A DNA stretch of 31,010 nt from a virus, in the IMG/VR virus record IMGVR_UViG_3300017941_000030, positions 1 to 31,010 of that record. One strand, 5' to 3'. Below the pieces are notes generated by a model, which was not told where the DNA came from, did not search any database, and worked only from the letters and a program-made list of their open reading frames with translations. Shown piece by piece: positions 1 to 31,010 of this stretch. Within the stretch, counting starts at the first letter, position 1, and every line of letters begins with the position of its first letter. The position numbers and the translations under genes are program-made.

Positions 1-47
1 GGCGGCGTAGGCGGCGTCGGCGGCGGCGTTGGCGGCGTAGGCGGCGG
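1..47 (-). repeat. GGCGGC-rich in-frame codon repeat encoding Ala-Ala-Xaa
   Basis: The plus strand shows GGCGGC units separated by GTA, GTC or GTT. Read on the minus strand these are GCC pairs separated by TAC, GAC or AAC codons. The repeat runs off the window edge, so its full length is unknown. It is the C-terminal repeat of the Ala-rich protein gene. Slippage at such a tract could change protein length in units of three codons. Confidence 0.75.
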
Positions 48-444
48 AGTAAGTTCTATCTTTTCCGCTTATCCACAAATCTGCCCATGCATTCCATGCC
101 TTATCGTTGCAAACTTTCTTGGCTGTCTTGACCGCATCCGTGGCTATGCGAATAGACCATTTCAGTATGATCGCCTTGGCATCCAGCGTCCAAAGTGCTT
201 TCCGTTGAGAACATACCAACTTGTCGTCTTGCTGTTCTATCTCGCCACTACATTCTACGCGAGATACAGTGAAGCCCGGCGCATATGAAAGTGCATCCCC
301 GATATCTATACTTGCGTGGTAACCGCTGACGCACATTCCCAGCTTGCCGGGATGCTTGTAGAGTTTGCCTACCTTTAACGGCTGGCCATCGCGGAGAACC
401 ATTCCGTTAGTGAAATGGTATCCTAATATTTTCTTTGATTTCAT
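1..444 (-). CDS. Ala-repeat phage protein, DUF7666-like (partial, C-terminus off the left edge)
   Basis: The frame is open for 148 codons from an ATG at 444 to the window edge. The ATG overlaps the stop of the HNH-type gene as ATGA, and GAGGAGGAG lies just upstream. Residues 1-120 contain ILGYHFTNG, LRDGQPL, CVSGYHASIDIGDALSYAPG and IEQQDDKLV. From memory, this pattern matches a phage and bacterial family in which a compact N-terminal domain is followed by degenerate Ala-rich repeats. The visible C-terminal part (about residues 129-148) is such a repeat: Ala pairs and triplets separated by Tyr, Asn or Asp. The function of the family is not known to me. The family name DUF7666 is recalled, not searched. 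Confidence 0.8.
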   Translation of the reverse strand, partial: MKSKKILGYHFTNGMVLRDGQPLKVGKLYKHPGKLGMCVSGYHASIDIGDALSYAPGFTVSRVECSGEIEQQDDKLVCSQRKALWTLDAKAIILKWSIRIATDAVKTAKKVCNDKAWNAWADLWISGKDRTYSAAYAANAAADAAYAA

Positions 445-863
445 GCGCTCCTCCTCGAATGTTGTTTGCCATGGCAACTCTTGCAGAGATGAATTACATC
501 AAGAGGTTTTGAATAGTCAGGATGATGGCGATCGGTGGCCCTGGCTCCGCACAATTCACACTTATCCTTCAAAGGAATAGTGTACTGAGCTCGGAAGTGT
601 GCACTTTTTCTTTCTGGATATTGCTCGGACCACAAAGCGCTCGAAGCCAGTTCTCTATCGAGATATTTTTGATGATAGTTATGCCTAATCTCTTTACGCT
701 TTTCAGGGTTGGATTTCGCCCACTTCTTCGCTCGGTCTTTGAACTCTTCTTTATGAGCCTCATAGTAAGCATGAAGTCTCGCTTTCTCTTCTTCGCGGTG
801 TCTCTCGGTAAATCTTCTTTGCCGTTCTCTTGCTTTTATGTCAAAAGACTTGCTATTCTTCAT
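441..863 (-). CDS. HNH-type zinc-finger protein (putative homing or packaging-associated endonuclease)
   Basis: A 140-aa protein. The N-terminal 75 residues are highly charged and helical (many Lys, Arg and Glu). The C-terminus carries a Cys/His cluster: C102-x2-C105-G, then DRHHPDYSKPLDV (H113, H114), then LC127KSC130H131 and H135. This arrangement is typical of small phage HNH/zinc proteins that contain HHPDYxKPLxVxxLC. A nuclease role is inferred from the family. The full beta-beta-alpha catalytic site was not modelled, so a purely structural zinc domain is possible. AGGGAGG lies 6 bases before the ATG. The stop overlaps the next start (ATGA), so the Ala-repeat gene is probably translationally coupled to it. 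Confidence 0.8.
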   Translation of the reverse strand: MKNSKSFDIKARERQRRFTERHREEEKARLHAYYEAHKEEFKDRAKKWAKSNPEKRKEIRHNYHQKYLDRELASSALWSEQYPERKSAHFRAQYTIPLKDKCELCGARATDRHHPDYSKPLDVIHLCKSCHGKQHSRRSA

Positions 864-872
864 GCGGCCTCC

Positions 873-1076
873 CTACTCGAACCTGAACACGCGGCGCTTG
901 GCGACCATGACACGGCGCTCACGGAGCAGGGCTTCCTTTGCATTCCAATGTCCGCGAATGCTCACGTAGTTCACGCTTCTATCAATATCAATCAACCTTT
1001 CCCGCCATACCTTTCGCATGTAACTTCTGGAATACGGCGTGCCCGGCAGAATGCGTGCGCGATCAGCGGGGATCAT
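873..1076 (-). CDS. Small basic hypothetical protein
   Basis: A 67-aa, Arg-rich protein starting MIPADRARILPG. AAGGA lies 7 bases upstream of the ATG. The gene begins 14 bases inside the end of the preceding minus-strand gene and ends 9 bases before the HNH-type gene, so it fits the compact operon. No motif or membrane segment is visible. The Arg content is high, but the good ribosome-binding site and the tight fit between neighbours favour a real gene. No function is proposed. Confidence 0.55.
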   Translation of the reverse strand: MIPADRARILPGTPYSRSYMRKVWRERLIDIDRSVNYVSIRGHWNAKEALLRERRVMVAKRRVFRFE

Positions 1077-1347
1077 AGAGTGTTCCTTGCGCTATCATCT
1101 TGCGCAGTTGCTTGTCGGCGCATTTCTTCGCACGTGCCGCCCCACTTCGATGAGGATGTCTATCCGACCGCCTCATATAAGGATGTCTATGATGATCTGT
1201 GGCGCAACACCAAACACATTTGCCAGTCTCACGGTCTATGATTTCCCCTATTCCTTCACACGTTCCTGTAGCAATGCGGAAAGTGGCAAAGTACCTTTTC
1301 CGCGCAGCATCAGCCCTATCCCGGATAGCACGCCGTTCGGGGGTCAC
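1063..1347 (-). CDS. Small Cys/His-rich hypothetical protein
   Basis: A 94-aa protein with a GTG start inside a GTGA overlap with the previous stop, and AAGGAAGGAC upstream. Residues 30-55 hold C30, C44, C47, C48 and a His cluster (DHHRH), which suggests metal binding. The flanks are strongly basic. Neighbouring small genes in this operon have the same coupled arrangement. The gene is not recognised. A DNA-binding or nuclease-associated role would be a guess. Confidence 0.6.
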   Translation of the reverse strand: MTPERRAIRDRADAARKRYFATFRIATGTCEGIGEIIDRETGKCVWCCATDHHRHPYMRRSDRHPHRSGAARAKKCADKQLRKMIAQGTLYDPR

Positions 1348-1559
1348 GATGTCCTTCCTTTCGGTGCCACGTACCGGCGCTCCCCATCTGGCCCGTATGC
1401 CTTGCCATCTTTGATGATACTTTTGATTTCCCCCTCAGCGGTGAAGATGAAGCGCGGACCCCCGATGACATTGATGCTGGCGTCCCGCTCCTCAAACCGC
1501 TTGCCCGAGATCACACAGGCACGCTCTATCTGATCGCGGAGAACGTCACGGTCTGTCAT
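1344..1559 (-). CDS. Small hypothetical protein
   Basis: A 71-aa protein starting MTDRDVLRDQIERACVISG. Its ATG overlaps the stop of the beta-barrel-like gene (ATGA), and its own stop overlaps the next GTG (GTGA), so it sits in a translationally coupled chain. The N-terminal half is predicted helical; the C-terminal half has short beta-prone stretches (GPRFIFTAEGEIKSIIKDG). No known motif is recognised. Confidence 0.6.
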   Translation of the reverse strand: MTDRDVLRDQIERACVISGKRFEERDASINVIGGPRFIFTAEGEIKSIIKDGKAYGPDGERRYVAPKGRTS

Positions 1560-1972
1560 TTCCCTATTCTTCCCTTCACCATCACATAGAAAACGTCTAC
1601 AGCGCCCTCACTCGCAGGAATAGGTATTGCGATATTGCTAAGGATGTATTGCATGTAATAAGGGTCAGAAGGATGGTAACAAGTGTGCGTATAGCCTACT
1701 TCGACGGGGCCGAATCGCAAGCCTGCGTTGAAAGTGTAGGTATTCTGAAATGGAGAATAGTTGGTGATGCTCACCATGTTGAAATCAGTCCGTATCGCGC
1801 CACCCATGAACACCGGACCAATCTGAACATCGCCTCCGAAGTTGACGAATAGAGGATTCCCGATAGCGACATAGGCAAGTGGCTGATACTGGACGAATCC
1901 GCCGGAATAGGTTCCAAGAGTGATATTGTAGTTCAAGGAAATCAATGCCAGGAAACCAGTAAGCCACGTCAT
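1556..1972 (-). CDS. Small beta-barrel-like (outer-membrane-type) phage protein
   Basis: A 138-aa protein with a short hydrophobic N-terminus (about residues 3-13). It then has repeated amphipathic strands rich in Gly, aromatic and Val residues (GGFVQYQPLAYVAIG, GGDVQIGPVFMGGAI, FNAGLRFGPVEVGYTHTC). The alternating pattern suggests a small membrane beta-barrel. Similar small proteins with an EVG-x-x-H-x-C-x-HP motif occur in proteobacterial phages, to my recollection. A role at the host outer membrane, such as superinfection exclusion, is inference only. There is no strong ribosome-binding site. This is the first gene of the leftmost minus-strand operon, directly downstream of the AT-rich control region at 1990-2105. 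Confidence 0.6.
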   Translation of the reverse strand: MTWLTGFLALISLNYNITLGTYSGGFVQYQPLAYVAIGNPLFVNFGGDVQIGPVFMGGAIRTDFNMVSITNYSPFQNTYTFNAGLRFGPVEVGYTHTCYHPSDPYYMQYILSNIAIPIPASEGAVDVFYVMVKGRIGK

Positions 1973-1993
1973 GACTCAGATCATATACCCGTT

Positions 1994-2105
1994 TAGTCAT
2001 TTTGCAACAAGAATATTTATCCATTTTATTTATACTTATGCAGTATAGTTATGCACAGAATTGGAATTTATGTGCTATTGACATGGTTCTTTTTCTATGC
2101 GTCAA
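1994..2105. promoter_or_regulatory. Divergent AT-rich control region with palindrome
   Basis: This gap lies between a minus-strand gene starting at 1972 and a plus-strand ORF starting at 2230. It contains a perfect 6-bp inverted repeat, TATACT-TATGC-AGTATA (2031-2047), and a TTGAC...GTCAA inverted repeat (2078-2105). The box TAGTCATTTTG is at about 1994-2004. The element AGTATAGTTATGCA (2042-2055) nearly matches AGTATAGTTGCA at 7015-7026, in the other AT-rich gap of the left half. A minus-strand -10 of the form TATAAA (2028-2033) is possible with a poor -35. Exact promoter positions are uncertain. Apart from this, 1973-2229 holds nothing clear. Confidence 0.45.
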
Positions 2106-2229
2106 TTCCCTTGCGTGCACTTCTCTCTCTAGCCGGGTTCGATATCTACAAGACAAAGAAAAGAAAAGACCGCTCAGGGCGCGCGGGCGCTCAGAGGTTC
2201 ATAGGCGAAGAACCGGAAAGAGAGTGAGT

Positions 2230-2391
2230 ATGTCTAGTACACTAGTGAGAGTGCAAAAATTGGAGTCGCTGCTTGTGATGCTTTCCGACTTCGCTAGAGA
2301 AGAATGTTCAGGAAATGGCAACCGAGCAGCTATAAAGCAAGCGGCGGAAATTGTGCGCGGAGTCCTACATAGCATCCAAAAACCTACTTGA
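2230..2391 (+). CDS. Small plus-strand hypothetical protein
   Basis: A 53-aa ORF starting MSSTLVRVQKLESLL, the only convincing plus-strand gene candidate in the window. It is amphipathic and helical throughout (LESLLVMLSDFAREE, AAIKQAAEIVRGVLHSI). The upstream sequence GGAAAGAGAG is a modest ribosome-binding site. Support comes from context: a plus-strand intrinsic terminator lies about 100 bases after the stop, and the opposing lysis operon has its own terminator beyond that. The frame is open further upstream to 2002, but that part reads as low-quality, Arg-rich sequence, so the ATG at 2230 is preferred. Function is unknown; a small regulator is possible given the divergent control region. 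Confidence 0.45.
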   Translation: MSSTLVRVQKLESLLVMLSDFAREECSGNGNRAAIKQAAEIVRGVLHSIQKPT

Positions 2392-2415
2392 CAACTTATA
2401 CTATCTATGTGCAAT
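2388..2415 (+). promoter_or_regulatory. Candidate plus-strand promoter
   Basis: A perfect -35 hexamer TTGACA (2388-2393) overlaps the stop of the 53-aa ORF. Sixteen bases later is TGCAAT (2410-2415), a fair -10. The intervening sequence is AT-rich. Transcription from here would give an RNA of about 100 bases ending at the terminator at 2494-2527. The -10 is weak, so the promoter is tentative. Confidence 0.35.
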
Positions 2416-2418
2416 ATA

Positions 2419-2527
2419 CCCTTAGTCGCCGTAAAGCCGAGGGCGGGGGTCGGAGGTAGGGCTACAGAGGTAGCGTGTAGGCAGACGACTTAGGGGAAGG
2501 CTTCGAGCAGGGGCCTTCCCTTCTTTT
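2419..2527 (+). ncRNA. Candidate structured small RNA (or structured 3' untranslated region)
   Basis: The stretch has no ORF but a coherent fold. CCCTTAGTCG (2419-2428) pairs with CGACTTAGGG (2486-2495) over 9 of 10 positions and closes the molecule. Inside are CCGA/TCGG (2437-2453) and a perfect GCTAC-AGAG-GTAGC hairpin (2461-2474). It ends in an intrinsic terminator, and a TTGACA -35 lies just upstream. It may be an independent small RNA or the 3' end of the mRNA for the 53-aa ORF. No known RNA family was recognised. Confidence 0.4.
2494..2527 (+). terminator. Intrinsic terminator, plus strand
   Basis: GGGAAGGC (2494-2501) pairs perfectly with GCCTTCCC (2513-2520) and is followed by TTCTTTT. 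There is no T-tract on the other strand. It therefore terminates rightward transcription and shows that this small region really is transcribed from the plus strand. Confidence 0.8.
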
Positions 2528-2528
2528 C

Positions 2529-2564
2529 AAAAAGGGGGCCACCGCTGAAGATGACGGCAGCCCC
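2529..2564 (-). terminator. Intrinsic terminator of the lysis operon, minus strand
   Basis: On the minus strand GGGGCTGCCG (2555-2564) pairs with CGGTGGCCCC (2535-2544) over 10 positions, two of them G-U, and is followed by CTTTTTG. It lies about 80 bases after the last gene of the lysis cassette. It is 2 bases from the oppositely oriented terminator, so the two transcripts converge here. The rest of 2565-2646 shows nothing clear. Confidence 0.8.
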
Positions 2565-2646
2565 GTATCGAATCCCACTGGCGGCCGCGAAGGAGGTAGA
2601 GACGGCCAATGCCAATGAGGGCTTCCAATATCAAGGAACAAGTCTT

Positions 2647-3162
2647 TCACTTCCAAACCTTGAGTAGCTTCCCGACTTCATAAACGATAGCCACTCCGAC
2701 CCCGACTCCCAGCGTGATACAGCCCACTTTGAGGACGCTTACCTGTATTTCAAGAGCCTTAGCGTGCGCTTGCGCCAGGATGGTAGATTGCGTAGAGGCG
2801 TCCAAATCCGTCTGCAATTGCGCCGATTTGCTTTCTGATGTCGTCACCCGATCCTGCGATTTCTTCAGCGATGCCTGCAAGTCCGCGTTCAAGGCTTCCG
2901 ATATCGCGTTGCTGGCTGTCAATGATTCGTTGTCTGCGCGTAAGCTCTTGGCTGTCTCTTGCAACGATTCCGTTTGCGATGTCAAGCTCGCCATGAAGCT
3001 GTCGAAGTTCTGAGGCAAGCTCTGTGTTATCGGCAGTAGACTTTGCCAAAGAGGTTCGGACTGCGGCAAGATCGGCGTTGAGCTTTGCCCCTGCGCCACG
3101 GGACACCAGATAAATAGCGCCGCCACAAACGATACAGCCAAGCAGAAAACCAATCGTCGCAT
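2647..3162 (-). CDS. Coiled-coil protein with N-terminal signal and C-terminal membrane segment (spanin-like)
   Basis: A 171-aa protein. It has an N-terminal signal sequence (MRRLVFCLAVSFVAALFIW) with a plausible signal-peptidase site after VAQG. A long Ser/Leu/Glu-rich coiled coil follows (about residues 55-135), then a C-terminal hydrophobic segment (about 146-164) with a basic tail. The ATG lies inside the 139-aa gene in the +1 frame, with AAAGGA placed 7 bases upstream. A periplasmic coiled coil anchored at one end is what spanins need. A canonical lipobox is missing (FIWC has Trp at -1), so a u-spanin is not proven. It covers the whole 139-aa gene apart from its first 16 bases. It is last in the operon, before the terminator at 2529-2564. 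Confidence 0.6.
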   Translation of the reverse strand: MRRLVFCLAVSFVAALFIWCPVAQGQSSTPILPQSEPLWQSLLPITQSLPQNFDSFMASLTSQTESLQETAKSLRADNESLTASNAISEALNADLQASLKKSQDRVTTSESKSAQLQTDLDASTQSTILAQAHAKALEIQVSVLKVGCITLGVGVGVAIVYEVGKLLKVWK

Positions 3163-3178
3163 AGTGCCATCCTTTCAT
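2759..3178 (-). CDS. Rz-like coiled-coil inner-membrane or lipoprotein (spanin-like)
   Basis: A 139-aa protein with an N-terminal hydrophobic segment (IGFLLGCIVCGGAIYLV, residues 9-25) followed by a charged coiled coil to about residue 120. This is the layout of an i-spanin such as lambda Rz. LLGC (Cys15) could alternatively act as a lipobox. The ATG overlaps the stop of the preceding small membrane protein (ATGA), so translation is probably coupled. Its Shine-Dalgarno is only GCAGG. Nearly all of it is also read in the +1 frame as the 171-aa protein. Both frames give sensible membrane and coiled-coil proteins, so both are listed. The assignment as spanin rests on topology and neighbours, not on sequence similarity. 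Confidence 0.6.
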   Translation of the reverse strand: MKGWHYATIGFLLGCIVCGGAIYLVSRGAGAKLNADLAAVRTSLAKSTADNTELASELRQLHGELDIANGIVARDSQELTRRQRIIDSQQRDIGSLERGLAGIAEEIAGSGDDIRKQIGAIADGFGRLYAIYHPGASAR

Positions 3179-3369
3179 TTGCCTGCCGCCTGCCCGCTTG
3201 CAATTACATTCGTAGTGAAGTATCCACCCGCTACAAGCGTTACTACACCAAGAAAGGCTCCGAGAACCGTCGCATCGGGTTTGTCAATCTTCAGGATGTA
3301 GATGGCACACAGAATGACCATAGATGCTATTGTACCTACGGCAAGCCAGAACTTTGTCCCTGTATTCAT
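3175..3369 (-). CDS. Small two-helix membrane protein (holin-like)
   Basis: A 64-aa protein with two hydrophobic segments (FWLAVGTIASMVILCAIYIL and VLGAFLGVVTLVAGGYF). The ATG at 3369 is preferred over an in-frame ATG four codons earlier. It overlaps the stop of the enzyme gene as ATGA, and GGAGG lies 5 bases upstream. Its own stop overlaps the next start (ATGA). Size, topology and position between a putative cell-wall enzyme and the spanin-like pair suggest a holin or holin partner. The longer holin-like protein at 3974-4243 is a competing candidate, so one may be an antiholin. Confidence 0.7.
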   Translation of the reverse strand: MNTGTKFWLAVGTIASMVILCAIYILKIDKPDATVLGAFLGVVTLVAGGYFTTNVIASGQAAGK

Positions 3370-3890
3370 ACAATCCTCCATTCACGATTCAATTCAAAGT
3401 CCAGCGGGACAAGCTCTTGAGTCTTTATCCCCGGCCAGGGGTCCCGCCCCGTTGCCCTCACCACAAGCCCCGCAAAGCTCGAACACACCCCCCCGAGATA
3501 CCAGCTCCCGAAGGGAACCCATCCTATCCTGTCCCAGAACCACCGGGTCGGGTACAGGATGGCGTCCACGAGAAGCAGAAAAATATTGTAATGTCTGCGC
3601 AGGTTGACTTGTGTGATTGCCACCTCAAGAGCAGCCTGAATCTCAGCATCACTCCACGGCGCCACGGGCTCCTGAATAGTGTACTCCCCCCATCCGGCGA
3701 TGTCGGCCTGTAAGCTCTCTCGTACTCCGCTCACGGGAAGAAGTTTCCCGGGCTGATGCCATACGGTATCATCGAAGAAAAGTCCCCCGATGAAGATAGC
3801 AACATGCGCGGGGCCACCAGTGATGTACTTGACTGCTTGCCCTACGGGATCCGGGCCAGGGGGAAAAGTGAGAACACTGCCGTCTTTCAC
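3366..3890 (-). CDS. Permuted NlpC/P60 (YiiX-like) papain-fold enzyme, possible endolysin
   Basis: A 174-aa protein with a GTG start in a GTGA overlap with the 28-aa peptide gene. The early motif GGPAHVAIFIGG puts a candidate catalytic His at residue 29. The late motif GGVCSSFAGLVVRATG puts a candidate catalytic Cys at residue 136. His before Cys is the order of circularly permuted NlpC/P60 enzymes, which cleave amide bonds in cell-wall peptides or lipids. The position inside a cluster of small membrane proteins makes it the best endolysin candidate here, since no lysozyme or amidase of a classical family is seen. A role in processing another substrate cannot be excluded. Confidence 0.65.
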   Translation of the reverse strand: MKDGSVLTFPPGPDPVGQAVKYITGGPAHVAIFIGGLFFDDTVWHQPGKLLPVSGVRESLQADIAGWGEYTIQEPVAPWSDAEIQAALEVAITQVNLRRHYNIFLLLVDAILYPTRWFWDRIGWVPFGSWYLGGVCSSFAGLVVRATGRDPWPGIKTQELVPLDFELNREWRIV

Positions 3891-3973
3891 GGCTTCCCCA
3901 TTCTTCCCATGACATAGCCAAGAAGATAGACAACGAGGATGATTAGTAGGGCTTCACCTAGGTCGATGGGCAT
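3887..3973 (-). CDS. 28-aa single-helix membrane peptide
   Basis: A tiny ORF reading MPIDLGEALLIILVVYLLGY followed by a short basic tail: one transmembrane helix with an acidic N-terminus. The ATG follows the previous stop directly (TAAATG), and the TGA overlaps the next GTG (GTGA), so it fills the gap between two lysis genes exactly. There is no strong Shine-Dalgarno, so re-initiation after the upstream gene is the likely mode of translation. A modulator of the holin is possible; that is inference. Confidence 0.6.
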   Translation of the reverse strand: MPIDLGEALLIILVVYLLGYVMGRMGKP

Positions 3974-4243
3974 TTACGTTTTCGTTAATCCGCAGACGAT
4001 TGCGATTGCCACCGCGCCTGCGAAATAGAGAAGTGCAAGAGTCACATCACCCTTGAAGGCGAAGATAATGGAAGTCACGAGGGCTACGACACCGCTTCCG
4101 CGCTTGTAGCTGAACTTGCCTTTCGGGTCGTCGAGGAACTGAGTCCACGCTTCCAGCCATTTCAATGCGGTCCGAATTGCGTCATGGATACTCTTGAAGA
4201 AACCCTTTTTCACAACCGCTTGAAGAGGAACAGGATCACTCAT
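3974..4243 (-). CDS. Holin-like membrane protein
   Basis: An 89-aa protein with an amphipathic N-terminal half (FFKSIHDAIRTALKWLEAW) and two hydrophobic segments in the second half (SGVVALVTSIIFAFKG and VTLALLYFAGAVAIAIVCGL). AGGAGGG lies 4 bases before the ATG. It is the first gene after the terminator at 4262-4293 and begins the probable lysis cassette. Length and topology fit a class II holin. Holins are diverse in sequence, so the call rests on layout. Confidence 0.65.
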   Translation of the reverse strand: MSDPVPLQAVVKKGFFKSIHDAIRTALKWLEAWTQFLDDPKGKFSYKRGSGVVALVTSIIFAFKGDVTLALLYFAGAVAIAIVCGLTKT

Positions 4244-4261
4244 TAAACCCTCCTACTCTAA

Positions 4262-4293
4262 TGAAAAGGGCCGGGAAGACTTTCTCCCCGGCC
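4262..4293 (-). terminator. Intrinsic terminator before the lysis cassette
   Basis: On the minus strand GGCCGGG (4287-4293) pairs with CCCGGCC (4269-4275), with an 11-base loop, followed by CTTTTC. It separates the paralogue operon from the holin-like gene, so lysis genes must be expressed by read-through, by controlled antitermination, or from another promoter. Confidence 0.75.
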
Positions 4294-4324
4294 ACGTCTA
4301 CCGGTTTATCCGGGTGTCTGGGGA

Positions 4325-4366
4325 CTAGTACTTTCCCCGTTTACGACCACGGTGCCTTCTGGGCAT
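4325..4366 (-). CDS. 13-aa Arg-rich mini-ORF (possible leader peptide)
   Basis: Reads MPRRHRGRKRGKY and stop. GGAAGGAG stands 8 bases before the ATG, one of the best ribosome-binding sites in this region, although nothing longer can be translated from it. Five of 13 codons are Arg, including adjacent AGA-AGG. The stop lies 31 bases before the terminator stem. Overlapping hairpins between it and the terminator (4320-4338 and 4301-4313) resemble an attenuator. It may equally be a free-standing nucleic-acid-binding microprotein. Confidence 0.45.
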   Translation of the reverse strand: MPRRHRGRKRGKY

Positions 4367-4389
4367 TGTGCTCACTCCTTCCATAAGAG

Positions 4390-4483
4390 GAGAGACTCGA
4401 ACATCTCTCACCCGCATCTCTGCGGGGCAGCTCGTTACATGACGGCAGGGCCGTCAAGCCTCGAAACCATCGGTCTTAGACCG
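4390..4483 (-). other. Array of four perfect stem-loops in the intergenic leader
   Basis: In minus-strand order there are four hairpins. CGGTC-TAA-GACCG (4471-4483) is centred on the stop codon of the upstream gene. TGACGGC-CCT-GCCGTCA is at 4440-4456, CCCGCA-GAGA-TGCGGG at 4411-4426, and GAGAGA/TCTCTC with loop TGTTCGAG at 4390-4409. The order and the TTCGAG loop recall the arms of a class II tRNA, but no acceptor stem pairs and the loops have wrong sizes. It sits between the last paralogue and the Arg-rich mini-ORF. Confidence 0.5.
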
Positions 4484-5123
4484 ACTGCTCAACGTAGTAG
4501 ATCGCGTAGGTGTACAGAGCCGTGGTCGTCGCAGCCTGCGAGACCAGCGACAGCGCCGAGCCAGGAGGAATGACCAGCATCCCATCGTAGTCTTTGGTGA
4601 TGAGCGAAGGGACGACCGTCGGTGCGCCAGTCCCAAGACCAATGCCGGTGCTGGTGAAGAATACAGGGGCGGCCGTGAAGGTGATGGCGATAGGCGCCCA
4701 CTTCACCGCTCCCACTTTTCCACCACCCACCAGACAGTTCGCGGTCGCTACGAGGGTCGCAGTTGCAATCGGGGCACCGGTTGCGATGGTAGCGCCCGCA
4801 GGTGCCAAAGAAACCCACGACAGAGCCGTCGGAGCCGTAGCACCCGATACCCATGCCAGTTCGATCCTCACGATCTCCGCGTTGACTCCCGAGCCCATGG
4901 GGTTCCACAGCGTCGGGATGTTGTTGCCGACGATGACAATCGCCGCACCACCCGTTGCGCTGGAAGCCACGTACATATTCCCACGAGAAGCCTGCTCGTA
5001 AAACTTTCCGTGAGACTCAGCCACGACCATCGAACCGTCGCGGCCGAACCGTGTCAGAGCCGCCGGCGCGTTCCCGTCGGCCATCGTGTTTGTGCCGACG
5101 AATCCATCAAGTCTAAAACCCAT
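4476..5123 (-). CDS. Tandem paralogue 3 of a beta-rich, probable virion protein
   Basis: A 215-aa protein, the most diverged of three adjacent paralogues. Shared landmarks are FVG near residue 8, GRDGS (27-31), HGKFY (38-42), NMYVA (49-53), LWNP-x-GSGV (72-80) and DYDG-x-x-x-x-PP near the C-terminus. The middle (about 90-150) differs most and is rich in Ala, Thr and Gly. AGGAGGAAA lies upstream of the ATG. The beta-rich, low-charge composition and the position after the tail genes suggest a surface or appendage protein of the virion, but I do not recognise a named family. It is followed by a structured region and then the lysis genes. Confidence 0.75.
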   Translation of the reverse strand: MGFRLDGFVGTNTMADGNAPAALTRFGRDGSMVVAESHGKFYEQASRGNMYVASSATGGAAIVIVGNNIPTLWNPMGSGVNAEIVRIELAWVSGATAPTALSWVSLAPAGATIATGAPIATATLVATANCLVGGGKVGAVKWAPIAITFTAAPVFFTSTGIGLGTGAPTVVPSLITKDYDGMLVIPPGSALSLVSQAATTTALYTYAIYYVEQSV

Positions 5124-5186
5124 AGTGAGTTTCCTCCTTAGAGGCTATTGCCTCCGTCTATTGTTTCGACTGACATACGTCAGCCG
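5124..5186 (-). other. Intergenic spacer with two small hairpins
   Basis: The gap between paralogues 2 and 3 holds CTGAC-ATAC-GTCAG (5170-5183), and GAGGC-TATT-GCCTC just before the Shine-Dalgarno of the next gene. Neither has a T-tract, so they look like mRNA processing or stability elements, not terminators. Confidence 0.35.
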
Positions 5187-5855
5187 TTACGCTCCCATAC
5201 CAGGGAACGGATTCTCCACATAGAAAATGTTCACATGGAACGTGGTCACGCTCGCCACCGTTCCCAACATGACAATTGCCTGACCCGGGGGAACGATGAG
5301 AAGCCCATCGTAGTCAACGCGAATCGAGAACGGAGGATACGTCGCTGCACCGAGCCATGTGTCCTGCGAGATTCCCGTCCCCATGAGATACCCGAAGAAA
5401 GCCGCGATCCTCGTATTCGCTACCGAATAGCGAGCTTGCGAGACTTTGCCGCTCCCCCACAGCATGTTGATCGGGGCAATATTGGTGAACGCCGGGAGAG
5501 CACCTGCCGTTCCTGCTTCTGCCCCTGCATATCCTGAGTACCACAGGAAGGCGCTCGGAGTGGCCGGGGTGACTGCGGTTTGCGTCATTTCCAATCGAAT
5601 GACTTCCAGACAAACCCCGCTTCCCATCGGGTTCCACAAGATAGGCACGTTGGTCAACGTGGCCACTGCTTTCATCGTGATGGCCGTGGGGTTGGTGGCA
5701 ACGTACATGTTCCCGCGTTTTGCCGCCTGATAAAACTTCCCGTGGTTTTGAGAGACCACGAGAGACCCGTCTCGCCCCATCCTCAGAGGGATGTCCTCAT
5801 GGGCGCCATCCGTGAGGTTAGAGGGTCCGACAAATGTGTCTACTTTAAGTCCCAT
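5187..5855 (-). CDS. Tandem paralogue 2 of a beta-rich, probable virion protein
   Basis: A 222-aa protein with the same skeleton as its neighbours: FVG, GRDGS (28-31 region), HGKFY (39-42 region), NMYVA and LWNPMGSGV. The second half is closer to paralogue 1 than to paralogue 3: GSGKVSQARYS, LMGTGISQDTW, ATYPPFSIRVDYDGLLIVPP and a C-terminal FYVENPFPG. AGGAGCC lies 5 bases before the ATG. It begins 2 bases after the stop of paralogue 1. Conserved ends with a variable middle suggest a common fold with different exposed loops. A receptor-contacting or decoration role is inference. Confidence 0.75.
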   Translation of the reverse strand: MGLKVDTFVGPSNLTDGAHEDIPLRMGRDGSLVVSQNHGKFYQAAKRGNMYVATNPTAITMKAVATLTNVPILWNPMGSGVCLEVIRLEMTQTAVTPATPSAFLWYSGYAGAEAGTAGALPAFTNIAPINMLWGSGKVSQARYSVANTRIAAFFGYLMGTGISQDTWLGAATYPPFSIRVDYDGLLIVPPGQAIVMLGTVASVTTFHVNIFYVENPFPGMGA

Positions 5856-5857
5856 GG

Positions 5858-6529
5858 TTAGGCTCCTATTGTGCCGGGGTACGCTGACTCGATGAAGAAG
5901 ATGTTGAGGAAATACAAGCCACCCGTCAGCACCGTGGCGGTAATGGAGACCGCCGAGTTAGGGGGAACAAGGAACATCCCGTCGTAATCGATATTGTATG
6001 TCATGGGCGGATAAGTGCTCGCTGCGGTCCAGGTGTCCTGAGAGATTCCCATGCCCATGAGATACGTGGGGGCAGCCGCATAAGCAGTGTCCTGACTGTA
6101 CCTGGCCTTGGATACCCTTCCACTGCCCAGAAGCAAGTTCACGGGCGGGATATTGGTGCCCGCAGTGATGGGGCCTGCTGTCCCGGGTTCTGCTCCTGCC
6201 GGTTGTGTGATCCTCCACTGGAAGGCCGAAGGCGCGTCGGGGGTATCAATCGTCTTGGTGAGCTGCACCTTGACGATCTCGACCATGACCCCGCTTCCCG
6301 AAGGGTTCCACAAACACTGGTGGGGACCCGCCAGCGCCGCTACGAGAAACTGAAGCGGTGTCCCACTGGTGGCAACGAATCCCTGTCCTCGCACACATGC
6401 CTCGTAGAACTTCCCGTGCGATTCGTGGACGATGAGACTCCCATCCCGACCGAACCGGAGGAGATTGTCCTCCCTGCCACCGTCAACGAGAGGGTTGATT
6501 CCTACGAATCCATCAAGTTTAAAACCCAT
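5858..6529 (-). CDS. Tandem paralogue 1 of a beta-rich, probable virion protein
   Basis: A 223-aa protein, first of the three in transcription order. It has MGFKLDGFVG at the N-terminus, GRDGS, HGKFYEA, LWNPSGSGV, GSGRVSKARYS, LMGMGISQDTW, TYPPMTYNIDYDGMFLVPP and a C-terminal FFIESAYPG. The gene follows the 145-aa protein by 10 bases and probably shares its mRNA from the promoter at 7000-7027. No enzyme motif or signal peptide is seen. The three copies are too diverged at DNA level to be a very recent duplication. Confidence 0.75.
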   Translation of the reverse strand: MGFKLDGFVGINPLVDGGREDNLLRFGRDGSLIVHESHGKFYEACVRGQGFVATSGTPLQFLVAALAGPHQCLWNPSGSGVMVEIVKVQLTKTIDTPDAPSAFQWRITQPAGAEPGTAGPITAGTNIPPVNLLLGSGRVSKARYSQDTAYAAAPTYLMGMGISQDTWTAASTYPPMTYNIDYDGMFLVPPNSAVSITATVLTGGLYFLNIFFIESAYPGTIGA

Positions 6530-6539
6530 GTCTCTCTCC

Positions 6540-6977
6540 TTACGTCAGCGAGAGCGCACCGGCGTTCAACATCGACTGTGAGGGGATGTCCGTTCCGAAC
6601 GTCTGGTTCCACATCAAAATGAGCGCCAACAGATACAAGGAGATCGGATCGGCAACGTTGATGATCCCATCCACTTCGATGTTCACCACTCCGCCCTGAT
6701 TGGCGAGCGCAAGGATTTGCTCCCCATACGCGAGGCTTGCATTCAGGATAATCTGAGTCGCAGCCTGGTTGGCCGCAAGGGTCACGCTGTAAATCGAATT
6801 GTTGTAGTTGTCCTGATAGATCGTCAGCGTGACAGGGATGTTCGCAGTGTTCTGCAAGATGAATCCATAAAGGACTATCCCAGTAGGATTTGTCACTTTG
6901 TAGATAGTGTATGGTGTGGGGCTGTTTGCCGCTGGGGCTGCAACAGTTACAAGGGCGGCCGAACCAGTGATAGGCAT
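6540..6977 (-). CDS. Beta-rich hypothetical protein, probable virion component
   Basis: A 145-aa protein, low in charge and rich in Ile, Val, Asn and Thr. Its beta-prone stretches include TIYKVTNPTGIVLYGFILQNT and VTLTIYQDNYNNSIYSVTL. GGAGG lies 9 bases before the ATG at 6977. It is the first gene after a recognisable promoter and leads the operon of three paralogues. No family was recognised. The composition resembles small structural proteins of phage tails or capsid surfaces. Confidence 0.65.
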   Translation of the reverse strand: MPITGSAALVTVAAPAANSPTPYTIYKVTNPTGIVLYGFILQNTANIPVTLTIYQDNYNNSIYSVTLAANQAATQIILNASLAYGEQILALANQGGVVNIEVDGIINVADPISLYLLALILMWNQTFGTDIPSQSMLNAGALSLT

Positions 6978-6999
6978 GTCTCATGTCCTCCTACACAAA

Positions 7000-7027
7000 T
7001 AAATAGCATATATAAGTATAGTTGCAA
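7000..7027 (-). promoter_or_regulatory. Candidate minus-strand promoter for the 145-aa protein and paralogue operon
   Basis: On the minus strand TTGCAA (7022-7027) is followed after 16 bases by TATTTA (7000-7005), preceded by TGC as an extended -10. It lies 23 bases upstream of the ATG in a clearly AT-rich 108-base gap. The element AGTATAGTTGCA (plus strand, 7015-7026) recurs almost unchanged at 2042-2055. Confidence 0.5.
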
Positions 7028-7052
7028 GAGGGTTTCAGTAGCTTAGAGAGAG

Positions 7053-7084
7053 TGTGTCATTTTGGCCGTATGTGTATCATTTTG
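7053..7084 (-). repeat. Two direct repeats upstream of the promoter (operator-like)
   Basis: TGTGTCATTTTG (7053-7064) and TGTATCATTTTG (7073-7084) match in 11 of 12 bases and are spaced exactly 20 bases apart, about two helical turns. They lie upstream of the -35 in the direction of transcription, where activator sites usually are. A third copy of the core, GTCATTTTG, is at 1996-2004. Confidence 0.45.
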
Positions 7085-7085
7085 T

Positions 7086-7544
7086 TTACACTATTTTCAC
7101 AATCACCTTCTGCACGAAGGCCCAGAACTTCCTCATGATATCCGGCCGATTCATGGAATCCCACACCACATTTGAAGCAACGTCCGTGAAAACTTGGCCG
7201 TTGCCCACTACAAAATGAAAACCCCCGATATTGGAGAGGGAACCCTTAAGAATCTCCTTCTCATCCGGGGCGCATTGATAATCGGCTCCGGCTATCCGGC
7301 TAAACTGCAAAGGGAACTTGTCCACGGTCTCATTCGAGGGCAAGGCGGCGAGAAAGCGGGCCCAGGAAAGAACAGAAATATTCTGATTGAGTATTTTCTG
7401 GGTCTGGAGAGACGCGACGAGGGCGTTCACCATTTCGGGAGTGTATTCGTCGGGCATGAGATAGATGCCATCAAGTACCGCGCAGGCATACTTCTCCTCC
7501 TTCAGAGTAAGCCGGGGGTCTGTCTGCCACCATCCGGTTATCAT
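7086..7544 (-). CDS. Hypothetical protein
   Basis: A 152-aa soluble protein starting MITGWWQTDPRLTLKEEKYA. The ATG overlaps the stop of the preceding gene (ATGA). It has a mixed helical N-terminal half (TPEMVNALVASLQTQKIL), a central WARFLAALP segment and a more beta-like C-terminus (GGFHFVVGNGQVFTDVASNVVW). No signal peptide, membrane segment or catalytic motif is visible. It lies between the tail fibre operon and the 145-aa structural protein. Fibre assembly or lysis are possible roles, but nothing in the sequence decides. Confidence 0.65.
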   Translation of the reverse strand: MITGWWQTDPRLTLKEEKYACAVLDGIYLMPDEYTPEMVNALVASLQTQKILNQNISVLSWARFLAALPSNETVDKFPLQFSRIAGADYQCAPDEKEILKGSLSNIGGFHFVVGNGQVFTDVASNVVWDSMNRPDIMRKFWAFVQKVIVKIV

Positions 7545-7870
7545 TCTTCTTTTTCCAAAAGGTCTTCGAGTTTTTCAGGTTTCGCAAATGCGGCTTTGGT
7601 TAGAAATGCCTCGGTCCTCACTTGATCTATGGTAACCGCCCTGACAGCTTCATCGGTCTTCCCGTTCGCCGTGCCTTCTTTTTGGACCTCCGCGATCTTT
7701 GCAATAGCTATTCCCTGTAGCTTGTTAGAGCGAAGAAGACGGAACAGCGCTGCCTTGACGATTATCATTTCTTTCGGGAGTCCCACAATTTTTCTTCCGA
7801 AAGCGATTAGGGTAGCTATCCCGATAACAGTTAGCCCGCTGAGGATTTGACCTATCGTTTCCATCATCAC
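7541..7870 (-). CDS. Small protein with one N-terminal membrane segment
   Basis: A 109-aa protein if the GTG at 7870 is used; ATG codons at 7867 and 7864 are alternatives, and the ribosome-binding site GAGAGGAAA does not decide between them. Residues about 5-25 (IGQILSGLTVIGIATLIAFG) form a likely transmembrane helix. The rest is charged and helical (AKIAEVQKEGTANGKTDEAV and EKLEDLLEKEE). It follows the tail fibre gene, where T7 has its holin gene (17.5). A holin or membrane accessory role is possible, but the better lysis candidates are at 2647-4243. Confidence 0.6.
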   Translation of the reverse strand: MMMETIGQILSGLTVIGIATLIAFGRKIVGLPKEMIIVKAALFRLLRSNKLQGIAIAKIAEVQKEGTANGKTDEAVRAVTIDQVRTEAFLTKAAFAKPEKLEDLLEKEE

Positions 7871-7889
7871 GTTGCTTTCCTCTCTGCTA

Positions 7890-9437
7890 TCATGTGTTAT
7901 ACCCGCTTAAAGAAAACTCGAATTGCAAAGAAACCTTAATTCCATTTGTGAAAATATTATTTCCAAGTCTCTTTGTAAGACCAGATTGTGCCACAGTCCA
8001 AAATCCAAAAGTAATATATCCAACACCTGATTCAATAAGAATAGTTGGGAACCCCGCCGCCCCTGCTGCACTATCAATAACATATGATCCACACAACTGT
8101 ATTGATGGAACAAGGGAAGCATCGCTTATGATACCATTGGGAAGTGACATTCTCGCCTCTACTGCTGTGGGTATTCCCGGAACAAACTGCCCTATAGCTT
8201 CCAATCTGTTTCCCACGATGGTGTAAGTTAAATTAATAGCCGTTACGACGCCGAACCCGGTGAACACTGGCGTGTAGGGCTGCTCAATGTACTTGGAGAG
8301 CGCGGCGTTCCACCCGGCGGTGGCGATTTGCCCACCTGCTCCTCCCGTACCCACGGCAACTATATTGATGGGAGTCGAAGTGATCCCATAGATAGCACCG
8401 CCGAAAGGATTAGTAATAAGACCCCCCCACGTCACACCGTTGTCATAAGAGCGGGCAGTTGTTGTTACAGTGCTTCCTATCTGGAAAATGCCGAAGTTAT
8501 AGCTGATGGAAACAAGCTGTACCACTCCGAATGGATTTGATATAAGAGCGCCCCAGGTTGCTCCATTGTCGATAGACCGTGCGATATTTCCCAAACCACT
8601 ACAGGCCACAAAGACACCATTCCCAAAGGTAACTTTCCTTATGGCATCGACTGCGGGAAATGGATTTGAAACCAACGCCCAAGTCAACCCGAGATCAGTT
8701 GAACGCGCTATTTTACCTCCCAGCCCAACAGCAATAAAGACTCCATTCCCAAACGCAACCCCTTGTATGGTTGATGCCCCAAACGGGTTTGCGATGACTG
8801 TCCAGGTAATTCCAAGGTCCGTGGATCGGGCTATGTTTGGAATCGCCCCGACTGCCACAAAAACTCCATTCCCATACGCAACGGAATTGATAAAACCACC
8901 CGTGCCCAAGATGAAGGCTCCCCAAGTCAACCCACCATCCGTCGACCTTGCCACCCCTGCCGCGTTGCCACCAATGACAAAGACTCCATTCCCATAGGCA
9001 ACACAGAAAATATCTAGTGGGCCAGCAGTGAATGGATTATTAATCAGAGCTCCCCAAGTTGCGCCATTGTCAATCGAGCGCGCCAGTTGCCCCTCTGTTC
9101 CGACCGAAGCCAATACGGTATTTCCATAAGTAACACCCAGCCAACCGGCTCCTAAACCTAGTATGGAGGGATTCGCTATCGGTCCCACCCAGTTCTGCCC
9201 TAGCTGCTGGTAGAATGTTCCACGTGCTCGCGTATCACCAAGAAATCCGGTTGTCTCTAGTTGGCCTATCGCCGCCGTCGCCGCTTGCACCTGGTTAACG
9301 AGGCCCTTGTTTATCTCCCCGCCGACATCTAGGTTGCCGTAGATCCTGACATTGCCCTTGAATTGGTCGAGTTTTACCTTGCCGCCCGAATTGCTAAAGC
9401 CCATGAGTACCACCAAAGGAAGTACGAACCATCTCAT
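7890..9437 (-). CDS. Tail fibre or spike with Asp-box beta-propeller
   Basis: A 515-aa protein. Six Asp-box (BNR) motifs of the form S-x-D-x-G-x-T-W occur at residues 121-128, 165-172, 205-212, 247-253, 288-295 and 330-337. The spacing is 35-44, as in a beta-propeller that may bind or cleave glycans. The C-terminal 130 residues (YTPVFTGFGVVTAINLTYTI, then EARMSLPNGI) match a module common at the ends of phage tail fibres. Residues 1-16 are hydrophobic. An internal ATG at 9404 (MGFSNSGG) would remove them, and is a reasonable alternative start. TAATG overlap with the 1410-aa gene and GGAGG support 9437. Position after the ejection proteins equals that of T7 gp17. Confidence 0.85.
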   Translation of the reverse strand: MRWFVLPLVVLMGFSNSGGKVKLDQFKGNVRIYGNLDVGGEINKGLVNQVQAATAAIGQLETTGFLGDTRARGTFYQQLGQNWVGPIANPSILGLGAGWLGVTYGNTVLASVGTEGQLARSIDNGATWGALINNPFTAGPLDIFCVAYGNGVFVIGGNAAGVARSTDGGLTWGAFILGTGGFINSVAYGNGVFVAVGAIPNIARSTDLGITWTVIANPFGASTIQGVAFGNGVFIAVGLGGKIARSTDLGLTWALVSNPFPAVDAIRKVTFGNGVFVACSGLGNIARSIDNGATWGALISNPFGVVQLVSISYNFGIFQIGSTVTTTARSYDNGVTWGGLITNPFGGAIYGITSTPINIVAVGTGGAGGQIATAGWNAALSKYIEQPYTPVFTGFGVVTAINLTYTIVGNRLEAIGQFVPGIPTAVEARMSLPNGIISDASLVPSIQLCGSYVIDSAAGAAGFPTILIESGVGYITFGFWTVAQSGLTKRLGNNIFTNGIKVSLQFEFSLSGYNT

Positions 9438-12400
9438 TATCCTCCCCCCGAGATTGTAGGATCAAACTGGCCGGTTCCTTCCCCAGAGTCCGCAACCGTT
9501 CCACTCACGTCTTTCAGAATCTTTATCAGCCCCTCGGTCTGACTCCTCACGGCTTTGTATGGGAGTCCTCCACGCATACCCACGAGGTTCAACAGGGTGT
9601 CAACAAACTTCGTACTTGCCTTTGCGCGGGCCACTCTCCCAGCTGCAAACAGCGAACGTATTCCGTAGCCTAGAAGCTCCTCGGCATCTTGCGCTATTTG
9701 GCCAACAACAGTTCCCCCTACCAGAGATGAACCGGAAATATATCCACGCTTCACAATCGCCCCGATATCCATCACAAGGTTTTTCCCGCCGTATACCAGC
9801 CCAGCGATGTCTGCCGCCACATCCCACCATGGGGCTTGCGTCTTTTGCCCGCGCGACTCGCGTACAATGTCCTGGATTCCCGACATGATGAGAGGCTCCG
9901 CCGCAAGAACAATGAGCGCCGTCTTCGCTGCACGGAAGTACGCCCCCGGTGTCCCGATGGCCTCGGCGTCCATGAAAGAGCGGATCATCATGTTCAGATT
10001 GGCGTTAGGTTCGCTCTGGAATGTCGTGAAAAGTCTCGCCCACGTCCCGCCCCTCTGAAGCCCCGATTGGAGCTCGGGCAGGTTTGTCGCGTGGCCATGC
10101 TGGGCAACGAACTGGCCGTATTTGATTGCCGCTTGCATCGTGGCATCGGGATCCCGGAGGAGTGTTGCCAAATCTTCATTCTTCAGCCCCGTGGCGTCCA
10201 TAACCTTCTCGGTGAGCGCCCCGCGCTTGGCCTCACGCAAGAATTGATTGATCCCCGCGTTCATGTCCACTTTCACCGCAGTCTTGGAAGCCCATTTCAA
10301 AGGGGCCATGACAACGTTTCTAATTTTGTGCGCCACCGTCTCTCCCACCGTCCGCGCGCCAAGAACGTCAGAAATCTCTTTCAACGCTCCGCTCTGCTTC
10401 ACGCTGTCGTACCACGAGGAGCCAGCTATAAGAGCCTGCTCAGTACGCCGCGGATGAATCAGAGTCTCCCCTACTCCCTTAATCCAATCGGGGAAAGGAA
10501 CATAGGACAGTGATCGAACGGAAAGAGCAAGGTTCTTCAACACGGGTGAGGGATTGAAACCGAGGAACATAAGCACGCCGCGCTGCCGGTACTTCTCTAC
10601 AATCCTGTCAGCGTGGCTTCCGAACTCACGCATCCGCGCATCGTCCTTCAAGCCCTTCCGCATGGCCTCAAGCATCCGCGTTCCCACACGCTGCTCAATA
10701 GTGTTTGAAATCACCGGATCCCATGCTACTTTCTGCGCGTTGTAAATGGGCTCAGCCATAGCCGTGTAGAGAGAGGCTGAGCGGAGAAGATGGTTGACTT
10801 CCTCGGTGGCACCGGTGAGATACAGCGGTTGCGTTGCCCCCGTTCTCTCGATAGTCATAGAATGATCGGGAGCTGCGCGTATCATGTTTTCCTGCATCCG
10901 GCTTTCAGCTATCAGCTCTTCCACGCTCTTACCTTGAGCCTGCCTCCATACACGCTTACGCCAGTAGTCTTGAAGAACTTCCATAGGGTAGCCGTGCATC
11001 CGCTCGTACACGGCATTCATGGCCTCCCCGGTTTTCTTTGTGAGGTCTTGAATGAGCCCGATGTACTCTTTCTCCTGCGGGGTCACACTATCGACAATCT
11101 GTTGCCACTCCACTTCACTGAGCTTCTGCGGCACAAAGGATTGTTTCTTTGGCCCATAGGGGAAGATGTAGCCCTTAATAAGCGACTGTCTGTTGTTCTC
11201 ATTCTGCCAATGCATGTACACAGACATTGCGGTGTCGCGCCGCATCTCGATTGCTGAACGGGTTCCATCCGAGCGGGTGAATGCCACGTCATATTTCTCG
11301 TTTGCCCATTTGTTGATGTTGATCTTGTTCTGTGTACTCCAATCAAGGAAAGGCTGTTTCCAATCACGTTCAAGTCCAAGACGGGAACTCTCCGATCCAA
11401 GTACGTCTTTCATGAACTGAAAAACCTTGCCGCGCTCGCCCAGCTTGTCAATTGCGGACCATAGCATGTCTTGATGCCCGAGGGCAGAGAACAAATCCCA
11501 TATCTTCGGTAGCCTTTCGGCAAGGCGTTCTTTGAACTGAGGAAACTCCCGGATGGTGTCTCCCACCACAGCGTCATGGCCTTTCACAAATTGGTCAAAT
11601 TGCTGGCGGGCTTCAGCAAGGGCTATCACCTGATCTCCCCGGCGAAGCGACTGACCATACTGTTCAAGATGTTTCAAGTGCATAAGACCGTCCCTGACGT
11701 TTTGCAGTTCTTCGCGCGTAAGGTCGCGCCAGTTTCTCTTTTCAAGATCGCGTATGCGCTGAAGGTCACGCGCGGGGAAAGCATGATCGGGGTGAGCCTG
11801 TATCTCATCGGCAAGAGTCGCAAGTCCTTCCATGGTCTTCTGAGTATGGCGCACCGCTGAGAAGTCACTCAGAATGGACTCGGCAATCTGTTTCACGGGA
11901 ATCTTTACCGTTTCACTCCCGCCTTCAATTGACCGGTCATATGTGATTTCAGTCGGCCACTTGTACCCTCTAAGTCCATTGAGATCCGCAATGTTCTTCC
12001 TGACACTGACCTTTGCCTTTTCGGTGATCTTATATGTCAAGAGATGAGAGCGGCCTTCCGTGATTGCCTTTTCAACTCGATTTCGTGCGGTCTCCCGTTG
12101 TGTCCTCAGTTTTTCAAGAGTCGCCTGCTCTCGATCTGTGAGCTTGGCTACCTTGCTCTGCAATCCCTCGATCTCCACGTTGAGGTTCTTGATTTCCGGG
12201 TCTTGAAGGTCGCGCTGCTCTACGGATTGAGTCTCACGGTCAAGTTGCTCGCCTTCCTTCTCACTCAAGCGCAGAACATCACCCACAAGGGGATTCTCCG
12301 GAGTGACTTCCGCAAGACGTTCGGGTTCCAGTACAACCTGCCGCTTCAAGTCCGCCGCGTTTGTTTCTTCTCTCTGTAGTTTTTCTTCTATCGCCGCTTT

Positions 12401-13669
12401 CTCTTCGGGCTTAGCTGTCTTCAACTGCTCGCGCAGACTCTTGAGATTTTCAACGGACCGCGCCGCTTCCTCTCCCAAAGCAGTCTTTCTCTCCGCGATA
12501 CTCTGCCGCGCTTCTTTGGTGAGCTCAACTTTCTGCTGTGCGTCGGCAAGTTGCAATTCAGGATTATCTTGCTTGATGGCATCTCGGACGACTTTTGAAA
12601 GAATGTCTTCAGTGGCAAGCCTTCGATTCTCTCCCATCACACCGGGCATGGCCATGATGCCGCCTATAGTCCCCTGAACGCCTGCCGCTGTGATCCACTG
12701 AGATAAAATCTCTTTCACCCCGGCATGTGTAAGAGTTGTACCGTCCACACGATTGCTTAGTTCCTTCGCGCTTTCCTCGATCACCGTGGAAGCTACGCCA
12801 TTGGCAAGACCGTATGCAGCTTGTTCTGTAGCCGCTGTTCCCCACCGGAGTACCGTGTTTGCAATAACCGCCCCTACCTTGCCGTTGAGTAATGCTTTCT
12901 GCGCGCCTTCGATGAGAGCGCCCTCGGTGATCTGTTTCACGCCCGGGAGCCTTCCGATCTGGACAAAATTAAGTGCTGTGACTATAGCTCCCAGAGAACC
13001 AACAGCCACACGCCGTATCGTTGGATTCATAGGATGGCCCTGCTCATCTTTGAAACTGAGCAAAGCACGATTTAGAGAACCCATGAGCTGACCGAAGTAT
13101 TCTTTTGCGGCGGGATATTCTCCTATCAATCCACCTACCGCACTTCCCGTCGGCCCCATGATAAGCATCCCTATCCCCGCTCCAACCTGACCACCGATCA
13201 TCCCTTCGAGACCAGCTTTCAATTGGAATCCAAGCCCGACAAGAGTATCAATTACTCCTTTAGGGAATGCTGCTATTTGCTTTTCGGGTGAGGGAAGTGA
13301 CTTGCCAAGCTCATCCATCTGCTTTTTTGCTTCCTCATCTCCCAGGTATTCACGTGCCGCAAGTTGATTCATCTGGCGTTCGATAGGAATAGCCTTGATG
13401 GTGTTTGAAAACTTCTCCCATACAGAAGCAGGTTTTTCGATCTTGCCATACAAGTGTTCAGAAAGCGCATCTGAGTTCTCGTAGAAAAATGAAGGTGAAA
13501 TCCCGGTAGCCTCCGAAAAATGTCCGGCAAGATTGAGCCTCGCCTGTACTTGCGGAGGATCAGGTGAATTCTGAGAGAGTATCGCACGTACTTTTTCAGG
13601 ATTAGATGGAGGGGGTTCGGGATTAAAGTCGGGAGGGGGGGCGGGATTGAAATCTACATTGTCTGCCAT
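9437..13669 (-). CDS. Large internal virion (DNA ejection) protein
   Basis: A 1410-aa protein, the largest in the window. It has a Pro-rich N-terminus and Gly-rich hydrophobic stretches at about 137-190 (GMIGGQVGAGIGMLIMG and GSAVGGLIGEY). Long coiled-coil regions at about 350-570 are dense in Glu, Lys and Gln. The C-terminal region contains WARLFTTFQSEPNANLNMMI and a hydrophobic AALIVLAAEP-like segment. Size, composition and order (after gp13-, gp14- and gp15-like genes, before the fibre) correspond to T7 gp16, which enters the host envelope during DNA ejection. I see no clear transglycosylase motif. The C-terminal part resembles domains of large polyvalent phage proteins, from memory. Confidence 0.75.
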   Translation of the reverse strand: MADNVDFNPAPPPDFNPEPPPSNPEKVRAILSQNSPDPPQVQARLNLAGHFSEATGISPSFFYENSDALSEHLYGKIEKPASVWEKFSNTIKAIPIERQMNQLAAREYLGDEEAKKQMDELGKSLPSPEKQIAAFPKGVIDTLVGLGFQLKAGLEGMIGGQVGAGIGMLIMGPTGSAVGGLIGEYPAAKEYFGQLMGSLNRALLSFKDEQGHPMNPTIRRVAVGSLGAIVTALNFVQIGRLPGVKQITEGALIEGAQKALLNGKVGAVIANTVLRWGTAATEQAAYGLANGVASTVIEESAKELSNRVDGTTLTHAGVKEILSQWITAAGVQGTIGGIMAMPGVMGENRRLATEDILSKVVRDAIKQDNPELQLADAQQKVELTKEARQSIAERKTALGEEAARSVENLKSLREQLKTAKPEEKAAIEEKLQREETNAADLKRQVVLEPERLAEVTPENPLVGDVLRLSEKEGEQLDRETQSVEQRDLQDPEIKNLNVEIEGLQSKVAKLTDREQATLEKLRTQRETARNRVEKAITEGRSHLLTYKITEKAKVSVRKNIADLNGLRGYKWPTEITYDRSIEGGSETVKIPVKQIAESILSDFSAVRHTQKTMEGLATLADEIQAHPDHAFPARDLQRIRDLEKRNWRDLTREELQNVRDGLMHLKHLEQYGQSLRRGDQVIALAEARQQFDQFVKGHDAVVGDTIREFPQFKERLAERLPKIWDLFSALGHQDMLWSAIDKLGERGKVFQFMKDVLGSESSRLGLERDWKQPFLDWSTQNKININKWANEKYDVAFTRSDGTRSAIEMRRDTAMSVYMHWQNENNRQSLIKGYIFPYGPKKQSFVPQKLSEVEWQQIVDSVTPQEKEYIGLIQDLTKKTGEAMNAVYERMHGYPMEVLQDYWRKRVWRQAQGKSVEELIAESRMQENMIRAAPDHSMTIERTGATQPLYLTGATEEVNHLLRSASLYTAMAEPIYNAQKVAWDPVISNTIEQRVGTRMLEAMRKGLKDDARMREFGSHADRIVEKYRQRGVLMFLGFNPSPVLKNLALSVRSLSYVPFPDWIKGVGETLIHPRRTEQALIAGSSWYDSVKQSGALKEISDVLGARTVGETVAHKIRNVVMAPLKWASKTAVKVDMNAGINQFLREAKRGALTEKVMDATGLKNEDLATLLRDPDATMQAAIKYGQFVAQHGHATNLPELQSGLQRGGTWARLFTTFQSEPNANLNMMIRSFMDAEAIGTPGAYFRAAKTALIVLAAEPLIMSGIQDIVRESRGQKTQAPWWDVAADIAGLVYGGKNLVMDIGAIVKRGYISGSSLVGGTVVGQIAQDAEELLGYGIRSLFAAGRVARAKASTKFVDTLLNLVGMRGGLPYKAVRSQTEGLIKILKDVSGTVADSGEGTGQFDPTISGGG

Positions 13670-15219
13670 TTTTTACCATCCCACCAAAGAATAGATCCCG
13701 ACTTAGAAACCTGATATGTCTTTCCATCCGAACCGTTATAATAGGTAGTTCCATTTGCGATCTGAGTTCCCAATATTGATATGTTCTTCAACTTACTTAC
13801 TAATTGTTGAGGATAAGAAGGAGTCTGAGGACCGAAAGGGAATCCCTCCAACCCGCCTGGTGTTAAGGGAAGTGTCTCCCCCGCTGCTACCGCAGACATT
13901 GCCTGACGCCGTGCGGTGTAGTAGGAATCGAGATTCTTCAAGACTTTGTTGACGGCCTGGTTCTTGTAGAATTGCGCTTGGCTTGAAAGTTCCTTATCAG
14001 TAGCGTCCATATTGTCAGCGGCCCATGAGCGATAGTATCCGAGAGCTGTCTGCATTCCTTTGATGTCTTCAGGAGTCATGTTCTTCGGGTCAGTCTTGAA
14101 AACCTCTTCATATGCTTTCACACGTGCCTTCACCCGTGGGCTCACCGCCGCAAGTACCTGCTTGTATTGGGTTGCGCTTATTTCATGTTTCGCCATCAAG
14201 TCCCGTGCGTTATCTATGATGACAGATTGATCTATGTTCTCGTTTGTGGAGTCGGCAAGAAGACCATCAAAAACAGAATTGTCTTTCTCTGCCGCCTTTT
14301 TGTCTGCTCTTAGTGATCGTATTTCACTTTCATAATATCCCGCCCACTTCCTGTCGCGCTCCCCTTTCTCCTTCCCCACCCATTTTCCGCGTGACTGTTC
14401 GATGATCGCCTTGAACTCAGGCAAGCCTGCATCTCCCAGCATTACCTTCGAATACACATCCCCGAGAGGAGCTTCCAATTTGTCGTTAGTCCGCTTGTCC
14501 TCAGAATCCTGAACAGTTTCAAGATGCGTGACACGAGTATCTATTTGCTCGACTTCCACGTCTGAAAGTCCCAAAGTATTTTTGGGGTCGGCAAGAAAGT
14601 CATGTGCTGCCTGAAAGTTTGGCAAGCCATCGGCGGTTTTTTGACGGATGAGAGCGAATGCACCATGAGTCGCCGCAGCTTGGTCTATCTTGTGGTCCCA
14701 GTCTTTGTAGTTAGCCTCTGCCGTCGCCTTATCTACGAGATTGCTTCTCACCAATGGATCTTGAAGAACTCTAAGTTTCGCTTTTCCTTCATCAGCGGAC
14801 AGGGTACCCGACACAACGGACTGCATCGTATCGTTGATGCTCTTGTTCGCAGTCCCGATTGTCTCGTTGGCACGGCCATTCCACTGTGCCTGGCCTACCT
14901 TCTCCATCAGGGTATCACGCTGACTCATCCACCACTGCTGAAGGGCCTGCTTGGCATGGCCGTTCGTGGCCATCTTGTCGATTATCTGGTTCTGCTCATC
15001 GATGAACTTCGCACCCTTTTCCTGATAACTCTTCCAGTCGGGATCACTTTGAAGATTAAGAGAGAAGTCGTTTACACTTCGGCGTAGACTTTCCTGCACG
15101 TTGTTGAACTGCGTCGTTGCCTCTGCCGCGTACAGTTTATCGGCTATCGTGAAAAAGAGATCGGTGACGGCGTTGCCCGCCTCCATGATTGCGCTGGGTG
15201 AGGGGCGGAAGTCACTCAT
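13654..15219 (-). CDS. Internal virion protein, coiled-coil, gp15-like by position
   Basis: A 521-aa, Lys/Asp/Gln-rich and largely helical protein (for example NVQESLRRSVNDFSLNLQSD and SLRADKKAAEKDN). There is no membrane segment. The C-terminal 40 residues are different, with GTTYYNGSDGKTYQVS and a Trp-rich end. It starts at a TGATG overlap and its end overlaps the 1410-aa gene by 16 bases. Between the gp14-like and gp16-like genes it occupies the place of T7 gp15, a core protein that forms a periplasmic tunnel with gp16. Assignment is by order and composition, not motif. Confidence 0.65.
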   Translation of the reverse strand: MSDFRPSPSAIMEAGNAVTDLFFTIADKLYAAEATTQFNNVQESLRRSVNDFSLNLQSDPDWKSYQEKGAKFIDEQNQIIDKMATNGHAKQALQQWWMSQRDTLMEKVGQAQWNGRANETIGTANKSINDTMQSVVSGTLSADEGKAKLRVLQDPLVRSNLVDKATAEANYKDWDHKIDQAAATHGAFALIRQKTADGLPNFQAAHDFLADPKNTLGLSDVEVEQIDTRVTHLETVQDSEDKRTNDKLEAPLGDVYSKVMLGDAGLPEFKAIIEQSRGKWVGKEKGERDRKWAGYYESEIRSLRADKKAAEKDNSVFDGLLADSTNENIDQSVIIDNARDLMAKHEISATQYKQVLAAVSPRVKARVKAYEEVFKTDPKNMTPEDIKGMQTALGYYRSWAADNMDATDKELSSQAQFYKNQAVNKVLKNLDSYYTARRQAMSAVAAGETLPLTPGGLEGFPFGPQTPSYPQQLVSKLKNISILGTQIANGTTYYNGSDGKTYQVSKSGSILWWDGKKWQTM

Positions 15220-16001
15220 CAGTAGTAATACGGCTGACCACTAGCCGTCTCCCAGGAAGACCCGCCGCTTGCACCCGCAGCTCCGCCCATGGCCGATGTG
15301 GGATTCCAGAACTTTGAAATCGCCGCAGTGCCCCACTGGACCGTGCTGGTGAATTGAGAAAGCCAGATATTTGATTCCGTCGTCTGAAGCTGCTGATTTA
15401 TCCCCAATGTCTGATTCGAAAGATTCAAGAGCCCCGCATTGTAAGAGGCGAGATTCATTTCAACTTGTGATTTGTCGAGAAGGGTCTGCTGAGTTTCTGC
15501 GGCTCCTATGATATGTTCTCCGGCTTGTTTCTGTGTGGCGAGTTTGATACCTGCCGTACCCTGGCCCGTTTTTATTCCACGGGCGGCAAATGATGCGCTG
15601 ATAGAACCTTCAGCAGACAACTCCTGTTCCTTCAGTCCGAGAATCTGCTCAAGAGACTGCTGCTCGTAAGCCACCTGCGCAAGATTGGCAGCCCGCGCCC
15701 TCTCCTGAATTATGTCCGTGCCATAAGGGACGGTTTGCGGACCGGTCCCGCCGGGCGCATTTCCTCCGGCCGCCGATACATCTGGAAGGGTGGTCGTACT
15801 TCCCGCCGTGGGAACTCCCTGCCCGCCGGGTGCCACCTGCCCCAATTGCTCGGCAGCTTGTTTTTGTGCGACTTGGCTTGCCTCGTTGGCAGCAACAAGG
15901 TTTGTCGCACCCATCACAGATAAGCCGAGAGACCAACCACCAGTTACAGGCGCGAGTACAACCCCCGCGACAACTTCTACGATGTCAAGTACTTGGCCCA
16001 T
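15219..16001 (-). CDS. Internal virion protein, gp14-like by position
   Basis: A 260-aa protein. The N-terminus is hydrophobic (VLDIVEVVAGVVLAPVTGGWSL, residues 4-26). A Gly/Pro-rich linker follows (55-95), then Ala/Gln-rich helices (about 100-220) and a small-residue tail ending YYY. A hydrophobic first segment with Ala/Gln helices resembles gp14-type ejection proteins, which insert in the outer membrane. The start lies 17 bases inside the gp13-like gene and the stop overlaps the next ATG (TGATG). Confidence 0.7.
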   Translation of the reverse strand: MGQVLDIVEVVAGVVLAPVTGGWSLGLSVMGATNLVAANEASQVAQKQAAEQLGQVAPGGQGVPTAGSTTTLPDVSAAGGNAPGGTGPQTVPYGTDIIQERARAANLAQVAYEQQSLEQILGLKEQELSAEGSISASFAARGIKTGQGTAGIKLATQKQAGEHIIGAAETQQTLLDKSQVEMNLASYNAGLLNLSNQTLGINQQLQTTESNIWLSQFTSTVQWGTAAISKFWNPTSAMGGAAGASGGSSWETASGQPYYY

Positions 16002-16434
16002 CTTCTCTTACCCATGCATAAAGCACCTGGTCTTGACCATGCGGGCCGTATTTCCTCATCACCCCCTCGCGCTTCATCCCCATCCATTCAAGGTACTTAT
16101 GATCCTGTCCCCACTGTCCAGGAGCAAGAGCCTGTAGACGGTCAAGATGATGCTGTTCAATCCAGCGATGCATCTGCGCCTTCAGTTCTTTGTGTACATG
16201 CGGCCCCGCTCGTTTTGAGACCCGAAGCCATATCGACCCCGACCCCTCGCAAATGATCCTTATCCCCCCACAGGCAATGGCCTCTCCGTCAATGAGAGTA
16301 AGACATGGGCCCGCCTCTTTCGATTTCTTCCCGAGTTCCAATAGATCAAGCCCTTCTTGCTCACTCATCACATGCTCATTCACATCCATCACAAATAGCA
16401 TGTGTTCAGGCTCGAAAGGAACAAAGTGCATCAT
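15985..16434 (-). CDS. gp13-like protein with acetyltransferase-type fold
   Basis: A 149-aa protein starting at an ATGA overlap with tail tubular B. A GNAT-like layout is visible: a central strand region GPCLTLIDGEAIACGGIRII, then VSKRAGPHVHKELKAQMHRW and a C-terminal YLEWMGMKREGVMRKYGPHG, typical of the end of acetyltransferase folds. T7 gp13 relatives (DUF2833 family, as recalled) have this fold and lie between gp12 and gp14 exactly as here. In T7 gp13 is needed for morphogenesis. Whether it binds acetyl-CoA is not shown by the sequence. Confidence 0.75.
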   Translation of the reverse strand: MMHFVPFEPEHMLFVMDVNEHVMSEQEGLDLLELGKKSKEAGPCLTLIDGEAIACGGIRIICEGSGSIWLRVSKRAGPHVHKELKAQMHRWIEQHHLDRLQALAPGQWGQDHKYLEWMGMKREGVMRKYGPHGQDQVLYAWVREDGPST

Positions 16435-18572
16435 CCCGCATCCTCCTCATCCGCCACGTCGGGCACTATGGCAGTGATGGAACAGGAAAGGGGAAGATCG
16501 CTGTACACTGTCAAGAACGCGTCCTCGCGCAGAGCTTCGAGAATCGAGCTCCTGCAATATCCAGAATAGGGGATGGGGTTCTTTGCCGAGGGATGAGTTG
16601 AATCTATCACCACTCCACCGATCCCGGAGTCTCCCATCCTCACGGTTGACAGCGGGGAAAGACCCCCCGCGTTCGGCGCGGTGAACTGGCCGCACTTGAA
16701 ATACAACGTATTCAAGACGCGGAAGCGTGCTTTGGGGACGCTCTTTTTTTTCAACTGGCTTGTCCCCGACTGAGACGGGGGGACAAGTGGCATGGTGGTC
16801 ATCGTGGAAGTGTAGTTCAGCCCCGCCACCGCATAGTTGGCGCTCACCCCGCCGGGCAGCGTGAGAACGCCCCCTGCGGGGACGGCGGTCCCGATATACA
16901 CTCCATCGGCAACTACTTCCAGCGTCCTGCCGTTAAGCCCTGTGTCCACGGTCATTGTCGTGAAGGCGACTGCATTGTACCTGTAGGTTGCGCAGTCGGA
17001 GAATATCGCCTGTCGTTGGTCCGTCCAGAAGGGAGTGGCCACCTGTTCGATGAATACGCTTGCCCCACGTTGGACGCAAAGGTATACAATGTCCCGGTCG
17101 GTAAGACCCTGGAAGTCCGTCCCAGGGACTACGCACACGCTCAACACGGTCCCCGTTGTCACGAAGTTCCACCATGCCAATGTGCCATAGGCCATGTCGT
17201 AGTGGAGCACTCCCAGCGTTCCATCTGTGCGAAGGAACCAAAGCAAGTTGTCCGGGGCACGCTGGATATCATAGGCCGTGATGGGATTGTTGAGAAACAT
17301 CTGGTCAGAGAAGAAGTTGAGATTTTGCGGAGGCACATAGGGGATGTAGACGCTTTGCCACTGCAATTTGTAGACACGTCGCGCGAGCCGCTGAACAAAA
17401 ATCACGCCCCCTGCCATGGCGGTAGGAGGGATCGGAGAATCCCCTATGTTTGAAATCTGCGATGCCTGGATGGTGTTGGGGTTTGCGGTGCCCGGGATTA
17501 TCCATTCCCCCGATGCGCTGCCCACCAGTATGTCCTGGACATTTCTTAACCAGTAAACCTCATCATCGGTTTCCGAATTAAGAGTGTAGTCCCCGGCATC
17601 CTCATCATTCACCTGGTCTTGGAAAGATGGTGTAGGAATGAAGGTGGGTGGTGTCGTAGTGGGAGTGCCGTTGGCGTTTGTCTGCATGACGGGAACGGAG
17701 AACGTGGACACATCACTCCACGCCATCCCTACTGCCGTATGGTTGGCATCCGAGGCATCCCAGATACCCACGATGCTTTCCCATACTTCTTGGGGACCGG
17801 CGGCTGTATTGCCAAGCCACAACCGCTGAGAGATCACAGCGCAAGCCCGGGGGTAATTCCCCGCCGAACCGAACACCCTAGGCTGTAACGTGAGAGTAAA
17901 TGTACCCGCGCCCGCCCCGACTCCTGCATTTGCACTCATCGTCACTGTATAGACGAGGGGGTTTGTTCCTGTCGTGGGCACGATGGTCTCGATGTATGTT
18001 CCCGCTACGATGCCCGGTCCCGTGAGAAACCATGTGGCCTCTGCGGGCAGGAGGTTGGTATTTGCATCGGGAATGGTAGCGGCCCCATTTGTACTTGTGC
18101 CTGTGAATGTGAGTGTCTGCGTGGGGAAAGTGAGCCCCGCAAGATCGAAAGTATCGGGTGTGACCCAATGGATACGCGCGGGGGCGTGATTCTGATTGGT
18201 GATAAAAAGATCGGGAAAGAACGGATAAAACTGGAGGTTGGATATTTCTGCGGCGGTGTAGGTAGTGACGATATTAGCACCCGCCCCCATCCAAACGCCA
18301 TTTTTCCAAACCCGCACAAGGAGATTCGTAAACTCGAAGACGTACACCGTGCCCTGTGAGATGACAAACGGGACGAGTCGAGCCGCGACATCTCCCTGCG
18401 TGTGACCCAGAACGAGTGTGCCCGGCCGTTTGTAGAACCCCCCCTGCTGCTTGGGGACCATGTTCGACATGACCGAGGCACCTTTTCGATAAACCGGTTG
18501 TTCGTCTTGTCCCCAGAGCCAGGATGAAAGCTCGCCCGCGGTGAAGTCGGATATCAGGACGCTACTGACCAT
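16431..18572 (-). CDS. Tail tubular protein B (T7 gp12-like, nozzle)
   Basis: A 713-aa protein. The N-terminus has the hallmark of this family: ISDFTAGELS, then GASVMSNMVPKQQGGFYKRPGT. Later features include beta-rich stretches, QRLWLGNT, GSASGEWIIPGT, a hydrophobic WFLRTDGTLGVLHYD and RFRVLNT near the C-terminus. It starts directly after the stop of tail tubular A (TAGATG). In T7-like virions six copies form the tail nozzle that closes the short tail. Length is close to the family norm (about 700-800 aa). Confidence 0.9.
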   Translation of the reverse strand: MVSSVLISDFTAGELSSWLWGQDEQPVYRKGASVMSNMVPKQQGGFYKRPGTLVLGHTQGDVAARLVPFVISQGTVYVFEFTNLLVRVWKNGVWMGAGANIVTTYTAAEISNLQFYPFFPDLFITNQNHAPARIHWVTPDTFDLAGLTFPTQTLTFTGTSTNGAATIPDANTNLLPAEATWFLTGPGIVAGTYIETIVPTTGTNPLVYTVTMSANAGVGAGAGTFTLTLQPRVFGSAGNYPRACAVISQRLWLGNTAAGPQEVWESIVGIWDASDANHTAVGMAWSDVSTFSVPVMQTNANGTPTTTPPTFIPTPSFQDQVNDEDAGDYTLNSETDDEVYWLRNVQDILVGSASGEWIIPGTANPNTIQASQISNIGDSPIPPTAMAGGVIFVQRLARRVYKLQWQSVYIPYVPPQNLNFFSDQMFLNNPITAYDIQRAPDNLLWFLRTDGTLGVLHYDMAYGTLAWWNFVTTGTVLSVCVVPGTDFQGLTDRDIVYLCVQRGASVFIEQVATPFWTDQRQAIFSDCATYRYNAVAFTTMTVDTGLNGRTLEVVADGVYIGTAVPAGGVLTLPGGVSANYAVAGLNYTSTMTTMPLVPPSQSGTSQLKKKSVPKARFRVLNTLYFKCGQFTAPNAGGLSPLSTVRMGDSGIGGVVIDSTHPSAKNPIPYSGYCRSSILEALREDAFLTVYSDLPLSCSITAIVPDVADEEDAG

Positions 18573-19241
18573 CTACCAGCCCCCGACGTATCGACTTCTC
18601 GAAGACCACCATTCCTTGCCCGAATCCGGTAGATCGTCCTCCACGTCAAGCGCATTCCGCCCCTTTGCCCGGGAGATGAGCGCACCGTACTCCGCTTGAT
18701 AGGGCGCAGCTATCCCGCTTATTTGCCCCGTCGCCGCCGGGATCATCTTGCTTGCCAGCCGTATCACCAGGGCATCGGTAAAGAGGGGTTCCGTCCACGC
18801 GAAACCGATGGGGATTTCCTTGATGTACTTCACATTCGGGTTCCCGCTCTCGGGTGTCAAGTCGGTGTAGTACATGTCTTCATGGATGAAAGGTGCCTTG
18901 ATGATGTGCAGGTACTTCAGTGGATAAGTGACGATCCACTGGGGGTCGACCGCATAGAGAAAGCAAGTGAAAAGAAGGTCGGTGGGGATGTTGTAAGCGT
19001 AGATGTAGCCCGTGATGTTGGGGGCGGTGGTGTTCAGCACGAGCACCGCGCGTTTCACCGCGAAGCCCCACTCGTTCATCCGCAGTTCCTCGTTGCGCGT
19101 TGACTGATATTCAAGGGCCGCCCATGCCTCCCACTTAGCATTACCCGTCCCCGTCCCATCCACAGAAGTCACCACGTCATAGGGTTGGCCGATGCGAGAG
19201 AGGGCTTTGTTCACGATCATCACGTCAGTCAGGGAGAACAC
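18573..19241 (-). CDS. Tail tubular protein A (T7 gp11-like, adaptor)
   Basis: A 222-aa protein with a GTG start; AGGAGG lies 5 bases upstream. The N-terminus MFSLTDVMIVNKALSRIGQ and the later WEAWAALEYQSTRNEELRMN-EWGFAVKRAVL fit the gp11 family, whose members form a ring of twelve between portal and nozzle. Length is in the normal range of about 190-230. It follows a GC-rich hairpin at 19258-19280 that separates it from the cement protein gene. Confidence 0.9.
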   Translation of the reverse strand: MFSLTDVMIVNKALSRIGQPYDVVTSVDGTGTGNAKWEAWAALEYQSTRNEELRMNEWGFAVKRAVLVLNTTAPNITGYIYAYNIPTDLLFTCFLYAVDPQWIVTYPLKYLHIIKAPFIHEDMYYTDLTPESGNPNVKYIKEIPIGFAWTEPLFTDALVIRLASKMIPAATGQISGIAAPYQAEYGALISRAKGRNALDVEDDLPDSGKEWWSSRSRYVGGW

Positions 19242-19250
19242 CGGTGCCTC

Positions 19251-19280
19251 CTAAAGAGGGGCGAGCTGAGAGCCCGCCCC
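19251..19280 (-). terminator. Hairpin between head and tail genes (weak terminator or processing site)
   Basis: On the minus strand GGGGCGGGCT (19271-19280) pairs with AGCTCGCCCC (19258-19267) over 9 of 10 positions, followed by TCTTTAGG. The T-tract is short and runs straight into the Shine-Dalgarno of tail tubular A. Partial termination after the abundant head proteins is likely, as after T7 gene 10. Confidence 0.55.
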
Positions 19281-19289
19281 ATTCATTGA

Positions 19290-19733
19290 CTAGTAGGTAT
19301 CAATCCAGGCGTGTATCGTCCCCGCCGTAAACGGACCGCCGCCCACGGTGTAGTACACGCGCAGGTACCTTCCCAGTTTCCCGGTCGGTGCGTTTCCCGA
19401 GATAGGAATCGAACCTTTGAGAATGAGAAGCCCGGCCTGCTGCAACATGGTAAACGTCTGCGCTACGCCATTGTTGAGCTCCGAATTGACCCATGTGGTT
19501 CCATCATTGGATTCCTGAAGCGCCGCGGTGAGTGTTGAACCCACCGGCCCCGCAAAGGGAATGCCGACGCTCACAACCATCGGGAACTTCTTGACTGCTT
19601 CTGAAAGAGCATCCTCTCCTCCGGTGTCAAGAACTCCCGCCGCAAACGACCCGAAACCCGTCCGAGGGTTGTTGGAGGCCGCCGATACGGTGATGGCCTG
19701 ATTGTCCGAAAATACTGTTGCATCATCACGCAT
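19290..19733 (-). CDS. Capsid cement or decoration protein, Bbp16-like
   Basis: A 147-aa protein with AAGGAG 7 bases upstream. Its start MRDDATVFSDNQAITVSAAS, the following LDTGGEDAL and the C-terminal YLRVYYTVGGGPFTAGTIHA fit the Bbp16-type cement proteins of Bordetella phage BPP-1 relatives, from memory. These sit on the outside of BPP-1-type capsids and hold capsomers together. It lies right after the major capsid gene, as expected. Confidence 0.75.
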   Translation of the reverse strand: MRDDATVFSDNQAITVSAASNNPRTGFGSFAAGVLDTGGEDALSEAVKKFPMVVSVGIPFAGPVGSTLTAALQESNDGTTWVNSELNNGVAQTFTMLQQAGLLILKGSIPISGNAPTGKLGRYLRVYYTVGGGPFTAGTIHAWIDTY

Positions 19734-19744
19734 TGCGATCTCCT

Positions 19745-20839
19745 TTAGCTTGCCACCGGCTCGTACTGAGTCGTGGGCGTGGTGTACGCGACACCGGTGA
19801 ACGGGTTGATGTCCCCTGCGACGAAGTTCAGAGGCAGGATGCGCTCACACAACTTCACGGGTACTCCGTGACAGTGAAGCACTCTGCGTCCCCATGCCTC
19901 TTCCATCCCCAGCCACACGTTCTGCTTGCGTTCCAATGCGACATTCATCTGCGTCCACACTGAACGCGGAGCATAGCTGACCACCCCGTCCAGTCCGCCG
20001 GGGAACTGTGAGTAAGCGGTGATCTGCCCCGCCGCATCGTTGGCCTGCGCACCAGGGAAGAGCGCCGGGTTCGGCGTTCCCCACGTGGCAACCGTGTCGA
20101 TGTTGGCAAGGCGCTGCATGTAGCGCGGATCCTCCACCACCAGGCCGAAGCGGATCATGTAGGTAGTGACCATGGCCCAGAAGTATTGAGGAGGCGTCTG
20201 AAGATCAGGCACAAGCTGCTTGCCGCCATCGGTGATGGAGATGAATCCCCGGCCTCCGCGCGGATAGACGAAGTAGCAGGCCCCGGGTCCCCACTTCATG
20301 CTGTACGTCGAGGACTGCCCGGTGTTCACTCCCGAGATACGTCCGCCGTTGTCGGTAACGCTTGGCCCCATCTGCCCGCCCGATGCGAGGAGAGGGAATT
20401 GCGTCCACAATCCGTCGATCTGCCGGGGGAACATAGAGCTGTTCCCATACAGAGACCGGTCGTGGACCGTGTTCTTGATTCCTGAGACGGTGAGCATTTC
20501 CTGCGCTGCGCGCCACGCCTGCGGGTCGCGCTTGGTCGCAAGTATCTCCACGTCTATCTTGGTGTTGACGGCGATACCCTGAAGGGTGATCGTCACGGGC
20601 TTCAAGACAGGATTCTCCCAGTTGTATCCAAGGTTCACCTGAACATCGGTTCCATGCGGCTTGGAAAGAACCTGGTTGAAGTGGTGACTGTTGAAGTCAT
20701 CGCTTTCAAACCATGCTCCCTCTTCCAGCATGGGAGTTTCAAAGGAGATTGTGTCTACGACAGCCAGTTGTCTTCCGTCAGCTCCGATACTTTTGGCCAC
20801 TTCCAGCATTGTGTACTGGGTGCCAAATCCCGAAGCCAT
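19745..20839 (-). CDS. Major capsid protein, BPP-1-like HK97 fold
   Basis: A 364-aa protein. The N-terminal pattern ADGRQLAVVDTISFETPMLEEGAWFESDDFNSHHFNQVL corresponds to the BPP-1-type capsid family, which reads roughly D-x-x-V-x-x-L-x-x-T-N-x-x-L-x-x-x-x-W-x-E at this place. Further stretches such as GLVVEDPRYMQRLANIDT and the C-terminal VLHCHGVPVKLCERIL are typical of that family. GGGGAG lies 9 bases upstream. Neighbours are scaffold before and cement after. There is no fused protease, so maturation probably needs no cleavage encoded here. Confidence 0.85.
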   Translation of the reverse strand: MASGFGTQYTMLEVAKSIGADGRQLAVVDTISFETPMLEEGAWFESDDFNSHHFNQVLSKPHGTDVQVNLGYNWENPVLKPVTITLQGIAVNTKIDVEILATKRDPQAWRAAQEMLTVSGIKNTVHDRSLYGNSSMFPRQIDGLWTQFPLLASGGQMGPSVTDNGGRISGVNTGQSSTYSMKWGPGACYFVYPRGGRGFISITDGGKQLVPDLQTPPQYFWAMVTTYMIRFGLVVEDPRYMQRLANIDTVATWGTPNPALFPGAQANDAAGQITAYSQFPGGLDGVVSYAPRSVWTQMNVALERKQNVWLGMEEAWGRRVLHCHGVPVKLCERILPLNFVAGDINPFTGVAYTTPTTQYEPVAS

Positions 20840-20860
20840 AGGGGTACTCCCCCCAGCGGA

Positions 20861-21739
20861 TTATTCTGCCTTCACTCTGAGCCTTGGGTCCTTCTCCATG
20901 TCGGGGAAAGTGAGCGCATAGCCGTGAGGGGTCTTAGGCATGTTGGGTCTTACCTGTGCCCCATTCCCACTCCCGCCCGCGCCGGTCACGATGCTGTCAA
21001 CGTCCATCCTCTTCCCGACCTCTATCAACATTTTGTTGACTCTCGGGTCGTTGTCGAAGGTGAGTCCGTTAGGCAGCCGTGCCTGTTTGAAAGCATCGAC
21101 AAGCTCCTGCCCGCCAAAGCGTGCGATTGCGGCATCCCGCAGTTGCATCATCTTGGGCAGTTCATCCTTGTACTCGGCGGTCAACGTCTCCACCGCGGCT
21201 TTCGCTGCGGCGGCGCGGGAAGCCTCGTCGGCTTTCTGCCGTGCGGCTGTCGCGGCCGTGAATCTCTGTGCCTGAGTATTGTTCCAGTCCTCGAATATGG
21301 CTTTCGCCGTATCGTTCGAAACACCAGCATCCCACATCTTCTGACGGAACCATGCTTCCAGACTCGGGTCGTAAGGCAATCCGTTGGGTAAATTCGAAGG
21401 TTTGTTGAAAGCATATCCGTCTGGTCTGTCTGGTCGGCCGATTGCTTTGTAGAATCGGTCCCATGCTTCCCTCGGTGCGTTCTTGTCGGGTACCGTAACT
21501 CGGTCCTTGAGGTCAGATGACGTGGCCCACTCTCGATACATATCCGAGAGGCCCTTGGGAAGTTTTTCAACAAACTTCGAGTCCTTAGATATCCTCGATT
21601 GGAGGTCCGCCATCGCTTCCTTCTCAAACTGGCCCGTGTATCCGGGGAGCGACGCCTTGGATGGTTCTGCCGAGCCCGGCTGCGCAGCAACGCTGGCAGG
21701 AGCTACTTCTGAAACAGGTAATGCCATTGCATCAGCCAT
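20861..21739 (-). CDS. Scaffolding protein
   Basis: A 292-aa hydrophilic, Ala/Lys/Glu-rich protein. Residues 80-170 contain a recurrent scaffold-type segment: VPDKNAPREAWDRFYKAIG, RPDRPDGYAF and WFRQKMWDAGVSNDTAKAIF. A coiled-coil helix follows (about 165-230, AARQKADEASRAAAAKA). The last part is Gly/Asn/Pro-rich. It sits directly before the capsid gene. AAGGAAATAACA precedes the ATG. An extended -10-like TGC-TATCTT (21758-21766) lies just upstream with a poor -35, so a local promoter is possible but weak. Confidence 0.8.
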   Translation of the reverse strand: MADAMALPVSEVAPASVAAQPGSAEPSKASLPGYTGQFEKEAMADLQSRISKDSKFVEKLPKGLSDMYREWATSSDLKDRVTVPDKNAPREAWDRFYKAIGRPDRPDGYAFNKPSNLPNGLPYDPSLEAWFRQKMWDAGVSNDTAKAIFEDWNNTQAQRFTAATAARQKADEASRAAAAKAAVETLTAEYKDELPKMMQLRDAAIARFGGQELVDAFKQARLPNGLTFDNDPRVNKMLIEVGKRMDVDSIVTGAGGSGNGAQVRPNMPKTPHGYALTFPDMEKDPRLRVKAE

Positions 21740-21784
21740 TGTTATTTCCTTCTCCTAAAGATAGCATACAAGTCAAGTCTCATT

Positions 21785-22057
21785 CTACACCTCACCTTCC
21801 CTTGCGTATTCGATGACGAATGTTAGCTTTTCGAGATTCTTTAGCCCGAGAGACGGAGCTGCGCGCATCTCTGCGAGTATTTCCATCGCTGCGTTGTGCC
21901 GTTCTACGTCTCCTGAGCTTTCCAGCTTCCCCCAGAGTTTCAGCTTTGCCATCAGGTACCCGAACGCCTGCATCGCTATCTCCGGAGATGCCCTGCCCAG
22001 AAACGTTGACACCAACTCCGGTCCCATTGATTCTACCGGCTTCTTGAACGGGTTCAC
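21785..22057 (-). CDS. Small helical protein, overlapped in another frame
   Basis: A 90-aa protein with a GTG start and AGGAGGTG five bases upstream, an almost ideal ribosome-binding site. It is helical and balanced in charge (SPEIAMQAFGYLMAKLKLWG, VERHNAAMEILAEMRAAP). From 21792 to 22057 the same DNA is also open in the frame of the 166-aa gene. The signals favour this frame as protein-coding. Position between portal and scaffold suggests a head-assembly accessory, but no family was recognised. Confidence 0.75.
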   Translation of the reverse strand: MNPFKKPVESMGPELVSTFLGRASPEIAMQAFGYLMAKLKLWGKLESSGDVERHNAAMEILAEMRAAPSLGLKNLEKLTFVIEYAREGEV

Positions 22058-22292
22058 TTAGCACCTCCTGTGCGAATGGAAGAAAATCTTTAGCTGGTCT
22101 TATACGAACGGATGCACCATCGAGAGTAGAAACCAGATAATCACCGGGCACAAAGTTCTCACGGCCCACCGTCGTTCGAATATAAAATGCGCCGTCGATG
22201 CTCCCAGTGTCGCAGTCCCAATCAACGCCTTCCTTATCGCGGACAGTGAGCTTCTTGGCTTCCACCATGTACCCATGGAAGAGGTATCTCAC
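21792..22292 (-). CDS. Hypothetical protein with dual-coded Arg-rich tail
   Basis: A 166-aa ORF with a GTG start in a GTGA overlap with the portal stop. Residues 1-78 look like a normal small domain (MRYLFHGYMVEAKKLTVRDK, SIDGAFYIRTTVGRENFVPG and DYLVSTLDGASVRIRPAKDF). From about residue 79 it overlaps the 90-aa gene in another frame, and its sequence turns Arg-rich and low in hydrophobics, as expected from a secondary frame. No stop occurs before 21792, so unless a frameshift or sequencing error intervenes the tail is translated. Function unknown. Confidence 0.6.
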   Translation of the reverse strand: MRYLFHGYMVEAKKLTVRDKEGVDWDCDTGSIDGAFYIRTTVGRENFVPGDYLVSTLDGASVRIRPAKDFLPFAQEVLSEPVQEAGRINGTGVGVNVSGQGISGDSDAGVRVPDGKAETLGEAGKLRRRRTAQRSDGNTRRDARSSVSRAKESRKANIRHRIRKGR

Positions 22293-24070
22293 TGCTGGCC
22301 TCCCTGACCACCCATTAGTTTCTCACCGGGACTTCCAGGTTCAGGAGCGCCTTGAACTTGTTTGTACCCACCCGCAAGTCTCTCAAGTTGCTGCATCCTC
22401 TGTTCCTGCTGAATCTGCTGTAGCTTGGCTTGACGGATCTTGATGAGCGTATCGGGGTCTTGGTCGATTTTTGAAGGCGCGCCGTCCGCTTCGAAGAGGT
22501 AGTCATACAATTCATCTGCCTTCATCTTGTCCTTAAGCTCAGGCCACACGTCAATAAGCGGTCTATCCCCGATGAGTCTCAAAAGGAAAGGATTAATTCC
22601 CTGCATCTGCAAGTAGCGTTTGATGGCCACAGCAATCGGCCCCAAGAACTCGAAGTACGTGCTGGGGTCATACGCAAGGATTGACGGCGGCGGAGGGGGT
22701 AGTCTACCGTTTGCGAAAAGCACTTGAAGCGTAGAACGGATCATGGGGATCAAAAGCTCTGACTGCCCAGGCCCTACTATCGGGATGAGCGCTGCTGCCT
22801 TTTCACCCTGGATCTCCGCGATCTGCATCTGGTTCATCCGGGAAGTCATCTGGGTAAGGTAGCTCAAAAGTTGGAATGTCTTCGCCTTAAACTTCTCCCG
22901 CAGCTCCTCTCGCATCTTCATCACTTGGTCCACGCCGATGGGGTACTCTTTCCCCGCACCGTGAAATAGTTCTGTAGGTGCTGGCTCTCCTGCTTGCAAC
23001 CATGTGATTCCCCACGGACTTATTTTGATCTTGTTCTTCAGTGATTCCTGCGCAACAAGAGGCTTCATTACTGCCAACTGCGCGGCGTCCATCAGGTAAT
23101 GAACCGCCGAGTTTACCGATGCTGCCTCGAAGATGCTGTCCATCGCCGGGCCACGCCCGTAATCTTCCTGGGAGTTTCGGCGGAAGCACCACGTGGAAAG
23201 CGGCCAATCGTCAAAGCCACTCTTGCGCAAAATGAGTTTTTCATTTTCCAGCACATATACCGAAGCGACACGCTTGTTCTCGCTCGTCCACTTGCGCGTA
23301 TCTCTCTCAGTATTGAGGTACAGAGAATGGATGACCATCCTGCGCTGGAAAGGATTTTTCTCGATCTCCTGGCGCAGTTTGTAGTCAAGCCGCTCAAGAC
23401 CGAACTTTTCATCAATCTGGCGGTTCTGCATGGGGAACTTTCTATGCCAGAGGTTGATTTCTCCATTGTCATCCCGGGCGACGAATATCTCCCTGTTGTG
23501 GTGCGCCTGATAGGAAAGCTTATGAGAAAAGGGGAGCCAAATAGGCTTGGCCATCGTTGCGATTCCGAAGAATACTCCGTCCTGGCAAGCCTCGTTGTAC
23601 TGGCTATAGAAGTTGCTGTTTGCCATCTCGATAGCGGCGAGCTCCTGGACTTCATCAATCCACTGCCGGGCCATGTAGTCCTTCTGGGCCAGTTTGTTCT
23701 GAAAGTGGATAGCCCACCACACAAGCCCCGCGCTTGCCGTTTGCCCTTGTAATCCATCCGCGAAGTCCTGCCCCGCGCTGGAACAAGTCTGGTCGTAAAC
23801 TTCGGCTCCCAGCTTCTCACCCGGCATCATCCCCCGGCGTGACCCAAGATCCCACACCGCCCGCCGTGGGGTGATTATTTCATCCACGAGGTTCCAAAAG
23901 GCATCGATCAGAGACCGCTCATCTTCGAGCTGGCCCTGACGTTTGACTATCTTCTCCGCAAGTTTCGCATCATCGCGCGACTGTTCGACGTAGGGCTGCT
24001 GAAAGGGAGTAGCTTCCGCATCATGCGTCGAGGTTTCAGGTGCCCTGGTTGCATAGGCGACAGACGACAT
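22289..24070 (-). CDS. Portal (head-tail connector) protein
   Basis: A 593-aa protein of the T7/BPP-1 podovirus connector type. Recognisable parts are the N-terminal WNLVDEIITPRRAVWDLGSR, GQDFADGLQGQTASAGLVWW, the middle YGRGPAMDSIFEAASVNSAV and the helical C-terminus rich in Gln (IRQAKLQQIQQEQRMQQLER). Twelve copies form the channel for DNA packaging and exit and the site where gp11-like protein attaches. It lies downstream of the terminases and upstream of scaffold and capsid, the expected place. Length is within the usual 500-600 aa. Confidence 0.9.
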   Translation of the reverse strand: MSSVAYATRAPETSTHDAEATPFQQPYVEQSRDDAKLAEKIVKRQGQLEDERSLIDAFWNLVDEIITPRRAVWDLGSRRGMMPGEKLGAEVYDQTCSSAGQDFADGLQGQTASAGLVWWAIHFQNKLAQKDYMARQWIDEVQELAAIEMANSNFYSQYNEACQDGVFFGIATMAKPIWLPFSHKLSYQAHHNREIFVARDDNGEINLWHRKFPMQNRQIDEKFGLERLDYKLRQEIEKNPFQRRMVIHSLYLNTERDTRKWTSENKRVASVYVLENEKLILRKSGFDDWPLSTWCFRRNSQEDYGRGPAMDSIFEAASVNSAVHYLMDAAQLAVMKPLVAQESLKNKIKISPWGITWLQAGEPAPTELFHGAGKEYPIGVDQVMKMREELREKFKAKTFQLLSYLTQMTSRMNQMQIAEIQGEKAAALIPIVGPGQSELLIPMIRSTLQVLFANGRLPPPPPSILAYDPSTYFEFLGPIAVAIKRYLQMQGINPFLLRLIGDRPLIDVWPELKDKMKADELYDYLFEADGAPSKIDQDPDTLIKIRQAKLQQIQQEQRMQQLERLAGGYKQVQGAPEPGSPGEKLMGGQGGQQ

Positions 24071-24073
24071 GCC

Positions 24074-24445
24074 TTACCCCAGATTGAGCGCGACTTGGAT
24101 GCGCTTGAAAAGTTGTTTCCAGTTTGGGTCGCCCGAGTACTTCGGATCTTTCATCTTCCCCGCTGACAGGTCGTATGCCTTTTGGTAGTCCCCCGAGGTA
24201 TAAGCGTCCCGCACGGCCTTGTACTCATCGGTACCCGTGGTCGCGCTATCCATCGCGGAAGCTATTGGCGCTTCTGCCTTCACGTCCATTGCGCTTGCAG
24301 CGGTTTTATCTTGAACTGGTTGCGTGCCCGCCTCATCGCTAAACTTGTTGCCCTGCTCATCTTCGTAATGGTCGCCCACTTTCCGCAGCTTTTTCTTGGC
24401 CTGCGGTTGCACTGAGCCCATGATCGACTGTAAAGTCTCAGGCAT
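24074..24445 (-). CDS. Hypothetical protein upstream of portal
   Basis: A 123-aa protein starting MPETLQSIMGSVQPQAKKKL. An earlier in-frame start would overlap the zinc-ribbon gene. The ATG at 24445 is chosen because it overlaps that gene's stop (TGATG) and GAGGG precedes it. The N-terminus is basic; the middle is Ala/Thr/Asp-rich; the C-terminal 50 residues (DEYKAVRDAYTSGDYQKAYD onward) resemble a single helical TPR-like hairpin. It is 3 bases from the portal gene. No family assigned. Confidence 0.6.
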   Translation of the reverse strand: MPETLQSIMGSVQPQAKKKLRKVGDHYEDEQGNKFSDEAGTQPVQDKTAASAMDVKAEAPIASAMDSATTGTDEYKAVRDAYTSGDYQKAYDLSAGKMKDPKYSGDPNWKQLFKRIQVALNLG

Positions 24446-24591
24446 CAGTTCACCCTCACCGTCGTACCGTCCTTGACGACTACCACCCCGCCGCACTTGG
24501 GATTCGTGCAGACTCCATACCCCTTGAACGGGGTGTACGGATCAGCGGTGAGATTCACCGTGACAGGGCCCCCGCACTTCAGACAGTTCAT
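24445..24591 (-). CDS. 48-aa zinc-ribbon protein
   Basis: A short ORF with GGAGGTGAT placed ideally before the ATG. It starts MNCLKCGGPV and contains C3-x2-C6 and C28-x4-C33 around a beta-rich core, a treble-clef or zinc-ribbon pattern. The start overlaps the previous stop (ATGA) and the stop overlaps the next start (TGATG). No larger domain is attached. It is probably a small metal-stabilised binding protein of unknown target. Confidence 0.75.
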   Translation of the reverse strand: MNCLKCGGPVTVNLTADPYTPFKGYGVCTNPKCGGVVVVKDGTTVRVN

Positions 24592-24860
24592 ATATCACCT
24601 CCAAGAATTTTATCGCGGTCTCGCTGATTGTGTAAACACGCCCGCTCCCACTCGTGGAAGTGTTCAAAGCAAGCATACCGTCTCCGACCGTCGATGAACA
24701 CAAACCGCGTCCCACGTTCCATGCACTTATAACACAGCTCCTTGCTTGATGGATTGAAGCCCGGGTCAGGCTTGTCGCGAGAGTGGATCAGATTAGCCAA
24801 AGGTGTGCAAAGCCTCAATCGAAACCCGCACGGCTTCAGAACGTTTGATAAGATCCTCAA
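24588..24860 (-). CDS. Small Cys-containing hypothetical protein, start uncertain
   Basis: Up to 90 aa. The longest version begins at a TTG (24860) and overlaps the preceding gene by 68 bases; a TTG at 24800, just before that gene's stop, is a more economical start (70 aa). The core has ELCYKCMERGTRFVFIDGRRRYACFEHFHEW, with C-x2-C and C-x-x-H that may bind zinc. The stop overlaps the zinc-ribbon start (ATGA). Function unknown. Confidence 0.55.
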   Translation of the reverse strand: MRILSNVLKPCGFRLRLCTPLANLIHSRDKPDPGFNPSSKELCYKCMERGTRFVFIDGRRRYACFEHFHEWERACLHNQRDRDKILGGDI

Positions 24861-25047
24861 CGATCTCTCGCGTGATGTTCTGCGCAGACTCCACGTCCAC
24901 CTGCCCGAACTGGTTTATCTTGATCTTCCCCGCGTAGGTCTTGGAAAGCATCTCGATTGCTACCTTGACCTCGTAGGCAAGCGCCTCGGCCTCAGAGTAG
25001 GCAAGAAATCCGTCGTTGCACTTCCACATCTGGATAGCTGTTGCCAC
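24793..25047 (-). CDS. Small helical hypothetical protein
   Basis: An 84-aa protein using the GTG at 25047, which has GGGAGG four bases upstream; the frame stays open to a TTG at 25059. Sequence MATAIQMWKCNDGFLAYSEA is followed by two helices around IKINQFGQVDVESAQNITRE. It starts 1 base after the end of the large terminase gene. It is not recognised; a packaging-associated role is only suggested by position. Confidence 0.6.
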   Translation of the reverse strand: MATAIQMWKCNDGFLAYSEAEALAYEVKVAIEMLSKTYAGKIKINQFGQVDVESAQNITREIVEDLIKRSEAVRVSIEALHTFG

Positions 25048-25048
25048 G

Positions 25049-26656
25049 TTACCTCCCAAACCTCGAATCTATGCTCACCACCGCCTCGTTCCCTCCGCTG
25101 TACGCCTGCTGCAACGGCGCCCATGGGTCTATTATCTTCCTACTCTCCACTGTTTGTCTAACCTCTTTCACCATGGCCGGGTAGAACAGCGAAACCACAA
25201 GGTATTGTAACGCATCGTGCAAGTGTTCGAAGTTGTTCTCTTTCGGCTTCACCTTGAACACGTCAATACCCATCCTCGGGTTTTCCTCGTACACATATCC
25301 ACCTTGAAACCCATTGATGAGCATGATACACGACGGGTCAATCAGTATGCCGTGGCGGCGCAAGAGCATCTCGTCCACTGAGTTGATTCTAAGGTCAAGC
25401 TCCTGCCGGGACGCTATCATGGTCACACCGCACATTTCTTTCTGCAATGTCGCGTTGCTAGTGAATCCACCTTTACCAGAGCTGAACTGATTGAACCCTG
25501 CGGGGTCGCAGTAGTGCGTGCAGACATTCCCGGGATATGCCTGTTCAAGACTGCTCATCACAGCCCGGGTAAAGTCAATGATGTTCATCCGCGCGTCGTG
25601 GTATTCCCTGAGTACTTGCAGTGACATCGACCCTACTACTTGGCCTACCACGCACGCAGGGAAGTTGCCCGAATTATCCCATCCCGCATAAAGCGGCGCA
25701 CCATGTATCAACCCCGTGGCCGAATCCAATACCTTCATCCACATAAGCGGCGTCTCGCTCATGTGATCTTTCATCTCGAAGTTTCGATACACTCCTTTAC
25801 CCTCCGGCTTCTTGCCAGGTTCCCCCTTGACCATCATTCGCACCATCTCGGGCGACTCTGGATAGTCTGCCTCTATGTCAGTCCAGTAACCTTCTCGCAG
25901 GTTCTCTTTGTTCTCGCCGCGTTCCTGCCAGAATCCAACGTAACGCTTCAGCGGTGCCTTCGCAGGTACTGGCCCCGGCGGCCGCTTGGGAACCAATACA
26001 CGAGTATCGTATCTCCCTGTCTGCCAAATAGGATTGCCCTGCTCGTCCCGTTGCGGCTCTTGCAGAATCTTCGGACCCATCCAAAGGTAGTTGTAGTATA
26101 TATGATGGTCTATCGTACACGGGTTTGATGTCTCGATCATGTAGGCAGGCACGTAGTCGCACGGTGAATCCTTGCGCTTGGGAAACCGACCGATACGCGC
26201 CTTGATAATGTTTTTAACATGGACATGAATCTCTATTGCCTCGTCAATCCACGCACCGGTAACCTCAAACGACCTGAACTTCTCTTCCGCGTCAGGTGTG
26301 TTGCAGGCACGGAACAGCAGCTCTACAACAAGCGGTGACTTGCAATGCTCACGGGCGGGCCAGTGGAGAGTGAGCGTCTTGTTGGTATAGTGCCAGTCGT
26401 GCTTGATGAACCAAGACACAGCAGTCTCGAAGTCTGTATCCATCAACTCGCCGTATGTCTTGCGGACGACAAACCATTTGGTGTGCGTTATCCCATACAG
26501 GTTGTAGATACGGCTGGGAAGGTTGAACCCTATCTGCCAGAGAGCTGTAGTAGTCTTAGCTGTCCCCATGGCACCGATAAGCGCAGATCGAGGGGCGTCA
26601 CACCGATGGAAAGCTGCGACGGTAGGAGAAGCGGGCTTGTAGGTTATTACTTGCAA
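25049..26656 (-). CDS. terL: Terminase large subunit
   Basis: A 535-aa packaging motor. The ATPase Walker A is GAMGTAKTT (residues 28-36) and Walker B is GAWIDEA (134-140, with D138 and E139). The nuclease domain shows the RNase H-like acids: D327 in AGWDNSGN, D384 in HYCDPAG and D481 in EHLHDALQYLV. All key residues are present. No ATG lies before Walker A, so the start must be non-ATG; the TTG at 26656 is the most likely, and its ribosome-binding site is poor. It follows the small terminase after 116 bases that contain a possible 36-aa ORF. Confidence 0.93.
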   Translation of the reverse strand: MQVITYKPASPTVAAFHRCDAPRSALIGAMGTAKTTTALWQIGFNLPSRIYNLYGITHTKWFVVRKTYGELMDTDFETAVSWFIKHDWHYTNKTLTLHWPAREHCKSPLVVELLFRACNTPDAEEKFRSFEVTGAWIDEAIEIHVHVKNIIKARIGRFPKRKDSPCDYVPAYMIETSNPCTIDHHIYYNYLWMGPKILQEPQRDEQGNPIWQTGRYDTRVLVPKRPPGPVPAKAPLKRYVGFWQERGENKENLREGYWTDIEADYPESPEMVRMMVKGEPGKKPEGKGVYRNFEMKDHMSETPLMWMKVLDSATGLIHGAPLYAGWDNSGNFPACVVGQVVGSMSLQVLREYHDARMNIIDFTRAVMSSLEQAYPGNVCTHYCDPAGFNQFSSGKGGFTSNATLQKEMCGVTMIASRQELDLRINSVDEMLLRRHGILIDPSCIMLINGFQGGYVYEENPRMGIDVFKVKPKENNFEHLHDALQYLVVSLFYPAMVKEVRQTVESRKIIDPWAPLQQAYSGGNEAVVSIDSRFGR

Positions 26657-26669
26657 AAAGCCGGTCGCC

Positions 26670-26780
26670 TCAGTTAAGACTCACACAACAGACTAAACCG
26701 TGAACTTCGACAAGCACCCACCTACGCCAATGCCCACTACAACCGATGCGCAACAGATGGCCTATATAGAGCTCACACAT
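26670..26780 (-). CDS. Possible 36-aa ORF between the terminase genes
   Basis: The otherwise empty 116-base gap contains an ORF beginning at an ATG that overlaps the last 8 bases of the small terminase gene. GGAG lies 6 bases upstream. It reads MCELYIGHLLRIGCSG and so on, with four Cys in total, and stops 14 bases before the large terminase start. Its composition is not convincing as a folded protein. Its value may be to carry ribosomes to the poorly initiated terL. Confidence 0.25.
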   Translation of the reverse strand: MCELYIGHLLRIGCSGHWRRWVLVEVHGLVCCVSLN

Positions 26781-27426
26781 CCTCCGCTCCATCTCGAATC
26801 TTCTTCCATCGCTCCTGCGCTGCCGCCGCTTCCGGCCCCTGGCCGTGCGGATCGTCCACGGTTGCCGTCGCAGGATCGGAATCCCAGCCCTCGGAACCTA
26901 CCTCAATGACGATGACTTCAGTCTCCTCCTCATCCTGACGGCCCCACTCTTTGAGTCTGGCCCGGGCTATCTGAAGCCTTCTCCCGACCACCTTGTCTAT
27001 TGCATTAACTCTGTGCTGCTTTACTAGACCCTTGACCTTCAGCATGTCATCAGCAAGGATCAAAGTATCCTCTGCCTTTTCACGCACGCCGTCGTTGTAG
27101 GAGTTGTACCATAGTTCCTTGAAATCAGGATCAGTATCTCTCCAAACGTAAATCGTATGTCTTTCCGGCATACCTTCAATCTGGCAGATTTTGGAGGCAT
27201 TCAGACCATCACGCCGAAGCTCAATAATGGTCTGCTTGATCTCCTCTGGATAACCACCCCGGCCTGGATGCGTATTTCCTTTTGCCGCAATCTCAGCAGC
27301 CACCCGGTCTTCATTCTTGGCTTCCTTCGCACGGTCTGGGAGCTCCATATCTATATGGCGGTTACGTTTTAAGGTCTTAGAGTCCCTTTTACCTATAGCT
27401 TGACCGGGCTGGGGCTTGTTGGCCAT
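26773..27426 (-). CDS. terS: Terminase small subunit
   Basis: A 217-aa protein. A basic N-terminus is followed by a helix-turn-helix of the terminase type at about residues 60-100 (EEIKQTIIELRRDGLNASKI, then HTIYVWRDTDPDFKELW). A helical oligomerisation region follows (VREKAEDTLILADDMLKVKG through KVVGRRLQIARARLKEWG), with an acidic C-terminal tail. This order matches small terminases that recognise pac or cos DNA and hand it to TerL. It lies directly upstream of terL. Confidence 0.85.
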   Translation of the reverse strand: MANKPQPGQAIGKRDSKTLKRNRHIDMELPDRAKEAKNEDRVAAEIAAKGNTHPGRGGYPEEIKQTIIELRRDGLNASKICQIEGMPERHTIYVWRDTDPDFKELWYNSYNDGVREKAEDTLILADDMLKVKGLVKQHRVNAIDKVVGRRLQIARARLKEWGRQDEEETEVIVIEVGSEGWDSDPATATVDDPHGQGPEAAAAQERWKKIRDGAEDV

Positions 27427-27432
27427 ACCTAT

Positions 27433-27714
27433 CTACCCGGCTGGAAGGCTGCGACGCTTCTCGCACAAATCCACAGCCTCGTGCTGGCCACACCATCCAT
27501 CGGGGGGCACTGGGGACCACGCTGAAAGAAATATAGGCTGTATCTGCTGAGTCTGCATCGGACCGGGCGCGGCTATCCTTCCTGAGCCCGGGGCTTGTGC
27601 CATCACCATGAAAGCCTTCGGTGAATAGCGACGACACTGCCCCATGGGATTTGGTTGTCCTGCATCGGGCGGCTTCCAGAAAAGACAATTGCTACAAAAA
27701 GAGTTGTTATTCAT
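27433..27714 (-). CDS. Small Cys-rich, probable zinc-binding protein
   Basis: A 93-aa protein; the ATG at 27714 is chosen because AAGGAG stands 6 bases upstream, although the frame is open to 27741. FCSNCLFW (C7, C10), GQCRRYSP (C27) and a C-terminal WSPVPPDGWCGQHEA (C75, H78) form a pattern seen in many small phage proteins: C-x2-C, GxCR-x-x-P, then W-P and WCG. Function unknown. It ends 6 bases before the small terminase gene. Confidence 0.75.
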   Translation of the reverse strand: MNNNSFCSNCLFWKPPDAGQPNPMGQCRRYSPKAFMVMAQAPGSGRIAAPGPMQTQQIQPIFLSAWSPVPPDGWCGQHEAVDLCEKRRSLPAG

Positions 27715-27967
27715 CTCTTCTCCTTGAATTATAATTCCCAATCATCAGTGTGCAAAGTGGCCTGAGACCGCCATAGTAACTTGCTTGATGATACCACTCC
27801 CCCACTTCCTCATCATTGAGTGCGTCCCGCCGCCTTTCATCCGGTCCGCATTCACACATGAACCGGCCCGGTACCCCTTCATTTTCACCACGCGGGCAGG
27901 GATGCGCCCTCCACCATGCGACACGATCTCGATAACTTTTCCCCTTAGTGGCGAGATGGTAGGTCAT
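27707..27967 (-). CDS. Small hypothetical protein
   Basis: An 86-aa protein starting MTYHLATKGKSYRDRVAWWR. GGGAGG lies 6 bases before the ATG, which overlaps the previous stop (ATGA). C-x-C and other Cys in RFMCECGPDERRRDALNDEE, plus HPCPRG, allow metal binding. The end overlaps the Cys-rich gene by 8 bases, and its last codons contain that gene's ribosome-binding site. Not recognised. Confidence 0.6.
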   Translation of the reverse strand: MTYHLATKGKSYRDRVAWWRAHPCPRGENEGVPGRFMCECGPDERRRDALNDEEVGEWYHQASYYGGLRPLCTLMIGNYNSRRRDE

Positions 27968-28182
27968 GCCCCGCCTCCCGGCTCGCGCATGGACTGACCT
28001 TTTACCAATCTCATCGTCTCGTCATGACATTCTGGCAAGCCGTGAGCAATACAGCGAGCGCCGTTTACGGTCTGCTCTTTTCCATATGTTCGGCAGCATA
28101 CTTTCGTTTCGGAAATGCCAGCGGCCTCAGCCATCTGTTTATACATCGTGTCGAACTTGAAAATCGGTACTCGGTTCCTCAC
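27964..28182 (-). CDS. Small hypothetical protein
   Basis: A 72-aa protein with a GTG start in a GTGA overlap; GGGAGAGAAG precedes it. Sequence FKFDTMYKQMAEAAGISETK-VCCRTYG suggests a short helical segment, possibly HTH-like, followed by a Cys-containing region (CIAHGLPECHDE). No firm motif. It is part of the coupled accessory chain. Confidence 0.55.
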   Translation of the reverse strand: MRNRVPIFKFDTMYKQMAEAAGISETKVCCRTYGKEQTVNGARCIAHGLPECHDETMRLVKGQSMREPGGGA

Positions 28183-28337
28183 ATCTTCTCTCCCTTGCGC
28201 TTACTCCGCTTGTCGGCAAACACGGCGCGGACAGTATCGCATTCATCGCAATGCCCCTTGAGGCACAACTCTGTCTCTTTGCATCCCTTGGCCTGTACAT
28301 ACGCCGCCTTAATGATCGCCTTTTCTGTCTTAGTCAC
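28179..28337 (-). CDS. 52-aa protein, duplicated-cassette copy B
   Basis: A GTG start at 28337 is chosen: it overlaps the previous stop (GTGA) and AGGAGG lies 8 bases upstream. The longer upstream frame is only the other frame of the preceding gene. MTKTEKAIIKAAY is identical to the start of the 58-aa protein at 28821-28997; both end in a basic D-K/R-RSKRK tail. The middle differs: here KGCKETELCLKGHCDECD is Cys-rich. N-terminal identity is part of the 74-bp DNA repeat. Confidence 0.65.
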   Translation of the reverse strand: MTKTEKAIIKAAYVQAKGCKETELCLKGHCDECDTVRAVFADKRSKRKGEKM

Positions 28338-28371
28338 GGCTTGTCCTCCTGGGCGACGACGGGACCGCACC
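28298..28371 (-). repeat. 74-bp exact direct repeat, copy 1
   Basis: Identical to 28958-29031, exactly 660 bases away and in the same orientation. It spans a gene junction: the last codons of one gene (VVAQEDKP), the overlapping stop and start, the ribosome-binding site and the first 13 codons of the next gene. It is a recent duplication or a recombination junction. Confidence 0.9.
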
Positions 28372-28786
28372 CTGTCGTCTGCACATGCTGGCCGGTGCCG
28401 GTATATCCACATGCACACCGCTTCTGCGCGGGGGAGTTCTCATGCGGTTCAACCCGGACCTGTACTTGCTCATACAATGCCTTTACTCTTTCGATGACAC
28501 TCTCCAGGACATAGGCTTCCGCTCCAAACATTTTCTGTTGATGGCTACCATCTTTCGATGCTTGGGCTTGCCTCTCACTGCAATCCATGAGACGGGCCAA
28601 TTCCTTTAGGATTTTGTCTCGTTCATCTTTTCGTATTCGGTCCTCTCCCGCCTTGAGAATGGCCGATACTTCTGCAAGTTGTTTCCCACTTCGCCGTCCA
28701 CCCATGAGAACATTGATATGATCCTTCTGTTCATCCTGAGAAAGCGGCCTACTGAAACCGTGGCCGAGTATCAGTTCTTTCGCCAT
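28334..28786 (-). CDS. Hypothetical protein with Cys-rich C-terminus, shares tail with a neighbour
   Basis: A 150-aa protein with GGAGG 5 bases before the ATG. The N-terminal part has VLMGGRRSGKQLAEVSAILK, which resembles a P-loop but lacks the Ser/Thr after Lys, so ATP binding is doubtful. Helices follow, and the C-terminus has CACG and GCGP (C124, C126, C140). The last 10 residues, CGPVVAQEDKP-type, are identical to the end of the protein at 28994-29398 because of the 74-bp repeat. Confidence 0.65.
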   Translation of the reverse strand: MAKELILGHGFSRPLSQDEQKDHINVLMGGRRSGKQLAEVSAILKAGEDRIRKDERDKILKELARLMDCSERQAQASKDGSHQQKMFGAEAYVLESVIERVKALYEQVQVRVEPHENSPAQKRCACGYTGTGQHVQTTGCGPVVAQEDKP

Positions 28787-28820
28787 TTCATCCTCCCTAC
28801 CCTGTAAGAACCCTTACCGC

Positions 28821-28997
28821 TCACTCTTTCCCCCCGGCCTTGCGCTTGCTCCGTCTGTCAGCAAGGACGGCGCCAATCAATTTATCCCGAGTCATAAAAA
28901 TTGCCCCGGGTCGGCCCCAATGTTTGGCCACCTCCCAATACCGTTCCTCCCACCATGCATACGCCGCCTTAATGATCGCCTTTTCTGTCTTAGTCAC
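28821..28997 (-). CDS. 58-aa protein, duplicated-cassette copy A
   Basis: A GTG start at 28997 in a GTGA overlap, with AGGAGG upstream. It begins MTKTEKAIIKAAY like the 52-aa protein and ends with a similar basic tail (ADRRSKRKAGGKE). The middle is Trp-rich and without Cys (AWWEERYWEVAKHWGRPG). Shared ends with different middles suggest recombination between related genes. Function unknown. Confidence 0.65.
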   Translation of the reverse strand: MTKTEKAIIKAAYAWWEERYWEVAKHWGRPGAIFMTRDKLIGAVLADRRSKRKAGGKE

Positions 28998-29031
28998 GGC
29001 TTGTCCTCCTGGGCGACGACGGGACCGCACC
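28958..29031 (-). repeat. 74-bp exact direct repeat, copy 2
   Basis: Second copy of the junction repeat at 28298-28371. Recombination between the two would delete 660 bp, removing one complete two-gene unit while leaving intact fused genes. Confidence 0.9.
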
Positions 29032-29398
29032 AATAATCTCTTTTCCATCTCCCCTTCCCTTCATCCCAATGCCATAGCCCTGCCCTATCTCTTAATTCGT
29101 GCGTAACCGGATTGTATAGTCCGCATTCCGTACACCGCTTCCCCACTGGCGGCGCGGGGGGATCAGCAAGCGTTGGAAGGTCGATCCCGTGCTCGTTTGC
29201 GATTTGTTCGTTCTCACTTAGCACCGGCGCTAGCGGCGCGGCGGGAGTGGCCAGGGATTTGCCGCAAAACGGGCAATAACGAAATGTCTCGAATGGAGCG
29301 TTGCCTTTCACTGCGTCCTGCCGTTCCGACTGCCACCAGCCCTTAGGAAATATCCTCTGACAATTCTCACATGATTTCGTAGTTACACCATCACTCAT
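28994..29398 (-). CDS. Zinc-ribbon hypothetical protein
   Basis: A 134-aa protein. The ATG at 29398 is chosen from its ATGA overlap and the AAGGAG upstream; the longer upstream frame is Arg-rich artefact. It has C10-x2-C13 and C42-x2-C45-G around a short linker, a clear zinc-ribbon pair, and a second Cys set C89-x2-C92-G with C124. The last residues are shared with the 150-aa protein. Proteins of this kind are common in phage accessory regions; target unknown. Confidence 0.7.
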   Translation of the reverse strand: MSDGVTTKSCENCQRIFPKGWWQSERQDAVKGNAPFETFRYCPFCGKSLATPAAPLAPVLSENEQIANEHGIDLPTLADPPAPPVGKRCTECGLYNPVTHELRDRAGLWHWDEGKGRWKRDYWCGPVVAQEDKP

Positions 29399-29868
29399 CG
29401 TTCTTCTCCTTCTCCGGCGGCAATGATCGCGCGGAGCTTCACGGCAAGTCGTTGTGCCTGATTTTGTAGGCCGCACTCGTAGGGAGACCCGTCCTTCGCA
29501 CGCCTGCTTTCAAGTTCCTTCGCCAGCTGCTCCAGCGCCTCCCGCAGCCCCGTCTCGTTCGGGGGTTCGGGGGACTGGCGAACGAATCCAACAAGTTGCT
29601 CCAGCTCTGACATGGTGATGATATCTTCGACGCCATAGCCAGTCCCTATGCAGTCGGGATCGATTTGGGAATCGTAGAGGCGCATGCGGCCACGAATTGC
29701 TTCCTGCACCCTCTCGCTTGGCGCAGAGGCCAGGGCGCGCTCCGCTTCAGCATCTTCGAAACTGCGCTCATACAGATTGCCTTTCTTCTCTGACCACCAA
29801 CGGTCAAAGTCGGCGTCTGACCATACTATTTCCCCAGAGCAGGCCCAACATAGGTTATGTTTACCCAT
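29395..29868 (-). CDS. Hypothetical protein with N-terminal CxxC
   Basis: A 157-aa protein starting MGKHNLCWACSGEIVWSDAD. The ATG at 29868 overlaps the upstream stop by 8 bases, with AAGGAAAA upstream; the longer frame adds a Pro/Lys-rich stretch unlikely to be translated. After the C7-x2-C10 knuckle it is mostly helical and acidic (EQLVGFVRQSPEPPNETGLR and REALEQLAKELESRRAKDGS). The C-terminus is helical. No family recognised. Confidence 0.65.
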   Translation of the reverse strand: MGKHNLCWACSGEIVWSDADFDRWWSEKKGNLYERSFEDAEAERALASAPSERVQEAIRGRMRLYDSQIDPDCIGTGYGVEDIITMSELEQLVGFVRQSPEPPNETGLREALEQLAKELESRRAKDGSPYECGLQNQAQRLAVKLRAIIAAGEGEER

Positions 29869-30361
29869 TTGTATTTTCCTTCTCGGTGGGGGCGGCGGCT
29901 TTCGCTTCGGCCTCGGGATAGAGACGCTTCGCCTCAGCCTCTGCTTCTTCAATCAGTGGGAACCATGTCCCCCCTGTTGATTTATGTGAGGCAATCCACC
30001 GCACGCAAGCCACGAACGCTCCCCGCAGCCCCTCCGCCCTCTGCGCCTTCGGGAATGTACTCTTGTATTCTTCCAGCCTGAGACGCACCGTGGTATTTGC
30101 CTTGTCGTCGGAACAATCCCTACAGAGTCCCCACGTCAGCAACTCGCGGCATCTCATGCACCGCAACCCGCCAGCCTTCCCCTGTCCCTGTAGCCCGAGG
30201 AGGGCGACTTTAAGCGCTTCGGCGGTCTCGGCCCGGATGAACTCATGCAATAGATTAGCGGCGCCCTTCACACGCTCGGATTCCACAGCGGCGAGGTCAG
30301 CGAGGATATCAACGCCACGTTGACCGTAGCCGGGGATTTTCAACCAATCAACGCTTTTCAT
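29861..30361 (-). CDS. Hypothetical protein with central zinc finger
   Basis: A 166-aa protein with GGGGGTAAG before the ATG. It is helical in the first 60 residues, followed by a four-Cys finger (C68, C71, C80, C83: LRCMRCRELLTWGLCRDC). A helix-rich section (LRLEEYKSTFPKAQRAEGLR through ACVRWIASHK) and a long acidic/Ala-rich tail (EEAEAEAKRLYPEAEAKAAA) complete it. It overlaps both neighbours. Function unknown. Confidence 0.65.
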   Translation of the reverse strand: MKSVDWLKIPGYGQRGVDILADLAAVESERVKGAANLLHEFIRAETAEALKVALLGLQGQGKAGGLRCMRCRELLTWGLCRDCSDDKANTTVRLRLEEYKSTFPKAQRAEGLRGAFVACVRWIASHKSTGGTWFPLIEEAEAEAKRLYPEAEAKAAAPTEKENTNG

Positions 30362-30581
30362 GGCTTACCCCCTTTTTCTCTTTCTCTTTCTCTTTTCTCC
30401 TTATCCACTCTTCTGTCCACGCTACAATCAGCGGTGCCATGCCCCCCCAAAAGCCCACAATGAGCGCTATCAAGCATCCCGCAAGCAGGGTCAACTTGAA
30501 CACTACAAGCGGTTCTACTTGTTCCAGCTTGTGAAGATACAGAGCAAAAAGAGCATTGATGTCGTCACTTATCCAGTTCAT
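30348..30581 (-). CDS. Small membrane protein with charged tail
   Basis: A 77-aa protein. The ATG at 30581 overlaps the XF1762-family stop (ATGA) and AAGGTGAT lies upstream; the longer frame is an overlap artefact. Residues about 22-50 are hydrophobic (VVFKLTLLAGCLIALIVGFW and MAPLIVAW), probably one long or two short membrane helices, followed by a strongly basic tail (RRKEKEKEKKG). A membrane role in early infection is possible, no more. Confidence 0.65.
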   Translation of the reverse strand: MNWISDDINALFALYLHKLEQVEPLVVFKLTLLAGCLIALIVGFWGGMAPLIVAWTEEWIRRKEKEKEKKGVSHEKR

Positions 30582-31010
30582 CCCATCACCTTCTCTCTCC
30601 TGCCAACAATCTCCCATAGCGTTTTCTGTCCAACCGGTGCTTTGTCTGTTCGCGGCCTTGCCGGACAATCCCAACTTCCGCCCTTGGTTTTCCCCACTTC
30701 TCTCATCCCCGCCGCGCGCAAACTTGTCCCCTGTTCTTCGATGAGTGTGTAAGTGACAAGCCTTCTGTATCCCATGGACCGCGCCGCCCGCCACGCAGCT
30801 GCATAGAGCATCGAGGCCGCATTCTTTGTCCCGTCTGTACAACAGCGGGTAATCTCTGCGGTCCATCCGTTATCGAATCCCCGTGCCACAGGACGGCCAA
30901 CAATCACTACACCCACAAGTTTGTCACCCTCCATCGCTCCTATCGAAAACTTATGTCCTTGCGGCGGCTGATGGTGCCGGTGATGGCCAACAACAAAAGC
31001 TTTAGCCTCA
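30578..31010 (-). CDS. XF1762-family protein (partial, N-terminus off the right edge)
   Basis: The frame is open from the window edge. The visible part begins with FVVGHHRHHQPPQGHKFSIG, then LVGVVIVGRPVARGFDNGWT, EITRCCTDGTKNAASMLYAA, RAARSMGYRRLVTYTLIEEQ and GTSLRAAGMREVG. This is the recognised XF1762 family pattern found in many phages and prophages, with an acetyltransferase-like fold as I recall. The true start lies to the right of the window; the ATG at 30934 is internal. Its biochemical role is not established to my knowledge. Confidence 0.9.
   Translation of the reverse strand, partial: EAKAFVVGHHRHHQPPQGHKFSIGAMEGDKLVGVVIVGRPVARGFDNGWTAEITRCCTDGTKNAASMLYAAAWRAARSMGYRRLVTYTLIEEQGTSLRAAGMREVGKTKGGSWDCPARPRTDKAPVGQKTLWEIVGRREKVMG

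Follow-up and report, generated by a model that had tools for sequence, protein, structure and literature searches.

Small RNAs encoded by phages and small RNAs derived from the 3'-UTRs of mRNAs are known kinds of transcript (PMC4104026, PMC12197685, PMC13250501). AgvB and AsxR, encoded by enterobacterial prophages, are examples for which expression, Hfq binding and targets have been shown (PMC4104026). Comparative genomics has also brought to light structured RNA motifs in phages, such as the c4 antisense RNA (RF01695), manA and wcaG (PMC2864571). In uncultivated phages, structured RNAs are largely uncharted.

Here we analysed an element beside the lysis genes of a phage for whose group the collections searched contained no close relative in culture. 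The best reading of the compared sequences is a plus-strand structured RNA of roughly 110 bases that ends in an intrinsic terminator, with two known members. In our view, this candidate is more likely a functional small RNA than spacer DNA.

Results

The window and its relative

The window, that is the whole stretch of DNA analysed, is a linear virus record of 31,010 bases, a phage contig with its structural genes (TerL, head-tail adaptor, major head and tail proteins) on the minus strand. Its TerL is about 23-28% identical to those of known phages. A search with the neighbouring protein encoded at 3366-3890 recovered a sole close relative, IMGVR_UViG_3300044800_000029 (G001), and the family behind all comparisons reported here consists of two members, the window and G001. 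The two are 97-99.7% identical across most late genes (3366-8327, 14330-21758, 21804-25058 and 25049-28283) and unrelated to the left of 3366, except for one island (Table 1).

On the upstream side of this island, G001 carries an MT-A70 methyltransferase and a 217-aa gene, and the window two small plus-strand ORFs. Downstream, a GTA-type holin in G001 stands against an overlapping ORF pair in the window, one member of which is weakly spanin-like. Since the island was kept while both flanks are non-homologous, the element has survived the exchange of modules on either side. It starts 28 bases (window) or 26 bases (G001) past the stop codon of a co-directional upstream gene, and in both phages the genes on either side of it converge.

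The earlier note had given the element a 140-base extent (2388-2527), which captures it in part; the conserved unit is wider, about 2420-2603. The same note placed it against every neighbouring operon, which is wrong on the left, where the 58-aa and 53-aa ORFs share its direction. Its description of a gap free of ORFs holds, as we found no convincing ORF inside the element. Furthermore, no small ORF within the element is common to both phages, hence there is no conserved leader peptide, and a leader-peptide attenuator was rejected on this ground. In G001 an open frame of 169 aa crosses the element (6657-7166 of locus L002, on its minus strand); as stops and indels break it in the window, it was dismissed as spurious.

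Table 1. Features of the element and its surroundings (window positions)
Feature	Position	Strand	Remarks
58-aa ORF and 53-aa ORF	2051-2227 and 2230-2391	+	Upstream of and co-directional with the element; missing in G001
TTGACA, possible -35	2388-2393	+	Covers the TGA stop (2389-2391) of the 53-aa ORF
P1 5' arm	2419-2428	+	Pairs with 2486-2495
Conserved island	2420-2603	+	G001 1308-1487; blastn, 84%; both flanks non-homologous
G-rich core CGAGGGCGGGGGTCGGAGGTA	2438-2458	+	Mostly unpaired; 20 of 21 bases identical in G001; contains SD-like GGAGGU
Inner hairpin GCTAC-AGAG-GTAGC	2461-2474	+	2461-2465 with 2470-2474; covariation with G001
P1 3' arm	2486-2495	+	AGGG 2492-2495 doubles as terminator stem; CGAC 2486-2489 alternatively pairs with GUCG 2449-2452
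50 consecutive bases identical in window and G001	2486-2535	+	P1 3' arm, terminator, T and A tracts
Intrinsic terminator	2492-2527	+	13-pair stem 2492-2504/2510-2522, then CTTTT
Terminator of the convergent leftward lysis operon	2535-2564	-	Also retained in G001
Possible small ORF	2551-2667	+	38 aa; 27 aa in G001; directly past the terminator; candidate coding

Several other features were observed along the window. Two minus-strand ORFs at 2647-3162 (171 aa) and 2759-3178 (139 aa) overlap almost totally in different frames; the product of the latter gives the weak Rz-like spanin match, and the pair resembles an embedded Rz/Rz1 arrangement. Three tandem paralogues of 215-223 aa, about 40-51% identical, occupy 4476-6529 on the minus strand, and an alignment search of viral contigs gave no relative of them beyond G001. 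The tail/fibre region at 9437-14330 diverges from G001 between blocks of 97-98% identity, with a 1410-aa protein only 24% identical; it is a swapped module, perhaps with a role in host recognition. Positions 1-50, at the end of the record, consist of GC-rich imperfect repeats (ggcggcgtaggcggcgtcgg), across which a minus-strand reading frame continues past the record end.

Covariation of the inner hairpin and strand preference of the model

In G001 the inner hairpin reads GTGCC-ATATG-GGCAC, so that three consecutive pairs of the 5-pair stem have changed in a compensatory manner; a fourth compensatory pair lies beyond a bulge (2459/2476, G-U in the window and U-A in G001). Stems of five or more pairs with three or more compensatory ones arose in 0.025% of column shuffles of the 79-column core; in shuffles constrained to keep the pattern of changed versus unchanged columns, 0.1% reached three. 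A cruder control, in which pairs were dealt on two rows, reached the observed covariation in 33 of 500 shuffles, as is to be expected with so few sequences.

On the plus strand, every one of the 24 pairs in the structure model is intact in the window and in G001, against 21 and 20 on the minus strand. This preference arises because the wobble changes (C-G to U-G) pair on the plus strand only. A minus-strand RNA was consequently rejected, 3 or 4 of the 24 pairs turning into C-A mismatches. With the given pairing 100% of cells pair, compared with 34-63% once the partners were slid.

Two internal hairpins had been claimed for the element, of which the one described above is well supported, but the second finds no support in the comparison. 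When upstream sequence was included in the window RNA (start at 2388 or 2392), a different fold was favoured and the full-length probability of the inner hairpin was 0.2.

The closing helix and its competition with the terminator

The closing helix (P1) put forward in the earlier note is present with 9 of 10 Watson-Crick pairs and a T-T mismatch at 2423/2491. However, taken alone it is near chance: among dinucleotide shuffles of the 140-base stretch, 8.5% contain a helix of this quality that encloses 30 bases or more. Nor is it formed in the predicted full-length RNA, where its pair probability is at most 0.02 in both phages. G001 keeps the helix with C-G to U-G changes at 2419/2495 and 2427/2487, and no compensatory change in P1 separates the two phages. 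The covariation check proposed in the earlier note, applied to the one relative found, speaks for the inner hairpin, whereas the closing helix shows wobble-only changes. The folding energy of the window element is ordinary (z about -1.1 to -1.2); that of G001 reaches a z of -2.7. The window sequence by itself would thus hardly convince, and the candidate draws more of its support from the relative.

The strong terminator, also claimed before, was found as described, with its 13-pair stem and T tract (Table 1). In both phages its stem and P1 are mutually exclusive through four bases (2492-2495), and keeping P1 comes at a price of about 3 kcal/mol (-40.5 vs -43.3 in the window, -46.4 vs -49.4 in G001). 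For a growing chain that begins at P1, and as long as the terminator stem is not yet nearly complete, this helix has a probability of 0.74-0.91 in the window and 0.88-0.98 in G001; once the stem is complete, the value is at most 0.02 in both phages. For a window chain starting upstream, at 2388 or 2392, it is only 0.13-0.59 before termination. The folding model thus predicts that, in both phages, P1 forms ahead of the terminator and then yields to it.

Sequences at either end of the element

On the start side, the TTGACA proposed as a -35 is there, but it has no convincing -10 and includes the stop codon at which the 53-aa ORF ends. Its counterpart in G001 is TTGACT, again over a stop codon (30 vs 32 bases ahead of CCTTAG). 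A consensus promoter scan returned no sigma-70-like promoter at the element, TTGACA being missed because no acceptable -10 lies downstream. We also observed a repeat, ATTTATGTGCTAT / ATCTATGTGCAAT (85%), at 2066-2078 and 2403-2415, each copy at most about 15 bases from a TTGACA; these repeats are possibly a common operator or promoter feature.

Past the terminator, the plus strand holds no larger gene. The possible small ORF has an SD-like AAGGAGG upstream in G001 and a 3-base in-frame gap between the two phages. Conservation of its frame against shuffles gave p 0.17, and another frame, lacking a start codon, did better at p 0.003. Its start sits inside the loop of the opposite, minus-strand terminator, and its product has no phage homologue, with matches only at E 4-5. 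Based on the frame statistic and the lack of a phage homologue, we did not accept it as a sure gene.

Searches for further members and known families

No Rfam 15 family reached its gathering threshold, and the matches of both members up to E 10 were all far below gathering. Among known classes, an HDV-like/CPEB3 ribozyme was rejected (window 2523-2579 scored 15.4 bits vs a gathering value of 35, and G001 gave no HDV-type match), as were tRNA and tmRNA, none being reported by ARAGORN.

Pattern scans of viral contigs recovered G001 only, besides the non-member matches L008, L098 and L099, which lie in coding sequence or come without P1 and terminator. Exact-core scans of genome contigs were empty, blastn against phage and plasmid records gave no meaningful match, and a covariance model had zero matches in 48 TerL-related records, many of them fragmentary. 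Searches with neighbouring proteins and the paralogue alignment led to G001 alone or to nothing, and the TerL alignment scan to distant relatives only. Because the pattern scans depend on a nearly exact core and viral records are often fragmentary, this absence of further members is weak evidence.

Discussion

The conservation between unrelated flanks, the compensatory changes, the strand preference and the terminator follow directly from computation; transcription, the 5' end, stability and any target of the RNA are what we infer from them. We propose that the element would be a structured untranslated phage RNA of about 105-140 nt, transcribed from the plus strand and ending at the terminator. 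Given its start 26-28 bases past a co-directional stop codon in both phages, it may form the 3' end of the transcript of any operon placed ahead of it, riding behind whichever rightward gene cassette precedes it. Its 5' end would arise where that mRNA is processed, or at a weak promoter belonging to the element itself. The nascent RNA would close P1 first; completion of the terminator stem would then release the P1 3' arm to the terminator and to GUCG 2449-2452. The stable RNA left behind would comprise the inner hairpin, the terminator and the exposed G-rich core, which may base-pair to C/U-rich stretches of host or phage transcripts, or else be recognised by a protein. In its full form, as a small RNA or 3'-UTR RNA including the handover from P1 to the terminator, we give this explanation slightly less than an even chance.

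The region may instead be merely the shared end of two convergent operons, where back-to-back terminators insulate the rightward cassette from the leftward lysis operon and the structure upstream is incidental, or aids termination and shields the mRNA 3' end. The two terminators (2492-2527 on the plus strand, 2564-2535 on the minus strand) are indeed back to back and both kept, the region is convergent in both phages, and the terminator is the most conserved part. However, a terminator needs neither conservation 70 bases upstream nor compensatory changes nor a core identical at 20 of 21 bases, and terminators seldom retain identical loop and stem sequence. We therefore regard this explanation as somewhat unlikely. 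The small RNA or 3'-UTR reading is preferred because the conservation exceeds what termination needs and no sizeable feature follows on the plus strand. This last point also bears on an attenuator, in which P1 would act as the antiterminator by occupying AGGG 2492-2495 at the foot of the terminator stem, and a ligand, a protein or translation would set readthrough into the small ORF or antisense transcription into the lysis genes. The mutual exclusion over four bases and the energy difference found in both phages would suit such a device, as would the presence of the small ORF downstream in both, with its SD-like sequence in G001 and the in-frame gap. Yet the frame statistics of this ORF favour another, start-less frame, its start falls within the loop of the opposite terminator, and neither a larger gene behind it nor a conserved leader peptide was found, which makes an attenuator improbable in our view.

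A linker acting at the DNA level, at a site of module recombination like the boundary sequences between mosaic phage modules, would account for the swap of both the upstream cassette and the lysis genes (an Rz-like spanin candidate vs a GTA-type holin). It would also fit the retention of the linker only, at 84% against 97-98% in the surrounding late genes. Compensatory and strand-biased changes in a hairpin would be unexpected for a DNA linker, and we judge it very unlikely. Equally unlikely, to our mind, is a bistable switch in which the arm exchange between P1 and terminator lets a signal or protein decide between a stop and an antisense run into the lysis genes, and thereby the timing of lysis.

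Returning to the preferred small RNA or 3'-UTR reading, the alternatives initially offered were a regulatory RNA of the phage or the 3' end of the mRNA of the 53-aa ORF. Hairpin covariation in the relative lends this interpretation partial support, with any regulatory role being putative and a promoter of its own unsupported. Survival amid unrelated genes speaks against an element that serves only as the stable 3' end of a single given mRNA. That the RNA stays constant while both neighbours change points to a function not tied to any single gene beside it. Were it a small RNA or an attenuator next to the lysis genes, it would offer a simple handle on late gene control in this phage group.

Compared with known systems, the element shares with AgvB and AsxR the nature of a short untranslated RNA of a phage genome, and intrinsic termination is common among such small RNAs; it differs in that we found no sequence relation to them and that it is known here from sequence alone. 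Like the c4, manA and wcaG motifs, it was detected via compensatory changes in phage intergenic regions, but it matches no Rfam 15 family. As in antiterminator/terminator attenuators, an upstream helix and the terminator stem have one arm in common, whereas here there is no established downstream gene, no ligand and no leader peptide. With 3'-UTR-derived small RNAs, e.g. CisR (PMC13250501), it would share its making at an mRNA 3' end with the same terminator, except that here the upstream gene varies between phages while the RNA stays. Altogether, judging from the comparison of the two phages, the element is a new two-member family of a known kind, that of phage or 3'-UTR-derived small RNAs, with a candidate function.
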